Shown: one piece after another, positions 1 to 64,000 of the stretch
Numbering within the stretch: the stretch's first letter is position 1
Layout: each line of letters opens with the position of its first letter
Origin: Deltaproteobacteria bacterium
GTDB lineage: Bacteria > Desulfobacterota > Desulfobacteria > Desulfobacterales > Desulfatibacillaceae
Direction of reading: 5' to 3'
DNA length: 64,000 nucleotides
Assembly (NCBI GenBank): GCA_016235345.1
Contig: JACRLG010000023.1
Coordinates: 124,001 to 188,000 of the forward strand
Translations under genes and position numbers: made by a program
The notes under the pieces: model-generated
Databases searched by the model: none
The model's input: the letters and a program-made list of their open reading frames with translations, nothing else
Told to the model about the DNA's origin: nothing

Positions 1-1
1 T

Positions 2-2626
2 CAGCCGGTGAAGGTGAAGGTGAGCGGAATAATGACCGACAACACCGGCGCGCTTCTCACGGCCCTTTACAGCACCAACAGCACAACCGGCTACTACGCT
101 TCGGGCAGTACGCCGCTAAGAACGGCGCTCAACACGGTTGGAAAGTATTACACCCAGGGCCAGGCAACTTCCATAGGCTCCTGGCCCTATGCCAACGCGG
201 ACGCGGGCGGGGCCTGCCAGCAGTCCTTCACCGTGCTCATGTCGGACGGTTTTTGGAACGACTCCTTCGCATCCGTTGGCAATGTGGATGACGACGGCAC
301 GGATTTTTCCGGAATGGCTCCTTATAAGGACACCTGGAGCGACACCCTGGCGGACGTGGCAATGAAGTACTACGCCTACGACCTTTCCAACACCCTGGAA
401 AACCTGGTGCCCACCAATTTCCAGGACAAGGCCACCCACCAGCACATGGTGACCTACACCGTGGCCTTCGGCCTCTACGGAACCCTGAACCCGGACAATT
501 ACGACCTCACCAATACGGATGAAGGCCTGCGTGTTTATCCCTCCTGGCCCCAGCCCACCGCAGATTCACAGGCGGCGGTTGACGACATGTGGCACGCGGC
601 GGTGAACGGCAGGGGCAGGTTCCTTTCGGCGAGAAGCACGGCGGAGCTTGTGGACTCCCTTTTGGGCATCGCCCAGAACATCGTAAGCCGCATAGGTTCC
701 GGCGCATCGGTCTCCATCAACGGCGAGGAACTCTATGCGGGCACCATCCTGTTCCAGTCCTCCTACTCGGCGGATACCTGGACCGGTGATGTCAAGAGTT
801 ACCACGTGGATGAATCCTCAGGCGCGGTCCTTGTCGAATCGCCGGTCTGGAGCGCCGCCACCGAGCTTGAGGACGACAACTGGGACACCGACCGCAAGAT
901 AATAACCTACAACGGCTTCAACGGAATTCCGTTCCGGCATTCCAGCCTTACCTCGCTTCAGAAGACTCAGCTTCACCCCACGGACACGGCCCGCCAGGAA
1001 GCCATAGTCAAGTATATACGCGGCTACCAGGGCGATGAAGTCACCAATCCGGGCGGAACATTAAGGGGGCGCACGAAGAAGCTGGGCGACATAGTGCATT
1101 CCGCGCCGCTTTTCGTGAACAACATGCTTCTGGCGGGCGGCAACGACGGCATGGTCCACTGCTTCGACGCAGACACCGGGCGGGAAATCTTCGGCTACGT
1201 GCCCAACGCGGTGTTCAACAACCTGTCGCTTCTGCCCCTGACCAACTACGTCCATATGTATTACATCGACATGCCCTTTGCCCAGAACACGGTGAATGGC
1301 CGTAATATGGTGGCCGGAGCCCTGGGCAAGGGCGGCAAGTCCATATTCCTTCTGGATGTCACCGACGCCAGGGGAGTTGCAACGGAAAGCGCGGCAACCA
1401 GCATCGTCAAGTGGGAATACCCCAGCGCCACAACACCCACCGCCGAAATCAGCGGCCTGGGCTACACCTTCAGCAAGGCCTTCGTGGTGAAGACCCACGC
1501 GGGATGGGGCGTCATTTTCGGCAACGGCTACTCTTCCTCCGAGCAGAAGGCCAAGCTCTACGTGGTGAAGGTGTCGGACGGCACCATCATGAAGGTGATA
1601 GACACGGGGGTGGCTACCTGTAACGGCCTCTCCACGCCGGTTCCGGTGGATTTCGACGGCGACGGCACGGTGGATTACGCCTTTGCAGGCGATCTCAAGG
1701 GAAACCTGTGGAAGTTCGATCTCACCTCGTCCTCGCCGGCATCCTGGACCGTGGCCTACAAGGCCGGTACAACGCCCAAACCCCTTTTCACCAACGCCGG
1801 CACGGACGGCCTGCCCCAGCCCATCACCACCCGGCCCGACGCCATGCTTCACTGCAAGGACGGCGTACCCGGAATGATAGTGTGCTTCGGAACGGGCAAA
1901 TACATAGGCGACGTGGATTACGCCGACAGCCGCACCCAGACCATATACGGAGTGTGGGACTACGGCGACGACGCGGATGATGCGGAATACCTGGGAACCT
2001 TCAACAGGGGCACCCTAGGGCTTTCCAACCAGCCGACCACCGTAACCCTGGTAAGGCAGGAGGTCGCCGCCACGGTAACTTCCGGCGGGCGCACGGCCCT
2101 TGTGCTCACGGCAAGGAATCCGGTATGGACCGTCCAGGACGACGCAACTCCGGGCCAGAACGGCAATCCTTCCTCCCTCACGGCCAACAACGCCGGCTGG
2201 TTCTTCGATCTGCCCGGCTCCCGCGAACGTGTGGTGCGCGATCCGGCCATACGCAACAACAAGTTCACGGTGATTTCAGCCATTCCCAGCAACTCGGCCT
2301 GCTCCGGCGGTGGTTCCTCGACCCTGTACGAGATGGATCCCTGCACCGGGGGACGGACCCAGAAGCCCAAGCGGCCCACCTTTGACGTCAACAACGACGG
2401 ACTGGTGAACGAAGGCGATTATGTCGTGATCACCGACCCGGATACCGGCCAGTCAACGACAGCTGATGTCACCGGACTGGTTTACAACGGCCTCCTTTTC
2501 CCGCCGTCGGTGCTCCGTGACGGCGACCTCGAACGCCTCTACATGGGAACCGCAGGCGGCACCATCGAGGCCCAGGCCGAATCCACGGCAAGGTTCGGCT
2601 TCTTCTACTGGCTGGAAGTCCAATAG
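2..2626 (+). CDS. pilY1: PilY1-like type IV pilus tip/biogenesis protein, 3' part (5' end outside window)
   Basis: The reading frame is open to the left edge, so this is the C-terminal part of a larger protein; the first in-frame GTG (base 8) is not a credible start. The visible part begins inside a von Willebrand A-like region (FTVLMSDG near residue 75, where VWA domains place a conserved Asp). It continues into the PilY1 beta-propeller, with 'GDIVHSAPLFV' and a calcium-binding loop of DxDxDGxxD type in 'DFDGDGTVDYAFAGD'. Near the C-terminus 'DVNNDGLVNEGDYV' is a second EF-hand/dockerin-like loop. PilY1 proteins are secreted or pilus-tip adhesins that control type IV pilus extension and retraction through calcium binding. 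Two small secreted-protein genes follow on the same strand, consistent with the end of a pilus operon. The family call is strong; the adhesive role is inferred. Confidence 0.88.
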   Translation, partial: QPVKVKVSGIMTDNTGALLTALYSTNSTTGYYASGSTPLRTALNTVGKYYTQGQATSIGSWPYANADAGGACQQSFTVLMSDGFWNDSFASVGNVDDDGTDFSGMAPYKDTWSDTLADVAMKYYAYDLSNTLENLVPTNFQDKATHQHMVTYTVAFGLYGTLNPDNYDLTNTDEGLRVYPSWPQPTADSQAAVDDMWHAAVNGRGRFLSARSTAELVDSLLGIAQNIVSRIGSGASVSINGEELYAGTILFQSSYSADTWTGDVKSYHVDESSGAVLVESPVWSAATELEDDNWDTDRKIITYNGFNGIPFRHSSLTSLQKTQLHPTDTARQEAIVKYIRGYQGDEVTNPGGTLRGRTKKLGDIVHSAPLFVNNMLLAGGNDGMVHCFDADTGREIFGYVPNAVFNNLSLLPLTNYVHMYYIDMPFAQNTVNGRNMVAGALGKGGKSIFLLDVTDARGVATESAATSIVKWEYPSATTPTAEISGLGYTFSKAFVVKTHAGWGVIFGNGYSSSEQKAKLYVVKVSDGTIMKVIDTGVATCNGLSTPVPVDFDGDGTVDYAFAGDLKGNLWKFDLTSSSPASWTVAYKAGTTPKPLFTNAGTDGLPQPITTRPDAMLHCKDGVPGMIVCFGTGKYIGDVDYADSRTQTIYGVWDYGDDADDAEYLGTFNRGTLGLSNQPTTVTLVRQEVAATVTSGGRTALVLTARNPVWTVQDDATPGQNGNPSSLTANNAGWFFDLPGSRERVVRDPAIRNNKFTVISAIPSNSACSGGGSSTLYEMDPCTGGRTQKPKRPTFDVNNDGLVNEGDYVVITDPDTGQSTTADVTGLVYNGLLFPPSVLRDGDLERLYMGTAGGTIEAQAESTARFGFFYWLEVQ

Positions 2627-2685
2627 GTTCAATTCCCGCCCGGACCAGTGGGTTCGGGCGGGAGATCACAACGCGGGAGAACGCC

Positions 2686-3126
2686 ATGAAAACCTCAGTA
2701 ATCCGAAAGAACCTGTTGGCCCTGCTGGTAATCGCCACGGCCTGCGTTTTTGCAGCGAGCGCCCTTGCTGCAGAGGATATTCCCCTTCTGCCGGTTGCGC
2801 CGGTTTCCCCCGTGACCACCGCGCCCAAGGCCCCCGCGCCTGCCAAGAAAACCACCACGTTAAAGAAGTCTTCGTCCACCCGGACAATCTCCACTGCGGA
2901 GGCGGAAGCGGCTGGCATCCCGGCCTTTGACGGCAAGGGGACCATAGACGAGGTGGTTGCGGGCGGCTTTATTATCGATGATCGCACATTTTATCTGGCT
3001 CCGGGATGCCGTTTCAGGAAGTCCTCAACCTTGGCCGCTGCCGGTTCCTCCTTTAAAAAGGGCTCCAAGGTTGGCTATGTTCTAAACCAGAAGAAACTGA
3101 TCTCCGAACTGTGGCTTTTAAAGTGA
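2686..3126 (+). CDS. Small secreted protein of unknown function downstream of pilY1
   Basis: This encodes 146 residues. The N-terminus is a clear signal peptide: a basic start, a hydrophobic stretch (LLALLVIATACVFAASALA) and an Ala-x-Ala cleavage site near residue 27. A Pro/Ala/Lys-rich linker follows (to about residue 70). A compact C-terminal segment of about 60 residues (GTIDEVVAGGFIIDDRTFYL onward) alternates short beta-like stretches and ends on WLLK, resembling a small OB- or SH3-like beta barrel. A purine-rich ribosome-binding site (gggaga) lies 7 bases before ATG. It is 59 bases after pilY1 and probably cotranscribed with it. I do not recognise a named family; a periplasmic role linked to the pilus is inferred only from position. 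Confidence 0.75.
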   Translation: MKTSVIRKNLLALLVIATACVFAASALAAEDIPLLPVAPVSPVTTAPKAPAPAKKTTTLKKSSSTRTISTAEAEAAGIPAFDGKGTIDEVVAGGFIIDDRTFYLAPGCRFRKSSTLAAAGSSFKKGSKVGYVLNQKKLISELWLLK

Positions 3127-3255
3127 CCAGCTCGGTTTTCATCGGTCGGCCTGCTGCGCGTTTTGCGCCTGTAACTTTTTCCTTCGTTCACCGCGCTGTT
3201 GATCCGGCATTTACGGCGCGGTGAATTTCGTTTTTTCGTCCAAAAGGAGTGCCTA

Positions 3256-3774
3256 ATGGGAAAGAGCGCCATCTTCGTGCTTTTTTCGGCGGTAATGGTT
3301 CTGGCTTCATCCGTCGTGTCGGCGCAGGCCGATTATTACGGGTACAAGGACGCCAAGGGCGTGTGGCGTTACACGGACGACATGGGTTCCATCCCGGCGG
3401 CGTACCGCAAGAGCATGAAGGTCCTGAAATCCGAAAAGCCGGAGGAAAAACCAGCCGAAGCGGCGGATTCCGGGAAGGCCGCCGATGATAAAGGTACTGA
3501 CGCTGCGGCCAAATCGGGTTCCTCCGACGGAGGCAAGGGAATGGGCGCCCGGCTGGAGATGCTGAACAGGGAACGTGACGCCCTGGAAAAGGAGAGGGAG
3601 TCGCTTGCCGCCGAAAGGAGCGCCCTGGAACAGGAACGCACCAAGACAGCCTCCCGGAAGAGCCAGGCTGAAATTAACGAAAAGGCCAAGGCGTACAATG
3701 AGCGGGTAAAGGCATACGACGCCCGCCGCCAGGCCTACGAAAAAAAGGTGAAGGAGACGGTGACGGCCCGTTAG
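3256..3774 (+). CDS. DUF4124-type secreted protein with C-terminal coiled coil
   Basis: This encodes 172 residues. I chose the ATG at 3256 because AAGGAG lies directly upstream and the protein then begins with a signal peptide (MGKSAIFVLFSAVMVLASSVVSA). The longer frame starting at a TTG at 3199 has neither feature. Just after cleavage comes a DUF4124-like motif (YYGYKDAKGVWRYTDD). A low-complexity Ala/Lys/Glu linker follows, then a long charged heptad region (about residues 95-165: RLEMLNRERDALEKERESL) predicted to be a coiled coil. DUF4124 proteins are common secreted proteins near pilus and envelope genes, with no established activity. It is the last gene before a 1-kb gene-free stretch. 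Confidence 0.8.
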   Translation: MGKSAIFVLFSAVMVLASSVVSAQADYYGYKDAKGVWRYTDDMGSIPAAYRKSMKVLKSEKPEEKPAEAADSGKAADDKGTDAAAKSGSSDGGKGMGARLEMLNRERDALEKERESLAAERSALEQERTKTASRKSQAEINEKAKAYNERVKAYDARRQAYEKKVKETVTAR

Positions 3775-4508
3775 GGAGTCTGCGCAAAACATGTTTCGAA
3801 AAGGGGGAGGCTAGGGGAGCGAAAACCGGGCATTTTTTCTTCGGGGTATCTGTACGGACCGGTTTTGGCCCCTCGAAAAGGAAATGCCCCCGGAAGGCTT
3901 GCGGGGAGCTTGCCTAACGGGGGCGTACCCTTGGAAAAGGGGGGGACTTTTCTTCAGGGCGTCCTTACTATAGACATGCGTTGCGTCCGTGTCAAGAAGT
4001 ATGATTCCTTTTTGAGGATGAAATGGGTCACACATAGTAAGGCTTTGATTTTAAGGTAAAAATATTGTACATAATGTCACTTCCGCTTTAAGGCCCGCAG
4101 AATTCACGCCCAGGGTATTACTTGCCAGCCCGTTAAAAAAGCGAAAAAAGCAGTAAATTATTTTACTTACAGGACCCGTTCGCTCCCAAGGGCCATATCG
4201 GCTTTGAGTCAATTCTTTTTTTTGCGGACGTTTTCATGGCCCCTCCCTTGCGTAAATACTCCCGGTCATTGGATACATGCCGGACCCAGGAAGCAGGTCT
4301 CACGGGCTTCCTGCCTCTTGTCCCGGAATTGATTCTCCCTTGCAACCAGTGGAGAACGGCTTCCATTTCGGAAACCGCATGATTTAAGGGTTGGCGGCTT
4401 TCCTTGAAGCGCGGGCGTCCCGTACGTCCAGGAAAAAAATGGCTTGGCCGAATGTCGGTGACGCCTGCCCTTTTCCATATATGGTTGCTCTGGAATCCGG
4501 GGAAGTCA

Positions 4509-4524
4509 CTGACCGAATGGTCAG
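4509..4524. promoter_or_regulatory. Candidate TetR-type operator upstream of fadNA
   Basis: CTGACC-GAAT-GGTCAG is a perfect inverted repeat with 6-base arms. A related sequence, CCGTTCGG inside TTAACCGAACGGATAT (opposite strand, 4660-4675), lies just upstream of the promoter and matches this site at 10 of 16 positions. Palindromes with an ACCGAnnGGT core are typical targets of TetR-family regulators, many of which control fatty-acid degradation. No regulator gene is in the window. Confidence 0.45.
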
Positions 4525-4691
4525 GTAATAATGACATATATTTGATGGATTCTTCAGATGTTTTCTATTCAGCAAGTGAACAGTTCCCCGTTTCATTGGA
4601 TTTTGCGCTGTACAGCGTGTCTTGGTTAACAAATTGAATTTAAAGATGTAAATTATAAAATATCCGTTCGGTTAAATGCCTTTTATTTGTC

Positions 4692-4719
4692 TTGACACTG
4701 CGTGGGTTTCTGCCATAAA
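4692..4719 (+). promoter_or_regulatory. Probable sigma-70 promoter of fadN
   Basis: A perfect TTGACA (4692-4697) is followed after 16 bases by CATAAA (4714-4719), or after 17 by ATAAAT. A short inverted repeat AATGA-AGAG-TCATT (4718-4731) overlaps the -10 edge. The start codon is about 95 bases downstream, preceded by AAGGAGG at about 4798. Confidence 0.5.
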
Positions 4720-4812
4720 TGAAGAGTCATTCATTTTTTAGGATGTCCGGCAGGTCCCGGCGCTGACGCCGCTTCCAGCCGCAGGAAATCTCATTCAAGG
4801 AGGAACGTTCTT

Positions 4813-7221
<2,409 letters not shown>

Positions 7222-7251
7222 TTATAGCCCGATCATGGGAGGTATTTTGAT

Positions 7252-8442
7252 ATGAGAGAAGCTTACATCGTATCGGCAGTGAGAACTCCGGGCTGCCGGA
7301 GGGCCAAGGGCGCTTTCGCCGACACCCGTCCCGAAGGACTTCTGTCCTTCATCCTGGGCGCGGCAGTTGACAAGGTTCCCGGTCTTTCAAAGGGCGACGT
7401 TGAAGACATCATGTGCGGCTGCTCCTTTCCCGAAGCCGAGCAGGGCCTGAACGTGGGCCGCATCTGCGGCCAGATCGGCGGATTTCCCCAGGCGGTTTCG
7501 GGAGCCACCGTCAACCGTTTCTGCGCCTCCGGCCTCGAAGCCGTTGTCCAGGCCAGCATGAGGGTCATGTGCGGTTTTTCCGATGTCACCATCGGCGCTG
7601 GCCTTGAGTCCATGAGCTACGTGCCCATGGGCGGAAATATGCCCAGGCCCTGCCCCGAATACACCGAAGCCCACCCGGAGATGTACTGCTCCATGGGCAT
7701 CACCGCCGAAAACGTGGCCAAGCGCTACAACGTAAGCCGCGAAGCCCAGGACGAGTTCGCCTACAATTCCCACATGAAGGCTGCGGCGGCCCGTGACAAC
7801 GGCAAGTTCATCGAAGTCGTGCCCACCCCGGCCATCAAGTACGTTGAGCAGCCGGACGGCACCTTCAAGAAGGAAACCTTCATCCAGGCGGTGGACGACG
7901 GCATCCGCGCCGAAACCACCATGGAAGGCCTTGCCAAGCTGCGCCCGGTTTTCGCGGCAGTGGGCTCGGTGACCGCAGGCAACTCCTCCCAGACCACCGA
8001 CGGCTCCGCCGCCTGCGTCATCATGAGCGGCGACAAGATGAAGGCTCTGGGAATCAAGCCCCTTGGAAAACTCGTGTGCTACGCCACCGTGGGCTGCAAC
8101 CCGGACGAAATGGGCGTGGGTCCGGCTCTTGCCATTCCCAAGGTGCTGGCCAAGGCCGGAGTGAAAATCGAGGACGTGGGCCTTTTCGAGATCAACGAGG
8201 CTTTCGCCTCCCAGGCCCTGTACTGCATGAGGGAACTTGGCATAGACAAGCCCGGCATGATCGAGCGCGTGAACATCCACGGCGGAGCCATCGCCCTGGG
8301 TCACCCGCTTGGCTGCACGGGAGCCAAGCTCGCCGCCACGCTTCTGAACAACATGAAGACCAAGGGCGTGAAGTACGGCGTGGAGTCCATGTGCATCGGC
8401 GGCGGCATGGGCGCGGCTGCCCTGTTCGAGCTGTGCGACTAA
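7252..8442 (+). CDS. fadA: Acetyl-CoA acyltransferase (3-ketoacyl-CoA thiolase)
   Basis: 396 residues, the usual thiolase length. The nucleophilic Cys is in NRFCASGLEAV (C91). The second conserved block NIHGGAIALGHPLG provides His351, and CIGGGMGAA provides the acid/base Cys381. The enzyme cleaves 3-ketoacyl-CoA with CoA to give acetyl-CoA and a shortened acyl-CoA, the last step of the spiral served by the upstream FadN-like protein. GGGAGG sits 9 bases before ATG. A strong stem-loop terminator follows the stop, so the operon probably ends here. Exact chain-length preference cannot be read from sequence. Confidence 0.94.
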   Translation: MREAYIVSAVRTPGCRRAKGAFADTRPEGLLSFILGAAVDKVPGLSKGDVEDIMCGCSFPEAEQGLNVGRICGQIGGFPQAVSGATVNRFCASGLEAVVQASMRVMCGFSDVTIGAGLESMSYVPMGGNMPRPCPEYTEAHPEMYCSMGITAENVAKRYNVSREAQDEFAYNSHMKAAAARDNGKFIEVVPTPAIKYVEQPDGTFKKETFIQAVDDGIRAETTMEGLAKLRPVFAAVGSVTAGNSSQTTDGSAACVIMSGDKMKALGIKPLGKLVCYATVGCNPDEMGVGPALAIPKVLAKAGVKIEDVGLFEINEAFASQALYCMRELGIDKPGMIERVNIHGGAIALGHPLGCTGAKLAATLLNNMKTKGVKYGVESMCIGGGMGAAALFELCD

Positions 8443-8473
8443 GGCTTGCCGTTTAGCCTGATTTGTCTGATGG

Positions 8474-8519
8474 AAAAGGGGAGACCCCGGATGCTTTCGG
8501 GGCCTCCCCTTTCATTTTT
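8474..8519 (+). terminator. Rho-independent terminator after fadA
   Basis: AAAAGGGGAG-a-CCCCG pairs with CGGGG-c-CTCCCCTTT around a short loop, and TTTCATTTTT follows. This is the cleanest terminator in the window, about 35 bases past the thiolase stop. Confidence 0.85.
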
Positions 8520-8579
8520 CCCCCGCCGTCCGCTGTAACAGAATTCACATGTTTTACCCGCAAAGTCCCCACTAGGCCG

Positions 8580-8608
8580 TTGAGATTGCAGAAACAGTGT
8601 GATATGGT
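8580..8608 (+). promoter_or_regulatory. Promoter of the SEDS/PBP locus
   Basis: TTGAGA (8580-8585), 17-base spacer, TATGGT (8603-8608). The predicted transcript start, near 8615, leaves only about 9 bases before an ATG at 8624. This favours the ATG at 8687 as the start of the next gene. Confidence 0.55.
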
Positions 8609-8686
8609 ACGCGATTCCGTTTAATGAAGCCGGAAAGGCGCGGCAAAAGGCATTTCAGGCGGAATCAAACACCTTCGGACGCACTC

Positions 8687-11335
8687 ATGGGCAACCTTTT
8701 CCGCAGACGATTCATTCCCGTCCTGGCAGTGGCCTTAAGCCTTGTCCCGGCCCTTTTGCTCATGGCCTTCATAATCCCTCCCATGACAGCGGCCCTCTCC
8801 GGTTGGCTGAGTGAAAATTCGGGGCCCGCGTGGCGGCTGGAATATCTGGAAATCGCTCCGTCCGGAAATTCGACCTTCTCCTTTTACAACAACAAGCTCG
8901 CGCTTTCGTTCAAAAAGAGCGACAGGGTGATTCTGTGCACCGCCACCGCCGCTTTTGACCGGGGCAAGTTGCTGGTTTACAGCCGCCCGGAAAACGGTCC
9001 GGAAACAAGGTTGCCGGTTTCGTTCGAGCCCCGCGCCGGACTGGCAGGTGCGCGGCCTTCGCAGGTCTTCCGCTTCGCCGTTTCGCAAGGCGTCTCTTAT
9101 TCGTTTCAGCAGGACATCCGCGAAGACGCGAAACCAGCCGAAGAAGAGGCGGGCGGCGGCGCAACCCTGGACTCGGTCATCAAAAAACTCATAGCCCTTT
9201 CCAAAAACGACGAGGCCGGATACGACCTTTTCGCGTTCAGGCTTTCCGGGGCAGGGGGGCCGAAGAGGGGAGCCCTGGTCCGTTTCACGGCTTCGGGAAA
9301 GCCGGGCTCCCTTTCCGGGTCAAATCCCTTTCTGGAGTTTCCGGCAAAATACCCGTTTTTGCTGCCCGAATCGGCCAGGGCCGGGGAAAGGGCCGAGACC
9401 CTTCAACTGACCGGGCCAGGTTACAAGCCCCAGGCGATCAAGATTCCCGGCAGGTTCCACATTCCCCTGGATTTCATTTCAGAGCCTTTCGCCGGTTTTG
9501 TCCTGGCCCGCAAGAGCGAGAGCGGGGCGTACAGCGCCGTGAACGAATCTGCGGCCAGGGTGCGGGTGGCCCGGAACCTGGCCGCTTCATCAGCCCGCCC
9601 GACATCCTTCTTTTACCCGGTTTTCTCCGATCCCCAGGGGGTTTACGGTTTTCACGCGCCCTTTACGTGGGTGGATTATTTTTCCGGGGCAGGCGACCGC
9701 AGCCCTTGGGGGCAAGCGACCGCGCCGGTGGAATTTCTTTCTGCGGGCGAAAGCGGCTTAACCTTCCATCCCGAAAAGGACGCGCTGTTCGTGGCCGGAT
9801 TGGGCTTCACCCTGAGAGAAGCCGTTTTCGCGCCCTTGGCCGGGTTCATCACGTCGGCCTTCGCCATGCTGTTTACGGGTTTTTGCGCGGCCTTCTGCCT
9901 GGTCTACCTCTTTTTTCCCTTTTTCACGGTGAGGTTTTCAAAGGGCAACACCGCCTCGTCCATTTATTCCCTGACAGCTTCCGGGCTTACCGTGTTCATG
10001 GTCACGGGGCTGACGTTTCTGGGGCTTTTCCAGCTTCTGTACCTCAATCTCGATTCCGCAGCCTACCCGGAGCTGAACAAGGTCCATTTTTTTCTGGACT
10101 GCTCCCAGGGGGTGTTTCGGATAACGGCCCTTTCGATGGCGCTTTTCCTTTTCATGGCCGTGCTGAAGTATTTCAGGCCGAGCCGCAACTTCCTTTTCGG
10201 GTGGTTTTTCGACGAGGCCCGGCACGCCCGGAAGCTCTTTTTCGCCACCCTGATTTCCTTCGCTCTTTCGGTGGGGGTTTTCGCGGTCAAGCCTGGCCGC
10301 AGCATCATCCTCCTATGTTCCAGCACCCTTCTTCTGCTCTTTCCCCTGGCCTTCACCTCCTACCTCACCTATTTCAGGCTGAGGGTCAAAAGACGCCTGT
10401 CCCTGGGAGGGGTGGCGGTGTTTTCGGGCCTGATTCCCCTGGTGGGCTTCGCGGTTCCCCTGGCCCTTTACGACGAGTTCGGCCCCATACTCATCTACTC
10501 GCTCTTTCTTTTCCTGGCCTGGCCCGCCGTGGGTTTTTTCACCGACAAGAACCGGCTGCTGCCCCTTCAGGACGAGCAAAGGGGCAGGTTCACCAGGGCT
10601 GTCCAGGTTTTTTTCGTGGCCGCGTGTACCCTTGTGGCACCTATTGCCTGGTTCGTGGTGGAATACCCGCCCCTGGCGGCCCTTCTCTTCATGCCCATAG
10701 CCTTTGCCCTGGTCAACCGGACACTTTCGAAATTCGGATGGACCTTTTCCCCCAACATGGCCCAGACCCTGTTCATAATCTGGCTGGGAATAGGGGCCAC
10801 AACGAGCCTTCTTTGCTTTTACCAGAAGGATTTCGAGCTTCCGGGCATGGACATGTTTTACAGCCGCATGGACAAGATGAACGTACCGGCCTTGAGGGAC
10901 GACGCGGACATCCCCCACAGCCTGATATACGAGCCGGGGACCCGCCTTGGAAGCCTCGCCCGGCGAATCCACACGGATTTTGCCATGAGCCTTACCCGGA
11001 GCCTCTACAAGGATGTTTTCACCGCTGTTTCGGGCACCCTTCTGGCCGGGAGCCTCCTTTTCGCCTATCTGGCCGTCTTGTTTCTCTCACTGTGGCAGAT
11101 GCAGGCCTACACCCTCCACCAGTCCATAAAGCGGCTGAACGAGCCCCTGTTCCGTTTCGTCTGCTTCGCCTTTCTGGGGGTGTTCGGGCTTTATTCGTTC
11201 CTGTCCACGGGCTGTTACCTGCCCCTTACCGGCGTGCCCTTTCCCCTGGTCTCCGACGGCGATTCATACCGCTTCTTCACCCTCACCCTGTTGTGGATTT
11301 CCCTTCTAAGCCCCTGGCAGGAAAGAACCTACTGA
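8687..11335 (+). CDS. Divergent SEDS-family glycosyltransferase (RodA/FtsW-like) with large extracytoplasmic domain
   Basis: 882 residues from the ATG at 8687; an in-frame ATG at 8624 would add 21 basic residues but leaves almost no leader. Segment 1-40 is a basic start and one membrane span. Residues about 45-380 form a large domain with few hydrophobic stretches, predicted outside the membrane. From about 385 to the end there are roughly ten hydrophobic segments. Two SEDS signatures remain near the C-terminus: HTDF (about 762-765), where RodA/FtsW have 'HTDFIF' with the catalytic Asp, and PLTGVPFPLVS (about 846-856), matching 'PvtGiPLPfvS'. SEDS proteins polymerise lipid II into glycan strands with a class B PBP partner, and a PBP gene begins one base after this stop. 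Canonical RodA/FtsW are about 370-420 residues, so the size and N-terminal domain are unusual. Family call from motifs; role inferred. Confidence 0.75.
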   Translation: MGNLFRRRFIPVLAVALSLVPALLLMAFIIPPMTAALSGWLSENSGPAWRLEYLEIAPSGNSTFSFYNNKLALSFKKSDRVILCTATAAFDRGKLLVYSRPENGPETRLPVSFEPRAGLAGARPSQVFRFAVSQGVSYSFQQDIREDAKPAEEEAGGGATLDSVIKKLIALSKNDEAGYDLFAFRLSGAGGPKRGALVRFTASGKPGSLSGSNPFLEFPAKYPFLLPESARAGERAETLQLTGPGYKPQAIKIPGRFHIPLDFISEPFAGFVLARKSESGAYSAVNESAARVRVARNLAASSARPTSFFYPVFSDPQGVYGFHAPFTWVDYFSGAGDRSPWGQATAPVEFLSAGESGLTFHPEKDALFVAGLGFTLREAVFAPLAGFITSAFAMLFTGFCAAFCLVYLFFPFFTVRFSKGNTASSIYSLTASGLTVFMVTGLTFLGLFQLLYLNLDSAAYPELNKVHFFLDCSQGVFRITALSMALFLFMAVLKYFRPSRNFLFGWFFDEARHARKLFFATLISFALSVGVFAVKPGRSIILLCSSTLLLLFPLAFTSYLTYFRLRVKRRLSLGGVAVFSGLIPLVGFAVPLALYDEFGPILIYSLFLFLAWPAVGFFTDKNRLLPLQDEQRGRFTRAVQVFFVAACTLVAPIAWFVVEYPPLAALLFMPIAFALVNRTLSKFGWTFSPNMAQTLFIIWLGIGATTSLLCFYQKDFELPGMDMFYSRMDKMNVPALRDDADIPHSLIYEPGTRLGSLARRIHTDFAMSLTRSLYKDVFTAVSGTLLAGSLLFAYLAVLFLSLWQMQAYTLHQSIKRLNEPLFRFVCFAFLGVFGLYSFLSTGCYLPLTGVPFPLVSDGDSYRFFTLTLLWISLLSPWQERTY

Positions 11336-11336
11336 C

Positions 11337-14300
11337 ATGCCCTCGAAAAAGCGTGCCATACCATTTCGTCGGCGAGTCCTGGCCCTTTTGCTGGTGGCCG
11401 GTTTTTCCGCCAGCTTTTTCGCCGTAACGAGGCTGGCCCGCCACGACGCGGAGCTTTCGGACGAGCGCAGGGATTTTTCCCATTCCATGTTTTTGCTCTA
11501 CGAGCAGGAGAAGGGGCTTTCGATATCCAACCGGCTTGGGCTTGGGGATTTTTCCTTTTCCCGCGCCCAAAGGCCTGCCCACGTCCCCTTCGAGCGCTAC
11601 GCAATGATAGAGAAGAAGGATTCGGGTTGGAAACTCCTGGTGAGCGACCTTGCCAACGCCTACGCGGTTCAGAATCCCGAAAAGCCCGAAACCGCATCCT
11701 TCAGGGTGATAGCCGACGGCGAACACGAGGCCGCGCCCGGAATTTACGTTTTCAACAACAACCTGGTGGGGCTTGGCCGGGAGGAAGGCGGCGGGTCCAT
11801 GTCGGCGAGCCGGCTGGGCTACCTGTTTTTCCTTGCGCCCGGTCAGAGCGTAACCCTTGGAAAGAGCCTCAAAAACCAGGCGGTCTTTCCCGTGGCGGAA
11901 CAGGCGAGAATTTTCGAGGGCGCTCCCACCGCCTTTCTTCCGGGCCGGTGGCTGGAACTAACCGCCGACAGGGACGGGACGATCCGGGTGAGCTTTCTTG
12001 ACCGGCCAACCGTCACCAAGGGCGGGAAGGCGTTCCCGGCGAGGCTTCAGCCCCGCCTCTGGCCCCTCAGCCTGGTGGCGGGGGAGGAGGACCCTCTTCT
12101 GCCAGCGGATAAAACCGCTGTGGCCTGGGTTCAGGCAGTGACGGCCACCGAGGGCGGCGGGTCGGGGGAGATGAAGGGAAGTGCCTTCAGGCTTAAGGCA
12201 AGCGGCGGCGAAATCCGGGAAATCCCCCTCTTCGCCCTTAAAACCGGAAAGGGGCCGGACAACACCACTGCCCTGTGGGTGATTTTCAATTTCCGGCAAA
12301 ACCCGCTTTTCGGGGCCTTAACGGCGGGAAACGATCCTCCTGTGGAGCCCCTTTCATCCACCTGGAACAACCCCATGCGCCAGGTGACGGCCCTTCCTGG
12401 AAAGCCCTGCGTTCTCGCCCCCATGTCCAGCCAGTTTCGGCGTTTCGGCGCAAGGCAGAGGGTGAGCTGGGAAAAATACGACAGCATGATCGACACCGCA
12501 GATCACGGAACGGTGTCCCTCGATCAGGCTGACGGCGAGGCGGGCAGCCGGAACAGGGCCTATGCCGAATCCGTGATTTTTCATCCCGAAGCCGGGGTCA
12601 CCATAAGAAACAACCTTCTTTTCGATTCCAGGGAGACCGTGGCCGCGCAAACCCGCGCGCCGAAGGTGGGGGACCTGGCGGCGGCCAACCGGAAAAGCTA
12701 CCCCTACCTCACCGACCCCGGACGGGACCGGAAAATATTTCTGGACTGGCCAGCCCGCAACAAGAGGAAGCAGCCGGTCTATCTCATTTTCCATCCGGGC
12801 CCCGGGGTCTTTGCCGGGGACTCGGCGCGCCTGCCGGCGCCATCCAGGTCCAACCAGGGCGGGTCGTACCTGAAGGACTGGGACGCCCTGGGGGTGTGGT
12901 CCCGTTACGCGGTTTGCGTAAACGGAGAGGGCCGGGTGACCCCCCCGCCCTCGGACAAGCGCCTTGCCGGGCTTGCGGTCGGGCCTGATTCATGGGCCTT
13001 CCTGGGCCCGCAGTCGGCTGTTGTGGCGGTTTCCCTCGCCAGCGCCAAAGGAGGCCTTACCGGCGAAAGATCGGGGCTCGCCATAAAAAGGGCGTGGGGA
13101 GACGCGCCGGTTCTCATCAACGGCGAGGACCTTACGGGCGAATCCAGGGAACTCCGGTACGGCGACGTGGTTTCCTACGGCGAGGGCTCCTGGACCCTGG
13201 CATCCAACTTCGGCCTGTGCCTGTTCTCGGAAAAAAAGGCCCTTCCCAAAAACGACACCACAAGCCAGATGGTCCGCTGGACCTTTTCCTCGCCGGTGGA
13301 CAACGGGGAAATATTAAATTCCATAACCGGCATTCTTGGAGACGAAATCTTCGATCACTCGTCGGGCCGCCACTCCAGGAGGCGCACCCTGTATCCGGGT
13401 CTGGCCGAGGCCCCGGACGTGCGGTCCAGGCTCTCGCAGGGCGAAAACGTGCGGCTCACGCTCCAGTCCGACCTCATGGAAATAGTCACCTCGGTCACCC
13501 GAAGGCACCTTGCCATGATGGACGCGGATTATCCCTATCCGCCGTGCACCTCCGTTAAAGGCAGAAGGCCCTGCGCCACGCCCTCCACTCACGGCGGGGC
13601 GGTGGTGATCTTAAACCGCGAGGGAAAGATAAGGGCCTGCCTCAGCCTTCCCACCTTCACCAGGGAGAGTCTGAAAGGGGCCATTTTCGACAAGACCGCC
13701 GACGACACCCGCGACTTCACCTTCAGAAACCGGGCGCTTCAGCTGACGAAAAACGATTACCCAGGCTCCATCTTCAAGACCGTAACAGCCATGTGCTGGC
13801 TTTTAAGCCCCCCCTGGCGCTTCGACACCGTTCCGCCGGGGCCGCTGTCCTTTGACATCACGGGTCCTGAGCGCTTCTTCGCGGTGAAATCCGGGGACAT
13901 CCCCATCCCGCCCTACACCTGCACCAACCACCTGGTGAGCTACTCCTGGGGCGCTTTCTGGGGCTACGAGTTCGGCCCCAAGGGAATAGCCTGCGTGGGC
14001 AACCACGGAAAAAGAAGGGACCGGGTGGAATTTCTGTCGGAAATCCTCTACAAGTCCTGCAATCAGGGGGCCATGAGGCTATACACCCAGTACGCAGCCC
14101 CTGGAACCCTTCCGGGCTCCTGGATCGAGGTCTACAAGGCCCTGGGTTTCCGGGTCCTGGGCGGGTCGGGAACCCAGTACGGCCCGGCCCTTCGCTTCGC
14201 CCGCGACCTTGACGGCGAAATAACGCGAATTCTGCGCCTGGACGCGGGCCTCGTGGACGTGGCGCACCTGGAGCAGTATCCCGCCTCCCTGTGCAAGATG

Positions 14301-14891
14301 ACCTTCGGCCAGATCGTGGAGGCATCCCTCATGCACCTTGCCCTCATGGGGGTTCTCTACTCCAACGGCGGCCAGATGTACCTGCCCACCTTCAGGGAGG
14401 ACGCGGTGGAGCGCATGGAATCAGACCCCCAAAGCCCCCTTGACCCGGAGATTTTCGCCGCTGCGGCAAGGCAGGTGGGGGACTCGCTGATCCTGGGCTC
14501 CCAGAGGGTGGCCGAGCCTGGGCGCGGCATTTTCATGGGCACCTCCCAGCCCTCATTCGTGGAAATCCAGGGCAGCGAGGATTTGGGATACCCGGTTTTC
14601 GCCGGAAAGACCTCCACAGCCGAGGTGGTCCAGGGAGCGCCCGGAAGCGAGGTCCAGAAGGCCCACACCCGCTGGATGGGCTGGCAGGCGGGCAGCCTTG
14701 CAAAGAACGGCGCGGACTGGAAGTTCAACCGCAGCCGTGAAAAGCTGGTCATGGCCATAAGCGTCGAGAATTCCAACAATCCCAAGGCCCCCACCCACGC
14801 CAAGTTTCTCGCGGCCAAGCTGGCCTACACCATCGCCTCCTTTTTCGGAGACTGCGGAAACCAGGTGGAGAAAACATGCGCCTCAAAATAG
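11337..14891 (+). CDS. Large penicillin-binding protein (transpeptidase) with FHA-like segment
   Basis: 1184 residues, nearly twice the size of typical class B PBPs. One N-terminal membrane anchor (about 9-28) precedes a long extracytoplasmic region. The transpeptidase motifs are in order: SxxK as PGSIFK (S811, K814), SxN as SCN (S907-N909), and the third motif as GKTSTA (K1091-T-S), with Ser where KTG enzymes have Gly. Residues about 589-620 (LINGEDLTGESRELRYGDVV) read like an FHA-type beta-sandwich strand pair, an odd feature outside the cytoplasm. The domain between about 30 and 580 is unrecognised. It would cross-link peptidoglycan, with the adjacent SEDS protein as glycan polymerase. The gene starts one base after that stop and overlaps the next gene by 16 bases, indicating tight translational coupling. 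Confidence 0.82.
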   Translation: MPSKKRAIPFRRRVLALLLVAGFSASFFAVTRLARHDAELSDERRDFSHSMFLLYEQEKGLSISNRLGLGDFSFSRAQRPAHVPFERYAMIEKKDSGWKLLVSDLANAYAVQNPEKPETASFRVIADGEHEAAPGIYVFNNNLVGLGREEGGGSMSASRLGYLFFLAPGQSVTLGKSLKNQAVFPVAEQARIFEGAPTAFLPGRWLELTADRDGTIRVSFLDRPTVTKGGKAFPARLQPRLWPLSLVAGEEDPLLPADKTAVAWVQAVTATEGGGSGEMKGSAFRLKASGGEIREIPLFALKTGKGPDNTTALWVIFNFRQNPLFGALTAGNDPPVEPLSSTWNNPMRQVTALPGKPCVLAPMSSQFRRFGARQRVSWEKYDSMIDTADHGTVSLDQADGEAGSRNRAYAESVIFHPEAGVTIRNNLLFDSRETVAAQTRAPKVGDLAAANRKSYPYLTDPGRDRKIFLDWPARNKRKQPVYLIFHPGPGVFAGDSARLPAPSRSNQGGSYLKDWDALGVWSRYAVCVNGEGRVTPPPSDKRLAGLAVGPDSWAFLGPQSAVVAVSLASAKGGLTGERSGLAIKRAWGDAPVLINGEDLTGESRELRYGDVVSYGEGSWTLASNFGLCLFSEKKALPKNDTTSQMVRWTFSSPVDNGEILNSITGILGDEIFDHSSGRHSRRRTLYPGLAEAPDVRSRLSQGENVRLTLQSDLMEIVTSVTRRHLAMMDADYPYPPCTSVKGRRPCATPSTHGGAVVILNREGKIRACLSLPTFTRESLKGAIFDKTADDTRDFTFRNRALQLTKNDYPGSIFKTVTAMCWLLSPPWRFDTVPPGPLSFDITGPERFFAVKSGDIPIPPYTCTNHLVSYSWGAFWGYEFGPKGIACVGNHGKRRDRVEFLSEILYKSCNQGAMRLYTQYAAPGTLPGSWIEVYKALGFRVLGGSGTQYGPALRFARDLDGEITRILRLDAGLVDVAHLEQYPASLCKMTFGQIVEASLMHLALMGVLYSNGGQMYLPTFREDAVERMESDPQSPLDPEIFAAAARQVGDSLILGSQRVAEPGRGIFMGTSQPSFVEIQGSEDLGYPVFAGKTSTAEVVQGAPGSEVQKAHTRWMGWQAGSLAKNGADWKFNRSREKLVMAISVENSNNPKAPTHAKFLAAKLAYTIASFFGDCGNQVEKTCASK

Positions 14892-15673
14892 CCATCGCCC
14901 TTCTGCTGGCCTTTGCGGCCTCCTTCCCGGCGTCCTTCGCGGCCTCCAAAAAGGTGAGCCTGCCGGGGCCTTCGGCCAAGGATTGGCCATGCAGAGAGAA
15001 TTTCAGCATCGTCCAGGGCGAAGACAGCGACATCACGGCCTTTGCGAAAAAATACAAGGTGCCGCCCCTCATCCTTCTGGCCTGGAACCCGGTTCTGGCC
15101 GAAGAGGGAAGGGTGAGGCGCTACCGGGAAAAACGGGTAAGGGGAAGGCTTGCAAGGCAGCCCGTGAACATTCTCATCTGCCGCGAGCCTTTTCTGAGAA
15201 CCCCGCTGGGAACGTATGAAAGCCCCTACAAGCTGGTGCTTTCGCGCTTCTCCGGAATCTACACCTACCCCTGGGCCGAGCTTGGCTCCCGCTGGCGGGC
15301 CGACGTGCCTCCGGGAAAGCGCGTGCGCATGGCCCCGGAAACCTGCCTCACCTTTGCACGCAAACCCCACAAGATGCGCCTGAGGTTGAGCCTTCCGGCC
15401 CCGGCCCGCACGGAAAAAGCCTTAAATGACGTGGCCAGGACCTTCGGGGTATCCCAGGCCGTCATCAACGCCCTTAACGCCAAGGCCCTACAGAGGGGCT
15501 ATCTCACCCGCGAGGACGTGGTCTTTCTCCCGTATCCCAGGATAATCGGGGTGGAGGAGGAGGAAGAGGATGAACCGGCGGCGCAAGGGGAGAAAAAGGA
15601 GGAAGAAGCCGGGCCGGCTGAATCCATAGCGCCTCCGGGCACAATAGAACCCAGCGGTGAAGAGACGGATTAG
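14876..15673 (+). CDS. Secreted LysM-like protein
   Basis: 265 residues; the start overlaps the end of the PBP gene by 16 bases. A signal peptide (MRLKIAIALLLAFAASFPASFA) is followed by a LysM-like module (about 42-100: FSIVQGEDSDITAFAKKYKV, then LLAWNP). A second, weaker LysM-like module lies at about 170-225 (LNDVARTFGVSQAVINALN). The C-terminal 40 residues are a Glu-rich, probably disordered tail. LysM modules bind the N-acetylglucosamine of peptidoglycan, which fits the cell-wall synthesis genes just upstream. The stop codon directly abuts a copy of the nested-palindrome repeat, so the transcript probably carries that structure in its 3' region. A LysM assignment is likely but both modules are divergent. 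Confidence 0.72.
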   Translation: MRLKIAIALLLAFAASFPASFAASKKVSLPGPSAKDWPCRENFSIVQGEDSDITAFAKKYKVPPLILLAWNPVLAEEGRVRRYREKRVRGRLARQPVNILICREPFLRTPLGTYESPYKLVLSRFSGIYTYPWAELGSRWRADVPPGKRVRMAPETCLTFARKPHKMRLRLSLPAPARTEKALNDVARTFGVSQAVINALNAKALQRGYLTREDVVFLPYPRIIGVEEEEEDEPAAQGEKKEEEAGPAESIAPPGTIEPSGEETD

Positions 15674-15790
15674 CCTGGGGGGCGGAAGGGCGCGACCTGC
15701 TGTGTCAGGCCGGGTCGGGCGGCGCGTCATGTACTTTTTGTACTATTCCTTCCCGCCCTCCCCGGCCTTCCTTGCATTTCGCCCCCCAGG
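15674..15790 (+). repeat. Nested-palindrome repeat, copy A
   Basis: Outer arms CCTGGGGGGCG/CGCCCCCCAGG are a perfect 11-base inverted repeat; the left arm begins on the base after the TAG of the LysM gene. Inside lie CTGCTGTGTCAGG, an inner GC-rich arm pair, the core GTAC-TTTTT-GTAC (15731-15743) and CCTTCCTTGCATTTC. The strand given is the one reading TGTGTCA before TCCTTGC, the same as the upstream gene. Confidence 0.85.
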
Positions 15791-15831
15791 CCGGGGTTTC
15801 GATGGGTGTGGTGAAAAGACGGTTTGAAACC

Positions 15832-15860
15832 GGCGGAAGGGCGCGACCTGCGGTGTCGGC
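15832..15860 (+). repeat. Truncated copy of the nested-palindrome repeat (5' half only)
   Basis: GGCGGAAGGGCGCGACCTGC then GGTGTCGGC repeats, with two changes and one missing base, the sequence just inside the left arm of copy A, 150 bases downstream. No core or right half follows. It looks like the remnant of a second insertion or a partial duplication. Confidence 0.6.
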
Positions 15861-15961
15861 TGAGGGCGGAAAAAAATTGATTTGGCATCATAAACGGAAT
15901 TTGATGTAATGGGCGTTAAGGGAAAACAGGTCAGGGGCATCAACCGGGAAACCATGAAAAA

Positions 15962-17395
15962 ATGAAGTTTCTGCTGTCAGAACTGGACGTGGTGTTCGCC
16001 AACGAGCTTCCGGCCCTTGAGCGCTTCAACATAACGAGGCCGGAGGAGCTTGGCCGGTACGCCCGGCACGTGGTGGAGCTTGTGGAAAATTTCGTGAGCC
16101 CCTACCGCATCACGGCCATCAACCTTCGGATCCACCACGGGGACGCCCTGTCCAGGATGCCCCTTTCGGAGGTGTGGGAGAGCCTTAGCCGCAGAAAGCC
16201 CGAAAGCGTGTCCGCGCATGGGGCCTTCGGGTTCTTCGATGCGCCCGGGGCCTGGAGGAACGACGCCGAGATCGAGGTGGATTTTTCCTGGTTCCTGGTG
16301 GCCCGCCTGGAAGACGGCTCCTTCGTCGACCGGAAAATCCACGCCCACAGGGTCCACCTTTCGGTTTCCAGGCCGGACCGCAAGCATTTCCGGGCGGTGC
16401 TTGACGACGGCTGGGAAATCGCGGTTCCCGGCGAGGCCCCAACCGGGGTTCACCGCTTTCTGCTCCAGGACATAAACGAAGGCCTTTACGCCTACGGCGT
16501 AGGCTCCCGACGGCGCGACATAATCTGCGAGTCCACCGGGCTTCTGAACAGGCTCGTTCCGGGTTTCGACAACCTGTGGCTTGCCACCGTGGATGCGAAA
16601 AAGCTCTTTCCCAGGGTGGAAAGATGGACCCTGAAGCCCTTTGCCGGTTTCGGCTATCTTCTTCCGGGACTCCGCAACCTTGAGACGGCCTTTCGTTCCG
16701 GGGCCTTTTTTCAGCCGGAAAAGGGAAGCGATTTCTACCTCACCAACCGGTCCAGGCTTGCCGTGAACATTTCCTACGGGGCCAACCGGGCGAGGGAGGC
16801 GGTCCACATTTTAAAAAGCCATCCCGGCCTGCACCAGGACGAAAGGCTCGTGCGGGAGATCGAATGCGAGATTCCGGCCCCCAAAAAGGACTGCTTCGGG
16901 CGCGCCCGGCTTTCCATCTCCTTTGAAAATCCCAACGGCGACAAGGCGGGGCTTACTGAAAAGATTTACGTGGTGAACCCGGATTCCGCGCCTGCGGTTT
17001 CCTTTGACGGGACCCCCGGCCAGGAAGGGCTGGAAAACCGGCTCCTTCTTTCGTCGGCAAGCCTGCCCATACTAAAAAGCGGGGGCCCCGGCCTTCAGAT
17101 AATGTATTTTCAGGACATGGACCGGGCTGACAGGGCCACAGCGGAAAACCTTTTCCTGTGTTCGGACAAGGGACCAAGGCCCATAATGACCCCCGGTTTT
17201 GAAAGCCTCGAGGTCGGCCACGAAGGGGGATGGGCGCCGGGAATAGTGATGCCAAGGGCCGTTCCGGGGCCGCTGGCTCCGGCCAGGGAGGATGCGTCCC
17301 AGGTTCTCACCCCGCCTCTTATGTATCATTATATGCATAACGGGGTGAGATACTCCGTGGCCCAGAGATTCAGGTACCGGCAATCACAGCCATGA
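15962..17395 (+). CDS. Unrecognised protein in the SEDS/PBP locus
   Basis: 477 residues with no signal peptide or membrane span, so probably cytoplasmic. The composition is mixed alpha/beta, rich in Arg and aromatic residues (for example GAFGFFDAPGAWRNDAEIEV near 85-105, and MYHYMHNGVRYSVAQRFRYR at the C-terminus). I do not recognise a family or catalytic motif. The ATG at 15962 overlaps a three-codon frame (ATG AAA AAA TGA from 15954); a GGGA lies 4 and 12 bases before the two ATGs. The next gene starts inside this gene's stop (ATGA overlap), so the two are translationally coupled. The repeat region upstream separates it from the LysM gene, but the strand and spacing suggest the same transcription unit. 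Confidence 0.75.
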   Translation: MKFLLSELDVVFANELPALERFNITRPEELGRYARHVVELVENFVSPYRITAINLRIHHGDALSRMPLSEVWESLSRRKPESVSAHGAFGFFDAPGAWRNDAEIEVDFSWFLVARLEDGSFVDRKIHAHRVHLSVSRPDRKHFRAVLDDGWEIAVPGEAPTGVHRFLLQDINEGLYAYGVGSRRRDIICESTGLLNRLVPGFDNLWLATVDAKKLFPRVERWTLKPFAGFGYLLPGLRNLETAFRSGAFFQPEKGSDFYLTNRSRLAVNISYGANRAREAVHILKSHPGLHQDERLVREIECEIPAPKKDCFGRARLSISFENPNGDKAGLTEKIYVVNPDSAPAVSFDGTPGQEGLENRLLLSSASLPILKSGGPGLQIMYFQDMDRADRATAENLFLCSDKGPRPIMTPGFESLEVGHEGGWAPGIVMPRAVPGPLAPAREDASQVLTPPLMYHYMHNGVRYSVAQRFRYRQSQP

Positions 17396-18723
17396 CAGCA
17401 AGCAGGGGATGGGGCGCTTTTTCCATGAAACTGGTTTTCGCCATAATCATGTTTTTGGTTTCGCCCCTCCTTGTCCCTTTTTCCCAGGCCCTTGCCCAGG
17501 CTGATGCCCCGGCTGACCCGGCGCGGTCGATATCGGTCCTGACAGCTGTGGACGCCTGTTCAGACGAGATGTCCCTTTACCGCTCAAAGGCCGGAAACCT
17601 GGCTGGCGCGGCCCATCGGCTGTTTCAGGCGAGCCCGCCCCAGTGGCGGTGGGCCAGCGCCCTGGTCACCCCGGACGGCATGGCCTTTTTCGGCTCCCCG
17701 GCGGAGGCCGCCATGCCCACCACCACGGTGCGCGGGGCCTGCGGCTACAAGACCCTCATGAGAAGGCCGGAGGTGAAGAAGAAGACCGCCACGGTGATTT
17801 TTTTCTCGGCAGGCCCGCGTGACGGCAAAAGGGTATCGGCCCTGTCCTTTTCCGGTTTTCTGGAGGCCCAGCCGGAACTTTTCGCGTACCCGGTGTGGTC
17901 GGCCTACGGGTCGGGCAGGGTGAGGCTTCTGTGGATTTTTTTTCTGGGCAGGGCGGAGCCTGTTGTGGTGGATCACGCGGTTTCGGTTTTCAGGGACTTG
18001 GGCTTCACCCCGGTTTTTCCCCTTCCCCTTTGCGCCAACGATCCCAAGAGCCTTTGGCGGGAGATGGCCGCAAGGGTTCCCAAGGCCTTTCCGGTAAGGC
18101 CCCTGGCCCCGGTTTTCCGGCGCAGAGGCTCCTTTTCGGTCCAGGTGTCCTTCATGGCGCCCGAAACCCTGGTTTTCGACGAGGACAGCCTTTCCCTTAA
18201 GCTTGGCAGGACAGCCGTATCCCCGCCCATGCCGGGGTGGCGCTTCGGCCAGCCCGAACTGAAGGGCCTTTCCCTTAAACAGGGCAGGGTGACGGCGGAC
18301 GTCAGGCTCCCGTACACGGCCCCCTCCTATCTTGCCCTTTTGAGGGACCGGAGCTTGAAGCACAGCGAGGCGGTTTTTTCAGGCGGGTTCAGGCTGAAAT
18401 CCTCGGCAGTGCCCGGCACGGTGGGTCCTGCGGACGATGAGGGGCTTTTGAACGTCTTTCTGGCCAAGACTTTTTCCCAGTCGGCCCTTCTTTCCTTCTC
18501 GCTTCCCTTGACGCTTGGAATCGACTACAGAATCTGGCCCCTGGAGGCCACGGCCCTGATTTTCTGGGCTTTCCTGGTGCTTGCCGCCTGGAGGGAGTTT
18601 TACAAGTCGCCCCCGGACGGGATGACCCTTTACGAGCTGAAAAGGCTCGGACGCTGGTTCATCGCCCTGGGAATCCTTGGCGGCCTCGCCGTGGTCCTCA
18701 TCATCGGCGGGCACTCGCCGTAA
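17392..18723 (+). CDS. Unrecognised exported/membrane protein, last gene of the SEDS/PBP locus
   Basis: 443 residues. A hydrophobic N-terminus (KLVFAIIMFLVSPLLVPFSQALAQA, about 10-34) looks like a signal peptide. A long extracytoplasmic region follows, then two C-terminal membrane spans (about 375-400 and 420-440) with a short charged loop between them. Three cysteines (near 50, 103 and 205) lie in the exported part. No known domain is recognised. The ATG overlaps the stop of the preceding gene. The topology (exported domain anchored by two C-terminal helices) would suit a scaffold or regulator of the neighbouring SEDS/PBP pair, but that is inference from position alone. The following gene converges from the other strand. 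Confidence 0.75.
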   Translation: MTASRGWGAFSMKLVFAIIMFLVSPLLVPFSQALAQADAPADPARSISVLTAVDACSDEMSLYRSKAGNLAGAAHRLFQASPPQWRWASALVTPDGMAFFGSPAEAAMPTTTVRGACGYKTLMRRPEVKKKTATVIFFSAGPRDGKRVSALSFSGFLEAQPELFAYPVWSAYGSGRVRLLWIFFLGRAEPVVVDHAVSVFRDLGFTPVFPLPLCANDPKSLWREMAARVPKAFPVRPLAPVFRRRGSFSVQVSFMAPETLVFDEDSLSLKLGRTAVSPPMPGWRFGQPELKGLSLKQGRVTADVRLPYTAPSYLALLRDRSLKHSEAVFSGGFRLKSSAVPGTVGPADDEGLLNVFLAKTFSQSALLSFSLPLTLGIDYRIWPLEATALIFWAFLVLAAWREFYKSPPDGMTLYELKRLGRWFIALGILGGLAVVLIIGGHSP

Positions 18724-18761
18724 CCTTGGGCTCACCGAAAACCGCCCAGGGCCTGCAGATG

Positions 18762-19706
18762 TCAAATACGTCCAACCTTTTCATATAAAATTACGAGTTG
18801 CGATAAACAATCCAATGCAGAGTCAATAATTTCTTTCACTTCGTCGAAGTTTTTCTTCAGGGGATTTATTTCATTTACTTTCATCATAACTTTAACCGAT
18901 TTTCCAGCCTTTTCTATAGACATCCGATTAGATAAACTACTTCCGTATTTTGTTCTTATTATTTCTATGTCTTCAGCTTTATTAACAAACATCATTTTTA
19001 TTTGCCCGTTACTCAGCTGGTGCGCAAGCTTTACTTCTTTTCGAGGCAATACATTAGGATAAAATTCAATCCAACTACTGCGATCCTGTCTCGGTTTTGG
19101 TTTTTGTATTTTCAGTGCAGAGTAATTCTCATTCGCATACTTACAATAGTCTTTCACAAAAGCTGTAACCAGTTCATTATCTGTAGGCTGATAGCCACGT
19201 CTATTTTTCTGGATTGCTTGTGAAATAATACGCGCTTTATATGCCAATCTATCATCGTTAATTCCTTCCGACGTAAAATAGGAATGAATTTCTTCATAGC
19301 TGATATGACTATCATAACATTCTGTATCTTTAACAGAGACCAAGTATTTTTTTGGTGCTATGATACATGTTTTAAAAGCATTCCATTCTCCTTTTTTAAT
19401 ACCTTCTTCACCACGTAGATGGTAACGTAATCCTTGATCCGGCATTGGTGTTGAATCTATTTTATTCTCAATAAGAATTGCCACATTTAAGCCATTGATG
19501 TCTTCAAAACGAAAAATTAAATCAGATTCTCCAAGATTCGAGATGATTATAGAATGCCATGCTCTAATATATACATTGTATGCTCTTTCACCAAAAATTA
19601 AAGTCGTAAACATTTTACGAAAGTTTTCGCTAACTGAAAGCTCCTCAAGTAAAAGTAAATCAATATCTCTTTCGATCACTGATTCCAGAAAACTCATTTC
19701 AAGCAT
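18762..19706 (-). CDS. PD-(D/E)XK nuclease-superfamily protein, AT-rich, probably acquired
   Basis: 314 residues from the ATG at 19706, chosen because GAGG lies 6 bases upstream; an earlier in-frame ATG at 19733 has no ribosome-binding site. The core SDLIFRFEDINGLNVAILIENKID (about 75-98) has the shape of a PD-(D/E)XK site: an acidic residue, then a hydrophobic strand ending in E-x-K (ENK). The C-terminal 90 residues resemble the appended domain of restriction- or defence-type nucleases of this superfamily. Base composition is far more AT-rich than its neighbours (many AAA/ATT/TTT codons), a sign of horizontal transfer. It stands alone, convergent with the envelope locus. A defence role is plausible; no partner gene is present. 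Confidence 0.7.
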   Translation of the reverse strand: MLEMSFLESVIERDIDLLLLEELSVSENFRKMFTTLIFGERAYNVYIRAWHSIIISNLGESDLIFRFEDINGLNVAILIENKIDSTPMPDQGLRYHLRGEEGIKKGEWNAFKTCIIAPKKYLVSVKDTECYDSHISYEEIHSYFTSEGINDDRLAYKARIISQAIQKNRRGYQPTDNELVTAFVKDYCKYANENYSALKIQKPKPRQDRSSWIEFYPNVLPRKEVKLAHQLSNGQIKMMFVNKAEDIEIIRTKYGSSLSNRMSIEKAGKSVKVMMKVNEINPLKKNFDEVKEIIDSALDCLSQLVILYEKVGRI

Positions 19707-19834
19707 GTTGTGCCTCACACATTTATAACTCATACTATTTTATGCACAAAACTTCTTTTGTCCTGACCCACGCTACGAACAGCCACTTATGATATTGTAC
19801 TTCTCTTTATCCCCCCTTCAATTCCGGCTGGGAA

Positions 19835-19958
19835 CAGGGGAGCTGAGGGCGATGATATGCAAGGAAGGCGAGCGGCGCGGGGAGGAATAGTACACAAGGT
19901 ACATGACGCCCCGCCCGCCCCCTGCCTGACACAGCAGATCGCGCCCTCAGTTCCCCTG
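19835..19958 (-). repeat. Nested-palindrome repeat, copy B
   Basis: Outer arms CAGGGGAGCTGAGGGCG (19835-19851) and CGCCCTCAGTTCCCCTG (19942-19958) pair at 16 of 17 positions. The core is GTAC-ACAAG-GTAC (19890-19902), flanked by GATATGCAAGGAAGG and CTGACACAGCAGATCGCG. The right arm contains the last codons and the stop of the activator gene at 19947. On the minus strand it reads TGTGTCA first, the same sense as that gene. Confidence 0.85.
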
Positions 19959-20738
19959 TTTGCGGAGGGCTATGACGGCCGCGCCTAGTGCCCCCATGAA
20001 CTGGGGGTCCATGCCAAGGTTCACGATGTCAACCCTAAGGACCTTTTCCAGGGCCTTCACCAGCCCCTTGTTCTTGGAGCAGCCGCCGGTTACCGTCACC
20101 TTGGGGCGGATTCCCACGCGCCGGGCTAACGTAAAGACGCGCTTGGCCACCGAAAGCTGGACGCCCGCGGCTATGTCTGCTGGCGGATGGCGCTTGTAGA
20201 GGAGGCTGACCAGTTCCGATTCGGCGAAGACGGTGCACTGGCTGGTGACGGGAACCACCTTCTTGGCCTTCAAGCTGAGCTCCGAGAACTGGTCCAGGGT
20301 AACGTCGAAGGTGCGCACCACGGCCTCGTAGAACCGGCCCGTTCCGGCGGCGCACTTGTCGTTCATGGCGAATTCCAGCACGCTTCCGTCGTCGTTCAAG
20401 GCTATGGCCTTAACGTCCTGGCCGCCGATGTCCACTATGGTGCGCACTCCTGGGTCCATGTAATGCGCGCCTACGGCGTGGCAGGTGATTTCCGAGACGT
20501 TCTCGTTGGCGAAGGGCACCTCGTTTCTGCCGTAGCCCGTGCCCACGAGGTAGGATATATCCCGGACGTCCAGGCCCTCCACCTGGCCCGCCGCCATTTC
20601 AAGCACTTCCCGGCCCGTTTCGATGGGGTCGATCTTGCTTCTTATGAGGGCGCTAGCAACCACCTTGCCCGATGCGTTCAGAATCACGGCCTTGCCGGTG
20701 GTGGAGCCTAAATCGCAACCTGCAAAATATTTCGGCAT
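19947..20738 (-). CDS. 2-hydroxyacyl-CoA dehydratase activator-type ATPase (BadF/BadG/HgdC family)
   Basis: 263 residues from the ATG at 20738, preceded by AGGTG; a longer frame from 20753 lacks a good site. It is an ASKHA-fold ATPase: phosphate-binding GCDLGSTTGK (7-16), second phosphate loop IVDIGGQDVK (101-110), adenosine motif TVTGGCSKN. Cys129 (NDKCAAGTG) and Cys168 (SQCTVF) are the ligands that bridge one [4Fe-4S] cluster between two subunits in HgdC. Such proteins use ATP hydrolysis to push a low-potential electron into a PF06050-type reductase or dehydratase, here the two subunits encoded upstream. A single activator gene suggests a homodimer (HgdC type) rather than the BcrA/BcrD heterodimer. 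Its last codons lie within a repeat arm. Confidence 0.9.
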   Translation of the reverse strand: MPKYFAGCDLGSTTGKAVILNASGKVVASALIRSKIDPIETGREVLEMAAGQVEGLDVRDISYLVGTGYGRNEVPFANENVSEITCHAVGAHYMDPGVRTIVDIGGQDVKAIALNDDGSVLEFAMNDKCAAGTGRFYEAVVRTFDVTLDQFSELSLKAKKVVPVTSQCTVFAESELVSLLYKRHPPADIAAGVQLSVAKRVFTLARRVGIRPKVTVTGGCSKNKGLVKALEKVLRVDIVNLGMDPQFMGALGAAVIALRKQGN

Positions 20739-20761
20739 AGTACACCTTTCCATAATTATTG

Positions 20762-20880
20762 GCCTGTCTAAAAAACGCGAATTGCTGTGTCATGCTTCAA
20801 AGCCAATTCCGCCACGTACTTTTAGTACGCTTGCTCATTGGCTTTTCGCACTCCTTGCACTTCATCGTTTTTATCCAGGC
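20762..20880 (+). repeat. Nested-palindrome repeat, copy D
   Basis: Outer arms GCCTGTCTAAAAAACG and CGTTTTTATCCAGGC, inner arms AAAGCCAAT/ATTGGCTTT (perfect), core GTAC-TTTTA-GTAC (20816-20828). It is the only copy reading opposite to its neighbouring genes, and it sits 24 bases before the activator start. A second match to the outer arm, GACAGGC at 20898-20904, could also pair with GCCTGTC at 20762. Confidence 0.85.
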
Positions 20881-21004
20881 TTCGTATCCAGGCGTTCGAC
20901 AGGCTGATTATGGCGGGGCCTGGTTCCGGTAAAGCCCCGTGTTTTTATGTCGGTCCGGTTTATCCCAACTGGGAAAAATTTGCAAAAACAGCCTTCGGGT
21001 CGGC

Positions 21005-22426
21005 CTATTTGCTTGGCTCGGCCTTGATGACGGTTTCCATGAAGCCTTCGGCCTGCTTGCGGATTTCGGCGGGGGAGACCACCCGCGTGTCCGAAAGGTC
21101 GTACTGAATGATGAGAAGCGGGATTCCGCGCTCCCTGCACTTTTCCCGGAACATGCCATTCAGGGCCATGGTGTTCTTGCAGCCCATGTGCCCGGCCATC
21201 CAGATCATGTCCAGGTTGAAGCGTTCGTAGAGATCGAAGAGGTCCGTAAAGAAGTTGGTCTGGGGGCCCCTGGTGTGCCGGGCCATGGGGCCCTGCATGA
21301 TGATTCGGGAAAGGCCCTCCATTATGGTCTGGGGGCTTTTCGTATCGATGTAGGGGTGGCGGTTGTACGAGATCATGTCCATGAGGGTGACGACCCCGTA
21401 GCGCTGCTCGGCCCAGGCGATGAGCTCCGGGTAGACCAGGGTGGGCGGGTTCCACAGGGCGGCCCGGAAGCGCTCGTTGTGAAGCGCGCCGCCCTCTGCC
21501 CGTATGCGTTTGGCCATGTCCACCATGGTTTTCATGTATTCGGTGCAGGCGGGCCTCCCCGGCATGGCCACCATGAAGATCATGTGCCCCAGGTACAGGG
21601 CCTCGCCCGCCAGGGGCGCGGGTTTTTCCCGGATGAGGTCCCATAGCTCCATCTGGTATTCCACCGAGCGGTTGCGTTCGTCGCAGATTTCCTTCAGGCG
21701 GTCCCAGTCCATGCGGCCCGGAGTGTTGGCCTCCAGCCACTTTACGGCCCGGAAAAGCTCGTCGGCGAAGTACTTCGTGCTTCGCTCGTCGTAGAAGTTG
21801 TAGGGAACGTCCAGGCGGAAGGTGGGGACGTTGAGTTCCCGCTCAAGGACGGTGTAGCAGCTCATGCCGCCGTCGCAGGGCATGTTGGACGTGAGAATGG
21901 CGGCGGGCCTCGGCATTTCTCCCTTCAAGGCAAGGCCCATGGTGGCCTTGGGAAGGCTGCATATGTCGGGAGGGGTCCCGGCGTTTTCCGAGACGTCTAT
22001 GTAGCGCTCGGCGAAATCCGAGCGGATGAGCGGCCCCATGATGCCCAAAAGCTCGGCCATCCAGGGATTCAAGCCCATTGCGTAGATTATTTCGGGCGGA
22101 ACCAGGTCCTCGTGCATGACGGTGTATTCGGGCCGGGTGAAGACCCCCTCAAGGGTCTCGGTTATGGCCTTCACCACCCTTGAAAGGGCCATTGCGCTCG
22201 CCTGGCGGTAGAGGCCCTCGCGTCCCTTGGTGGACATGTCGAAGAGGGTGCCGCAGTCCAGAAGAACCTTGAGCCAGGGCTTGGACCTCAAATGCCCCAG
22301 CATGGTGAGCGGCCCAACCCTCAATCCCATGTTCGCTATGTGGCCGTATGCCTCAGCCTTATAATATAGCGTGCGGGCCTGCTCCATGGGGCTGACCCTT
22401 GCGCCCTTGAGATCGTATATGCTCAT
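21005..22426 (-). CDS. 2-hydroxyacyl-CoA dehydratase / benzoyl-CoA reductase family subunit (larger)
   Basis: 473 residues from the ATG at 22426, preceded by AGGAAAAGG; frames extending to 22519 run into the repeat. It fits the PF06050 fold: a first half with MPCDGGMSCYTVLEREL then VPTFRLDVPYN, where the family places cluster-ligand Cys and the 'ldvP' strand. A second half follows with GHMGCKNTMAL then RGIPLLIIQYDLSD and a final amphipathic helix. The family includes dehydratase, BcrB/C-type benzoyl-CoA reductase and double-cubane cluster subunits that receive electrons from the ATP-driven activator. The smaller partner is transcribed just before it and the activator just after. The substrate cannot be told from sequence. 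Confidence 0.85.
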   Translation of the reverse strand: MSIYDLKGARVSPMEQARTLYYKAEAYGHIANMGLRVGPLTMLGHLRSKPWLKVLLDCGTLFDMSTKGREGLYRQASAMALSRVVKAITETLEGVFTRPEYTVMHEDLVPPEIIYAMGLNPWMAELLGIMGPLIRSDFAERYIDVSENAGTPPDICSLPKATMGLALKGEMPRPAAILTSNMPCDGGMSCYTVLERELNVPTFRLDVPYNFYDERSTKYFADELFRAVKWLEANTPGRMDWDRLKEICDERNRSVEYQMELWDLIREKPAPLAGEALYLGHMIFMVAMPGRPACTEYMKTMVDMAKRIRAEGGALHNERFRAALWNPPTLVYPELIAWAEQRYGVVTLMDMISYNRHPYIDTKSPQTIMEGLSRIIMQGPMARHTRGPQTNFFTDLFDLYERFNLDMIWMAGHMGCKNTMALNGMFREKCRERGIPLLIIQYDLSDTRVVSPAEIRKQAEGFMETVIKAEPSK

Positions 22427-22489
22427 GACCTTTTCCTGTATCCCGCTTCGGGTTTCATCCCCAATTAAAATTCTTTTAAGGCCAGCGCA

Positions 22490-22617
22490 GACAGGCTGAT
22501 CAAAAACGATGAAATGCAAGGAAGAGGAAAGCGGGCGGGGAGGAATAGTACTTGCCGTACATGACGACCCGCCCGCTTTGCTCTGACACAGCAGTTCGCG
22601 TTTTTGGACAGCCTGTC
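22490..22617 (-). repeat. Nested-palindrome repeat, copy C
   Basis: Outer arms GACAGGCTGATCAAAAACG and CGTTTTTGGACAGCCTGTC pair at 17 of 19 positions. The inner arms AAAGCGGGCGGG/CCCGCCCGCTTT are perfect over 12 bases. The core is GTAC-TTGCC-GTAC (22548-22560). The right arm runs into the stop codon of the gene ending at 22616. On the minus strand it has the same sense as that gene. Confidence 0.88.
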
Positions 22618-23749
22618 ACTTGCCCATGCTTTCCATAAAGGCCTGGACTCTGGTCTGCAGTTGCCCCTCGCTTCCCAGTGAATATTCCCGCTCCAGGCGC
22701 AGAACCGGTATTTTGGCCTTTCTGAGGGCGTTGATCATGGGGCTCGCCTCAACGCCCCAGGTGTCGCAGAACTTCATGGTTTCCAGCACCACGCCGTCAA
22801 CCCGGAACTCTTTTGCCGCCGCGATGATCTCCTCGACCCTGGTGTCGAACTCCTCCATCATGCGGGGGCAGCTTATGTTGGAGAGGCTGCGCCGGGCAAG
22901 GACCGTGAGGGGGTCGCCTTCGTCGTCTATGGGGGCAAGGGCCGGGATGGAGCCTGTACAGGTGCGGTCCCCAACCACGAGCGCCCCGGTGGACTCGATC
23001 ACCCTTATGTAGTGCGGATCGTCGCAATGGCTTCCGGCCATGAGGAGGCGCGCCCGGTAGTCGTCTATGCCGGGGGCGTTCCGGGCTGTTTCGTAGAAAA
23101 CCCGCAGATGGGGGATGATGAGGTCCGTGGGCGACGAGGAGGCTGCGGCGATCAGGGCCTGGAACATGGCCCCGGTGAGCGGCGGGTGGTCGCGCTTCCT
23201 CAAATCCGAAATGTCGCGCATGAGGGCGAGATATTCGTTGTGGGCGTCTATGGCGCGGGACAGGGCCGCGTCGTCGGTGACCACGTTGAACTTGTCGGCG
23301 AGCTTTTCCGCCAGCATGGAAAGCTCTTCGCGCATCCACTGGACAGCCGCCTCGCTCCTCTTGTGGGGGACGTCCAGGATATGAATGAAATCCGGGTGTT
23401 CCAGGTAGTCCAGGTTGTCGTACAGGCGGCGCATGTGATCGCAGCTTGCGGTGAAGACCCAGCCGTTGATGCTGGAAAAGGTGCCTTCCAGCACGAACTC
23501 CAGGATGCTTCTTACCGTGGAGCATATGACGTTTGAAAGGTAGGTGTCGGCCATGGGCGTGCCGGAAACACCGGGGGCGCGCACCCTTACGCCGAAAAGG
23601 CCCTCCACGTTCAGCAAGGGTTCGGGAACGAATGAGCAGGTATAGGCTATGGCCTTGCGGTCGGCCTCCTGGGCCTTGTCCACCAGGGGGCTTATGGGCG
23701 AGTCGACGATGTCGTTGATCAGGCGTGGAAGGCTCACGGGCTGCTTCAT
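22616..23749 (-). CDS. 2-hydroxyacyl-CoA dehydratase / benzoyl-CoA reductase family subunit (smaller)
   Basis: 377 residues, the size of BcrC/HgdB-type subunits. Canonical PF06050 blocks are visible: TASCDHMRRLYDNL (C103) then ILDVPHKRSEAAVQWMREEL, and near the C-terminus KFCDTWG then KIPVLRLEREY and QLQTRVQAFME. Additional Cys are at C38, C76 and GDRTCTG. The SCD and KFCD cysteines are the positions that bind the [4Fe-4S] or double-cubane cluster in the family. GAGGAAA precedes ATG. It is third in a five-gene minus-strand operon after the ACS-like and CooC-like genes and would pair with the larger subunit downstream. Alternatives are a benzoyl-CoA-reductase-like enzyme or a double-cubane cluster protein. 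Confidence 0.87.
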   Translation of the reverse strand: MKQPVSLPRLINDIVDSPISPLVDKAQEADRKAIAYTCSFVPEPLLNVEGLFGVRVRAPGVSGTPMADTYLSNVICSTVRSILEFVLEGTFSSINGWVFTASCDHMRRLYDNLDYLEHPDFIHILDVPHKRSEAAVQWMREELSMLAEKLADKFNVVTDDAALSRAIDAHNEYLALMRDISDLRKRDHPPLTGAMFQALIAAASSSPTDLIIPHLRVFYETARNAPGIDDYRARLLMAGSHCDDPHYIRVIESTGALVVGDRTCTGSIPALAPIDDEGDPLTVLARRSLSNISCPRMMEEFDTRVEEIIAAAKEFRVDGVVLETMKFCDTWGVEASPMINALRKAKIPVLRLEREYSLGSEGQLQTRVQAFMESMGK

Positions 23750-23812
23750 GGTTTCCTCGTTTTCATGCCTTGATGATTTTTGATATCCACCGATTTCATC
23801 GCATTTTTTAGC

Positions 23813-24553
23813 TCAGGGGGCCAGTTTCAGGGCAATTTTCCGCGCGGCCTCAAGGGCCGGGTTGTCCGGGGGCAGTTCCCACAGGGGGCGTCCCCGGCGG
23901 TCGAAGTCCCTCACCTCTCCGTCTTCGGGGATAAGCCCAAGGATTTCCACGTTTTCGGGGAGGTCGAGGCCCTGGGCATCCGGGGCGCGGTTGACCGCCA
24001 CCGCCAGCTTTTCGGGCCCCACCATCTGAAGGATGATATTTATGGTGTCCCGGCTCCGGCTCGATCCGTCGGAAACCGCGATCACCTTCGTCACCCTTCT
24101 TGTGACCTGCCTGCTTATCTGCTCAAGGCCCGCCTCCGCGTCTATGAGAACGAAGGAAAAGGGCGTGACCAGAAGGTCTATTGCTTCGCGCAAAAGGGTG
24201 TTGGCCGGGCAGAAGCAGCCCTTTTCGTCCATGCGGCCCATTGCCAGAAGGGCGTAGCCGTCCCGCTCCAGAAGGGCTTCCATGACGAGATAATCCAGGT
24301 CGCGGGCCAGGCTTTCCTTCTGTTTGGGGTCGCCGCTCCGGGCCGCCCTTATCATGGCCTCGCGGGCCCCGGCCAGGGTGGTTTTCACCGTCTGGCCAGT
24401 GGCCGAAACCAGGCCGCCAGCAGGGTCGGCGTCTATGAGAAGAAGGGGCTTAACTTCCAAGTCCAGGAGAGCGCGGCCCAGCATGGCGCAGAAGGCGGTC
24501 TTGCCCACGCCGCCCTTGCCGCAGACCGAGATGATGGGCTTTTCCTCAGCCAT
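23813..24553 (-). CDS. CooC/MinD-like P-loop ATPase
   Basis: 246 residues from the ATG at 24553 (AAAGGA upstream; the longer frame from 24589 runs into a repeat remnant). It has a deviant Walker A, GKGGVGKT (about 11-18), followed by LLIDADPAGG and the CooC-type blocks GCFCPANTLLR and LIDAEAGLEQISR. CooC proteins use ATP to mature the nickel site of CO dehydrogenase or acetyl-CoA synthase, and CFCP resembles their metal-binding Cys pair. It lies between a gene for an ACS-like protein and the dehydratase-type subunits, so it probably acts in metallocentre insertion or activation for this locus. A general MinD/ParA ATPase is the fallback reading. Confidence 0.83.
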   Translation of the reverse strand: MAEEKPIISVCGKGGVGKTAFCAMLGRALLDLEVKPLLLIDADPAGGLVSATGQTVKTTLAGAREAMIRAARSGDPKQKESLARDLDYLVMEALLERDGYALLAMGRMDEKGCFCPANTLLREAIDLLVTPFSFVLIDAEAGLEQISRQVTRRVTKVIAVSDGSSRSRDTINIILQMVGPEKLAVAVNRAPDAQGLDLPENVEILGLIPEDGEVRDFDRRGRPLWELPPDNPALEAARKIALKLAP

Positions 24554-24570
24554 TATGGTTCCTTTACGAC

Positions 24571-24597
24571 CGTCAAAAAACGCGAACACAGGTGTCG
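24571..24597 (+). repeat. Possible fragment of the nested-palindrome repeat
   Basis: CGTCAAAAAACGCGAACACA then GGTGTCG resembles the left part of copy D (GTCTAAAAAACGCGAATTGC then TGTGTCA) without the core or right half. It lies in the short gap between the CooC-like and ACS-like genes. Confidence 0.4.
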
Positions 24598-24658
24598 TTT
24601 ACGGGCATTATCCGGGCGTATATCCCGGCGGCAAAGTCCGGCCCATGAAACGGGCGCG

Positions 24659-25450
24659 CTATCTTTTCGATTCCCGGCGGGCGATCACCACGTCGCGCAG
24701 GGTGTCGCAGACCGGCTTTTCCTCGCAGGTTTCGCAGTTGAGCTCGGTGCATTCCACCGTGCCGTCCAGTCCCAGGACCAGTTTCTTGTGCTGGCCGGAA
24801 AAGATTTTCGACTCCACGGATATGGGGCCAAGCTCCTCCACCGCCTCGCGGCTTCGGGTGACGAAGATGGTCTCCACGGCCAGCACGCCCGGAAAATCGC
24901 GGGCAAGGGAGGCGTTCATGGCCGAGCCCACCGAGAAAAGGTCGAGCCCTGCGGCCCGGCCCTTCTTGCTCATCCGCACCCAGAGGCGTCCGGGAACCGA
25001 GCGCACCATGTAGCCCGGAAGCCTGTGCATGAGGTACTGGGCGTTTTCCAGGGAAAAGGGGTCGGGGATGTTTAGGGGGTCCACCGCGACCACTATAACC
25101 TGGGCGAAGGACGGGCGTTCGTCCTGCCTCATGGCGGAAACGTCCGGGCCGACCACCGTCACCCGTCCGTTTTCCACGAGGGACGGGTCGAAGGTGGTGA
25201 GGATCACCGCAAGGCTTGCCTGGCTGGGGTGGCCCAGCTCCACGAAAACGTCCTCGGACAGGATGACCTCCGGCCTGCCCTTGCCCTCTTCCGCGAAACC
25301 GAACCTTTTTACAAGCTCGCCCGGCGGAACGGACCTACGGCTGACGGAGTCGCCCTTGTGTTGCCCAAGCCACTCCTTAAGCCCCGCAATGAGGGGGGCC
25401 ATGTCAGTGGGCGAGGCGTCAACAGGCTTTGGGGGGTTGTTTTCGGTCAC
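24659..25450 (-). CDS. Acetyl-CoA synthase/CODH beta-subunit-like protein with C-terminal four-Cys motif
   Basis: 263 residues. The middle (about 65-205: FVELGHPSQAS, VTVVGPDVS, SFAQVIVVAVDPLNIPDPF, RLPGYMVRSVPGRLWVRMSKK) reads like the N-terminal domain of the ACS/CdhC beta subunit. The domain that carries the nickel A-cluster is absent. Instead the protein ends with C234-x4-C239-x2-C242-x5-C248, a possible [4Fe-4S]-binding set. It is first in the five-gene operon, with its own promoter about 95 bases upstream. With the CooC-like ATPase and PF06050 reductase subunits it suggests a redox or metal-centre system rather than carbon fixation. The family assignment is by resemblance and the function is unknown. 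Confidence 0.68.
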   Translation of the reverse strand: MTENNPPKPVDASPTDMAPLIAGLKEWLGQHKGDSVSRRSVPPGELVKRFGFAEEGKGRPEVILSEDVFVELGHPSQASLAVILTTFDPSLVENGRVTVVGPDVSAMRQDERPSFAQVIVVAVDPLNIPDPFSLENAQYLMHRLPGYMVRSVPGRLWVRMSKKGRAAGLDLFSVGSAMNASLARDFPGVLAVETIFVTRSREAVEELGPISVESKIFSGQHKKLVLGLDGTVECTELNCETCEEKPVCDTLRDVVIARRESKR

Positions 25451-25544
25451 GTTTTTTATAATGAGCGTTCGGATTATTGGGGGACCAGGGAAACGGAGAC
25501 CTCAATTATCTCCCAAAAACTCCCGGTATTTGACTATTGTTTTC

Positions 25545-25573
25545 ATCATAACCCAGAACGCTTGTTCGGTCAA
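25545..25573 (-). promoter_or_regulatory. Sigma-70 promoter of the ACS-like/CooC/dehydratase operon
   Basis: Reading the minus strand: TTGACC (25573-25568), exactly 17 bases, TATGAT (25550-25545). The -35 is part of TTGACCGAAC, close to the ACCGAA half-site seen upstream of fadN, so the two operons might share a regulator. The start codon is about 95 bases downstream. Confidence 0.65.
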
Positions 25574-25989
25574 CGGATTCTTGCGTCATAATTTGGACTT
25601 GAACGGCAGCCTCGAAAATTTTTTTACGATAGTAAAAGTATGGAATCAAGTATTATTTTTTGACCGGCCCGTTTCTTTCCCGATTCGGCAAAAATCGCTC
25701 AAGACCCATTATATTGTGTGAATGATATAGATGACTTCCATGCAATGTATGCAGTCTGCGTGCGGGGGCGGTTCTCCCGGCCACGGTTTTTTCCGTTTCC
25801 CGCCCCGGAAGGCCGGGTTTGAAGCAGAAAAAAATTTTTCGGGCAAAGGGGATTTTTTGACGCGACGCGTCTTTCCGGGGGAGCGGCGCAGAGGCGTCCC
25901 CTCCGGCGGACTCCGGGATGGGGAGTCCACGCGGAAACACCGGGCATCCCGATACGATTCATTTGCGTCCGCCCCGGCTGACGCGGTTT

Positions 25990-26024
25990 GGCGCTTGACA
26001 AAAGCGCCCTCGTGATGAAATGAT
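25990..26024 (+). promoter_or_regulatory. Promoter with palindrome over the -35 box
   Basis: TTGACA (25995-26000), 18 bases, AATGAT (26019-26024). The -35 is embedded in GGCGCTT-GACAA-AAGCGCC (25990-26008), a perfect 7-base-arm inverted repeat that could be an operator. The nearest gene on this strand starts 400 bases away, with the MITE-like element in between. Confidence 0.5.
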
Positions 26025-26126
26025 AGCGGATGTGTCGGTTTCAAATCCGGTCATTTCCCTTGCAAACAAACACAAACAAAAAGCCAAAAATTCCGGTACG
26101 GCGGCGTCTTGTCGGCCCCGGCCTTA

Positions 26127-26249
26127 GAGTTTGTCCGTAAATAAGGTTGTAATACCGGGATTGCGGATTCGCCCAACCAGCAAGGAGCGCAACAGCGCTG
26201 GGTGGGATGAAGCCGCAATCGAATGTAAAGATTATTTACGGACACGCTC
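26127..26249. mobile_element. MITE-like element with terminal inverted repeats and TTA duplication
   Basis: A 123-base non-coding element. The ends GAGTTTGTCCGTAAATAA and TTATTTACGGACACGCTC are inverted repeats matching at 16 of 18 positions, flanked on both sides by TTA (26124-26126, 26250-26252), a likely target duplication. Inside, ATTGCGG/CCGCAAT and CCCAACCAGC/GCTGGGTGGG also pair, so the whole element can fold. It has no open frame. The parent transposase is not in the window. The rest of the gap from 25451 to 26424 holds only the two promoters. Confidence 0.7.
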
Positions 26250-26424
26250 TTAGTCAAAATGGCGGAAACATGCGGTTACCCCGTCTTTTTTTCACGCGTC
26301 AAAAAAATTTCAACGCGCCTCTTCCCGCTCTCGATAGGCCAGCGCCACAGGAAACGGACCGGAAAATCCTTCCGGCGAGCCTTGCCGCGCATGGCCTGAA
26401 AAAAACACCATTACGGAGCAAACC

Positions 26425-26757
26425 ATGAAAAAACTGATTGCGCTTATCGTTGTACTGGCTTTTTTTGCCGCGCCCCTTGCGGCCTTTGCCGAAGACGAGA
26501 TGGTCATCATGGAGGAGGGCAAGCTGCCCTACGAGCTGAACACCTGGATGGTCCGCACCATATGCGCCAACGGCTACGTCTTTTTCGTGAGCTACGTTCT
26601 GGCGCGCCAGTCGGGGGCCGGAATCCACGCCATGCAGGTGATGGAGGAAAAGAACGGCGTCTCTGTGCCCATGAAATGCGACGCCAAAAAATACAAGAAG
26701 ATACCCGCAGTGCAGCCGCCCGCCGCTCCTGCAGCGACCCCCGGCGCGTCCAACTGA
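26425..26757 (+). CDS. Small secreted protein of unknown function
   Basis: 110 residues. A signal peptide (KKLIALIVVLAFFAAPLAAFA, cleavage about residue 22) is followed by a mature domain of about 65 residues with two cysteines (TICANGY and MKCDAKK), which could form a disulfide. It ends in a Pro/Ala tail. ACGGAG lies 7 bases before ATG. I do not recognise the family. A perfect 11-base hairpin sits just after the stop and separates it from the glycosyltransferase cluster downstream. Confidence 0.7.
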   Translation: MKKLIALIVVLAFFAAPLAAFAEDEMVIMEEGKLPYELNTWMVRTICANGYVFFVSYVLARQSGAGIHAMQVMEEKNGVSVPMKCDAKKYKKIPAVQPPAAPAATPGASN

Positions 26758-26776
26758 CGCCGGTCGAGGCTTGAAA

Positions 26777-26808
26777 TGCGCCCCTGCTGGAAATCCTGCA
26801 GGGGCGCA
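26777..26808 (+). terminator. Hairpin after the small secreted protein gene
   Basis: TGCGCCCCTGC and GCAGGGGCGCA form a perfect 11-base stem with a 10-base loop, 20 bases past the stop. No T-tract follows, so it may be a Rho-assisted stop, an RNA-stability hairpin or an attenuator for the next gene. Confidence 0.5.
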
Positions 26809-26897
26809 ATCGGCCATATGCCGCAAGGGGTCTGATTCCCCTGCTCGTCCATGCAAGCCGGAAGCCTCGCCGGACGATCCCGGAAAAGGTTACATTC

Positions 26898-27857
26898 ATG
26901 GCGGCGTCCCTCGATCTGTCGGTGGTGGTCCCGGTTTTCAACGAAGCCGACAACATTGACGGCCTTTACGGCCAGATCAAGCCGGTTCTGGAAAGCCTTG
27001 GGAAAACCAGCGAGATCATATTCATAAACGACGGCTCCACTGACGGATCGGGCCCGCGCCTGGACGCCCTGTGCGCGGACCCCTGCGTAAAGGTGATCCA
27101 CTTCCGCCGCAACTTCGGCCAGTCCGCCGCCATGATGGCCGGTTTCGACCACGCCAAGGGCGAGGTGGTCATTTCCCTGGACGCCGACCTCCAGAACGAC
27201 CCGGCGGACATCCCCCTGATCCTGGAAAAGCTCGACCAGGGCTACACCGTGGTTTCGGGCTGGCGCAAGGACCGCAAGGACAGGACCCTCACCCGCAAGG
27301 TTCCCAGTTTCGTGGCCAACAGGCTGATTTCGGCGCTTTCGGGGGTGCCCCTGCACGACTACGGCTGCACCCTGAAGGGCTACCGCCGCCAGTTCATCGA
27401 AAACCTGGGCATTTACGGCGAGATGCACCGTTTCCTGCCGGTTTACGCCAAGTGGCAGGGGGCGAAAATCGCGGAAATTCCGGTTTCCCACAGGCCCCGC
27501 GTGGCGGGAAAGTCCAAGTACGGCCTGGAGCGCACCTTCAAGGTTCTTTTGGACCTCCTTCTCATCAAGTTCTACGACGGCTACGCCCAAAAGCCCATGT
27601 ACGCCTTTGGTTTCGTGGGCTTTTCCAGCTTTCTGGTCTCCCTGGCCTGTTTTTGCGCCATGATCTATTTCAAGTTCTGGGGCGGCAAGAGCTTCATCCA
27701 GACGCCCCTGCCGCTTCTGGCTGTCCAGTTTTTCCTCATCGGCATAATCTGCTTTCTTCTTGGAATCACCACCGACCTTGTAATGCGCACCTATTTCGAG
27801 TCCCAGAACCGGCGTCCCTACATGGTGAGCCATACCAGAAACATGGAAGGCCCATAG
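26898..27857 (+). CDS. Family 2 glycosyltransferase, dolichol-phosphate-mannose-synthase type (GtrB/ArnC-like)
   Basis: 319 residues. The GT-A fold begins with LSVVVPVFNEADNI (about 7-20). INDGSTDGS and the metal-binding DAD (95-97 in SLDADLQNDP) follow. After the catalytic domain come two membrane helices (about 237-260 and 273-295), the arrangement of GtrB/ArnC enzymes. Such enzymes transfer a sugar from a nucleotide sugar to undecaprenyl phosphate at the inner membrane, supplying lipid-linked sugars to integral-membrane glycosyltransferases. A TMTC-like membrane glycosyltransferase of exactly that kind is encoded five genes later, so the two probably act in sequence. asnB follows with a 3-base gap. 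Confidence 0.88.
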   Translation: MAASLDLSVVVPVFNEADNIDGLYGQIKPVLESLGKTSEIIFINDGSTDGSGPRLDALCADPCVKVIHFRRNFGQSAAMMAGFDHAKGEVVISLDADLQNDPADIPLILEKLDQGYTVVSGWRKDRKDRTLTRKVPSFVANRLISALSGVPLHDYGCTLKGYRRQFIENLGIYGEMHRFLPVYAKWQGAKIAEIPVSHRPRVAGKSKYGLERTFKVLLDLLLIKFYDGYAQKPMYAFGFVGFSSFLVSLACFCAMIYFKFWGGKSFIQTPLPLLAVQFFLIGIICFLLGITTDLVMRTYFESQNRRPYMVSHTRNMEGP

Positions 27858-27860
27858 GGG

Positions 27861-29732
27861 ATGTGCGGAATCTGCGGCTTTTCCGGCGAGAGGGACGACC
27901 GGGCCCTGTCGGCCATGATGGCCCGCATGTCCCACCGGGGGCCGGACGGGGAGGGCTCCCTTTTCGACCCTCTCCAAGGGGTGAGCCTGGGGCACAGGCG
28001 GCTTGCGGTCGTGGACATAGAAGGCGGAAGCCAGCCCATGACCACCGCCGACGGAAGCCTTTCGGTGGTCTTTAACGGCGAAATTTACAACCACGCAGTT
28101 CTCCGCAAAAGCCTCATCGACCTCGGACACCGATTTATTACCCACCACTCGGATACCGAGGTTCTGCTCCACGGTTACCGCCAGTGGGGGCTTCGCCTGC
28201 CCGAACGCCTGAACGGCCAGTGGGCCTTCGCCATCCTTGACCGTGACAACAGGCGGCTCTTCCTCAGCCGGGACCGTTTCGGGGAAAAGCCCCTTTTCTA
28301 CCACGAGGCCCCCGGATTCTTCGCCTTCGCCTCAGAGCTGTCGGCGCTTGCGGCGCATCCCAGCGTTCCCTCGTCCCTCGACCGGAAAAGCCTCGTAAAA
28401 TACTTCGCCTACGGCTATATCCCGGCCCCGCGAAGCCTGTACGAGGGCGTGAAAAAACTTCCTGCCGGAAAGAGCCTGGTTTACGATCTCGATTCCGGGA
28501 AGACATCCTTAAAGACCCATTTCACCTTTCTGATCGAGCCTTTCGAAAAAATTCCCAAAAGGCCGGAGGACGAGTGGGGCGAGGAGATCAGACGCCTTCT
28601 GGCTGAATCCGTCAGGCTGAGGCTTATCGCGGACGTGCCTGTGGGGGTCTTTCTTTCGGGCGGCATAGATTCCTCGGCGGTGGCGGCCTTCGCCTCCATG
28701 GCAAGGCCCCAAGGGGGGGTGGAGACCTTTTCCATAGCATTCGAGGAAAAATCCTTCGACGAATCGCCCTATGCGAGGCTTGCGGCCAAAAGTTTCGGAA
28801 CACGCCATCACGAGGCCCTCTGCTCCATGGAAAAGGGCCGGGAACTCGCGCCCCTTATACTCTCCCTCCTGGACGAGCCAATGGGGGACAGCTCCATAAT
28901 CCCCACGTATCTCCTGTGCGGCGAAACCCGGAAACACGTCACCGTGGCCCTTTCGGGAGACGGAGGGGACGAGCTTTTCGCGGGCTATGACCCCTTTCTG
29001 GCCCTGAGGCTCGCCGGTCTCTACGAAAAGCTGGTTCCAAGGCCGGTTCACCGGGCCGTGCTGGCTGCGGCGTCTTTTCTTCCCGTGTCCCACGGCTACC
29101 TAAGCCTCGATTTCAAGCTGAAGCGCACATTGGGCGGGCTTTCGCATCCCCAAAATCTCTGGAATCCCGTGTGGATGGGCCCGCTTTCGCCAGCCGGGCT
29201 TTCGGAGCTTTTCGGCAGGCCCATGGACACCGAGGAGATTTACGAGGAGGCCATAACCGCGTGGGAGCAGACCGAAGAAAAGCACATTGTTGACAGGACC
29301 CTGGAATTTTTCACCAGGCTTTACCTTGCCGACGACATCCTGGTAAAATCCGACCGGGCCGGAATGATGCACTCCCTGGAGGTGCGCGCCCCCTTCCTGG
29401 ACGCGGATTTAGTCGATTTCGTTAGAAGGATTCCCTGGCAGTACAAGTTGAGGGGCCGCCGTACCAAGTACATCCTTAAAAAGGCGCTCGCCCCGGTTCT
29501 GCCTGCGGCCATAATCAAAAGGCGGAAAAAGGGCTTCGGCGTACCGGTGGGCGAATGGTTCACGCGGGGATTTTTCAAGGACGCAGAGCCTTCGGCCTTT
29601 TTCGGTCTTGACGCTGATTTCGCGGCCAGGGCAAGGAGCCAGCATCTGGCGGGAAAAAGGGACCACCGGATGTTCTTGTGGAACCGCGCGGTTCTGTCTT
29701 TTTTCAACCCCAAGGGCACAGGAAAACCATGA
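27861..29732 (+). CDS. asnB: Glutamine-hydrolysing asparagine synthase-type amidotransferase (AsnB), copy 1
   Basis: 623 residues. The protein begins MCGICGF, so Cys2 (after Met removal) is the glutaminase nucleophile. The class II amidotransferase domain contains HRGPDGEG and FNGEIYN. The synthase domain has the pyrophosphate loop SGGIDSS (266-272) and LSGDGGDELFAGYD. In polysaccharide clusters AsnB-like enzymes often amidate a sugar acid or another carboxylate rather than make free asparagine. It lies 3 bases after the glycosyltransferase and overlaps the tandem methyltransferase gene by 4 bases. A paralogue lies at 60894. Confidence 0.9.
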   Translation: MCGICGFSGERDDRALSAMMARMSHRGPDGEGSLFDPLQGVSLGHRRLAVVDIEGGSQPMTTADGSLSVVFNGEIYNHAVLRKSLIDLGHRFITHHSDTEVLLHGYRQWGLRLPERLNGQWAFAILDRDNRRLFLSRDRFGEKPLFYHEAPGFFAFASELSALAAHPSVPSSLDRKSLVKYFAYGYIPAPRSLYEGVKKLPAGKSLVYDLDSGKTSLKTHFTFLIEPFEKIPKRPEDEWGEEIRRLLAESVRLRLIADVPVGVFLSGGIDSSAVAAFASMARPQGGVETFSIAFEEKSFDESPYARLAAKSFGTRHHEALCSMEKGRELAPLILSLLDEPMGDSSIIPTYLLCGETRKHVTVALSGDGGDELFAGYDPFLALRLAGLYEKLVPRPVHRAVLAAASFLPVSHGYLSLDFKLKRTLGGLSHPQNLWNPVWMGPLSPAGLSELFGRPMDTEEIYEEAITAWEQTEEKHIVDRTLEFFTRLYLADDILVKSDRAGMMHSLEVRAPFLDADLVDFVRRIPWQYKLRGRRTKYILKKALAPVLPAAIIKRRKKGFGVPVGEWFTRGFFKDAEPSAFFGLDADFAARARSQHLAGKRDHRMFLWNRAVLSFFNPKGTGKP

Positions 29733-31336
29733 CCCTTACCCCAAAGCCCGACGCCAGCCGCATCAACCGCGATTATTACGACCGTTTCGCGGCCACGGAG
29801 CAGCCCTACTGGAAGTACATGGCGGCTCCCATCATGAGGGCGAAACGCCTGCGCGAGAAAGCCAGAGCTATAAGGCCCGACGTCATCTGCGACTTCGGCT
29901 GCGGAAACGGGGCCCTCTTGAAGGCTGTGGGACAGGATCACCCGAACGCGAGGCTCGTGGGCGTCGACCTCAGCGAGGCCCAGATCGCCAGGAACAGGGA
30001 GCTTCACCCGGAAATTTTGTGGAGCCAGGCCGATCTCGCCCGGCCCCTTGAATCCGGATTATTGCCCGATTCCCCCATTCTGGGGCTTTCCAGCGAGGTC
30101 ATAGAGCACCTGGAGCGGCCCGACATCTATCTGGCCAATATTTACAGGTCCCTTGCTCCGGGTGGGACCCTGCTTTTAAGCACCCAGTCCGGCCCCATAA
30201 GGCCCACCGAGCGGCACGTGGGCCACGTGAGGCATTTTTCGGCCAAAGCCCTTTCGGACATGCTGGAAAAGGCGGGCTTCACCGGGGTCAGGGCCTGGAA
30301 CGAGGGCTTTCCCTTTCACGACCTTTCAAAATACCTCGCCAATTTAAGCCCGGAAAAAACCATAAAACAGTTCGATGTCGATCACTACGGCCCTTACCAG
30401 CTTTTTGTAAGCGCCGCGCTGCGTTTTCTTTTCCTCTTCAACACAAAAAATCGCGGTGCGCAGCTTTTTGCCGTGGCCGGAAAAGCCGGGCCGGTAAAAG
30501 GCCGAACCACCGAAAACCCAAGGGACTCCTTCGCCCGTTTCGGCTATGAGTGGAACCGTTACGCGGAAATTCTGGACGCTTACGAGACCCAGTTCAACCG
30601 CTGGCTTCCCTTTCTCACCCAGGATGACTGGCAGGGCAAGACCTTTCTGGACGTGGGATGCGGCATGGGCCGCAACAGCTACTGGCCCATGGTCTACGGG
30701 GCTTCGGGCGGAAAGGCCGTGGACCTGGACGAGCGATCCCTGGCCGCAGCCAGGCGGAACCTGTCCAAATTTCCCGAAGTGGAGGTCGTGAAGGAGAGCG
30801 CCTACGACCTTTCGGACAAGGGCCGCTTCGACGTGGTGTTTTCAATCGGCGTGGTCCACCACCTGCACGACCCCCGTCGGGCGCTGGCCGCCATGCGGGA
30901 CGCAGCCCGGCCCAAAGGCCTGGTCTGCGTGTGGCTTTACGGGTATGAAAACAACGAGTGGGTGGTGCGCTGGTTCGATCCTTTAAGGCGCAAGCTCTTT
31001 TCAAAACTTCCCATAGGCTGGGTACACGCTCTCTCGGTTATCCCTTCGGCCCTCCTGTGGTCCTACCTCAGGGTGGCGCGAAGGCTTCCGGCCTACCTGG
31101 CCTTTTTGCGGGGCGTCACCTTTCCGCATCTGCGATCCATTGTCTTTGACCAGATGCTTCCCGAAATCGCCCATTATTATAAAAGGGAAGAGGTGGAAAG
31201 CCTCATGAGGGGCGCCGGGCTTAGCGACATCCGCATCGAATGGGTGAACGGGCTTTCATGGGCCGCCTGCGGAACGGCCCCGGAAAAACCGTCCGGCGCG
31301 GCGGGCAATTCTGACAAAGGCGAAGCCGACAAATGA
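29729..31336 (+). CDS. Tandem SAM-dependent methyltransferase (two fused domains)
   Basis: 535 residues from the ATG at 29729, which overlaps the asnB stop (ATGA) and has AGGAAA upstream; a frame starting at 29678 would sit inside asnB. Domain 1 (about 40-220) has motif I as VICDFGCGNGALL and the acidic strand VGVDLSE. Domain 2 (about 280-450) has FLDVGCGMGRNS, AVDLDERSLAAARRNL and the post-I block FDVVFSIGVVHHLHDP. Each half looks like a complete class I methyltransferase, so the protein may methylate two positions or keep one domain as a scaffold. In this cluster a glycan or lipid-linked sugar is the likely substrate. The radical SAM gene starts inside its stop. Confidence 0.85.
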   Translation: MTLTPKPDASRINRDYYDRFAATEQPYWKYMAAPIMRAKRLREKARAIRPDVICDFGCGNGALLKAVGQDHPNARLVGVDLSEAQIARNRELHPEILWSQADLARPLESGLLPDSPILGLSSEVIEHLERPDIYLANIYRSLAPGGTLLLSTQSGPIRPTERHVGHVRHFSAKALSDMLEKAGFTGVRAWNEGFPFHDLSKYLANLSPEKTIKQFDVDHYGPYQLFVSAALRFLFLFNTKNRGAQLFAVAGKAGPVKGRTTENPRDSFARFGYEWNRYAEILDAYETQFNRWLPFLTQDDWQGKTFLDVGCGMGRNSYWPMVYGASGGKAVDLDERSLAAARRNLSKFPEVEVVKESAYDLSDKGRFDVVFSIGVVHHLHDPRRALAAMRDAARPKGLVCVWLYGYENNEWVVRWFDPLRRKLFSKLPIGWVHALSVIPSALLWSYLRVARRLPAYLAFLRGVTFPHLRSIVFDQMLPEIAHYYKREEVESLMRGAGLSDIRIEWVNGLSWAACGTAPEKPSGAAGNSDKGEADK

Positions 31337-32790
31337 AAATCCTTCTTGTGAACCCGCCGGACGACCTGGAACGGGTCATAGGCTCCGGCGCGAACCTCAT
31401 CACCCCCTTTGAGCCCCTTGGAATCCTGTACATAGCGGCGGTGCTGATGGAGGACGGCCACGACGTCAAGGCCATCGACGCCTTTGTGGAAAAGCTCTCG
31501 GTGGAGGATTTGAAGCTAAGGCTTCTTGCGGAAAGGCCCGAAATCGCCGGATTCACGGTTTTTACCAGCAACGGCGGAATAGTTTACGAGCTTGGCCGCT
31601 GGATGAAGAAAAACCTGCCCGAAACCCTGGTGGTTCTGGGAAATGTCCACGCGGCGGTCTTCGCCAGGGCCTACCTGGAAAACGGCGCGGCTGACGTGGT
31701 GGTTCACGGCGAGGGCGAGTGGGCCATGCGCGATCTCGCCCGGACCCTGGCGGACAAGGGCCGGGACTTTTCGGGCATCCCCGCCGTGTCCTTCATGAAG
31801 GACGGGGTTTTTGTCCCGTCTTCGGCCCCCGGAAGGGTGGAGGACCTCTCGGAGCTGCCCTTTCCGGCCCGCGACCTGGTTCCCCAGAAGCTCTACAACA
31901 TCCCCTCGGTGTCCAACCTGCCATACAAGGGCAGCGACAAGGCCGTCGGCAAGCACATGTTCACATCAAGGGGCTGCCCCAACAGGTGCACCTTCTGCAC
32001 CGTCCACCACAGCCGCCGCCAGCGGGCGGGCGACGTCATCCGCACCGTGGACGAGATGGAGATGCTGGTGGAACGCTACAATGCGTCATACATCTTCATC
32101 ATGGATGCCCTTTTCATCGCCAAGAAGAAGAGGGTGATGGACATCTGCGACGAAATCCGACGCCGCAACCTGAGGTTCCTGTGGGGCTGCGAGGGCCACG
32201 TGCGCTACGTGGACCCCGAACTGGTGAGGGCCATGGAGGCCGCAGGCTGCCACGACATGGCCTTCGGCATAGAAAGCGGCGTGCAACGCCTTCTGGACAC
32301 CGTGAAAAAAGGCATAAACCCGGAAATGGTGAGGCAGGCGGCCAGAACGGTGAAGAAAAACAGCGGGATCAAGCTCTCCGGCCTTTTCATCCTTGGCCTT
32401 CCCGGCGAAACCCGTAAGGATAGCCTTGAAACCATAAAATTCGCCACCACCCTCCCCCTGGACATGGCCCAGTTTTCGGTGCTGGTTCCCTATCCGGGCT
32501 CGGAAATCTTCTACGACCTTGCGGAAAAGGGCCAGATCGACACCGGGGTCAGGCCGGACGGAACCCTGGACACCGAGGTCTGGCTCAGATACTCGTCCTA
32601 CGTCTCCTATACCAAAAACGAGCCCATCTGGGTCACCGAAGGCCTTGGGGCGGACGAACTGAAGGCCCTTCAGAAAAAGGCCGTGCGCTCGTTCTATTTC
32701 AGGCCAAGGCATTTCATCGCCCAGGTGAGGCGCCTGAAGCTATCGTCCCTTCCAACCATGGTGAAGACCGCCTTTGACACCTTTTTTTAG
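31333..32790 (+). CDS. B12-binding-domain radical SAM enzyme
   Basis: 485 residues. The N-terminal cobalamin-binding-type Rossmann domain (MKILLVNPPDDL start, about 1-150) precedes a radical SAM barrel with RGCPNRCTFC, giving C215-x3-C219-x2-C222 for the [4Fe-4S] cluster. This is the BchE-like subfamily, which performs methyl transfers to unactivated carbon or ring and backbone rearrangements. The classic B12 ligand motif DxHxxG is not evident, so cobalamin may bind base-off without the His. The ATG overlaps the stop of the methyltransferase gene. Modification of a lipid or sugar within the cluster is inferred. Confidence 0.86.
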   Translation: MKILLVNPPDDLERVIGSGANLITPFEPLGILYIAAVLMEDGHDVKAIDAFVEKLSVEDLKLRLLAERPEIAGFTVFTSNGGIVYELGRWMKKNLPETLVVLGNVHAAVFARAYLENGAADVVVHGEGEWAMRDLARTLADKGRDFSGIPAVSFMKDGVFVPSSAPGRVEDLSELPFPARDLVPQKLYNIPSVSNLPYKGSDKAVGKHMFTSRGCPNRCTFCTVHHSRRQRAGDVIRTVDEMEMLVERYNASYIFIMDALFIAKKKRVMDICDEIRRRNLRFLWGCEGHVRYVDPELVRAMEAAGCHDMAFGIESGVQRLLDTVKKGINPEMVRQAARTVKKNSGIKLSGLFILGLPGETRKDSLETIKFATTLPLDMAQFSVLVPYPGSEIFYDLAEKGQIDTGVRPDGTLDTEVWLRYSSYVSYTKNEPIWVTEGLGADELKALQKKAVRSFYFRPRHFIAQVRRLKLSSLPTMVKTAFDTFF

Positions 32791-32797
32791 GGACGCC

Positions 32798-34567
32798 ATG
32801 AGCCGCGACGGGAAATCCGCCTTTCTGGTCCTTTTTGCCAGCCCCCTGGCCGGGGCCGTCCTGATCGCGCTCCTGGCCCTCCTTGCCTGGCACAACAGCT
32901 TCGGCGTTCCCTTTGTTTTCGACGACAAGATCAACATCCTGGAAAACCCCTCCATAAAAAGCCTTCAGCCGCTGTCTTCCGTGCTTTCCGCCCCGCCCGG
33001 CACGGGAACCGCCGGAAGGCCCCTGTTGAACCTTTCCCTTGCCGTGAATTACGCGATTTCGAGCCTTTCCCCGGCAAGCTACCATGCCTTGAACCTTCTG
33101 ATCCACGTGCTGAGCGGGATAGTGCTCCTGGGGCTTATGCGCCGGACCTTCGGCTCCCCAAGGCTTTCTGCGCTCTTCGGGAGCCGCGCCCCTTTTCTGG
33201 CCCTGGTTGCGGCCCTTGCCTGGACCCTTCACCCGCTCACCACCGAGAGCGTCACCTACGTGAGCCAGCGGGCCGAGTCCATGATGGGGATGTTCTTCCT
33301 TATCTGCCTTTACTGCGCCGCGAGGGGCTTTGAAAAAAGGCCCGTGAACCTCTGGCACGCGGGCGCGGCAGCCGCCTTGGTTCTGGGTGCGGCCTCCAAG
33401 GAGGTGATCGTTGTGGCCCCCCTCCTGATCCTGGCCTGGGACGCGGTTTTCGGCCAGAAAAAGGTGATGGGCGCTTTAAGGCGAAGCTGGTTCCTCTACC
33501 TGGGGCTTTTGGCGGGAATGGCCTGGCTTTTCTTCCTGGTATGGCTTGGAGGCACGGCCGGGGCCAACCCCCTGGATCATGGCGTCGGGCGCTTCAACTA
33601 CCTTATCACCCAGGGCGGGGTGATACTCCACTACTTGCGTCTTTCGTTTTTCCCCGTGGGCCAGGCCTTTGATTACTGGGACTGGGACCGCTCGCTCACC
33701 CTTGCGGCCTATATAAAGGCGACCCTGGTGGGGATGCTGGCCGTCCTTTCGATATGGGGCCTTGCAAGGCGTCATCCGGCGGGTTTCGCCGGAGCCTGGT
33801 TTTTCCTGGTCCTCGCACCCACGTCATCCCTCATGCCTTTAAAATGCCCGGCCTACGAGCACAGGATGTACCTGCCCCTGGCGGCGGTTGCGGCCCTGTC
33901 GGTGGGGGGCCTCTATTGGGCGGCCCGCTCGACGGGAGGGCGTTTTCCCGAAAATATCCGAAAAAGGGGCGGCCTTTTCGGGGCGGTTCTTGCCGTGTTC
34001 GTGATTTTGGTACTCTGCGGGCTCACCATTCATCGTAATCACGATTACCGCACGGACTTCGCCCTGTGGGCGGACACCCTCGAAAAAAGGCCGGGCAACC
34101 TAAAGGCCCATCTCAACATGGCCCAGGCCCTGGAGAGCCTTGGGGACCTTAAAGGGGCCGTGGCCCACTACACGACAGGCCTTGCCATCGGCGATTACCG
34201 GGAGGTTGCCGGGGCCCATTACAACATCGGTAACATCATGGCCAAAACCGGGCGGAAGGATGAGGCGGAAGGCCACTATCGAAAGGCCCTCCTGGCCCGT
34301 CCGGCCTTCCCGGAGGCCCTTGTGAACCTTGCTGTTCTGCTCTCGGAAAAGGGACGGACCGACGAGGCCGAAAGGCTCTACGAAAGGGCCATCATTATTG
34401 ATTACAACCGGGTGGAGGCCCATTTCAACTACGCGAACCTGCTCGTCGGGCGGGGCCTGTGGAGCGAGGCGGCCCAACATTATCGGGCGGTGACGACCCT
34501 TGCGCCCCACATAACCGCAGCTTCCGCCAATCTGGCCGTTTGCGAGGAGCATGAAAAAAACCGCTGA
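32798..34567 (+). CDS. TMTC-like membrane glycosyltransferase with C-terminal TPR repeats
   Basis: 589 residues from the ATG at 32798 (AGGGA upstream); a frame from 32774 lies inside the preceding gene. The N-terminus carries a first membrane helix followed by FVFDDKINI, whose acidic pair matches the catalytic first-loop motif of GT-C enzymes. GRPLLNLSLAVNYA and HPLTTESVTYVSQRAE are TMTC-family signatures. About ten membrane helices run to residue 430. Four tetratricopeptide repeats fill about 445-580 (for example AHYNIGNIMAKTGRKDEAEGHY). Such proteins move a sugar from a lipid-phosphate donor to protein or glycan outside the membrane. The GtrB-like enzyme at 26898 could supply the donor. Confidence 0.83.
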   Translation: MSRDGKSAFLVLFASPLAGAVLIALLALLAWHNSFGVPFVFDDKINILENPSIKSLQPLSSVLSAPPGTGTAGRPLLNLSLAVNYAISSLSPASYHALNLLIHVLSGIVLLGLMRRTFGSPRLSALFGSRAPFLALVAALAWTLHPLTTESVTYVSQRAESMMGMFFLICLYCAARGFEKRPVNLWHAGAAAALVLGAASKEVIVVAPLLILAWDAVFGQKKVMGALRRSWFLYLGLLAGMAWLFFLVWLGGTAGANPLDHGVGRFNYLITQGGVILHYLRLSFFPVGQAFDYWDWDRSLTLAAYIKATLVGMLAVLSIWGLARRHPAGFAGAWFFLVLAPTSSLMPLKCPAYEHRMYLPLAAVAALSVGGLYWAARSTGGRFPENIRKRGGLFGAVLAVFVILVLCGLTIHRNHDYRTDFALWADTLEKRPGNLKAHLNMAQALESLGDLKGAVAHYTTGLAIGDYREVAGAHYNIGNIMAKTGRKDEAEGHYRKALLARPAFPEALVNLAVLLSEKGRTDEAERLYERAIIIDYNRVEAHFNYANLLVGRGLWSEAAQHYRAVTTLAPHITAASANLAVCEEHEKNR

Positions 34568-34646
34568 ACCGTTCCCCGCTTAACGTCCGACGCCACCCCC
34601 CCCGCTTCTTTGGAGCAGGCCCTTTCCTGCACGGTTGACGCCCTTT

Positions 34647-34675
34647 TTGCATCCGGCGAAATAAACTGGTATCCT
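34647..34675 (+). promoter_or_regulatory. Possible promoter of the NtrY-like kinase gene
   Basis: TTGCAT (34647-34652), 17 bases, TATCCT (34670-34675), about 55 bases before the start codon. The boxes match the sigma-70 consensus only moderately. Confidence 0.35.
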
Positions 34676-34730
34676 GTCTCATTCAATCCAACTCGCTTTT
34701 CCCCGTAAACCTCTCCGGGAGCCAGAAAAA

Positions 34731-36920
34731 GTGCAGGATCAAAACATCAAGCCGACACCAGCCGAACGCAGGAAACGCAGGCGGGAGATTTTTCTCATTT
34801 TCGTGATCCTGGGCCTCATCATCGCTCTCACTAGCGCAGAGACCCAAATAATGGATTTCGGCGAGTCCATCTCCATCCACTCCACCGTCATGATGTTCAT
34901 TCTCATCAACGTGAACCTCATCGGGATGCTGGCCCTTTTCGTGCTGGTGGTGAGGAACCTGGTAAAGACCGTTTACGAGAGAAGGCGTAAAATCCTTGGC
35001 TCCCGGCTTAGGAGCAAGCTCATATTTTCCTTCACTATTCTTTCGCTGCTTCCCACAGCGGTGCTTTTCGTCTTCGCGCTCCAGTTCATAACCACCAGCA
35101 TGGACTTCTGGTTTTCCGTGCCCGTGGAAAAGGCCCTGGTGGACGCCATCGGCGTAAGAAGGCTCTTTTACGAACAGGTGGAAACAGGGCAGAAGGCGGT
35201 TCTTGCCGAACTGACAAGGGAATTTGCAGGCAGGCGGCCTGCGGTCGGGGCCGGCCTTTCCCCGGTAAGGTCAATAGCCGGGCGCGTGAGGTCGGGCTTC
35301 GGGGCGGACGGGGTCGAGCTTTACGACGCTTCCGGGCGCAGGCTTTTTTTTATCGGGAAAAATGACGAGACCGGACTCACCTTTCCGGCCCTCACCGTAA
35401 GGGAGGCCACCGGCGATTCCCAGGCAAGGCTTCTGACAACCACCAGGGCCGGGGAACTGGTGCGCACAACGGCCAGGACCGACGCCGGTTTCGTGGCCGT
35501 GGGCACACTTTTGAGCCCGGATTTGGCCAAAAATCTGGCGAGCATAGTGGAGGGCTATTCCAAGTACCAGGAGCATGGAATGCTGAAGGCTCCCATGGAG
35601 CTTTCCCTTTACACCAGCCTCACCATAGCGGCCCTGGTCATCCTTTTCTGCGCCGTGTGGTTCGGCATCCACCTTGCGAAAACCCTCACCGTGCCCATCA
35701 GCATGTTGGCGGACGGAACCCGGCAGATCGCCTCCGGCGACCTGAGCCTGGTGCTTCCCAAGATGTCGGACGACGAGATGGGAAGCCTTGTGGAGTCCTT
35801 CAACTCCATGACCCGCGACCTCCGCATGAGCCGCGAGCAGCTTGAATATTCCGCCCACGTTCTGGCCGACCGCAACGTGGAGATCGAAAAACGCCGCAAG
35901 TACATGGAGGTGGTGCTGGACAACGTCTCCGCCGGGGTGGTGTCCCTGGATTATGCGGGCCTTGTCTCCACCATCAACAAGAGCGCCGAAAGAATGCTTG
36001 GGATAAAGGCCCAAAACGCGGTTGGAAAGAGCGTCCGCAAGGTCTCCGAGGGGCAGGCCCTGTGGCTGGCGGCCAGGGCCGTGGAGGAGCTTGAAAAAAA
36101 GGGCGACGACGCGGTGAAGGTGCCGGTCAGGCAGAACGTAGCGGGCAGGCCCCGGAGCTTTCTGGTGAACGCCACGGCCCTGAAGGACGAGGCCGGGCGC
36201 TACATGGGAACAGTGATCGTGGCGGACGACCTCACCGACCTGGAGCGCGCCCAGCGCATGGCCGCGTGGCGGGAGGTGGCGCGCCGGGTGGCCCACGAGG
36301 TGAAAAACCCGCTCACTCCCATCAAGCTCTCTGCCCAGCGCATGGCCCGGCGCTTTTCCGACGAGATAGAGGACCCGGTGTTTCTGGAATGCACCAGGAC
36401 CATAATCGAGCAGGTGGACCTCATAAGGAACCTTGTGGACGAATTTTCCGCCTACGCGCGTTTTCCGGCCCCCAGGCCCGTGCCCAGCCACCTGCCCCTT
36501 CTGGTGTCCGACGCCCTGGCCCCCTACCCGGATGGCTACCCGAACATCGACTTTGAGTTCAAGGTGGAAAACCAGGAGGTGGTCCCAAGGCTCCTTCTGG
36601 ACCCGGCCCAGATCAAGCGGGTTCTCATAAACCTAGTGGACAACGCCATAGCCGCCATAGGCGGCCCCGGCAAAATCACCGTCTCGGTATGCGTGAGGCC
36701 GGATGAATCCATGGTTGTGCTGGAAGTGGCGGATACTGGAAAGGGGCTTACGGACGAGGAAAAGGGCAGGATTTTCGAGCCCTATTTTTCCACCAAGTCG
36801 GCGGGCATGGGCCTTGGGCTCTCAATCGTGGCTGCGATAATAGCGGATCACAACGGCTCGATCCGGGTCACGGACAATGAGCCGAACGGGGCGAGGTTTA
36901 TTTTGGAATTCCCCACCTGA
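34731..36920 (+). CDS. NtrY-like membrane sensor histidine kinase
   Basis: 729 residues from a GTG at 34731 with GGGAG upstream. Two closely spaced membrane helices (about 20-42 and 52-78) are followed by a third (about 105-130), an extracytoplasmic sensor segment (130-285), a fourth helix (about 288-310) and a HAMP domain (to about 365). A PAS domain (about 390-455) comes next. The dimerisation/phosphoacceptor box RVAHEVKNPLTPIKL contains His522. The catalytic domain has N-box NLVDNAIAAIG, G1 DTGKGL and G2 GMGLGLSIV. The layout and the HEVKNPLTPI box are typical of NtrY. No response regulator gene is next to it, though NtrY normally pairs with an adjacent NtrX-type regulator, so it may act with an unlinked partner. 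Confidence 0.88.
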   Translation: MQDQNIKPTPAERRKRRREIFLIFVILGLIIALTSAETQIMDFGESISIHSTVMMFILINVNLIGMLALFVLVVRNLVKTVYERRRKILGSRLRSKLIFSFTILSLLPTAVLFVFALQFITTSMDFWFSVPVEKALVDAIGVRRLFYEQVETGQKAVLAELTREFAGRRPAVGAGLSPVRSIAGRVRSGFGADGVELYDASGRRLFFIGKNDETGLTFPALTVREATGDSQARLLTTTRAGELVRTTARTDAGFVAVGTLLSPDLAKNLASIVEGYSKYQEHGMLKAPMELSLYTSLTIAALVILFCAVWFGIHLAKTLTVPISMLADGTRQIASGDLSLVLPKMSDDEMGSLVESFNSMTRDLRMSREQLEYSAHVLADRNVEIEKRRKYMEVVLDNVSAGVVSLDYAGLVSTINKSAERMLGIKAQNAVGKSVRKVSEGQALWLAARAVEELEKKGDDAVKVPVRQNVAGRPRSFLVNATALKDEAGRYMGTVIVADDLTDLERAQRMAAWREVARRVAHEVKNPLTPIKLSAQRMARRFSDEIEDPVFLECTRTIIEQVDLIRNLVDEFSAYARFPAPRPVPSHLPLLVSDALAPYPDGYPNIDFEFKVENQEVVPRLLLDPAQIKRVLINLVDNAIAAIGGPGKITVSVCVRPDESMVVLEVADTGKGLTDEEKGRIFEPYFSTKSAGMGLGLSIVAAIIADHNGSIRVTDNEPNGARFILEFPT

Positions 36921-37100
36921 TTTTGCAGGAACGTTATTTGGATGCTTCAAAATTCAATTAATTGCAATTAGGATTCGATTCACATTAAAGATATAGTTGA
37001 GATAGGGCCTATGTCTTTGTTTAATAAATATGGTGAAAAAGACACAGATTACATTAAAGTATTTTGGAGTCTGAAATTTAAGCATTATCTGTAGCAGAGT

Positions 37101-37322
37101 TTATTGTTGTATCAAAAAAACTAATAGTTGAATGATAGTGCCAATTATGATGCATAGCCAGGATATAATCCAAAAATAATATCCATTTAATCCAATATAT
37201 CTTTTTGTTTCATATCTAAGATCTGATATGTTTGTTGAAAAAGGAAAATGAGTTGGAAAAATCATCATGCCAATTGAACCTAAAATGATTAAGGCATATG
37301 AAATAAAAGAAATCCATTTCAT
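37101..37322 (-). CDS. Possible small two-helix membrane protein
   Basis: 73 residues from the ATG at 37322, preceded by AAGGATGG about 9 bases upstream; an upstream extension to 37430 lacks such a site. Two hydrophobic helices (about 3-22 and 47-70) flank a short polar loop (STNISDLRYETKRYIG). The codons are as AT-rich as the surrounding stretch, unlike the flanking genes, which points to acquisition. No family is recognised, and at this length it could also be a chance frame. Confidence 0.4.
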   Translation of the reverse strand: MKWISFISYALIILGSIGMMIFPTHFPFSTNISDLRYETKRYIGLNGYYFWIISWLCIIIGTIIQLLVFLIQQ

Positions 37323-37448
37323 TGTGTGGCCATCCTTTAGGAATAGTATGGTTAAAGTTAAAACAATCGCAGTCACTCGCCTTTTACAAACGACATGTTT
37401 TATCTTACATGGAGCAAGGTTTACTTCCATGTTATGGATAGATAGAGT

Positions 37449-37530
37449 CCGTCACCCCGGCGAAGGCCGGGGTCCAGAAAAACATTGCACAAGGCAAAAG
37501 ACTGGATTCCGGCCTACGCCGGAATGACGG
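37449..37530. repeat. REP-type inverted repeat pair
   Basis: CCGTCACCCCGGCGAAGGCC then GGGGTCCAG, and, 25 bases on, CTGGATTCCGGCCTACGCC then GGAATGACGG. Each half folds on itself (CCCCGGC/GCCGGGG and TTCCGGC/GCCGGAA) and the halves are mutually inverted. This closely resembles the widespread proteobacterial 'GTCATTCCnnGnnnGCGGGAATCCAG' repeat. Confidence 0.8.
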
Positions 37531-37628
37531 ATTGCGGGGTTTTTCCCGGTTTCGTATCGCCTGCATTAAAAGGCTGCGAATAGTATAAAGACACCCTCAT
37601 CCTTTCCAACCGACTGCCATTCGGCTGG

Positions 37629-38195
37629 TCAGGTTTTTTTCAACTCCTGCCAGCGGGCCTGAAGCTCGGCCTTGGTGGTTACTGCGCAGGCTTCGGGGAC
37701 CAGCTTCCTTATGGCGTCCAGGCCCCCCTCCTGCCTGTCCACCAGGATCAGGGCTTTCACCACTATAAGGCCCTCCTCCTGGGCCCGTTCGATGGCCTTG
37801 ATGGTGGAGCCGCCGGTGGTGGCCACGTCGTCGATTACGGCCACCCGGTCGCCGGGGGCGAGGTCGCCCTCTATCCACTTCACTATACCGTGGTCCTTCT
37901 GGGTCTTTCTTATGGAGAAAGCCTTTATGGGGCGCTTTAAAAGCTCGGATGCAAAGGCCGTGGCCATGGCCACCGGGTCGGCCCCGAAGGTCAGGCCGCC
38001 TATGGCCGTCACTTCGGTATCCCCAAGGGCCTTCATCATGAGATGCCCTATAAGGTACATGCCGCGCGGATGAAGCGTGACGGGCTTGCAGTTGACGTAA
38101 AAACGGCTGATCCTGCCCGAAACCAGCTTGAACCGGGGCTCTTCGGACCAGTTGACGGATTTTTCGCACAGAAGGTCGATCAGTTCCTGTTTCAT
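37629..38195 (-). CDS. pyrE: Orotate phosphoribosyltransferase
   Basis: 188 residues, the standard length. The PRPP-binding loop is [12 protein letters not shown] (about 120-131) and the catalytic flexible loop contains RKTQKDHG (about 97-103). It converts orotate and PRPP into OMP in pyrimidine synthesis. No other pyr gene is adjacent. It is transcribed away from ctpA; the 324 bases between them hold an inverted repeat CCGCCGG/CCGGCGG (38233-38274). Confidence 0.92.
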
Positions 38196-38519
38196 TATAT
38201 AAACCCTTGAATTGTAAAATGGCCCGGAGCCCCCGCCGGATTGGAAGAAGCCCTATTGTTACGGGACCCGGCGGAGACTCCTGCCCGAAGAAAACCGTTG
38301 GCGGCCCTCCCCGGCAGTAAAGGCTATATCAGAACCTAACCATGGGGTCAAATCGGGCGTCTTGGCCGTGAGGGCCGCGCAGACCCTGGCCGGATTGAGG
38401 AGTTTCACATTGAGGCTTTCATTAACTTCTGGCAATTGTCTTTCATCTGCGTTATTGTTTATGTTGCGGATTCGCTTTAGGAAAGGCCTTTTCGGGGCCA
38501 TCGACAATAGGAGCGTCAG
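38196..38519. other. Divergent intergenic region between pyrE and ctpA
   Basis: It contains the inverted repeat CCGCCGG (38233-38239) / CCGGCGG (38268-38274), close to the pyrE side, and an AT-richer stretch near 38400-38470 where the ctpA promoter presumably lies. Only weak promoter-like boxes were seen, and no coding frame. Confidence 0.4.
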
Positions 38520-39932
38520 ATGAAATTATTCAGGAAAAAAGGCGGCATGTTTGTTGTTTTCATGGGGATATTGGTGGCCCTGGCCGTGAGTTCCGGCTTC
38601 GACGCGGTTCGGGCAGCAGGCGAGGAGACCTACAAGGGCTTGAAGCGCTTCGCCACGGTCCTGGATATCGTGGAACGCAGCTACGTCGATCCTGTGGAAG
38701 GCGAAAAGCTCATCGACGGCGCCCTCTCCGGTATGCTCCAGAGCCTCGACCCCCCCAGCGCGTTTCTCTCCCCCGAAGCCTACAAGGACCTCCAGGTCGA
38801 CACCCAGGGCGAATTCAGCGGCCTAGGGTTGGTTGTTGCCATGAAGGATGACCTGATAACCGTGGTCGCCCCGGTTGAAGGCACCCCCGGAGACAAGGCG
38901 GGCATCAGGAGCGGCGATCGGATACTCAAGGTGGACGGGGTTTCCACCCAGGACATGAAGCTGTGGGAAGCCGTGGAAAAGATGCGCGGCCCCAAGGGCA
39001 CCAAGGTGGTTTTGAGCATCTACAGGGAAGGCGATGACGACGCCAGAGAGTTCACCCTGGTGAGGGACATCATCCCCATCTACTCGGTGCGCTCCCTTCT
39101 GATCAAGCCGGGTTACGGCTACATACGCATAACCAATTTCCAGGACAACACCTTGACCGACGTGAAAAAGGCCCTGGATGAGCTGGAGCGCGGCAAGGAC
39201 CCGTTAAGGGGCCTTGTGATCGACCTTCGCAACAACCCGGGCGGCCTTCTTTCCCAGTGCGTGAACGTGGCCGACCTGTTCATCGATCAGGGTGAAATAG
39301 TCTCCATCAAGGGGCGCAAGAAGGAAAACAACCGCGTTTACAGGGCCAGGAAGGATTCGCCCGCCAGGAATTATCCCATAGTGATCCTCATAAACAGCGG
39401 AACCGCCAGCGCCTCCGAAATTCTGGCCGGCGCTCTCCAGGACCACAAAAAGGCCGTGGTCATGGGAACCACCTCCTTTGGCAAGGGCTCGGTCCAGAGC
39501 GTGGAGCCCCTTCCCGACGGCTACGCAATGAAAATCACCATCGCCCGGTACTACACACCGTCTGGCCGTTCCATCCAGGCCGAGGGCATAGTGCCGGATA
39601 TCGAGGTCCAGGACGATGTGGATACCGACCAGGAGGAAAAGACCGAGGCGGCCCCGTCCAAGAAGCGGGACCGCACGCGGGAGCGCGACCTTCTTCACCA
39701 CCTTGCCCCGCGCAACAAGGATAAGAAGGAGGCGGACAAGCCGGGCGAAAAGGGCAAGCCCGCAGACGTCAAGCCCGACGCGAAACCCGAAGCCGCCCCG
39801 GACGCCAGCGATGCGGACGCCAAGGCGGAAAAATACGGCCATATAACCGCGAAAAAGCTCATGGATGACTCCCTTGTGGTGAGGGCGCTTGATCTTCTCC
39901 AGGCCCATTCGGTCTTTTCGGGGTCCAAGTAA
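38520..39932 (+). CDS. ctpA: Carboxyl-terminal processing protease (S41 family)
   Basis: 470 residues. An N-terminal signal/anchor helix (about 8-30) is followed by the ctp N-domain (LDIVERSYVDP, SLDPPSAFLSPE). A PDZ domain lies at about 95-180 (GLGLVVAMKDD, AGIRSGDRILKVDG). The protease core follows, with catalytic Ser297 (in GTASASEI) and Lys322 (GTTSFGKGSVQ), exactly 25 residues apart as in Tsp. After the core a charged Lys/Asp/Pro-rich linker (about 365-445) precedes a short C-terminal block. It would trim periplasmic proteins, often cell-wall hydrolases or their regulators. The next gene, a divergent polysaccharide deacetylase, is its usual neighbour and starts 7 bases later. Confidence 0.92.
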   Translation: MKLFRKKGGMFVVFMGILVALAVSSGFDAVRAAGEETYKGLKRFATVLDIVERSYVDPVEGEKLIDGALSGMLQSLDPPSAFLSPEAYKDLQVDTQGEFSGLGLVVAMKDDLITVVAPVEGTPGDKAGIRSGDRILKVDGVSTQDMKLWEAVEKMRGPKGTKVVLSIYREGDDDAREFTLVRDIIPIYSVRSLLIKPGYGYIRITNFQDNTLTDVKKALDELERGKDPLRGLVIDLRNNPGGLLSQCVNVADLFIDQGEIVSIKGRKKENNRVYRARKDSPARNYPIVILINSGTASASEILAGALQDHKKAVVMGTTSFGKGSVQSVEPLPDGYAMKITIARYYTPSGRSIQAEGIVPDIEVQDDVDTDQEEKTEAAPSKKRDRTRERDLLHHLAPRNKDKKEADKPGEKGKPADVKPDAKPEAAPDASDADAKAEKYGHITAKKLMDDSLVVRALDLLQAHSVFSGSK

Positions 39933-39939
39933 GGTTGTC

Positions 39940-40977
39940 ATGGCCGCGAAAAGGAAGAAAGGCAAAAAAAAGGCTGCCTCCGGCAAGGGAGGCAGCCCGT
40001 TTTTAAGGGGAGTGGTCAGCATCCTAATCCTGGCCGCCCTGGTGGGGGCGGCCCTGTTCCTGGCCCAGAAATACATACCGGCGGGAAAGGAAGCCGGACG
40101 GCCTTCGGTTTCCCGCCCTGCCGACGATAAAACTACCGCCCCGGAAAAAACTCAGGCGCGGGAGGATTCCGGCAGAGGCCCTTCCGAGGTCCGCACCGAA
40201 GGGGCAAAGCCCGAAAAGCCAGCAGAAAAAGCCTCATCCGAAAAACCGGGGCCGGAAGCCTTGAAGCCCTCCCAAAAGCCCAACCTTCCCGAACCAGCCG
40301 AAACCGCCGAAAAAGACAAGCCCCTTCTGGCAGTAATAATCGATGATCTTGGCTACAAGGCGGACATCGATAAAAAATTCGTGCGATTTCCGGCTCCCCT
40401 CACCCTGGCGGTCATGCCCCACAGTCCGGGGGCGAAAAATATAGCAAATTCCGGGCACGAGGCGGGCAAGGTCATCCTGGCCCACGTTCCAATGGAGCCA
40501 TTGGGATACCCCGAAGAAGACCCGGGCACAGGGGCGCTTCTCACATCAATGGATGCAGACACCCTTGTTGCGGCCTTGCGGGAAGGCGTCGCCAGGGTGC
40601 CCCACGCGGCGGGAGTCAACAACCACATGGGAAGCCGCCTCACCCAGGAAGCCCAGTCCCTGCTTCCCCTTTTCACCGCCCTTAAAAAGGACGGGCTGTT
40701 TTTCGTGGATTCGGTGACTTCGCCCCAGAGCAGGGCAGGGGCGGTGGCTGGCCTCCTGTCGCTCCCCTTCGCCCGGCGCGACGTTTTTCTGGACCACACC
40801 AAAAGCAAGGCCGACGTCACCGTCCAGTTGCTCCGGGCCGTAAGCCTTGCGGCCAAAAACGGGAAGGCCGTGGCCATAGGCCACCCCCACCCCGTGACCT
40901 ACGAGGTTTTGACTGAGATGCTCGGCGAAATCAAAAGGCAGGTAAGAATCGTACCGGTTACGGAGATAGTGAAATAG
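39940..40977 (+). CDS. Divergent polysaccharide deacetylase (DUF610/YibQ family)
   Basis: 345 residues from the ATG at 39940 (AAGG upstream); a frame from 39889 lies inside ctpA. A short, very basic cytoplasmic start (MAAKRKKGKKK) is followed by one membrane helix (about 26-46). A Pro/Lys/Glu-rich linker runs to about 125. A NodB-like barrel follows (about 130-340: LLAVIIDDLGY, HVPMEPLGYP, NNHMGSRLT, AIGHPHPVTYEVL). The IDDLG acidic pair and the two His motifs are those of the family; whether it really deacetylates glycans is unproven. Its place after ctpA in an envelope operon is common. A perfect hairpin follows the stop. Confidence 0.86.
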   Translation: MAAKRKKGKKKAASGKGGSPFLRGVVSILILAALVGAALFLAQKYIPAGKEAGRPSVSRPADDKTTAPEKTQAREDSGRGPSEVRTEGAKPEKPAEKASSEKPGPEALKPSQKPNLPEPAETAEKDKPLLAVIIDDLGYKADIDKKFVRFPAPLTLAVMPHSPGAKNIANSGHEAGKVILAHVPMEPLGYPEEDPGTGALLTSMDADTLVAALREGVARVPHAAGVNNHMGSRLTQEAQSLLPLFTALKKDGLFFVDSVTSPQSRAGAVAGLLSLPFARRDVFLDHTKSKADVTVQLLRAVSLAAKNGKAVAIGHPHPVTYEVLTEMLGEIKRQVRIVPVTEIVK

Positions 40978-41009
40978 CGGGGAAAAAGGGGAATTGAAGC
41001 AAGTCGGCC

Positions 41010-41034
41010 AGTCGGTGACAAATTGTCACCGACT
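41010..41034. terminator. Hairpin between convergent genes
   Basis: AGTCGGTGACA-AAT-TGTCACCGACT is a perfect 11-base stem with a 3-base loop between the deacetylase and acyP, which converge. It could serve as a bidirectional terminator, although T-tracts are missing. Confidence 0.55.
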
Positions 41035-41060
41035 CGAATCACTCGACGCCGACGGCTGAA

Positions 41061-44073
<3,013 letters not shown>

Positions 44074-44077
44074 ATGA

Positions 44078-44195
44078 GCCTGGATAAAAACGATGAAGCG
44101 CAAGGAGAGTGAAAAGCCAGTGAGCAAGCGTACTAAAAGTACGTGGCGGAACTGACTTTGAAACTCGTCACAGCGATTCGCGTTTTTAGACGGGC
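44078..44195 (-). repeat. Nested-palindrome repeat, copy E
   Basis: Outer arms GCCTGGATAAAAACG / CGTTTTTAGACGGGC, inner arms AAAGCCAGT / ACTGACTTT (8 of 9), core GTAC-TAAAA-GTAC (44130-44142). It begins 2 bases after the stop of the PC4-like gene (44198, minus strand), in the same sense as that gene. It is closest in sequence to copy D: the inner arms carry paired differences (CCAAT/ATTGG in D against CCAGT/ACTGA here). Confidence 0.86.
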
Positions 44196-44197
44196 GA

Positions 44198-44464
44198 TTA
44201 TCTGGGAGGGACCAGGGCCGCCAGCTCCTCTTTTATTTCATCGATGACCGTGTAGAACCATTCCAAATCTTCAAGGGTGAGGCGTCCGGCCTTTCTCTGG
44301 CTGGTGGAGCCGTCCTTTTTCACGTAGACCCTGGGGCCTATCTGGATTTTAGCCTCTCCGCCGTCGTAGCGGGCGATGGAGACCTGAAGCCCTGTTTCCT
44401 CGCTGGTCCAGCTCTTTATGGTTTCATCCTTGTCCGGATCAAAGGCTGATGCCTTGAAAGCCAT
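44198..44464 (-). CDS. Small PC4-like protein
   Basis: 88 residues from the ATG at 44464 (AAGGAG about 10 bases upstream). The order of features (LQVSIARYDGGEAKIQIG, VYVKKDGSTSQRKAGRLTLEDLEWFYTVIDEI) matches the fold of the PC4/YdbC single-strand-nucleic-acid-binding family: four strands, a basic loop and a long C-terminal helix. If correct it would bind ssDNA or RNA. It lies between glyS and repeat copy E. The PC4 reading is by eye and not secure; 'conserved small cytoplasmic protein' is the safe call. Confidence 0.62.
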   Translation of the reverse strand: MAFKASAFDPDKDETIKSWTSEETGLQVSIARYDGGEAKIQIGPRVYVKKDGSTSQRKAGRLTLEDLEWFYTVIDEIKEELAALVPPR

Positions 44465-44535
44465 GATGATGTTTCTCCTTGGGGTTTGATCAGTAAATCC
44501 TGTGCGCCTTGTGCGCAGCACGGGGTGCATAAAAT

Positions 44536-44585
44536 AAAAGGGGGTCCGGGGGAGCCGCGCTCCCCCGGCCGCCGGAGGCTCTTTT
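44536..44585 (+). repeat. Second repeat family, copy 1 (G-rich hairpin with CCGCCGGAGGC tail)
   Basis: GGGGGAGC-CGC-GCTCCCCC is a perfect 8-base stem, followed by GGCCGCCGGAGGC and CTTTT. The same unit with a different stem sequence recurs at 60794. It lies in the gap between glyS and the PC4-like gene. The GCCGCCGGAGGC tail could pair with itself (GCC/GGC). Confidence 0.75.
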
Positions 44586-44606
44586 ACTGTTAGCCTTTGC
44601 CTTTTA

Positions 44607-46700
44607 TTACGTGGAGATTTTGGAAAAGTCCGCGAACCGGGCGAAAAGTGCCGCTATGTCGCGCAGTATTGCAAGTCGGTTTTTCCGGATTTTCTCGTCC
44701 GGGGCCATCACCATGACTCCGTCGAAGAAGGCGTCCACCGAAGGCCGCAGGCCCGCCACGGCAAGGAGCGCCGCTTCCACGTCGCCATCGTCCAGAAGCT
44801 GGTTCACCTTTCGTTTGACGGCGGTGAAGGCCGCCACGAGTTCGGCTTCGCAGTCCTTCTCGAAAAGGCCGGAGGCCGGGCCGGTTTCGCCCGGAAGCTC
44901 CCCTTTTTCCTTTGCCTGGGCGATGATGTTCACCACGCGCTTGAAGGCCACTGCGAGCGGAACAAAGTCCGGCAGGGTTTTCAGGCGCGAAAGGGCCTTG
45001 ACCCTTCGCCACAGGAGGGGCACGTCGTCTATGGAAACCGCTGCTGCCGCAATCACCACATCGCGGGAATGGCCCTGGTCCACCATCAGATTTATCAGGC
45101 GGTCCTTCAGGAAGCCCTTGATTTTTGACTCCACCTCCGGGCGGTTGATGCCGGGGGTCTTTATGAGGCCCAGGCTTTTTTCCACCATGAGGGAGAGGTT
45201 CAGGGGAAGTTTTGCCGAGGCCAGGATGGAGACTATGCCGATGGCCCCGCGCCTAAGGGCGTAGGGGTCGGAAGCCCCTGTGGGAATGAGGCCCACGGCG
45301 AAACAGCCGCAGAGGGTATCCAGCTTGTCGGCAAGGGCCGTGAGCGCGCCCACGCGGGTGGATGGAAGCTCGCCGCCGCTTCGGGTGGGGCGGTAGTGCT
45401 CCTCGATGGCGGTCGCCACGGCGGCGGGTTCCTTGAAAATGCCCGCGTAGATGCGGCCCATGACGCCTTGCAGGGTGGGGAACTCGCCCACTATCTGGCT
45501 TGCGAGGTCGGCCTTGCAGAGCTTTGCCGCCCGCTCCGCCCAGGCCGCCTCGTCCTCGGCGACCCCGGCTTCACGGGCGAGAAAGCGCACCAGTTCCACC
45601 AGCCGCACGATCTTGTCCCGCACGGTGCCGAGCCTGGCCTGGAACAGGATGCCCGAAAGCTCCTCAACCCAGGGGTCGAAGGATTTTTTTTCGCGGTCGG
45701 CCCGGAAGAAGAATCTGGCGTCCTCAAGGCGCGCCCGAAGAACCCTTTGGTGGCCGCCCACGGTGATGGCGGTATCCAGAACTTCGGTGTTGTTGATGGC
45801 GATGAACGAGGGCAGGAGGTTTCCGGCCTCGTCCTCCACCGCGAAGTATTTCTGGTGCTTGGCCATTGCCTCGATGATGACTTCCTTGGGCACTTCCAGG
45901 TAGTCGGGGGAAAAGCGCCCGGTGACGGCCACAGGGAACTCCACGAGGTTCGTTACGATGGAAAGGAGGTCCTCGCCGCCGCCCACGGCGTGGCCGCCAG
46001 CCTCGGCTGCCAGACGCTCAACCTGCTCCTTTATTGATTTCTCGCGGTCGGAAGGGGTCACCATCACCTTCGCGCCTTTGAGCGCTTCCACGTAATCGGC
46101 TGGTGTCGCAAGGCTGACCGCGCTGGGGGCCATGAAAAAATGCCCGTGGGTAAGGCGACCCGATGAAATGGTGTTGAAGGAAAATGGGACAATGTCGCTT
46201 CCGTAAAGGGCCGCCAGGGAATTGACGGGCCGGGCGAAGTATTCGGGAAGGGCCGCCCAGCGCATGGACTTGGGAAAGGGTATTTCGCCAATCAGGGATG
46301 AAAGGATTTCCGGCAGGAGCCCCATGACGGCCTCGCCTTTTTCCTCCTTCACCGCGCACAGGTAGGAGCCCTTTTCGGTCTCTTTGAGGCTGAGGCTTTC
46401 AACCGGGATTCCTGCCTTTTCGGCGAATTTCACGGCGGCTATCGTCGGTTTTCCCTCGGAGTCATAAGCCGCCTTCTTGGGGGGGCCGGTAAGCTCGGTG
46501 GTGACGGCCTCCTGTTTTTCGGCCACGTCCTTCACCATCACCGCAAGACGCCTTGGCGTGCCGTATGTTTTTACCTCGCCGAAGCCCACGCGGGCGGCGG
46601 CCAGCTTCCGGGAAAGTTTATCGGCCATTGCGTTAAGTGCCGGGGCTATGTATCCGGCGGGTATTTCCTCCGAGCCGATTTCGAGCAAAAGGTCTTTCAT
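44607..46700 (-). CDS. glyS: Glycyl-tRNA synthetase beta subunit
   Basis: 697 residues from the ATG at 46700, which overlaps the end region of glyQ (stop at 46702); a frame extending to 46793 lies inside glyQ. The N-terminal LLLEIGSEEIPAGYI is the family signature, and the C-terminal anticodon-binding-type helical region spans about 560-690. The beta subunit binds tRNA-Gly and pairs with the catalytic alpha subunit (alpha2-beta2 type). glyQ and glyS are adjacent and coupled. Confidence 0.95.
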   Translation of the reverse strand: MKDLLLEIGSEEIPAGYIAPALNAMADKLSRKLAAARVGFGEVKTYGTPRRLAVMVKDVAEKQEAVTTELTGPPKKAAYDSEGKPTIAAVKFAEKAGIPVESLSLKETEKGSYLCAVKEEKGEAVMGLLPEILSSLIGEIPFPKSMRWAALPEYFARPVNSLAALYGSDIVPFSFNTISSGRLTHGHFFMAPSAVSLATPADYVEALKGAKVMVTPSDREKSIKEQVERLAAEAGGHAVGGGEDLLSIVTNLVEFPVAVTGRFSPDYLEVPKEVIIEAMAKHQKYFAVEDEAGNLLPSFIAINNTEVLDTAITVGGHQRVLRARLEDARFFFRADREKKSFDPWVEELSGILFQARLGTVRDKIVRLVELVRFLAREAGVAEDEAAWAERAAKLCKADLASQIVGEFPTLQGVMGRIYAGIFKEPAAVATAIEEHYRPTRSGGELPSTRVGALTALADKLDTLCGCFAVGLIPTGASDPYALRRGAIGIVSILASAKLPLNLSLMVEKSLGLIKTPGINRPEVESKIKGFLKDRLINLMVDQGHSRDVVIAAAAVSIDDVPLLWRRVKALSRLKTLPDFVPLAVAFKRVVNIIAQAKEKGELPGETGPASGLFEKDCEAELVAAFTAVKRKVNQLLDDGDVEAALLAVAGLRPSVDAFFDGVMVMAPDEKIRKNRLAILRDIAALFARFADFSKIST

Positions 46701-46701
46701 T

Positions 46702-47595
46702 TCAGTTGCTCCCTTCCATTTTCGGGCCGGAAAGGAGGGGAAAGCCCAGTTCCTCCCGCTGAGCCAAAAACCGTTCCGCGCTGCGGCGGGCAAGCTGGCG
46801 GATTCGCCCTATGTAGCCGGTGCGCTCGGTGACCGAGATGGCCCCGCGAGCGTCCAGGAGGTTGAAGGTGTGGCTGCATTTAAGGCAGTATTCGTAGGCC
46901 GGAAGAACGAGCCCAAAGTCCAGCACCTTCAAGGCCTCCTTCTCGTAGTCGGCGAAATGGGCGAAAAGCATGGCCGTGTCGGCAAGTTCGAAGTTGTAGG
47001 CGCTCTGCTCCTTTTCCTGCATCAGGTGCAGGTCGCCGTATTTCACGCCCATGTCATTCCATTTGAGGTCATAGACGTTGTCCACGCCCTGAAGGTACAT
47101 GGCGATGCGCTCCAGGCCGTAGGTTATCTCGGCGGTGACGGGCGAAAGCTCTATGGAGCCCGCGATCTGAAAATAGGTGAACTGGGTGATTTCCATGCCG
47201 TCCAGCCAGACCTCCCAGCCTAGGCCGGAGGCTCCCAGGGTGGGGGATTCCCAGTCGTCCTCCACGAAGCGGATGTCGTGCTCCAGGGGATTGAGGCCCA
47301 GGGCTTTCAGGCTTTCAACGTAAAGGGCCTGGACGTTAACCGGCGAGGGTTTGAGGATCACCTGGAACTGGTAGTAGCGCTGGAGCCGGTTGGGATTTTC
47401 CCCGTAGCGCCCGTCGGTGGGGCGGCGGGAGGGCTGCACGTAGGCGGTTTTCCAGGGTTCGGGGCCAAGCGAGCGAAGGAGGGTTTCCGGGTGGAAGGTG
47501 CCCGCGCCCACTTCCATGTCGTGGGATTGGGTGAGCACGCATCCCTTTTGCGCCCAAAAGCCTTGAAGGTTTAGGATCAGGTCTTGAAACGTCAT
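46702..47595 (-). CDS. glyQ: Glycyl-tRNA synthetase alpha subunit
   Basis: 297 residues from the ATG at 47595, the usual N-terminus ([19 protein letters not shown]); an upstream extension to 47805 has no coding features. Class II core blocks include [27 protein letters not shown] and [10 protein letters not shown]. It carries the active site that joins glycine to ATP. Four bases separate it from the next ATG. The upstream GHMP kinase gene ends 84 bases before. Confidence 0.96.
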
Positions 47596-47678
47596 GGGTT
47601 CTTCTTTCAGCTTCGTTGTTTGACGATGAAAACCGGGGCGGCCCTTTGGCCGGTCCAGGCATGTAATCGATTTGCGGC

Positions 47679-48737
47679 CTAGTCCACCAGAACCCCCTGG
47701 CCGTCCACTGTTATGGGAAGCAGGCGGGCGGTTTCGGCGCTGGAAAGGATTTCGTCCCACTCGACTTTCACCTTGGCCAGAGCCCCCTTTTCGCCCAGGG
47801 CCCACACGCAGCCTCCGGCCCCGGCCCCTGTGAAGCGGCCCCCGCAGCCGTTTTCAACTGCCGTGTCCACGAGCTTTTCCATGATGGGGGTGAGCACGTT
47901 GGGGGTCATTTCCCGGCGGATGGCAACCTCCTTGTTCATGAAGGCGGCGGCCTCGGCGTAGTCCTTGCGGGACAGGGCCTCCACGAAATCCACCGCGTGG
48001 CGGCACATGGTTATCCACTTGTCGCGGGTGGTGCCGCGCAGGAACTCGCGCACCCACACGGAGTTGACGTCTATGGAATCGTGGGGCGAGCCGCAGTAGG
48101 CCAGGAGCAGGCGCTCGTTGAAGGCCGCGTAGTCCTTGGGGGATATGACGCTTCGCTTGTCGTAGCCGGGGCCTGATGCGGTGGGGTGCCAGTACCAGGC
48201 GTTCACACCGCCGTAGGCAGCGGCGAGCTGGTCCTGGAGCCCGCAGGGAACTCCCGCCGTGTTGCTCTCTATGCCGTGGGAAAGAAGCACCACCTGGCGG
48301 ATGGAAAGGGCGCGCTCCCCAAGCCTTTCGTAGGCCTTGGAAAAGGCAGCCACCAGGGCCACCACTGCGGCTGACGAGCCCCCTAAGGCCGAGCGCACCG
48401 GCGAGCCGGATTCAACGGTTATGTGGACGCCGCTGGCCCTGAAAAAGGCCGCCACCGCGAACATGAGGCCCAAGGGATGCCCTATGAAGGGGGCCTTGTC
48501 CTCCGGGTATTCCGCAGAGTCGAAGCCGGTGGAGCTCACCTTCACGAAGCCCGCCTTGTGGGGAAGCAGGGTGATCTTGGTGCGCATTCCCACGGCGATG
48601 TTGAAGGTTAGGGTATCCATGTTGCGGATGGCGTAATGGAGAGCAGGCATGTCCACGGTGCCGCCCATGTCCACCCGGCAGGGGGCCTCGGCGCGGACAG
48701 GTTCTTTTTCAAGGATTTTTTTGAGGGCATCGGGCAT
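47679..48737 (-). CDS. GHMP-family kinase
   Basis: 352 residues with AAGGAGA upstream. The three family motifs are present: the substrate-side start [12 protein letters not shown] (about 18-29), the ATP-binding [14 protein letters not shown] (112-125) and [11 protein letters not shown] near 310. Total length and the order resemble HddA-like heptose-7-phosphate kinases and galactokinase-type sugar kinases. It phosphorylates a small sugar or alcohol; the substrate is unclear. No heptose or LPS gene sits beside it, so the HddA label is only a suggestion. Confidence 0.83.
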
Positions 48738-48848
48738 GTCGGGTTCTCCTTGTGGAAGATGAGTCCGGGAAAATGTCAGGCTGCTTTATGTGCAGCCGGT
48801 AACTGGTATCGGGTATACGTTGGCCTTCTGTTCAAAGTCAGGCGGCCT

Positions 48849-49601
48849 TCAGCGGAGCTTGCGCAAAAAGGCCAGGCTGTTCAGCTTTTCGCAAAGGTGA
48901 TGGCTTACGAAGGTTTCCATTATTTCCACCGCCTGGGAAAGGGCGGGTTCCGGGCAGCCCGCATTTTCGCTGCAGGGCTCCGTTTTGGACGCGAAATCCA
49001 GAAACCGCAGGGCCTCGGCCCGAACCTCCCTTGAAGCTCCCCCGCAGGCCCGGCACACGATGCCTCCGGCATGGAGGTCAAAGCCCGTGCGGGTGGCGTT
49101 TTCCGGGAGCCGCACCCCGCATTTCACGCAGGCGTCGAGCCTGGGCCTCATTCCGGCCAGGGCCAGGAAGCGCGCCAGAAAGCCCGCGTGGACTATCGCA
49201 AGCTCCTCCGCCGGTTTTTGCGACAAGGCCCCAAGGGACCCTGTGAATAGGGTGAAGACTGCCTCCGCGCATTCCCCTTCGGGCAGCCACTTGTCGAGGA
49301 TCTCCGCCCACAGGCTTGCCAGGGCGAAACGCAAAACGTCCCTTCGGATGCCCTCGAAGGCCTCAAGCTGGACCGATTCCGACAGCACGGGAAGGCTCCC
49401 GCCCCGCGCGGACCGCGCGTAAACCACATCGGCGAGGCCCAGAAGCTCGAGGCTTCCCCCGAAGCGGCGGCGGCTCTTTTTGGCGGCCCTGGCCATAACC
49501 GCCACCTTGCCCGCGCTCTCGGTGAAAAGGCTTACGATCAGGTCCGTTTCCGCGTAGGGGGTGATCCTTATGGGCACGGCCCTGGTTTTTACGGGTTCCA
49601 A
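48849..49601 (-). CDS. recO: DNA repair protein RecO
   Basis: 250 residues. The N-terminal OB fold begins AVPIRITPYAETDLIVSLFTE, and a helical domain follows. A four-Cys zinc site is present in the C-terminal half (CVKCG then CRACGG). RecO loads RecA onto SSB-coated DNA with RecF/RecR in gap repair. A perfect inverted repeat (49667) lies between it and the upstream RodZ-like gene. Confidence 0.9.
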   Translation of the reverse strand: MEPVKTRAVPIRITPYAETDLIVSLFTESAGKVAVMARAAKKSRRRFGGSLELLGLADVVYARSARGGSLPVLSESVQLEAFEGIRRDVLRFALASLWAEILDKWLPEGECAEAVFTLFTGSLGALSQKPAEELAIVHAGFLARFLALAGMRPRLDACVKCGVRLPENATRTGFDLHAGGIVCRACGGASREVRAEALRFLDFASKTEPCSENAGCPEPALSQAVEIMETFVSHHLCEKLNSLAFLRKLR

Positions 49602-49666
49602 GGGTTTCAGTCCCGGTTTTGCTAAACAGTCGAGATAATTTCAAAACCCTGTAAAACGGCGTGGAT

Positions 49667-49703
49667 CGTAGGTTGGGCCGCACTGCGTTTGGCCCAACCT
49701 ACG
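49667..49703. repeat. Perfect inverted repeat between rodZ-like and recO
   Basis: CGTAGGTTGGGCC and GGCCCAACCTACG form a 13-base perfect stem with an 11-base loop. It resembles common interspersed 'GTAGGTTGGG' repeats of proteobacteria. The remaining sequence of this 180-base gap has no other feature. Confidence 0.7.
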
Positions 49704-49781
49704 GGAGGTTTTGCAATTACCTCAGCCAATAAAAAGCCAAGCATAATGCCCGTTTAAAAACTCCATTTTCGACGGCCTGTC

Positions 49782-50489
49782 TCAGGGGAGCTTCACGTTC
49801 ACCGCCTGCCCCGCCCTTGCCGCCACCGTGACGGGTTTGCCGTCCAGGCTCAGACGGACAGCCTGTGGGCTCCCCACCAGAAGGTTGAATTCGCGCTTGG
49901 CGGTCAGGCTGATGGTCTGGCCGGGCTTGAGCGAAAAGCGCCTGATTTCGACTCCGTCGGCCATGGCCCTCACCCAGGTTTCCGAAACGGCGGTGATCCT
50001 AAGGTGAAGGAGCCGCCCGGACTGCGTTTCGGTCCTCGCCGCCGCACGGACCGGGGGCATGGACTTTTGCGCTCCGGGATTCCGCTCCGCCTCGTCGCCC
50101 GGAAGGCAGATCATGATGACCAGCACCGTGACAAGAAGCGTGAAGGCCGCAAGAACCCCAAGCTGGATCAGCCAAGTCGTAGCGCTTGCCGCGTGGAAGC
50201 CCTTCCGGGCCGGTGGAAGGGCCTTCAAAAGGGCCTTCCCGTACAGGGCCAGGATTTTTTCGGTGTCGGCCCCGATCGCTTCGGCGTAGGCTTTCACGAA
50301 GCCCTTTACAAAGGCCGGGGGCGGAAGGCTATCCCAGTCCTCCTTTTCCAGAAGAAGAAGGGTGGCCTGGGTGATCCGGGTCTTTCGGCTCACGTCGGAA
50401 AGAGTGAGGCCCTTTTCCTCCCTTTTCGCCTTGAGATGGCTTCCGAAGGAAACGCGAGGCTCGTTTGGCTCCCAACCTGTTTCCTTCAC
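49782..50489 (-). CDS. rodZ: RodZ-like cell-shape protein (HTH, membrane helix, DUF4115)
   Basis: 235 residues. The N-terminal HTH (about 15-75: HLKAKREEKGLTLSDVSRKT) is followed by a basic segment and one membrane helix (about 112-134). The periplasmic C-terminal DUF4115-like beta domain (about 155-235: VSETWVRAMADGVE, FSLKPGQTISLTA) completes the RodZ architecture. RodZ links cytoskeletal MreB to the wall-synthesis complex, where RodA (a SEDS protein) and PBP2 work. It starts 6 bases after the surA-like stop, so it is cotranscribed with it. Confidence 0.87.
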   Translation of the reverse strand: MKETGWEPNEPRVSFGSHLKAKREEKGLTLSDVSRKTRITQATLLLLEKEDWDSLPPPAFVKGFVKAYAEAIGADTEKILALYGKALLKALPPARKGFHAASATTWLIQLGVLAAFTLLVTVLVIMICLPGDEAERNPGAQKSMPPVRAAARTETQSGRLLHLRITAVSETWVRAMADGVEIRRFSLKPGQTISLTAKREFNLLVGSPQAVRLSLDGKPVTVAARAGQAVNVKLP

Positions 50490-50495
50490 CTTTGC

Positions 50496-51491
50496 TTACC
50501 GTATGACCTTTATGTGCGCCTTCTTTTTGAGAGACGCAACCCAAGTCGTGTAGCGCTCGTTTACGGCCTTGTTGTGAATGGCCCGCCGGATTTCCGGGGT
50601 GGCCTCGGCAAGGCTTTTGCCGGAGCTTTTCGTTACGCTGTCCAGGAAAATCACCGCCTGGCCGGTGGGAGTTTGAAGAGGAGCGGAAATGTCGCCCTCT
50701 TTCATGACGGCCACTTTTTCCTGGTAAAAGGGGGCCAGGTCGGAAAGCAACCAGAAACCCAGGTCGCTCACTTCCACCTTGGGAAGGCCTTGGCCGAACC
50801 TTTTGCCCACGTCGGTTATGGAAACCGCCTGGGCAAGCGCCGTGCGGGCTTCGAGGAGCCTTGCAGCGCCTTCCTCCCCGCCCGCCGGGTCGGCGGAAAG
50901 GCTCCAGATATGGTAGGTGGACTTTCCCTCGAACCTGTCCCTGTGTTCCTCGTAGAATTTTTTGATTTCGTCCTCGGTCACCACTATGCGCGAGGCAACC
51001 TCCCTTTCCATGAGCCTCGCCCGCAGAAGGCTCTCCCTCTGGGCCTTGCGGAAGCCCTCCATGGTCATGCCCTGGGCCTTGAGGGCCGCAAGAAGGTCTT
51101 CTGCGGTCATGGAGTTTTCCTGCTTCAATTGCTCTATGTAGGCATCCAGGTCCTTTTCGTCCACCTTTATTCCAAGGCGAAGGCTTTCCTGGTCAACGAG
51201 CTTTCTTTCTATGAGGCCGTTTATGGCCTCTTCCCTGATTTTGAAGATGAGCGCCTGCTCCTCCTCGTAATCCAGGTGCTGGGACCTGATTTCACGGACA
51301 TAGGGCGCTATTGCCAGGTCCAGCTCGGAAAGTTTCACTATGTCGTTGTTGACCACCGCCACCGCGCGATCCACCAGCCGCGCCCGGGCAGTGGCCGGAA
51401 GAACGGCGGATGCCGTGAACCCGGCTATTGCCAGAAGGAAAAAAAGTGCGGATGCTTTGGGAAGGAAGAATTTTGCGGCGTTTTGGCGCAT
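50496..51491 (-). CDS. surA: SurA-like periplasmic peptidyl-prolyl isomerase/chaperone
   Basis: 331 residues. A hydrophobic export signal (FFLPKASALFFLLAIAGFTASAV, about 8-30) precedes the SurA N-domain (DRAVAVVNNDIVKLSELDLAIAPYV) and one parvulin domain (about 185-285: YHIWSLSADPAGG, ADLGFWLLSDLAPFYQEK). E. coli SurA has two parvulin domains; one is seen here, as in many deltaproteobacteria. It would escort outer-membrane proteins through the periplasm. The gene lies 36 bases after mfd. Confidence 0.85.
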   Translation of the reverse strand: MRQNAAKFFLPKASALFFLLAIAGFTASAVLPATARARLVDRAVAVVNNDIVKLSELDLAIAPYVREIRSQHLDYEEEQALIFKIREEAINGLIERKLVDQESLRLGIKVDEKDLDAYIEQLKQENSMTAEDLLAALKAQGMTMEGFRKAQRESLLRARLMEREVASRIVVTEDEIKKFYEEHRDRFEGKSTYHIWSLSADPAGGEEGAARLLEARTALAQAVSITDVGKRFGQGLPKVEVSDLGFWLLSDLAPFYQEKVAVMKEGDISAPLQTPTGQAVIFLDSVTKSSGKSLAEATPEIRRAIHNKAVNERYTTWVASLKKKAHIKVIR

Positions 51492-51527
51492 TGGCCTAGG
51501 GCTCCTTTGGAGGTCTGTGGGCGGGGA

Positions 51528-54500
51528 TTACAACCCATTTGAATCTTTACAGTTAACACGGCGGGCCAATTCTTTCAATACGTTTTTGGCCGAACTCACC
51601 CGGCTCCTGACGTCATCGCCCGCTATGGCCACCCGGATGCCTCCATCCGGGGTGATTTTGACGGTCCCCTTCGACTGCGAGGCCATTTCCAGTATCCCCT
51701 GGGGACGGGCCATGTGGTCGGGGGAAAAGAGGAGGTTCAAGTAAATTCCGGCAAGGTCCAGACGCCTGACCCCCGCGTCCCGGCACATGATTTTGAGCAT
51801 TATCTTGTAAAGAAGCTGGGAGGCCGGGGCCGGAAGCCTTCCGAAGCGGTCGGAGAGCTCCTTCATGAAGCTTCCCACCTGGCTCACTTCGTTCATGCGG
51901 GCCAGCCGCCTGTAGCATAAAAGCCTCTGGTCCGCGTCAGGAACCATGTCGATGGGAAGGAAGGCGTCGAAATCCACGCTTATTTCGGGCTCCAGCACCT
52001 CCTCCACCTTTTCGCCCTTGAGGCGCGACACGGCCTCCTCCATGAGCCTTAGGTACATCTCGTAGCCCACCGCCGCAACGTGGCCGCTCTGGCTGGCCCC
52101 CAGCACCGTGCCGCCGCCGCGTATCTGAAGGTCGCTCATGGCTATGGCGAAGCCCGCCCCAAGGTCCCGATGCTCCATCAGGACCTTCAACCTGCGCTGG
52201 GCGTCCCGGGTCATCTCGGTGTCCGGGGGGATGAGGAGGTAGGCGAAGGCCGCATCCTCGCCCCGGCCCACCCGGCCCCGAAGCTGGTACATCTGGGCCA
52301 GGCCGAAGTGGTCGGCCTTGTTGATGATGATGGTGTTGGCCGCAGGGATGTCGAGGCCCGATTCAATGATTGAGGTGCATACCAGTACGTCCGCCTGGCG
52401 CTCTATGAAGCGCATCATGATCTTTGCCAGGTCGTCTTCGGGAAGTTGCCCGTGGGCCACGGCGAACCGGGCTTCGGGGACCAGGTCGTGAAGGCGGCGG
52501 GCCATGGCGTGGATGCTGGCCACCCTGTTGTGCACGAAAAACACCTGTCCCTGCCGGGCCAGCTCCTTTCTTATGGCGTCGGCCACCAGGGCGTCCTCGA
52601 AGGGGGTGACGTAGGTGGTGATGGGGCGGCGCTGTTCGGGCGGCGTGTTGATGACCGAGATGTCGCGTATGCCGGAAAGCGACATGTTCAGCGTGCGCGG
52701 AATGGGCGTGGCGGTTAAGGCCAATACGTCCACTGTTGCGCGGAATTTTTTGAGCTTTTCCTTGTGGCTTACGCCGAAGCGCTGCTCCTCGTCGATCATG
52801 AGAAGCCCCAAGTCCCTGAATTCAACGTCCTTTGAAATGAGCCTGTGGGTTCCTATGGCGATGTCGACCCTGCCCTCCGAGATTCCGGCGATTATCTCCT
52901 TCTGCTCCTTGGCGCTCCGAAAGCGGTTGAGGCAGGCCACCTTCACCGGGTAGCCCCGGTACCGGGCCAGGAAGGTGCGGTAGTGCTGCTCCGCAAGGAT
53001 GGTGGTGGGGGCCAGGAAGGCCACCTGCTTTCCGTCCGCTATGGCCTTGAAGGAGGCCCGGAGCGCCACCTCGGTCTTGCCGTAGCCTACGTCCCCGCAC
53101 ACCAGCCGGTCCATGGGCTGGCCCTTTTCCATGTCCGCCAGCACCTCGTCTATGGTGCGGGCCTGGTCCGGGGTCTCCTCGTAGGCAAAGCCTGCCTCGA
53201 ACTCGGCGAAATACTCGTCCGGCGCGGAAAAGGCGTAGCCCTGGCGAACCTTGCGGGCCGCGTAGAGGTCCAGGAGGTCCCTGGCGATTTTTTCGACGTC
53301 CTTCTTGACCTTGTGCTTGACCTTCTCCCAGCTTCCGCCCCCCAGCTTGTCCAGGGGTGGGCCAGCCTCGGAAACCCCCCGGAATTTCTGGACCAGGTTC
53401 GAGCGGTCTACCGGCAGATAGAGCCGGTCGTTGTCCTTATAGGAGAGAATCAGGAAATCGGCGGAAACCTCGTTCACCTTCATGGTGCAAAGGCCCTCGT
53501 ACCGGGCGATTCCGTGATCGACGTGCACCACGTAATCGCCCTGGTTCAGGCTTCCCAGGTCCAGAAGCTCGGTCCGGGGGCGCTCGGCCACCGACTTTTC
53601 CGTGCGGCGGCGGGAGCCGAAGATTTCAGCGTCCGTTATGAAGGCGAGCTTTTCCGACACCCACTGAAAGCCCGACGAAAGCCTGCCCAGGGCTATTCTC
53701 ACCGGGTTTTCGCCGGAAAGATCGCCAAAGGGCGTCCAGTTGCGGGCCGTGGCCACGTGATAGGGCAGGAGGATGCTTTCCAGGCGCTTGGCCTGCTCCT
53801 TGCCCGGAACGGTCAGCACCGTCACCGCGCCCGCCTTTACGAGGGCCGCGATCCTGTCAGCAAGAGGGGCAAGGGGCCTTTCGTGTTCCCGGCTCAAGGA
53901 CAGCTCGTGTTTCAGGCCCTGGTTGTCGGCCACTGAAAACGAAAACACCCTTTTGACCCCGCCCTCGGTTTCGGGCTCGTTCAAGGGCATTGCGCTCACG
54001 TTCAGGGCAACGAAATCCTTGATGTTTTTCTCCAGCTCGGAGGCGGTGAGCCAGGCTGCGGAAGGGGACAGGCACATCCTTTTTTCCGCGATGCTGGTCT
54101 CGTAATAGGCCTCGGCCTTTCCCAGGACCTGGGCCGCCCGGTCGGAAAATTCGGCGGGCTCCACTGCCACGCACAGCATGTTCGGGGGCAGGTAGTCGAA
54201 AACCGTGGTGGTGCGATGGTACAGGAGGGGCAGGAAGGCCTCGATTCCAGGAAACCGGCCCTCGTCTTTTATCTTCTGGATGAGCTCGCGCACCTGGCTT
54301 ATGGAAAGCCCCCTGGTGAGGGCCTCCTCCCGAACCCTGTTCACCACCCTTGGGAGGTTTTCGGGCGCGATCACCGCCTCACCGGCGGGCAGGATCACGG
54401 CCTCGTCCAGCTTTTTTATGGTGCGCTGGGTGGAGGATGAAAAAAGCCTTATGGAGTCCACCGTGTCGCCGAAAAACTCCAGGCGCAGCGGGTCGGTGTA

Positions 54501-55076
54501 GCCGGGCGGAAAAACATCGACTATCCCGCCCCTCACCGAAAACTCGCCCGGGGACTCCACAATAAGGGAGGCGGTGTAGCCGCCCCAGGCCAGCTTTTCC
54601 AGGAAGGCGTCCCGGTCGGTGTCCTCGCCAGCGGCGAGAAGCTCGGCGTAGGAGGAAATCTCCTCCTTGGGAACGAGCCTGGAAAGGGCGGCCTCCGGCG
54701 TTACAGCGATCACTGCGGGCGGGTTTTTTCCGCTCATCAGGCGAAAAAGGAGCGACACCCTGGCGCAGGCCGTCTCAGGCCCGTAGACCACGCCCCGAAA
54801 GGCCATCTGGTGATAGGGGGGAAACTCGGCGAGGTCAGGGGATACCCCGTCTGAAGGCGGCAGGAAAAATTCCAGGTCCGATAAAAGCCGTGAAATATGG
54901 CGCTTTGTGGGACAAAGTACAAGCATGGGACGGCGGAGGTCCCGGTAAAGGCGGGCCAGGAGCATTGCCGCAGCCCCCTCTCCCACCCCCGTGGCCCACA
55001 GGCCGCCCCTTCTGCTTCCAAGGGCCGCCGCCAGGTCCGAAAGACCCGGCGGCGCGTATTTTTCGGGTTCCTCCAT
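51528..55076 (-). CDS. mfd: Transcription-repair coupling factor
   Basis: 1182 residues from the ATG at 55076 (GGGAG upstream); a GTG at 55097 is an alternative adding 7 residues. The UvrB-like N-terminal part (PPYHQMAFRGVVYGPET region) is followed by the RNA-polymerase-interaction domain (DYVVHVDHGIARYEG, about residue 510). The RecG-like motor has Walker A GDVGYGKTEVAL and the DEEQ box IDEEQRFGVSHKEK. The C-terminal block (about 1030-1110) closes the family order. Mfd displaces stalled polymerase and recruits UvrA to template lesions. It is the first gene of the minus-strand block and has a good promoter. Confidence 0.96.
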   Translation of the reverse strand: MEEPEKYAPPGLSDLAAALGSRRGGLWATGVGEGAAAMLLARLYRDLRRPMLVLCPTKRHISRLLSDLEFFLPPSDGVSPDLAEFPPYHQMAFRGVVYGPETACARVSLLFRLMSGKNPPAVIAVTPEAALSRLVPKEEISSYAELLAAGEDTDRDAFLEKLAWGGYTASLIVESPGEFSVRGGIVDVFPPGYTDPLRLEFFGDTVDSIRLFSSSTQRTIKKLDEAVILPAGEAVIAPENLPRVVNRVREEALTRGLSISQVRELIQKIKDEGRFPGIEAFLPLLYHRTTTVFDYLPPNMLCVAVEPAEFSDRAAQVLGKAEAYYETSIAEKRMCLSPSAAWLTASELEKNIKDFVALNVSAMPLNEPETEGGVKRVFSFSVADNQGLKHELSLSREHERPLAPLADRIAALVKAGAVTVLTVPGKEQAKRLESILLPYHVATARNWTPFGDLSGENPVRIALGRLSSGFQWVSEKLAFITDAEIFGSRRRTEKSVAERPRTELLDLGSLNQGDYVVHVDHGIARYEGLCTMKVNEVSADFLILSYKDNDRLYLPVDRSNLVQKFRGVSEAGPPLDKLGGGSWEKVKHKVKKDVEKIARDLLDLYAARKVRQGYAFSAPDEYFAEFEAGFAYEETPDQARTIDEVLADMEKGQPMDRLVCGDVGYGKTEVALRASFKAIADGKQVAFLAPTTILAEQHYRTFLARYRGYPVKVACLNRFRSAKEQKEIIAGISEGRVDIAIGTHRLISKDVEFRDLGLLMIDEEQRFGVSHKEKLKKFRATVDVLALTATPIPRTLNMSLSGIRDISVINTPPEQRRPITTYVTPFEDALVADAIRKELARQGQVFFVHNRVASIHAMARRLHDLVPEARFAVAHGQLPEDDLAKIMMRFIERQADVLVCTSIIESGLDIPAANTIIINKADHFGLAQMYQLRGRVGRGEDAAFAYLLIPPDTEMTRDAQRRLKVLMEHRDLGAGFAIAMSDLQIRGGGTVLGASQSGHVAAVGYEMYLRLMEEAVSRLKGEKVEEVLEPEISVDFDAFLPIDMVPDADQRLLCYRRLARMNEVSQVGSFMKELSDRFGRLPAPASQLLYKIMLKIMCRDAGVRRLDLAGIYLNLLFSPDHMARPQGILEMASQSKGTVKITPDGGIRVAIAGDDVRSRVSSAKNVLKELARRVNCKDSNGL

Positions 55077-55106
55077 TGTCTCCCTGCCCGGTTCCACCGG
55101 AGGCGA

Positions 55107-55135
55107 AAACTACTCCACACTTTGATGCATGTCAA
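55107..55135 (-). promoter_or_regulatory. Promoter of the mfd block
   Basis: On the minus strand: TTGACA (55135-55130), 17 bases, TAGTTT (55112-55107). The -35 is perfect, the -10 weak. It lies about 30 bases before the mfd start. Confidence 0.5.
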
Positions 55136-55195
55136 TCGGTTGCCTCTGGCCGCCCTATCTGATATGACGAGTGAAATTCAACATGGAGAGGGTTC

Positions 55196-56026
55196 ATGGA
55201 TCGGATAAAAATACTTATCAGCGGAATTCCGGGCAAGGTGGGCGTAAACCTTGCCGGGCATTTTCTGGCCGACGGGCGCTTCACGCTCCTTCCCGTGGCT
55301 CTCACCGGGCCGGGGGTGCCTGAGGAGCCCGTAAGCGTCTCCGGGGCGTCCATCGCCATCGTGGGGCCGGAAAGGCACCGGGAAGCGCTGTCCCGCCTGA
55401 AGGGCCAGGAGGGCGGGTTCATCGTCATCGACTATTCCCACCCGTCCGCCGTGAACGCCAACGCCGCCCTCTACTGCGGTCTCGGAATAAATTTCGTCAT
55501 GGGCACCACCGGCGGGGACCGGGCTGAACTCAGCCGGACCGTGGAAAAATCCGCGTCCTGCGCGGTCATCGCCCCAAACATGGCCAAGCCCATAGTGGGC
55601 TTCACCGCCATGATGGAGTACATGGCGGAAAATTTTCCGGGGATTTTTTCGGGATGGGACCTGTCTATAAAAGAGAGCCATCAGGCGGGAAAGGCCGACA
55701 CCTCCGGCACGGCAAAGGCCATGGTGGGCTTTTTCAACAAGATGGGCCTCGATTTTTCCGCCGACCGAATTTTTTCCGAGCGCGACCTGGAGCGTCAGCG
55801 CAGGGACTGGGGCATCCCGGAGGAGCATCTTACGGGCCACGGCTGGCATACCTATGACCTTACCTCGCCCGACAAGACCGTGAAGCTTTCCTTCACCCAC
55901 AACATTTCGGGCCGGGACGTGTATTATCCGGGCACCGCCGATGCGGCGATTTTTCTTTCAAGGCGCGTGGCGGAGGGAAACCGGGGAAAGGTTTACTCAA
56001 TGCTGGACGTCCTGAGGCAGGCTTAA
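55196..56026 (+). CDS. dapB: Dihydrodipicolinate reductase family protein (DapB)
   Basis: 276 residues. The N-terminal Rossmann loop is ILISGIPGKVG (about 6-16), and a central GTTGG follows. The catalytic block KESHQAGKADTSGTAKAM (about 157-174) corresponds to the DapB substrate site 'E-x-H-H-x-x-K-x-D-x-x-SGTA'. The second His is replaced by Gln, the position that normally protonates the substrate, so the activity should be tested. It would reduce dihydrodipicolinate in lysine and peptidoglycan precursor synthesis. GGAGAGG precedes ATG. It is transcribed divergently from mfd. Confidence 0.85.
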   Translation: MDRIKILISGIPGKVGVNLAGHFLADGRFTLLPVALTGPGVPEEPVSVSGASIAIVGPERHREALSRLKGQEGGFIVIDYSHPSAVNANAALYCGLGINFVMGTTGGDRAELSRTVEKSASCAVIAPNMAKPIVGFTAMMEYMAENFPGIFSGWDLSIKESHQAGKADTSGTAKAMVGFFNKMGLDFSADRIFSERDLERQRRDWGIPEEHLTGHGWHTYDLTSPDKTVKLSFTHNISGRDVYYPGTADAAIFLSRRVAEGNRGKVYSMLDVLRQA

Positions 56027-56072
56027 CGTCGCGCCTGTTTCAACGGGCTGCCAACAATAACGGAGAATATTC

Positions 56073-57875
56073 ATGAAACGGATCGCCATTCTTGTCTCGC
56101 TCCTCCTCGTTGCAGGGCTGGCCTTTGCCGCCGACGGGATGTTTCCAGGGCCGGGCTGGAAGGAGAAGCCCAACCCCCTGGCAGGCGCGCACGCCCAAAG
56201 GGGCGGCCAGATGGCGAGCTTTCTGGGGCCATCGCCCAAGAGCCTCAACTACTACCTGGAATCAAGCTCGCTGGCCAGCGAGGTATTCGGCCTCATGTAC
56301 GAGTCGCTCCTGGGCATGGACCCGGTGACCCTGGAATACATTCCGGGCCTTGCCGCCAAATGGTCCATCTCCGCAGACAAGCGCACCTATGCCTTCTATA
56401 TGGACAAGAAGGCCAAATGGAGCGACGGCAGGCCCGTCACCGCCAAGGACGTCAAGTTCACCTTCGACGCCATACTGGACCCAAAGAACATGACCGGCTC
56501 CCACAAGGTGGCGCTCGCCCGGTTTTCCTCACCGGTTGTGGTGAACGCCTCCACCATAAGGTTCACCGCAAAGGAGGTCCACTGGAAGAACCTCCTGGCC
56601 CTGGGCGGTTTTCAGATTCTTCCGGCCCACGCCTGGGCGGGCCAGGACTTCAACAAGGTCAACTTCTCATTTCCGGTGGTTTCCGGGCCATTCAAAATGG
56701 GGGCCTACAAGCAGGGCGTCAGCCTCACCATGCTCCGCAGGAATGACTGGTGGAGCGCGGCATCCCCCGGCGCCAAGGGAACCTACAACTTCGACCGGCT
56801 TCATTTCCTTTTCTACGAGGAGCGCGAAAACGCCTTCGAGGCCTTCAAGAAGGGGGCTTTCGACCTTTATCCCATCTACACCTCAAGGATGTGGGTGAAG
56901 GAGACCACGGGCGAAAAATTCCAGAAAAACCTCATCGTCAAGCAAAGGGTGCACAACCATAACCCGGTGGGCTTCCAGGGTTTTGCCATGAACATGCGCC
57001 GGGCACCCTTCAACGACCTTAGGGTCCGCAAGGCCATGGCCCTTCTTCTGGACCGGCCCAAGATGAACGCAACCATCATGTACAACCAGTATTTTCTCCA
57101 GAACTCATATTACCAGGACCTCTACTCCCCGCCCTCGTCCTGCCCCAACCCCCAGACGCCATTCGACAAGAACGCGGCCCGGAAGCTCCTGGCCCAGGCG
57201 GGCTGGAAGGCGGACCCCAAGACGGGAATTCTCATGAAGGCGGGAAAGCCCTTCAGGTTCCAGTTTTTGAGCCGGGACGCATCGAGCGGGAAATTCCTGT
57301 CCATCTATCAGCAGGATTTGAAGGACGTGGGAATCTCCATGGAGATCGTGGTGAAGGACTGGGCCGCCTGGATGAAGGACATGGAGAATTACTCATTCGA
57401 GATGACCTGGGCCGCCTGGGGGGCCGGGCTTTTCAAGGACCCGGAAACCATGTGGTCGTCAAAGGAGGCGGCGCGCACGGCGGGCGACAACATTACCGGC
57501 TTCGCGGACAAGGCCGTGGACCAGCTAATCGAAAAGCAGAAGACCCTGTTTTCCGTGGCGGCCCGGCACGACATCTGCCGCAAGATAGATAAATTGGTTT
57601 TCGCCCAGTACCCCTACGCCCTTTTGTGGAACATAGATTACGTCCGTCTCCTTTACTGGAACCGGCTGGCCACCCCGGACTGGGTGCTTTCCAAGTACGG
57701 CGACGAGTCCTCGGCCAACGCCCTTTGGTGGATAGACCCGGACGACCAGGCCGCCTTTGACGACGCCCTTAGAAAGGGGACCTCCCTTCCGGCCCGGCCA
57801 GGGGCAGTGGTCTTCTCGAAGGTTTTCAGGCAGCGGGCGCAACTCGTCCCGGCCCGGATCCAACCCCTAACCTGA
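56073..57875 (+). CDS. Peptide ABC transporter substrate-binding protein
   Basis: 600 residues. A signal peptide (MKRIAILVSLLLVAGLAFA) is followed by an SBP family 5 fold: LGPSPKSLNYYLESSSLASEVFGLMYESLLG (first lobe), WSISADKRTYAFYMDKKAKWSDGRPVTAKDVKFTF, and a C-terminal lobe ending in WRIDPDD-like sequence. It binds oligopeptides or related solutes in the periplasm for the two permeases encoded directly downstream (20 bases apart). The set resembles E. coli YejA-B-E, which imports microcin C-type peptides. No ATPase gene follows. Confidence 0.88.
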   Translation: MKRIAILVSLLLVAGLAFAADGMFPGPGWKEKPNPLAGAHAQRGGQMASFLGPSPKSLNYYLESSSLASEVFGLMYESLLGMDPVTLEYIPGLAAKWSISADKRTYAFYMDKKAKWSDGRPVTAKDVKFTFDAILDPKNMTGSHKVALARFSSPVVVNASTIRFTAKEVHWKNLLALGGFQILPAHAWAGQDFNKVNFSFPVVSGPFKMGAYKQGVSLTMLRRNDWWSAASPGAKGTYNFDRLHFLFYEERENAFEAFKKGAFDLYPIYTSRMWVKETTGEKFQKNLIVKQRVHNHNPVGFQGFAMNMRRAPFNDLRVRKAMALLLDRPKMNATIMYNQYFLQNSYYQDLYSPPSSCPNPQTPFDKNAARKLLAQAGWKADPKTGILMKAGKPFRFQFLSRDASSGKFLSIYQQDLKDVGISMEIVVKDWAAWMKDMENYSFEMTWAAWGAGLFKDPETMWSSKEAARTAGDNITGFADKAVDQLIEKQKTLFSVAARHDICRKIDKLVFAQYPYALLWNIDYVRLLYWNRLATPDWVLSKYGDESSANALWWIDPDDQAAFDDALRKGTSLPARPGAVVFSKVFRQRAQLVPARIQPLT

Positions 57876-57894
57876 CGGGAACCATCGGACAAAA

Positions 57895-58935
57895 ATGGAC
57901 CGCAGAACCTACTTCATCCGCCGACTGCTCCTGGTGATTCCGACGTTTTTCGGCATCACCCTAAGCTGCTTCGTCCTTTTGCACTTCGTTCCGGGCGGGC
58001 CGGTGGAAATGGCCATACTTTCCATGCGCGGCCTTGCAACGGGTGAAAGCGCCCGGTTCACCGAGTCCAAAGGGGCCGTCTCCGAGGAGCAGCGCGAGGC
58101 CATAAAGGCCCATTACGGCTTTGACAGGCCCATGCACGTAAGGCTTTACAGGTGGTACGTCACGGACCGGCTGGGGCTTGCGGCGGAATCCTACAAGTTC
58201 TCGGAAAAAACCGCGTGGCAGCTTATAAAGGAGCGCTTTCCGGTCTCCCTCATCTTCGGGTTCACGGGCTTTTTCCTCTCCTACCTCGTGTGCATACCCT
58301 TGGGAGTCGCCAAGGCCCTGAGGCACGGAAAGCCCTTCGATTTTTTAAGCTCGGTGGTTGTCTTCATCGGCTACGCGGTTCCCCCCTTCGCCTTCGGCAT
58401 GGTCCTTAAGATGCTCTTTGCCGGCACGGTTGACGGTTTCTGGGACATCTTCCCGGCAGCCGGGTTTCACGGCCTGGACTACGAGACCCTTTCGTTCTGG
58501 GGCAGGGCGAAGGACACCGCAAGCCACATGTTTCTGCCGGTCGCCTGCTACATGATAGGCAGCTTCGCGGTACTCACCATTCTGATGAAGAACTCCCTTC
58601 TGGACGAGATCGGCAAGGACTACGTGCGCACGGTGCTTGCCAAGGGCGGATCCATGAAAAGGGCCGTGTGGCGGCACGCCTTCCGGGCGAGCCTGGTTCC
58701 CATCGCCACGGGTTTCGGCTCCATTCTGACCGTCATGTTCGCCGGGTCGGTATTGATCGAGCAGGTTTTCGAGATACCCGGAATGGGGCGCCTGAGCCTC
58801 GAGGCCATAGTGGGCAGGGATTACCCGCTTTTCATGGCGATTTTGTCCGTTACCTCAATTCTTGGCCTTCTGGGAAACGTGCTGTCGGATTTCTGCTATG
58901 TGCTGATTGATCCGAGAATTAGCTTCCAGAAATGA
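57895..58935 (+). CDS. yejB: Peptide ABC transporter permease, YejB-like
   Basis: 346 residues with six membrane helices, and the short N-terminal motif FIRRLLLVIPTFFGITLSCFVLLHFVPGGPVE typical of DppB/YejB. The EAA-type coupling loop is EIGKDYVRTVLAKGGSMKRAVWRHAF (about 238-265), and ends GRDYPLFMAILSVTSILGLLGN follow. It forms half of the transmembrane channel; the other half is the next gene. The weak ribosome-binding site suggests coupling with the substrate-binding protein gene. Confidence 0.9.
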   Translation: MDRRTYFIRRLLLVIPTFFGITLSCFVLLHFVPGGPVEMAILSMRGLATGESARFTESKGAVSEEQREAIKAHYGFDRPMHVRLYRWYVTDRLGLAAESYKFSEKTAWQLIKERFPVSLIFGFTGFFLSYLVCIPLGVAKALRHGKPFDFLSSVVVFIGYAVPPFAFGMVLKMLFAGTVDGFWDIFPAAGFHGLDYETLSFWGRAKDTASHMFLPVACYMIGSFAVLTILMKNSLLDEIGKDYVRTVLAKGGSMKRAVWRHAFRASLVPIATGFGSILTVMFAGSVLIEQVFEIPGMGRLSLEAIVGRDYPLFMAILSVTSILGLLGNVLSDFCYVLIDPRISFQK

Positions 58936-58972
58936 TTTGAACCCGTAACAATATCCCTTCCCCTGGATTTTA

Positions 58973-60577
58973 ATGACCATCCCACTTCAAAAATTCCTCT
59001 CGCCGGTTACAATCAAGCGCCTGCGGCGTTTCCGGCGGATGCGGCTTTCCTGGTATTCCCTGGTGATCCTGGTGGCCCTTTACGGAGTGTCGCTTTTTTC
59101 CGAGTTCATAGCAAACGACCGGCCGCTCTACTTAAGATACCAGGGGGAGAGCTATTTCCCGGTCTTTTTTTTCTATCCCGAACTCACCTTTGTACCGGGC
59201 GGGCTCTCCACCCGGCCAGACTATGAAAAGCTCTCAAAAAGCGCGGACTTTGGAAAAGGTTCGGGCAACTTCATGGTGTTCGCCCCCATTCCATACGGGC
59301 CTTACAAGAGCGCCGACCCCGAAAGCCTTCCGGTGCGGGACACCGTCACGGTTTCGGCAAGCCTCAATCCGCACATGGCCACGGTGAACGTGGGAGTTGA
59401 CTGGAAAATTCAGCGCGAGGACGGCGCGGGCTTTTTCTTCGGAAAACCGGACGAACCGGTGGAGGGCGCGGCATTCAAGGATCGATTTTCCGTGACGCCG
59501 GAGCTCGTTAAGGCCGTGAGGGAGCGCCTTTCCAACAGGGCCGCCCCGGAAGCCTCCTTCAACATAAAAAGCCTTGACGGCAGGCTTCGCGTGAAAGTGA
59601 GCCTTTCCACCTTCACGCCCCGCGATGCGCCGCCCGAAACAATAAGGCTCAACCTCGCCGAACCAGCGCCCGAAAACGCCGCCCCGGCCACCCTCGTCTT
59701 TGAACGCGGACCCAGGGTGTCGGCGGATTCGGAAAAGCTCCTGGCCCGGCTCACCGGGGAATCGAAAAAGGCGCTCTACTCCGCAGTTACGGACGCCTTC
59801 AACGGTTTTTCAGATCCGGTCACGCTTTTTGCCGGAAACTTGCGGATGCTTGCCACCCTGGAAAAGAACGAGGTGCGCTTTCCCTTTCCGCCCACGGAGA
59901 GGCACCTGATGGGCCTGGACGATTCGGGCCGGGACGTTTTGGCCCGCATACTCTACGGGCTTCGCACCTCGCTTACCTTCGCCCTCATCCTGGTTGCGGC
60001 GGGCCTGGGCCTTGGGACCCTGGCCGGGGCGGTCCAGGGCTATTTCGGGGGCGCTTTTGACATCGTGGGGCAGCGGTTCACGGAAATCTGGTCGGCTCTT
60101 CCGTTTCTCTACATCATGATTTTTCTGGGAAGCGTCTTCGGCCAGTCCTTCCTGCTTCTCATTTTCTGTTACGGCATCTTCAACTGGATAGGCATTTCCT
60201 ATTACATGAGGGCGGAATTCCTGCGCCTGCGCCGCACTTCCTTCGTAGAGGCCGCCAGGGTCATGGGGCTGTCGCCCTTTCGGATCATCTTCCGGCACAT
60301 CCTCCCCAACGCCTTAACGCCCCTGGTCACCTTCTTCCCCTTCAGCCTGGTGGGTGCCGTGGGGGCGCTGGCGGCCCTGGACTACCTGGGCTTCGGGCTT
60401 CCGCCGCCCACTCCCAGCTGGGGCGAGCTTCTGAGCCAGGCACAGAGTTACCGCTGGGCCTGGTGGCTCATACTTTACCCCACGGCGGCACTTTTCCTGG
60501 TGATGCTCCTTGGGGTTTTTGTCGGCGAGGGAGTGCGTAGCGCCTTTGACCCCCGCAGCGACCGCCTGGGGGGCTGA
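58973..60577 (+). CDS. yejE: Peptide ABC transporter permease, YejE-like, with large insertion
   Basis: 534 residues, about 190 more than E. coli YejE. The first helix (about 23-45) is followed by the YejE-like stretch NDRPLYLRYQGESYFP. Then comes a hydrophilic insert of about 200 residues (about 115-315) rich in Ser/Thr and beta-like sequence (VTVSASLNPHM, FNIKSLDGRLRVKVSL), presumably in the periplasm. The remaining helices carry the coupling loop EAARVMGLSPFRIIFRHILPNAL (about 425-447). It pairs with the YejB-like subunit. Its ATPase is absent from this window. The last codons lie in a repeat arm. Confidence 0.88.
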   Translation: MTIPLQKFLSPVTIKRLRRFRRMRLSWYSLVILVALYGVSLFSEFIANDRPLYLRYQGESYFPVFFFYPELTFVPGGLSTRPDYEKLSKSADFGKGSGNFMVFAPIPYGPYKSADPESLPVRDTVTVSASLNPHMATVNVGVDWKIQREDGAGFFFGKPDEPVEGAAFKDRFSVTPELVKAVRERLSNRAAPEASFNIKSLDGRLRVKVSLSTFTPRDAPPETIRLNLAEPAPENAAPATLVFERGPRVSADSEKLLARLTGESKKALYSAVTDAFNGFSDPVTLFAGNLRMLATLEKNEVRFPFPPTERHLMGLDDSGRDVLARILYGLRTSLTFALILVAAGLGLGTLAGAVQGYFGGAFDIVGQRFTEIWSALPFLYIMIFLGSVFGQSFLLLIFCYGIFNWIGISYYMRAEFLRLRRTSFVEAARVMGLSPFRIIFRHILPNALTPLVTFFPFSLVGAVGALAALDYLGFGLPPPTPSWGELLSQAQSYRWAWWLILYPTAALFLVMLLGVFVGEGVRSAFDPRSDRLGG

Positions 60578-60694
60578 GGGAGCGAGGCGCGGTGTCAGGG
60601 CGCGCCGGGCGGGTCGTCACGTACCCGAAAGTACGCATCCTCCCCGCCCTGCACACCCTTCCTTGCGCCTCATCTCCCGGGAGCCCCCCAGGGC
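60564..60694 (+). repeat. Nested-palindrome repeat, copy F
   Basis: Outer arms GCCTGGGGGGCT / AGCCCCCCAGGGC, inner arms CGGGCGGG / CCCGCCCT (one mismatch), core GTAC-CCGAAA-GTAC (60621-60634; the only 6-base loop). The left arm contains the last codons and the TGA of the permease gene, in the same sense. Conserved boxes GGTGTCAGG and CCTTCCTTGCGCCTCATC are present. Confidence 0.82.
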
Positions 60695-60761
60695 GAGGCT
60701 TCGATTGAGGCACAGAAAGGCGAATAATAGGAAATGACAGCATAGCCTGATATAAAAACTG

Positions 60762-60788
60762 CGGCGGTTTTGCGCAGCAAAGCCGCCG
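60762..60788 (+). terminator. Hairpin downstream of the importer operon
   Basis: CGGCGGTTTTGC-GCA-GCAAAGCCGCCG is a 12-base stem (one G-T pair). It lies between repeat copy F and the second-family repeat and may end the importer transcript. Confidence 0.55.
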
Positions 60789-60793
60789 TATGA

Positions 60794-60846
60794 TAAATGG
60801 GGGGCCGGGGGACCTTAGGTCCCCCGGCCGCCGGAGGCGCTTTTCG
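60794..60846 (+). repeat. Second repeat family, copy 2
   Basis: GGGGGACC-TTA-GGTCCCCC (perfect stem) with GGCCGCCGGAGGCGCTTTT after it. Against the copy at 44536 the stem differs at its top base pair, G-C swapped for C-G, on both arms, while the tail is the same. It lies 47 bases before asnB copy 2. Confidence 0.75.
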
Positions 60847-60893
60847 TTTATGTGTTTGGTTTTTGCTGTTTTGATTGCTGATCGGCATGATCC

Positions 60894-62684
60894 ATGTGCG
60901 GCATAATCGGGGAAATTCGCAGGAAGGGCAGGGTGGACGCCGAACGGCTTGGGCGGCTTCGGGACATCCTCGCCCACCGGGGGCCGGACGGCGCGGGCCT
61001 TTGGGTTTCCCCGGACGGAAGCGCCGCCCTGGGCCACCGGAGGCTCGCCCTGGTGGACCTCTCCGATTCTGGCCGCCAGCCCATGGGAAACGAAACCGGG
61101 AACCTTTGGCTCACCTTCAACGGCGAGATTTACAATCACAAGCAATTGAGAGCGGAGCTTACGGCGCGGGGCCACCGGTTTTCATCCACCACCGATTCCG
61201 AGGTGCTGCTCCACGGGTTCGAGGAATGGGGCAGGGCGGTCCTGGATCGCGTAAAGGGCATGTTCGCCTTCGCCATTTACGATAACGATTCGGGCGCGCT
61301 CTTTCTGGCCCGGGACCGCTTCGGCATAAAGCCCCTCTACTACCACGCGGGGCGGGACTTTTTCATCTTCGCGTCCGAATTGAAGGCCATAAAAGCCCAC
61401 CCGGAGATCCCGCAGGAACTGGATTATTCATCGGTCTGCGATTTTTTCACCTATCGCTACGTGCCAAGTCCCAAGAGCATTTTAAAGGCCGTGAAAAAAC
61501 TTGCGCCCGCCCACTGTCTTACCCTTTCGCGGGATTTTTCGGTGAACGGGGGCCGGTATTACGAACTGAAATCAGGCCGCCTTTCGCCCCCGGAAAAAGA
61601 GGCCGTGGAGCGGGTCGATTCCCTTCTGGCCGATTCGGTGAAATACCACGTTGACGCGGACGTCAAAGTGGGCTCGTTTTTGTCCGGCGGCTACGATTCA
61701 AGCGCCCTTTTGCTTTACCAGAAGCGCGCGGGATATGAGCCCGTAGCCTTTGCCCTGGGGTTCGAGGGCTGGGAGAAGAGCGAGCATTTCGCGGCCCGGA
61801 TGGTTGCCAAGCATCTGGACGCAAGCCTTGAAACGAAGATGATCGGCCCGGAAAGCCTCTCGCTTCTATCCACCCTTGCGGAGGTCTACGACGAGCCTTT
61901 GGCCGACATCTCGACGGTTCCCACCTACGAGATAAGCCGGGTCGCGTCGCAACGGGTGAAGGCCGTTGTTTCGGGCGAGGGCGCGGATGAGATTTTCGGC
62001 GGCTACGGTTGGCACAGGAGCGTGCATGACGACTGGCAGGGCCTTGGAAGGCTGAAACGGGCGGCCCTTAGCCAAGGCCCGCTTGGCCGGGGTTGGTTCG
62101 TCTCGCGCTACGCCAAGGCCATGGCCATGGGGCGCTATGACGAAAAATCACTAAAGAGCCTCATTCATCCCGATCTCAAAAAATTCGTCCCGGCGGATTC
62201 CGACTGGTTCTACCGCCAGAATCTGCCCACGGGAAAAGGGGCGGTGCGCTCCTTCCAGCTTGCCGACATAAGGTGCTTCATGGGCGAGCTGGTATTAACC
62301 AAGATCGACCGGGCCAGCATGGCCCATAGCCTGGAAGTCAGGGTCCCCTTCCTGGATCACGAGCTTGTGGAATACGCGCTGTCGCTGGACGAATCCCTTG
62401 CGTACAGGCCGGAAAGCCCCAAGTTCCTCTTGCGGGAAAACATAAAAGACGCCCTTCCCAGGGCCATAATGAACCGCAAAAAGCAGGGCTTCGTGGGGCC
62501 GGACTCCTACTACGCGGATATTTCCTTCTACCGCGAGGGCCTGAGCGAGGCTCTGTCGGTTCGGGACGGAATAATCAGGCAGCAGGCCGTGGACGACCTT
62601 TTGTTTCAGGGTGACCACTGGCGGCTGTGGAAGGCGCTGGTCTTCGAGAACTGGTACAGGCGCTGGAGAGGCAATGATGGTTGA
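60894..62684 (+). CDS. asnB: Glutamine-hydrolysing asparagine synthase-type amidotransferase (AsnB), copy 2
   Basis: 596 residues, again beginning MCGIIGE with the Cys2 nucleophile. The glutaminase half has HRGPDGAG and FNGEIYN. The synthase half has SGGYDSS (264-270), where the usual SGGxDSS loop carries Tyr, and VSGEGADEIFGGYG. The two AsnB-like proteins of the window are only loosely similar and probably act on different carboxylates. The glycosyltransferase gene overlaps its end by 8 bases, which couples the two, so this copy probably modifies a glycan. The first-copy cluster has the same pairing of AsnB with a glycosyltransferase. Confidence 0.89.
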   Translation: MCGIIGEIRRKGRVDAERLGRLRDILAHRGPDGAGLWVSPDGSAALGHRRLALVDLSDSGRQPMGNETGNLWLTFNGEIYNHKQLRAELTARGHRFSSTTDSEVLLHGFEEWGRAVLDRVKGMFAFAIYDNDSGALFLARDRFGIKPLYYHAGRDFFIFASELKAIKAHPEIPQELDYSSVCDFFTYRYVPSPKSILKAVKKLAPAHCLTLSRDFSVNGGRYYELKSGRLSPPEKEAVERVDSLLADSVKYHVDADVKVGSFLSGGYDSSALLLYQKRAGYEPVAFALGFEGWEKSEHFAARMVAKHLDASLETKMIGPESLSLLSTLAEVYDEPLADISTVPTYEISRVASQRVKAVVSGEGADEIFGGYGWHRSVHDDWQGLGRLKRAALSQGPLGRGWFVSRYAKAMAMGRYDEKSLKSLIHPDLKKFVPADSDWFYRQNLPTGKGAVRSFQLADIRCFMGELVLTKIDRASMAHSLEVRVPFLDHELVEYALSLDESLAYRPESPKFLLRENIKDALPRAIMNRKKQGFVGPDSYYADISFYREGLSEALSVRDGIIRQQAVDDLLFQGDHWRLWKALVFENWYRRWRGNDG

Positions 62685-63981
62685 CACCGGATTCGTTTTC
62701 GTCGTGTGCGGGGCGAAGCATCACGTCGAAACCCTAAACGTGGCCCTGCGGCACCTTGCGCGCTTTTCCAAAAGCCCGGTTACGGTGGTGACCGATCTTG
62801 GGCGCAACGAGGGGGAAATCCGCCACGATAGCATCATCAACATCGAAACGCCGGAATCCTTCAACAACCATCAGGCGGCCATCCACCTCAAAACCAGCCT
62901 TCACCGGATCATGACCGGCCCCGGCCCATACTGCTACCTCGATTCCGACGTACTTGCGGTCAGGCCGGGCGTTGACGCCATATTCGGCATGAAAAGGGAC
63001 ATCGTCACCTTCGGCTCGGACCACTGTCCCCTGGCCGAGTTCTCCCCCCACGCCGTGGCCTGCACCTGCGCGGCCCCGTTATCACGGGCCTTTTTCGGAA
63101 AGGGCATGACCGAAGAGGAATTCAACGACCTGGAGCAAAGGAGAAGGCTCCACCACGAGCTTCTGGAAAAGCTCTCGGCCCATGTGAAAAACGACCCGGC
63201 CCTGTTGAAGAAAAAGGAGCTTCTGGACGTTCTCACCACCATCTACAACATGAACATGGCCCATCCCCTGTGGAACCGGCTTCCGGGCTTCCTGGCCGCG
63301 CGTCTGAAGGCCCTTTCGTGGTGGGCCTTTCTGATCCTTGTCATACGCGGGCGCTACAGGTGGGACAATAACAGCCGCAGGTGGTTCGACAGCAAAGGCA
63401 ACCTCATCATAGACGCCGACGCCTACGACGCCTTTTTGCTGGAAGTGGCCGAAAAGTGCGGCTTTTTCTGGGACCAGCGGCACGGAACCTGGGTGGATAA
63501 AGACGGCGAGCCGGTCTACTTCCCGATTCCGGGCCGGGGCGGAAACCCCCGCTGCGTTCACCTTCAGCAGGCCATACTGGATCGCTTCGACATACCCATA
63601 CCGGACGGGGACTGGGTGCACTTTAACGGCGGGGTCTTTCTTTTCGGGCCGGACTCGAAAGACTTCATGGACGACTGGAACGAGTGGTGCCTGGGCATAT
63701 TCAACGAGCCCTACTGGCGCACCCGGGACCAGGGGATTCTTGCGGCGCTCACCTGGAAATTCGGGCTTGAGGAGGCTCCGAGGCTGCCGCCGGAATACAA
63801 CTTCATCGCCGACTACCACAAAAAGGGCGTGATCCATCACGGCGGCCTTCGTTTCAGCGCCCCGCCCCATCCCGGAGTCATCGAGCCCATGCTCATCCAC
63901 ATCTACCACAACTTCGGGAAAAAGGACTGGGACGTGTGGCAGGCGGTGGAAAAGGCGCTGGAAGTGGAGCCGGGCTGTTGA
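62677..63981 (+). CDS. GT-A-type glycosyltransferase with tandem W-x-D repeat insertion
   Basis: 434 residues from the second of two adjacent ATGs (62677), which is best spaced after GGAGAGG. The beginning MVDTGFVFVVCGAKHHVETL and the metal-site motif YLDSDV (D89, D91) are those of nucleotide-sugar transferases. At about 227-282 two short repeats share the pattern W-D-x5/6-W-x-D-x2-G (RWDNNSRRWFDSKG and FWDQRHGTWVDKDG), an insertion I do not recognise. The C-terminal part has IADYHKKGVIHHGG, a plausible acceptor region. It is coupled to asnB copy 2. The sugar and acceptor are unknown. Confidence 0.78.
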   Translation: MVDTGFVFVVCGAKHHVETLNVALRHLARFSKSPVTVVTDLGRNEGEIRHDSIINIETPESFNNHQAAIHLKTSLHRIMTGPGPYCYLDSDVLAVRPGVDAIFGMKRDIVTFGSDHCPLAEFSPHAVACTCAAPLSRAFFGKGMTEEEFNDLEQRRRLHHELLEKLSAHVKNDPALLKKKELLDVLTTIYNMNMAHPLWNRLPGFLAARLKALSWWAFLILVIRGRYRWDNNSRRWFDSKGNLIIDADAYDAFLLEVAEKCGFFWDQRHGTWVDKDGEPVYFPIPGRGGNPRCVHLQQAILDRFDIPIPDGDWVHFNGGVFLFGPDSKDFMDDWNEWCLGIFNEPYWRTRDQGILAALTWKFGLEEAPRLPPEYNFIADYHKKGVIHHGGLRFSAPPHPGVIEPMLIHIYHNFGKKDWDVWQAVEKALEVEPGC

Positions 63982-64000
63982 AAGCGGGGCGGAGCGCCCG

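What the first reader, a model, noticed from the sequence alone, without database searches (positions are those of the whole stretch)
8624..18723. Candidate dedicated cell-wall machine: giant SEDS + giant PBP + LysM + two unknown proteins
Five co-oriented, tightly spaced or overlapping genes pair a divergent SEDS glycosyltransferase with an 1184-residue transpeptidase, then a peptidoglycan-binding-like secreted protein and two proteins of unknown family. Canonical rod and division systems have small RodA/FtsW with about 600-residue PBPs. The remodelled partners and unfamiliar companions suggest a specialised wall-synthesis system (for example polar growth, filament or spore-like morphogenesis, or a stress wall).
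Basis: partly seen in the sequence, partly recalled or inferred. Interest (0 to 1): 0.85.

Follow-up and report, generated by a model that had tools for sequence, protein, structure and literature searches.

The report
Oversized accessory cell-wall synthase gene pair
A bacterium that already has the two standard cell-wall building machines also carries a third, very divergent and oversized one (a wall-glycan polymerase plus its cross-linking partner), found so far in only two distant lineages; it looks catalytically equipped, but its job is unknown.

Summary
Five co-directional genes occupy 8624-18723. ORF1 is a deeply divergent SEDS-type polymerase: its C-terminal 374 residues align with canonical SEDS over their whole length, well above shuffled controls, and keep the HTD motif that carries the catalytic Asp. 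About 520 residues precede that core: one transmembrane helix, a periplasmic domain of about 340 residues, and three more helices. ORF2 is an 1184-residue class-B-like transpeptidase with SxxK and SxN intact, KTS in place of KTG, and about 650 N-terminal residues of unknown family. The genome (97% complete) also has canonical RodA/PBP2 and FtsW/FtsI, so this is a third, accessory pair. ORF1-ORF4 are syntenic in a congener (58-67% identical, dN/dS 0.27-0.31). Only the SEDS-PBP pair recurs elsewhere: in the magnetotactic Deltaproteobacterium YD0425bin50 (about 30% identical), without ORF3-5 next to it. No other case turned up in 389 genomes of the order, 395 of the phylum, or a pattern scan of 84,980 species. 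LysM in ORF3 is not established. Most likely this is an accessory peptidoglycan polymerase-crosslinker with altered catalytic-loop residues. The named roles (polar growth, spore, stress) are untested. New variant of a known kind.

The parts
8478..8509 (+). GC-rich hairpin followed by a T-rich tail (TTTCATTTTT), a terminator-like element after the thiolase gene; it separates the pair from the upstream fatty-acid genes
   Evidence: read directly from the sequence printed; in the congener the upstream gene is different
8580..8608 (+). candidate sigma-70-like promoter (TTGAGA-17-TATGGT, TG before the second hexamer)
   Evidence: 4 found, 2.2 expected by chance: weak
8624..11335 (+). ORF1, divergent SEDS-like polymerase, 903 aa (probable start 8687, 882 aa). 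N-terminal TM 33-51, periplasmic domain ~64-398, TMs from 413; SEDS-like core 530-903 with HTDF (783-786) and LPLTGVPFPLVSDGDS (866-881)
11337..14891 (+). ORF2, oversized class-B-like PBP, 1184 aa: one N-terminal TM (13-31), ~650 aa unknown periplasmic region, transpeptidase domain ~700-1171 with S811-I-F-K814, S907-C-N909, K1091-T-S1093
14876..15673 (+). ORF3, secreted protein of 265 aa (signal-like N-terminus); weak LysM-like signal in its C-terminal half only; overlaps the ORF2 end by 16 nt
15962..17395 (+). ORF4, protein of unknown family, 477 aa, no TM segment or signal peptide by hydropathy; conserved in the congener (58% over its N-terminal 347 aa)
17392..18723 (+). ORF5, protein of unknown family, 443 aa: signal-like N-terminus, periplasmic region, two C-terminal TMs; no relative found; overlaps the ORF4 end by 4 nt

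Best explanation
ORF1 and ORF2 are an accessory SEDS-bPBP peptidoglycan synthase, a third pair besides the cell's canonical RodA-PBP2 and FtsW-FtsI. The proposed mechanism has three steps. (1) The SEDS-like core of ORF1 (530-903) polymerises a lipid-linked disaccharide-peptide, with Asp785 of HTDF acting as the base that activates the acceptor, as Asp262 does in E. coli RodA (inferred from homology). (2) ORF2, anchored by one helix and translationally coupled to ORF1, cross-links the nascent strand through Ser811/Lys814 (inferred from the motifs). (3) The unusually large periplasmic regions of both proteins (about 340 and 650 aa) take the place of separate regulators or scaffolds in holding the two enzymes together and recruiting or switching them (speculative). 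ORF3 (secreted) and ORF4-5 are genus-level accessories, possibly for targeting or regulation (speculative). What is shown: homology, motif retention, selection on ORF1-ORF4, gene coupling, coexistence with the canonical pairs, and recurrence of the pair in a second lineage. What is not shown: activity, substrate, or when and where it acts.
For: SEDS relation: profile alignment of aa 530-903 with eight canonical family SEDS spans SEDS 11-369, score 44.2 and E 2.5e-5; 60 column-shuffles reach at most 24.2 and the reversed query 17.3; an O-antigen-ligase-like family gives 22.0. HTDF aligns with HTDF and LPLTGVPFPLVSDGDS with LPVVGVPLPFISYGGSS. HTD carries E. coli RodA Asp262 (PMC10449877). Three TMs follow the HTD loop and the loop is predicted periplasmic, as in SEDS. 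PBP: Pfam Transpeptidase above its cut-off, TIGR03423 E 8e-10; profile match to FtsI over 597 columns, E 7e-12, better than to class A PBPs (2.6e-4); SxxK, SxN and KT[GS] kept in all three sequences. Canonical RodA/PBP2 (C21) and FtsW/FtsI (C2) in the same genome. Pair recurs with overlapping genes in G075 = YD0425bin50. dN/dS 0.27-0.31 for ORF1-ORF4.
Against: The SEDS homology is below the Pfam cut-off (17.5-19.0 against 26.4 bits) and has no structural confirmation. Catalytic-loop residues are changed: E. coli RodA Pro257, whose alanine mutant loses all activity, is Arg here and Glu in YD0425bin50; Glu258 becomes Arg; SYGG becomes SDGD or SSGE. KTG is KTS in the genus. The pair is very rare (3 genomes), so a general wall role is unlikely. 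ORF3-5 are not conserved with the pair.
Confidence: 0.62

Rival explanations
1. Altered or lost glycosyltransferase activity: ORF1 is a SEDS-derived protein that no longer polymerises ordinary lipid II. It would act on a modified or different lipid-linked glycan, or as a membrane scaffold or regulator for the transpeptidase.
For: RodA Pro257 (essential in E. coli, PMC10449877) is replaced by Arg/Glu, Glu258 by Arg and SYGG by S[DS]G[DE] in both lineages. Four extra TMs precede the core.
Against: The Asp and the HTD motif are retained in lineages that share only about 33% identity in this region, and the whole C-terminal SEDS motif region is under strong constraint. The partner transpeptidase keeps its catalytic serine, lysine and SxN.
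Confidence: 0.22
2. ORF1 is another multi-TM GT-C-type polymerase or ligase (Wzy or O-antigen-ligase type) that converged on a few SEDS-like motifs, and its neighbouring PBP is coincidental.
For: No Pfam or NCBIfam SEDS hit at ordinary thresholds; 14 predicted TMs instead of 10.
Against: An O-antigen-ligase-like profile scores at shuffle level (22.0) while SEDS scores 44.2. The adjacency to the PBP is conserved in two families, with overlapping or 1-nt-spaced genes.
Confidence: 0.06
3. A conserved five-gene dedicated wall machine, with ORF3-5 as obligate parts serving polar growth, filament, spore-like or stress wall synthesis.
For: ORF1-ORF4 synteny in the genus, all under purifying selection.
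Against: ORF3-5 do not follow the pair in YD0425bin50. ORF3, ORF4 and ORF5 were found in no other genome among 146 sampled from the order. No genetic or morphological evidence bears on the proposed roles.
Confidence: 0.1

Closest known systems
SEDS family (CAZy GT119): RodA, FtsW, SpoVE
   Same: C-terminal core aligns over its full length; HTD motif with the catalytic Asp; conserved LPxTGxPxPxxS region; three TMs after the catalytic loop; encoded next to a transpeptidase
   Different: below the Pfam cut-off; ~520 extra N-terminal residues with four extra TMs and a ~340-aa periplasmic domain; Pro257, Glu258 and SYGG positions changed
Class B penicillin-binding proteins (FtsI, PBP2)
   Same: single N-terminal TM, transpeptidase domain with SxxK and SxN, no GT51 domain
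   Different: twice the usual length, no recognised PBP-dimer/pedestal domain, ~650 aa of unknown N-terminal region, KTS instead of KTG in the genus
SpoVE-SpoVD, a specialised SEDS-bPBP pair for sporulation in Bacillota
   Same: precedent for a SEDS-bPBP pair dedicated to a special wall (PMC10693644, abstract as listed)
   Different: canonical sizes and sequences; Bacillota only; nothing here ties the present pair to sporulation
Canonical RodA-PBP2 and FtsW-FtsI of the same genome
   Same: same two enzyme activities inferred
   Different: strong Pfam matches (343-351 bits for SEDS), normal sizes, separate loci C21 and C2

Membership tests
SEDS (GT119 / PF01098) | Homology over the SEDS core | tested here: met
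   hhalign score 44.2, E 2.5e-5, SEDS columns 11-369; shuffles at most 24.2, reversed 17.3
SEDS (GT119 / PF01098) | Catalytic Asp in the periplasmic loop (HTD motif; E. coli RodA Asp262) | tested here: met
   HTDF at 783-786, invariant in three sequences; PMC10449877 for Asp262
SEDS (GT119 / PF01098) | Score above the curated Pfam cut-off | tested here: not met
   17.5 and 19.0 bits against 26.4; this is a detection threshold rather than a biological property
SEDS (GT119 / PF01098) | Pro at the RodA Pro257 position and the SYGG motif | tested here: not met
   RRIHTDF / KERLHTDF and SDGD / SSGE; Pro257Ala is inactive in E. coli RodA
SEDS (GT119 / PF01098) | 10-TM fold, 7 before and 3 after the catalytic loop | tested here: inconclusive
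   hydropathy gives 11 before the loop and, counting a weak last one seen as a helix in the model, 3 after it; the last 7 before the loop fit the core; the AlphaFold model has pLDDT 34
SEDS (GT119 / PF01098) | Lipid II polymerase activity | not testable with these tools
   needs biochemistry
Class B PBP | Transpeptidase domain (PF00905) | tested here: met
   22.7 bits against 22.1; hhalign to FtsI E 7e-12
Class B PBP | SxxK, SxN, KTG active-site motifs | tested here: inconclusive
   SIFK/SIQK and SCN met; KTS in the genus, KTG in YD0425bin50
Class B PBP | N-terminal PBP-dimer/pedestal domain | tested here: not met
   no match in Pfam or NCBIfam
Class B PBP | No GT51 domain, single N-terminal TM | tested here: met
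LysM protein (ORF3) | LysM domain (PF01476) | tested here: inconclusive
   no Pfam hit at E<=1; profile score 20.9 against shuffle maximum 18.1 for one region, the other at shuffle level
FHA-like domain in the PBP N-terminal region | FHA homology (PF00498) | tested here: inconclusive
   aa 540-640 score 22.2 against shuffle maximum 16.9; no Pfam hit

The most novel reading that the evidence does not exclude
A deep branch of SEDS-bPBP synthases, invisible to standard family models, that polymerises and cross-links a non-standard wall glycan. It would use a re-engineered active site (no Pro257, an acidic residue in place of Gly in SYGG, Arg in place of Glu258) and carry its regulators as built-in periplasmic domains. 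It would serve a special structure in a few uncultured Desulfobacterota-type lineages.
Probability: 0.2. Interest if true: 0.75.

Novelty: new variant of a known kind. Interest (0 to 1): 0.5.

Why it matters
SEDS proteins and their PBP partners are antibiotic targets, and their mechanism is still being worked out. A natural pair that keeps the catalytic Asp but changes residues essential in E. coli RodA, and that carries very large periplasmic extensions, would show which parts of the active site and activation interface are negotiable. It also shows that SEDS censuses based on Pfam scores can miss members. A third pair beside complete elongation and division pairs raises the question of what extra wall structure these uncultured cells build.

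Tried and rejected
(1) The weak PF01098 hits in G003 and G006 are O-antigen-ligase-like proteins with TPR repeats, not relatives. (2) AlphaFold models of both proteins from 2-3 sequences were unusable (pLDDT 34 and 29), so no fold search was run. (3) Magnetotaxis link: the second carrier, YD0425bin50, is a magnetotactic bacterium (PMC5955933), but the magnetochrome domain is over cut-off only there and not in the window genome or its congener. (4) Homology between the N-terminal regions of ORF1 and ORF2, or of either with ORF4/ORF5: none. (5) Viral contigs and plasmids: no relatives. (6) The first LysM/FHA comparison used unoriented loci and is void; it was repeated correctly. (7) The operon is not recent foreign DNA by composition: GC3 0.74-0.78, like its neighbours. 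(8) The papers searched gave no description of such a pair; only open-licence papers are held, so this is weak evidence of absence.
Full report
OBSERVATION. The five + strand ORFs lie at the stated places. ORF1 and ORF2 are separated by 1 nt, ORF2/ORF3 overlap by 16 nt and ORF4/ORF5 overlap by 4 nt; ORF3 and ORF4 are separated by 288 nt of repeat-like intergenic DNA. A GC-rich terminator-like hairpin lies between the upstream thiolase gene and ORF1 (8478-8509, read), and a weak promoter candidate lies at 8580-8608. The congener's SEDS gene begins at the Met equivalent to Met22, so 8687 is the likelier start. Upstream of the pair the congener has a different gene, so the unit starts with ORF1.

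REALITY OF THE GENES. The window lies in a 4.0-Mb, 97%-complete genome (G000:C23). A same-genus genome (G001:C2, public record JAKAGN010000056, Deltaproteobacteria bacterium WY2.bin34) holds ORF1-ORF4 in the same order, with identities of 61, 66, 60 and 58%. Substitutions concentrate at third positions and dN/dS is 0.28, 0.27, 0.31 and 0.31 (dS near 1, so approximate). The congener's contig ends inside ORF4, so ORF5 cannot be checked there.

ORF1 IS SEDS-RELATED. Pfam and NCBIfam give nothing, and a genome-scale PF01098 search gives sub-threshold hits (17.5 and 19.0 bits against 26.4) confined to the C-terminus. Profile-profile comparison of aa 530-903 (two sequences) with eight canonical SEDS of the same family gives score 44.2, E 2.5e-5 and an alignment over SEDS 11-369. 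Sixty column-shuffled controls reach at most 24.2, the reversed query 17.3, and an O-antigen-ligase-like family 22.0. The alignment places HTDF (783-786) on HTDF and LPLTGVPFPLVSDGDS on LPVVGVPLPFISYGGSS. In E. coli RodA, Asp262 of this HTD motif is the catalytic residue. Pro257Ala there abolishes activity, while Glu258Ala does not affect it (PMC10449877). Here Pro257 is Arg780 and Glu258 is Arg781; in the second lineage they are Glu and Arg; SYGG is SDGD or SSGE. Hydropathy gives an N-terminal TM (33-51), a long hydrophilic stretch (64-398), ten TMs from 413 to 733, the loop with HTDF, then two clear TMs; a last helix (about 879-902), below the hydropathy threshold, appears in the low-confidence model. 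The last seven TMs before the loop plus three after would match the SEDS core, so four TMs and a periplasmic domain are additional. This assignment is inferred, not shown.

ORF2 IS A CLASS-B-LIKE PBP. Its transpeptidase domain is just above the Pfam cut-off (22.7 against 22.1 bits), TIGR03423 matches at 8e-10, and profile comparison favours FtsI (7e-12) over PBP2 (7e-7) and class A PBPs (2.6e-4). SxxK and SxN are kept; the third motif is KTS in the genus and KTG in YD0425bin50. No pedestal domain is recognised. The N-terminal ~650 aa are of unknown family; aa 540-640 show a weak FHA-like signal above shuffles but no Pfam support.

ACCESSORY, NOT REPLACEMENT. The same genome has RodA with PBP2 (C21:13688 and 14923) and FtsW with FtsI (C2:135282 and 128357), plus other transpeptidases (assignment by sequence).

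DISTRIBUTION. By profile, the PBP N-terminal region is found in 3 of 389 genomes of the order (the fourth listed match, E 0.009 with stops in the frame, is not credible) and only in the own genome in a 395-genome phylum sample. A scan of 84,980 species with two short patterns returns exactly the congener and PDZT01000286 (YD0425bin50), though this scan misses distant relatives. The YD0425bin50 contig (G075:C199) carries the SEDS C-terminus overlapping a 1060-aa PBP (about 30% identical). The next gene downstream is an AAA-type ATPase, not ORF3-5. YD0425bin50 is a magnetotactic Deltaproteobacterium (PMC5955933). Magnetochrome domains are over cut-off there but not in G000 or G001, so a magnetosome role is not supported. 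The pair is not in viral contigs or plasmids. ORF3, ORF4 and ORF5 relatives were not found in 146 genomes sampled from the order; the sub-threshold own-genome hits for ORF3 match mainly the repeat-like N-terminal insert of the congener's copy.

INTERPRETATION. The pair is conserved between families while its companions are not, so the functional core is SEDS + PBP. Retention of HTD and of the PBP catalytic residues across sequences only about 30% identical, with purifying selection, makes an active synthase the best reading. The altered residues around the catalytic Asp are the main reason for doubt, and they make a changed substrate or a non-catalytic role the chief rival. What the wall product is for cannot be said from sequence.

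LIMITS. Only three sequences are known, two from fragmented MAGs; neither structure prediction was usable; no metagenome scans were available; statistical support for SEDS comes from shallow profiles with shuffled controls.

Noticed in passing
window 18762-19733 (-): A 323-aa ORF directly after ORF5 with 33.5% GC (GC3 0.27) in a ~60% GC genome: recently acquired DNA abutting the operon; the sequence (...IENKID...) resembles a PD-(D/E)XK nuclease-type protein, but there is no Pfam hit.
   Followed up: partly
window 15673-15962 and L052 1-2056: Repeat-like intergenic DNA: a GTACAAAAAGTAC palindrome sits between ORF3 and ORF4 here. In the congener an in-frame insert lies near the start of ORF3, with a '...LHFIVFDSPV...' translation like that at the start of window ORF 21005-22519 ('HFIVFDQPV'). 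The own genome gave 165 first-look candidates, which suggests a dispersed repeat family of the genus.
   Followed up: partly
L063 67-1659 (G075:C199): Next to the giant pair in YD0425bin50 is a 530-aa AAA-type ATPase with a C-terminal nuclease-like region.
   Followed up: no
G000:C23:113964-114569 (about 10 kb before the window, in L055): A 1187-aa open frame with two degenerate LysM-like matches.
   Followed up: no
window 27861-34567: Cluster of asparagine synthase, a protein with two methyltransferase domains, a B12-binding radical SAM enzyme and a TPR protein with overlapping ends: possibly a surface-glycan or natural-product cluster.
   Followed up: no

Follow-up and report, generated by a model that had tools for sequence, protein, structure and literature searches.

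A divergent SEDS-like protein and a class B PBP homologue encoded by adjacent genes in a member of the Desulfobacterales

The stretch of DNA analyzed in this study (hereafter, the window) comprises 64,000 nucleotides of contig JACRLG010000023.1 (positions 124,001 to 188,000) from a Deltaproteobacteria bacterium of the order Desulfobacterales. It contains a gene for a polytopic SEDS-like protein, directly followed by a gene for a class B PBP (bPBP)-like protein and by three further genes of the same operon (Table 1). The original prediction concerned positions 10900-11335, which are the 3' end of a 903-aa ORF (8624-11335, plus strand), and did not mention the PBP partner, the operon, or the two canonical SEDS genes found elsewhere in the genome. 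Translation probably starts at the ATG at position 8687, giving a protein of 882 aa, since in the sole close relative, a congener (genome G001, Deltaproteobacteria MAG WY2.bin34; contig JAKAGN010000056, locus L006), the homologous protein begins at the equivalent codon. Residues are numbered throughout from the start of the longest ORF (position 8624), so that Asp785 corresponds to Asp764 as counted from ATG 8687.

Hydropathy places one TM segment of the SEDS-like protein at residues 33-51, followed by ~360 residues without a clear TM segment, a next TM segment at 413-431, and ~13 TM segments in all after the N-terminal domain, a count in which the last segment (884-900) was set by hand and a weak hydropathy peak at 388-406 was left uncounted. 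Most of the loops placed in the cytoplasm are rich in K and R and contain few acidic residues (K+R count per loop). With 14 TM segments, the positive-inside topology has the N-terminus in the cytoplasm, the N-terminal domain and the loops bearing HTDF and PLTGVPFPLVS outside, and the C-terminus inside. The parity of this arrangement (~14 TM) matches that of SEDS proteins, with both motifs out and the C-terminus in, while the assignment of TM1-TM7 is tentative. The N-terminal extracytoplasmic domain, originally put at ~340 residues, is real by hydropathy and the positive-inside rule and occupies ~360 residues between the TM segment at 33-51 and that beginning at 413. As for the suggestion that it has no counterpart among SEDS proteins, the domain had no match in Pfam, NCBIfam, or PDB sequences.

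The PBP-like gene starts 1 nt downstream of the SEDS-like stop codon, and its product has a bitopic layout with an N-terminal TM segment. The best NCBIfam match was TIGR03423 (PBP2/MrdA; E 8e-10), PBP2/MrdA being the type of bPBP that partners RodA; PF00905 matched with E 6e-5, and hhalign comparison against the genome's own two SEDS-partner bPBPs gave E 5e-12 and a probability of 97.5. The three transpeptidase motifs align with SxxK/SxN/KTG of canonical bPBPs, and the SIFK motif contains Ser811. These comparisons show the partner to be a class B PBP homologue, with an intact catalytic triad and an N-terminal region as unusual as that of the SEDS-like protein. No pedestal/dimerization domain (PF03717) was found in that region with Pfam; instead, it consists of ~650 residues without a known family. 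A possible FHA-like segment was indicated by a weak Pfam match to Yop-YscD_cpl (FHA clan; residues 573-621, E 0.024, below cut-off) in the congener's homologue only. Comparison by hhalign among the N-terminal domain of the SEDS-like protein, the N-terminal region of the PBP-like protein, and the products of operon genes 3-5 revealed no internal homology.

Table 1. Coordinates of the SEDS-like/PBP-like pair, its motifs, and the remaining operon genes in the window.
Feature	Position	Strand	Remarks
SEDS-like gene	8687..11335 (longest ORF from 8624)	+	882/903 aa; ~14 predicted TM segments
Extracytoplasmic N-terminal domain, ORF residues 52-412	8777..9859	+	hydropathy and positive-inside rule
ECL4-equivalent long extracytoplasmic loop, residues 734-804	10823..11035	+	carries SRMDKMN (10862-10882) and HTDF
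HTDF, residues 783-786	10970..10981	+	Asp785 codon 10976-10978
PLTGVPFPLVSDG, residues 867-879	11222..11260	+	equivalent of ECL5 P-x-x-G-x-P-x-P-x-x-S-Y-G-G; PLTGVPFPLVS at 11222-11254
Class B PBP-like gene, 1184 aa	11337..14891	+	TM 14-32, ~650-residue unusual region, C-terminal transpeptidase
Possible FHA-like segment (weak)	13056..13202	+	Pfam match in the congener's homologue only
Transpeptidase motifs SIFK, SCN, KTST	13767..14618	+	13767-13778, 14055-14063, 14607-14618; aligned with SxxK/SxN/KTG of canonical bPBPs
Operon gene 3, secreted 265 aa protein	14876..15673	+	no known family; LysM-like by eye only
Operon gene 4, 477 aa	15962..17395	+	without predicted TM or known family
Operon gene 5, 443 aa	17392..18723	+	hydrophobic segment at the N-terminus, TM at the C-terminus; no known family; congener's contig ends earlier

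Of the two canonical SEDS genes elsewhere in the genome, one adjoins a bPBP gene and the other lies ~6 kb from one; because the genome already has these two, the SEDS-like/PBP-like pair is a third system. The pair is rare among the genomes sampled. It is present in the congener, with identities of 61% (SEDS-like) and 66% (PBP-like), where it is followed by homologues of operon genes 3 (60% identity) and 4 (58%, cut by the contig end) and preceded by different upstream genes. A distant pair (33% and 30% identity) occurs in a genome from another family of the same order (G075, locus L047), which carries canonical SEDS too. The contig of this distant relative begins inside the SEDS-like gene, the rest of which was not found on another contig of G075; its two genes overlap by 4 nt, and its transpeptidase motifs are SIQK/SCN/KTGT. 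Behind this pair, an AAA-ATPase-like ORF identified by eye (L047:67-1659) replaces the three operon genes, so that only the SEDS-like/PBP-like core is common to the distant locus. Adjacency of the two genes is thus conserved in three genomes. No further pairs were detected in ~390 genomes of the order and class (two samples containing largely the same genomes) or in 395 genomes of the phylum, and no relatives were detected in viral contigs or plasmids; for bacteria beyond these samples, the scan of genome contigs reaches close relatives only. Three additional loci from the order search (L015-L017) were rejected as chance matches (cobalamin-biosynthesis-like, heterodisulfide-reductase-like, and antisense ORFs).

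Comparison of the window with the congener shows purifying selection on both genes, most pronounced around the proposed active sites. In the SEDS-like protein, constraint is highest from ECL4 to the C-terminus (78% identity, dN 0.16, dS 0.84, dN/dS ~0.2), compared to 65% identity in the rest of the membrane part and 50% in the N-terminal extracytoplasmic domain (dN 0.46, dS 1.56, dN/dS ~0.3). For the PBP transpeptidase domain, the corresponding values are 73% identity, dN 0.21, and dS 0.80 (dN/dS ~0.26).

Three lines of evidence support homology of the C-terminal part of the SEDS-like protein to RodA/FtsW: profile comparison checked against shuffled controls, the predicted topology, and the bPBP partner gene. 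In profile-profile comparison (hhalign) against a reference profile of 31 canonical SEDS proteins from the same order, the HTDF and ECL5 blocks align in the same order as in canonical RodA/FtsW. The membrane part scored 41.9, whereas the maxima of three sets of shuffled controls (150, 150, and 100 sequences; 400 total) were 32.8, 33.8, and 25.0 and a reversed control scored 16.0; pairwise E values were 1.2e-4 for the whole protein, 8e-5 for the membrane part, and 1.9e-5 for a three-sequence tail. There is one significant local match, of ~130 residues, running from the HTDF loop through the ECL5 loop, and the ECL5 pattern appeared in none of 20,000 composition shuffles (0/20,000). The original observation that HTDF and PLTGVPFPLVS match RodA/FtsW motifs near the end of the protein is therefore borne out, including the proposed alignment around Asp764 (Asp785), where HTDF aligns with the profile of the 31 canonical proteins. 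Asp785 and its neighbors (H783-T-D785-F) are retained in both the congener and the distant relative; in SEDS proteins, this essential Asp belongs to the long extracytoplasmic loop that precedes TM8. It remains true that no Pfam or NCBIfam model, PF01098 included, reaches its threshold with the window protein and that no PDB sequence matches it; PF01098 gave sub-threshold scores at the equivalent place in both relatives (19 bits in the congener and ~16 bits in the distant one, against a cut-off of 26.4). The fold is unproven: an AlphaFold model of the full protein with one close relative reached a pLDDT of 34, and one restricted to the membrane part, for which canonical SEDS sequences were added (rows that would themselves bias the model), reached 38. 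Both models were unusable, since sequence depth was too low. An unrelated polytopic protein that merely happens to carry HTDF and a proline-rich loop would account for the lack of a family model above threshold and for an alignable part of only ~130 residues; given the shuffled and reversed controls, the topology, the occurrence of both blocks in three genomes, and the bPBP partner gene, such a coincidence is already disfavored and appears very improbable.

The signature has been kept in part. All 31 canonical SEDS proteins carry R[WS] and QP[SA]E in ECL2, PD[LF]G in ECL3, HTDF, the ECL5 motif, and SYGG. The claim of a conserved SEDS catalytic signature stands for the ECL4 Asp and for P-x-x-G...P-x-x-S-x-G in ECL5 but does not extend to the ECL2 (RW...QPSE) and ECL3 (PDLG) motifs or to the GSGG/GKG part of ECL4, which are absent from both the window protein and its congener, or to SYGG, which is replaced by SDGD in the window protein and SSGE in the distant relative. 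Nor do the motifs stand at the expected spacing: the distance from the H of HTDF to the P of ECL5 is 84 residues in the window protein and 83 in the distant relative, compared to 70 in 31/31 canonical proteins. Arg748, in SRMDKMN, is a tentative candidate for the ECL4 Arg (YQxxR; FtsW R243, R246); it is kept in the congener, but the alignment is ambiguous and the distant sequence is truncated. Two other candidate equivalents were rejected: KRRLSLG, aligned by MAFFT with ECL2 RWISLG, lies in a loop that the topology puts in the cytoplasm, and VEYPPL, considered for PDLG, is not kept in the congener.

In E. coli FtsW, changes at W138 (W138A), Q147, P196, G199, Y379 (Y379A), and G381 abolish function, and G381D is dominant-negative; H295A and T296A are tolerated while D297A is not (PMC8765783). 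The window protein has therefore retained the catalytic Asp while losing several other residues that are essential in FtsW, and it may or may not still use lipid II. There are several potential explanations for this pattern. The protein could be a catalytically dead scaffold that polymerizes no glycan and serves to anchor and regulate either the partner transpeptidase or one of the canonical synthases, as might be expected from the natural Asp at the position of FtsW G381, where G381D is dominant-negative (PMC8765783), and from the loss of other critical residues. However, constraint on the protein is highest (78% identity, dN/dS ~0.2) in the part that holds the catalytic Asp and the ECL5 block, and both are present even in the distant relative, which would be unexpected for a dead active site, making a scaffold role quite improbable.

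Alternatively, the protein may be a SEDS-derived glycosyltransferase with a changed substrate, which polymerizes or ligates another undecaprenyl-PP glycan whose product the PBP-like partner attaches or cross-links. O-antigen ligases, Wzy-type polymerases, and SEDS proteins belong to the same GT-C1 clan, and the features kept here include those found clan-wide, namely an extracytoplasmic Asp in a long near-C-terminal loop and, tentatively, an Arg earlier in that loop (PMC10920833), while the SEDS-specific ECL2, ECL3, and YGG residues are those that have been lost; the sequence distance from GT119/PF01098 also suggests an altered donor or acceptor. This explanation is nevertheless unlikely, as the operon pairs the protein with a transpeptidase whose triad is intact, known bPBPs all act on peptidoglycan stem peptides, and no glycan gene cluster directly adjoins the pair. 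It is also possible, if doubtful, that the proteins represent a separate SEDS-type branch, with accessory proteins and a giant class B PBP that co-evolved with it, and that this branch, having lost several residues thought to be essential for lipid II polymerization, produces a wall polymer that is different or under special regulation.

The two genes probably encode a third, highly divergent pair of SEDS glycosyltransferase and class B PBP. Judging from the families involved, the SEDS-like protein of such a pair would polymerize undecaprenyl-pyrophosphate-linked muropeptide (lipid II) at the outer face of the inner membrane, with Asp785 in ECL4 as the putative acceptor-activating residue, and the PBP-like partner would cross-link the product via Ser811. 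The pedestal of the PBP contacts ECL4 in canonical pairs, where MreC or divisome activators control it (PMC8765783). As no pedestal was recognized here and both partners have large private domains, these domains probably carry the activating contact; the ~360-residue extra domain and the partner's ~650-residue N-terminal region may bind each other or the secreted protein of the operon, and could perform the scaffolding and activation done by MreC or FtsN/FtsQLB in canonical pairs. That the genome has this pair in addition to two canonical ones suggests a condition- or structure-specific wall, and the pair may be dedicated to a special wall structure or condition.

Compared to RodA-PBP2 (GT119/PF01098 with an MrdA-type bPBP), the window likewise pairs a polytopic protein carrying an HTDF loop and a P-x-x-G-x-P-x-P-x-x-S-x-G loop with a bitopic transpeptidase that matches the PBP2/MrdA model best. 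It differs in having a predicted ~14 rather than 10 TM segments, a ~360-residue extracytoplasmic N-terminal domain, and a motif spacing of 84 instead of 70, in missing the ECL2/ECL3 motifs and YGG, and in its PBP, which is almost twice as large as usual and has an unrelated N-terminal region. To our knowledge, accessory SEDS proteins of the SpoVE/SpoVD and Listeria kind retain the canonical SEDS architecture. Such accessory SEDS-bPBP pairs (SpoVE/SpoVD of sporulation; the extra non-canonical FtsW/RodA of Listeria, PMC6686043, PMC6624303) resemble the present one as additional polymerase pairs beside the housekeeping ones, but the SEDS-like protein here is not recognized by Pfam; Listeria Lmo0421 clusters apart, yet it has been described as an FtsW/RodA homologue. 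O-antigen ligases and inverting Wzy polymerases of the GT-C1 clan would share with the present protein the GT-CB fold class and a long near-C-terminal extracytoplasmic loop in which an Arg occurs together with a His or acidic residue (PMC10920833), whereas the SEDS-specific HTDF and ECL5 blocks and the bPBP partner set the present protein apart, and Pfam found no Wzy_C or O-ligase match in it.

SEDS proteins vary very little in sequence: together with GT120, GT119 is the least diverse of the newly classified families that use sugar-diphospholipids (PMC10920833). If functional, a relative with only the Asp loop and the ECL5 loop, and with SDGD in place of SYGG, would reveal which parts of the active site are truly needed and would be directly comparable with the FtsW mutant data. 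In addition, a pair with large built-in extracytoplasmic domains would provide a test case for the activation of SEDS-bPBP complexes.

Directly upstream of the pair (4813-8442) lie genes for a fused 3-hydroxyacyl-CoA dehydrogenase/enoyl-CoA hydratase and then a thiolase, which appear unrelated to it, since the upstream genes differ in the congener. A glycosyltransferase gene ~8 kb downstream (26898-27857) has no evident link to the pair. The window also encodes a PilY1 beta-propeller protein of the type IV pilus tip-adhesin family (8-2626) and, on the minus strand (19947-23749), a BadF-type ATPase and two 2-hydroxyglutaryl-CoA dehydratase D-component genes.

Follow-up and report, generated by a model that had tools for sequence, protein, structure and literature searches.

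A set of five genes on the minus strand of a sulfate-reducer-type bacterium (positions 25450–19947 of the 64,000-nucleotide stretch analysed here, referred to as the window) is read, with moderate confidence and from comparison of the encoded proteins, as an ATP-driven double-cubane-type reductase together with a dedicated metal-handling pair, namely a CooC-type ATPase and a small acetyl-CoA synthase (ACS)-like protein (ACSL). Enzymes of the benzoyl-CoA reductase type catalyse reductions at potentials among the lowest in biology, e.g. the Birch-type reduction of benzoyl-CoA, and a heterometal, if involved, would be a new metal centre for this family of very low-potential reductases. Relatives retain the same set even where none of the customary nickel enzymes was detected, which suggests that the operon probably encodes a metal-assisted reductase of a new kind. 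In the accessible parts of the literature, CooC-type ATPases figure as maturases of CODH/ACS, and the ACS middle domain is discussed solely as a part of ACS. That a conserved set keeps both alongside an ATP-driven double-cubane enzyme, in genomes with neither CODH nor ACS detected, points to a second job for both parts.

Operon layout and proposed roles

The five open reading frames, which an initial annotation of this DNA had described as one operon, were recovered at its positions and all in the same orientation (Table 1). Subunit 2 would be 504 aa long if translation began at TTG 22519, upstream of the tabulated ATG, and the N-terminus of the protein carries a helical extension of ~70 residues. 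Pfam matches were obtained to the PF06050 HGD-D domain in both subunits (E 1e-84 and 7.7e-61), to a CbiA/ParA-type ATPase in the CooC-type protein and to BcrAD_BadFG in the activase, which also scored 241.4 bits against TIGR00241 (cut-off 125.4). Promoter (5 vs 2.1 in shuffled sequence) and terminator scans (8 vs 7.6) gave numbers near the shuffled level, and an Rfam scan of 18000–27000 returned no match at the gathering threshold. The genes adjoining the operon in the window include no conserved pathway gene that would point to a substrate.

Table 1 Genes of the operon, with positions in the window
Product	Position	Strand	Description
ACSL	24659..25450	(-)	Free-standing ACS middle domain, 263 aa, C-terminal Cys tail C234/C239/C242/C248
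CooC-type P-loop ATPase	23813..24589	(-)	258 aa, GKGGVGKT + CxC (C125/C127)
PF06050 subunit 1 (HGDa)	22616..23749	(-)	377 aa, six double-cubane-type cysteines C38/C76/C103/C264/C294/C328
PF06050 subunit 2 (HGDb)	21005..22426	(-)	473 aa from ATG 22426; catalytic-type [4Fe-4S] cysteines C156/C184/C416
Activase	19947..20753	(-)	268 aa, BadF/BcrA/HgdC type ASKHA ATPase

In the proposed mechanism, ATP hydrolysis by the activase would drive low-potential electrons into subunit 1, where a predicted [8Fe-9S] double cubane would hold them and pass them on to the [4Fe-4S] site at which subunit 2 would bind its substrate, a route modelled on BzdNO and the double-cubane cluster protein (DCCP). The CooC-type ATPase would pass a thiophilic metal, most likely Ni, via the CxC site of its dimer to ACSL, which may then either join the reductase as its third component, bearing a small (Ni-)Fe–S centre, or act as a metal relay to it. 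The net reaction would be a reduction, with a CoA ester as the likeliest class of substrate, judged by the family. One point against this scheme is that BzdNO made in E. coli acquires its clusters without CooC, so that a double cubane alone needs no CooC. It is possible, and put forward tentatively, that with this operon the benzoyl-CoA reductase/2-hydroxyacyl-CoA dehydratase/double-cubane family gains its first nickel-dependent branch. The dedicated CooC would then load Ni into a pared-down centre of the A-cluster type on the free-standing ACS domain, and this domain would serve an ATP-driven reductase as a third component, catalytic or redox, with no CODH or ACS context.

The ACS-like protein and the CooC-type ATPase

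ACSL matched Pfam CdhC (PF03598) above the cut-off over residues 61–198 only (E 2.3e-11) and ACS in a profile comparison (E 4.6e-23); ACS was the sole relative shown in the VIA list, where a missing entry carries no weight. The AF2 model (pLDDT 87.9) is predicted to adopt the ACS fold (Z about 21 over ~177–180 residues, rmsd 2.6–2.7, with 21.1 over 180 residues at rmsd 2.7). The region labelled 'CdhC/ACS-N' in the initial annotation corresponds to the middle (second) domain of bacterial ACS (residues ~316–500), which in archaeal CdhC forms the N-terminal part. While the middle domain fold is shared, ACSL differs from ACS in the missing N-terminal domain, the missing Cys-Gly-Cys distal-Ni site and its length, 263 aa compared with about 740. 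Lack of the A-cluster domain proper, already remarked in the initial annotation, was borne out by the absence of the Nid-binding Cys-Gly-Cys, a content of only four Cys and an end at residue 263, and the described cysteine ending was located as C234-x4-C239-x2-C242-x5-C248. C239, C242 and C248 do not vary among 36 aligned sequences; C234 is found in nearer relatives only. The ACSL/ACS profile alignment passes in register through the first A-cluster (cubane) cysteines, and the A-cluster cubane site may survive as a remnant in this tail, although the tail alone gave no significant match (P 0.44; 0.03 with 15 more residues). No ACSL fusion was established, a 571-aa frame at one locus (L084) resembling read-through upstream of ACSL, and the plasmids searched contained no ACSL.

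The assignment of the neighbouring ATPase as CooC-like agreed with its best PDB match, ChCooC1 (3kje, E 2e-9), and with the presence of both a deviant Walker A and a metal-binding CxC, as in the CooC/AcsF nickel ATPases. The CxC pair, kept in 25/25 linked CooC homologues, binds Zn or Ni in the ChCooC1 dimer (PMC6006190, accessible part). R. rubrum CooC, as a point against the proposed nickel role, does not bind Ni tightly. A 95/95 branch in the CooC tree separates 27/27 linked rows from all 3 verified CODH/ACS-linked rows; the linked CooCs are a branch of their own. P-loop and CxC are shared with the CooC nickel ATPases of CODH/ACS, but the type found here is tied to PF06050 and also occurs in genomes without detected CODH.

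A nickel-free arrangement is rather unlikely, in which ACSL would serve solely to deliver electrons to the activase, with a plain [4Fe-4S] cluster in its tail and CooC as no more than a MinD-type ATPase that gates or assembles it. It accords with the three invariant tail cysteines, with the position of ACSL directly after or overlapping the activase gene in two families (f40/f42, e.g. L064, L065, L068 and L075) and with the recurrence of flavodoxin–ferredoxin and 2×[4Fe-4S] proteins in the same islands; however, such ferredoxin-type genes already exist there, and the uniformly kept CxC is the metal site of ChCooC1. Alternatively, ACSL might be a CoA or acyl-CoA docking subunit that helps to offer a CoA-ester substrate to a reductase which otherwise resembles BCR, since in C. 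autoethanogenum the middle domain of ACS is stated to be the one that CoA contacts (PMC12289521, seen in part). CoA esters are the substrates of PF06050 enzymes, and genes for acyl-CoA dehydrogenase, CoA ligase and thiolase-like proteins (the latter two named by eye) flank some ACSL loci. This docking role is nevertheless improbable, as subunits 1/2 of such a fold bind CoA themselves and both CooC and the invariant Cys tail would be left unexplained.

The two PF06050 subunits

The view of the PF06050 pair as a double-cubane- or BCR-like low-potential enzyme was strengthened by its cysteines. All six positions corresponding to the [8Fe-9S] double cubane ligands of BzdN (C36/73/100/263/293/327; PMC11971306, accessible part) are Cys in subunit 1 of the window, align with those of DCCP and were conserved in 12/12 near and 25/25 far linked homologues (at C328 in 24, the remaining one having a gap). 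The three catalytic [4Fe-4S] cysteines of subunit 2 were present in 14/14 near homologues. By sequence, DCCP/DCCP-R (PDB 6eno, 7yyl) is nearest to subunit 1 (114 bits) and likewise combines the six cluster cysteines with an ATP-driven activase, whereas subunit 1 lies on a separate branch and belongs to a heteromeric pair, the second subunit of which has only three Cys, and the operon adds CooC and ACSL. Class I benzoyl-CoA reductase BzdNO (PDB 8s02) shares the 6 Cys + 3 Cys catalytic pair and the BcrAD/BadFG-type activase; in contrast, the operon has one activase, plus CooC and ACSL. Benzoate pathway genes were not seen beside it.

In the subunit 1 tree, 38 linked rows (window included) and 2 paralogues from the same genome formed one 93/95 branch without any of the four PDB references (DCCP, BzdN, HadC and MbdN); DCCP grouped with L104 (100/99) outside this 40-row branch. 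Subunit 1 scored 180.8 bits against NF040772, the model of double-cubane cluster proteins (equivalog cut-off 350), and L104, a true DCCP encoded elsewhere in the same genome, served as positive control with 442.8 bits. Scores against the Bzd models TIGR03190 (80.6 bits, cut-off 453.8) and TIGR03191 (39.4, cut-off 448.6) and the HadBC models NF052456 (101, cut-off 700) and NF052455 (51.2, cut-off 750) were also below threshold. By curated cut-offs, DCCP or Bzd membership was rejected. Judged by tree and profiles, subunit 1 is a new branch outside those of the double-cubane protein, BzdN, HadC and MbdN, and the initial annotation's proposed comparison with characterised clades placed it inside none of them.

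An ordinary 2-hydroxyacyl-CoA dehydratase with its activator would match the gene complement, HadIBC likewise having a single activase and a pair of PF06050 subunits, and the model of subunit 2, for which dehydratase and reductase are not told apart by fold score, resembles HadB (Z 33.3) as closely as BzdO (32.9 and 32.7), followed by MbdO (30.7) and DCCP (~30). This identity is highly improbable, given the NF052456 score, the separation of subunit 1 from HadC in the tree and the six cysteines of subunit 1, two of which are missing in HadC.

Two orphan subunit-2 paralogues in the same genome name no substrate: L101 lies near enoyl-CoA hydratase and hydrolase genes and L102, like L107 of genome G275, beside a START/polyketide-cyclase domain.

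Conservation of the gene set

Recurrence of the set was assessed at 40 further loci with a small ACSL gene, a number that leaves out the window and one duplicated place, linkage being defined as same strand and within about 8 kb. The association noted in the window was found again, with PF06050 genes linked at 31/40 loci and CooC at 26/40, directly downstream of ACSL in 24 of these 26. At five of the nine loci without PF06050 a contig edge lies beside the gene, and several of the 14 loci without a nearby CooC are incomplete. Loci without CooC count against the proposed reading, as do two further exceptions: in family f21, ACSL stands next to genes for acyl-CoA dehydrogenase and/or TRAP at three loci with neither CooC nor PF06050 nearby, and one genome (L127, G075) pairs PF06050 with CooC, its listing containing no small ACSL. 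The window-type second subunit was detected in 16 of 395 genomes, ACSL being present in 16/16. Also against the reading, the wider subunit-1 family, collected at a looser threshold, mostly occurs without ACSL (present in 28/85 genomes).

Conservation of the ACSL set spans several families and extends to genomes without detected CODH/ACS: in 14 ACSL-bearing genomes of two other families, f40/f42, neither full-length ACS nor Ni-CODH was detected, which argues that the client of CooC and ACSL is not CODH/ACS. The genome of the window itself encodes a full ACS, two CODH matches over the cut-off and a second CooC, but the idea that CooC and ACSL are Wood–Ljungdahl maturation genes adjoining an ordinary PF06050 enzyme by chance is hardly credible, and a chance neighbourhood was rejected on the conserved PF06050 linkage, these 14 genomes and the separate branch of the linked CooCs.

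The accessible parts of the literature, including PMC13056359, PMC12016498, PMC13365417, PMC7306483 and PMC10418091, give no account of ACSL combined with CooC and PF06050. In the putative isoprene reductase operon isr of Acetobacterium wieringae, genes for the nickel chaperones HypA/HypB accompany an anaerobic reductase that is not a known Ni enzyme (PMC10134865, accessible part); it differs from the operon described here in both its reductase family and its chaperones.

Operon layout and conserved linkage

The initial annotation had read five ORFs between 25450 and 19947 as one operon; the ORFs, all on the minus strand, were confirmed with the domains as named: a free-standing acetyl-CoA synthase (ACS) middle domain with a cysteine tail (ACSL), a CooC-type ATPase, two PF06050 proteins (subunits 1 and 2) and an activase. 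Intergenic gaps were 69, 63, 96 (189 if the later subunit 2 start is used) and 251 bases. Within the operon region, no Rfam element breaking it up and no terminator above shuffled level was found, and no break was marked. GC content was 40.5% in block 19000–19999 vs. 57.5–62.1% across the operon. The adjoining AT-rich ORF (approximately 40% GC) sits between GC-rich genes, had no Pfam match and was left out of the operon; by eye, it may hold a PD-(D/E)XK nuclease-like motif.

Coordinates of operon genes and further features (window positions, unless genome and contig are named; G000 is the window's own genome)
Feature	Position	Strand	Remark
ACSL	24659..25450	-	263 aa
CooC	23813..24589	-	
Subunit 1	22616..23749	-	
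Subunit 2	21005..22426	-	alternative upstream start 22519
Activase	19947..20753	-	
AT-rich ORF	18762-19733		
Subunit 1 in two ORFs	G031:C1:1299735-1300807		L055; five-gene set otherwise intact
Orphan subunit 2 paralogue	G000:C7:107158-108489		L101; 57% identical to window's subunit 2
Orphan window-type subunit 2 paralogue	G000:C24:212463-213842		L102; 50%

A search of 395 genomes of the phylum for ACSL matched 263, mostly by full-length ACS; small ORFs of the ACSL type gave at least 38 matches in at least 30 genomes (listing to E about 1e-7; one inside a 571-aa frame). For the synteny check, 37 ACSL loci outside the own genome and four further loci were used, giving n = 40 after L051, a duplicate of L045, was dropped; many are closely related and thus not independent. 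The proposed synteny search gave same-strand PF06050 genes in 31/40 loci and CooC in 26/40, the latter directly downstream of ACSL in 24, directly upstream in one and 1.6 kb downstream in one. Among the nine loci without PF06050, five reach a contig edge by the ACSL gene (L047, L048, L054, L062, L066), L069 and L071 are partly cut, and L072 and L074 have no PF06050 within about 8 kb of ACSL. Window-type subunit 2 (E ≤ 1e-60) occurred in 16/395 genomes, all 16 being among the at least 30 ACSL genomes; window-type subunit 1, counted manually, occurred at about 193 bits or more in 33 genomes, at least 26 with ACSL, and at E ≤ 1e-40 in 85, at least 28 with ACSL. The link is therefore tight in the window's own subfamily and loose in the wider family.

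ACSL, CooC and their relation to CODH/ACS

An ACSL profile (36 sequences) matched ACS structures at E 4.6e-23 across the middle domain. For the AlphaFold model (pLDDT 87.9; tail 221–240 low), ACS was the sole strong match of the predicted fold (3git_B: Z 21.1, 180 residues, rmsd 2.7; 1oao_D: Z 21.0, 177 residues, rmsd 2.6), the next unrelated entry having Z 2.8. Positions E71, L72, G73, P75, G101, G146, M148, W157, R159, C239, C242 and C248 were invariant in the 36 aligned sequences, and C234 was confined to nearer relatives. C234, C239 and C248 align with the first three A-cluster cysteines of ACS, with identical C239-x8-C248 spacing, the tail by itself not being significant; the Cys-Gly-Cys site of ACS has no counterpart in ACSL.

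The closest PDB match of CooC was C. hydrogenoformans CooC1, in which, according to passages of PMC6006190, the CxC pair coordinates Zn or Ni where the two monomers of the dimer meet; CxC was present in 25/25 linked homologues. In a tree of 47 rows, a 95/95 branch placed all 27 PF06050/ACSL-linked rows (window included) on one side, together with four others (G085, G077, G001, G041) from genomes with ACSL elsewhere, and 16 rows on the opposite side, including 3/3 with verified CODH/ACS linkage. Linked-side CooC was found in 15 of the 16 ACSL genomes of a 118-genome sample, the G041 row being long and weakly placed in the tree. In G049, a genome 82% complete, there was none at E ≤ 1e-25.

The ACSL/CooC set is very unlikely to be a CODH/ACS accessory. 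Fourteen ACSL genomes of families f40 and f42, 94–100% complete (G030, G032, G069, G130, G131, G158, G183, G207, G251, G272, G292, G311, G347, G348), yielded no full-length ACS, PF03598 hits being restricted to ORFs of 245–326 aa and lacking in G292, and nothing above the 478-bit Ni-CODH cut-off (best 30.8 bits). G116 (88% complete) likewise yielded neither; G333 had both, G083 showed fragments at contig edges, and G367 (f42) gave an ACS-like match with no small ACSL among the matches listed.

The predicted reductase pair

Subunit 1 has cysteines at 6/6 places of the [8Fe-9S] ligands of BzdN from class I benzoyl-CoA reductase (C36/73/100/263/293/327), which were kept in 12/12 near and 25/25 far linked homologues (C328: 24 and one gap). 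The double-cubane cluster protein (DCCP) shares six of these cysteines, whereas HadC of 2-hydroxyacyl-CoA dehydratase lacks two that subunit 1 has. Catalytic [4Fe-4S] ligands of BzdO are C95/128/380 (both ligand sets from passages of PMC11971306). Three catalytic-type cysteines are present in subunit 2 of the window and of 14/14 near homologues; its predicted structure (pLDDT 84.9) matched two folds equally well, that of HadB at Z 33.3 over 382 residues (rmsd 2.6) and that of BzdO at Z 32.9 over 394 residues (rmsd 2.8). Every named NCBIfam model scored far under its cut-off for the pair, whereas the true DCCP of the window's genome reached 442.8 (cut-off 350).

The suggested tree comparison, made for subunit 1 with 48 rows (two candidate rows were left out, the matched stretch being too short), set this subunit apart: one 93/95 branch held 38/38 linked rows, window included, and the own-genome paralogues on contigs C13 and C20, without DCCP, BzdN, HadC or MbdN, the deeper order being unsure owing to several long reference branches. 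For subunit 2, a placement is suggested solely by model scores and predicted fold.

Proposed function and other gene contexts

The operon parts fit an ATP-driven low-potential reductase. Since BzdNO was produced in E. coli, with 10.9 Fe (passages of PMC11971306), a double cubane by itself needs no CooC, and the presence of CooC and ACSL therefore suggests an additional element, either another metal centre or a relay that passes metal on. As CooC adjoins ACSL in 24/26 loci, ACSL is the likeliest CooC client, with nickel as a candidate metal. Alternatively, ACSL may carry electrons to the activase, the ACSL gene directly following activase genes in f40/f42, or may dock CoA, which contacts the ACS middle domain according to passages of PMC12289521. 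No description of ACSL, CooC and PF06050 combined was found in open-licence literature (titles, abstracts, passages; most subscription papers lie outside this scope); 'dehydratase', 'benzoyl' and 'BadF' are absent from a CODH neighbourhood study (PMC13056359), as is 'CooC' from a naphthalene review (PMC12016498).

The f40/f42 island is larger, comprising TetR genes, two Pfam-less proteins, a primed PF06050 set (subunit 1', one or two subunit 2'), two activases, ACSL, CooC, in some a flavodoxin-ferredoxin protein, a subunit pair of the window type, one 2x[4Fe-4S] protein and a further activase; in the window's genome, the primed set lies on C20 (L088). The region of orphan L101 also encodes an enoyl-CoA hydratase and an alpha/beta hydrolase, and L102, like the orphan window-type subunit 2 in G275:C27 (L107), adjoins a START/polyketide-cyclase-domain protein; no subunit 1 was found in the stretch examined around L102 and L107. 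One subunit 1 might partner several subunit 2s. In f21 (L069, L071, L072), with neither CooC nor PF06050 near ACSL, the latter adjoins acyl-CoA dehydrogenase and/or TRAP solute-binding genes (by eye and clustering).

Linked PF06050 genes repeatedly have a GMC-type oxidoreductase gene in their neighbourhood (L058, L059, L085, L087; three-member neighbour cluster, one scanned), L087 being assigned by sequence likeness only. Upstream of subunit 1', a protein of approximately 400–500 aa, without Pfam match in the scanned member (L064), was seen in 13 loci (L064, L065, L068, L070, L075–L079, L081, L082, L084, L085), and a protein of approximately 210 aa recurs in 7 loci.
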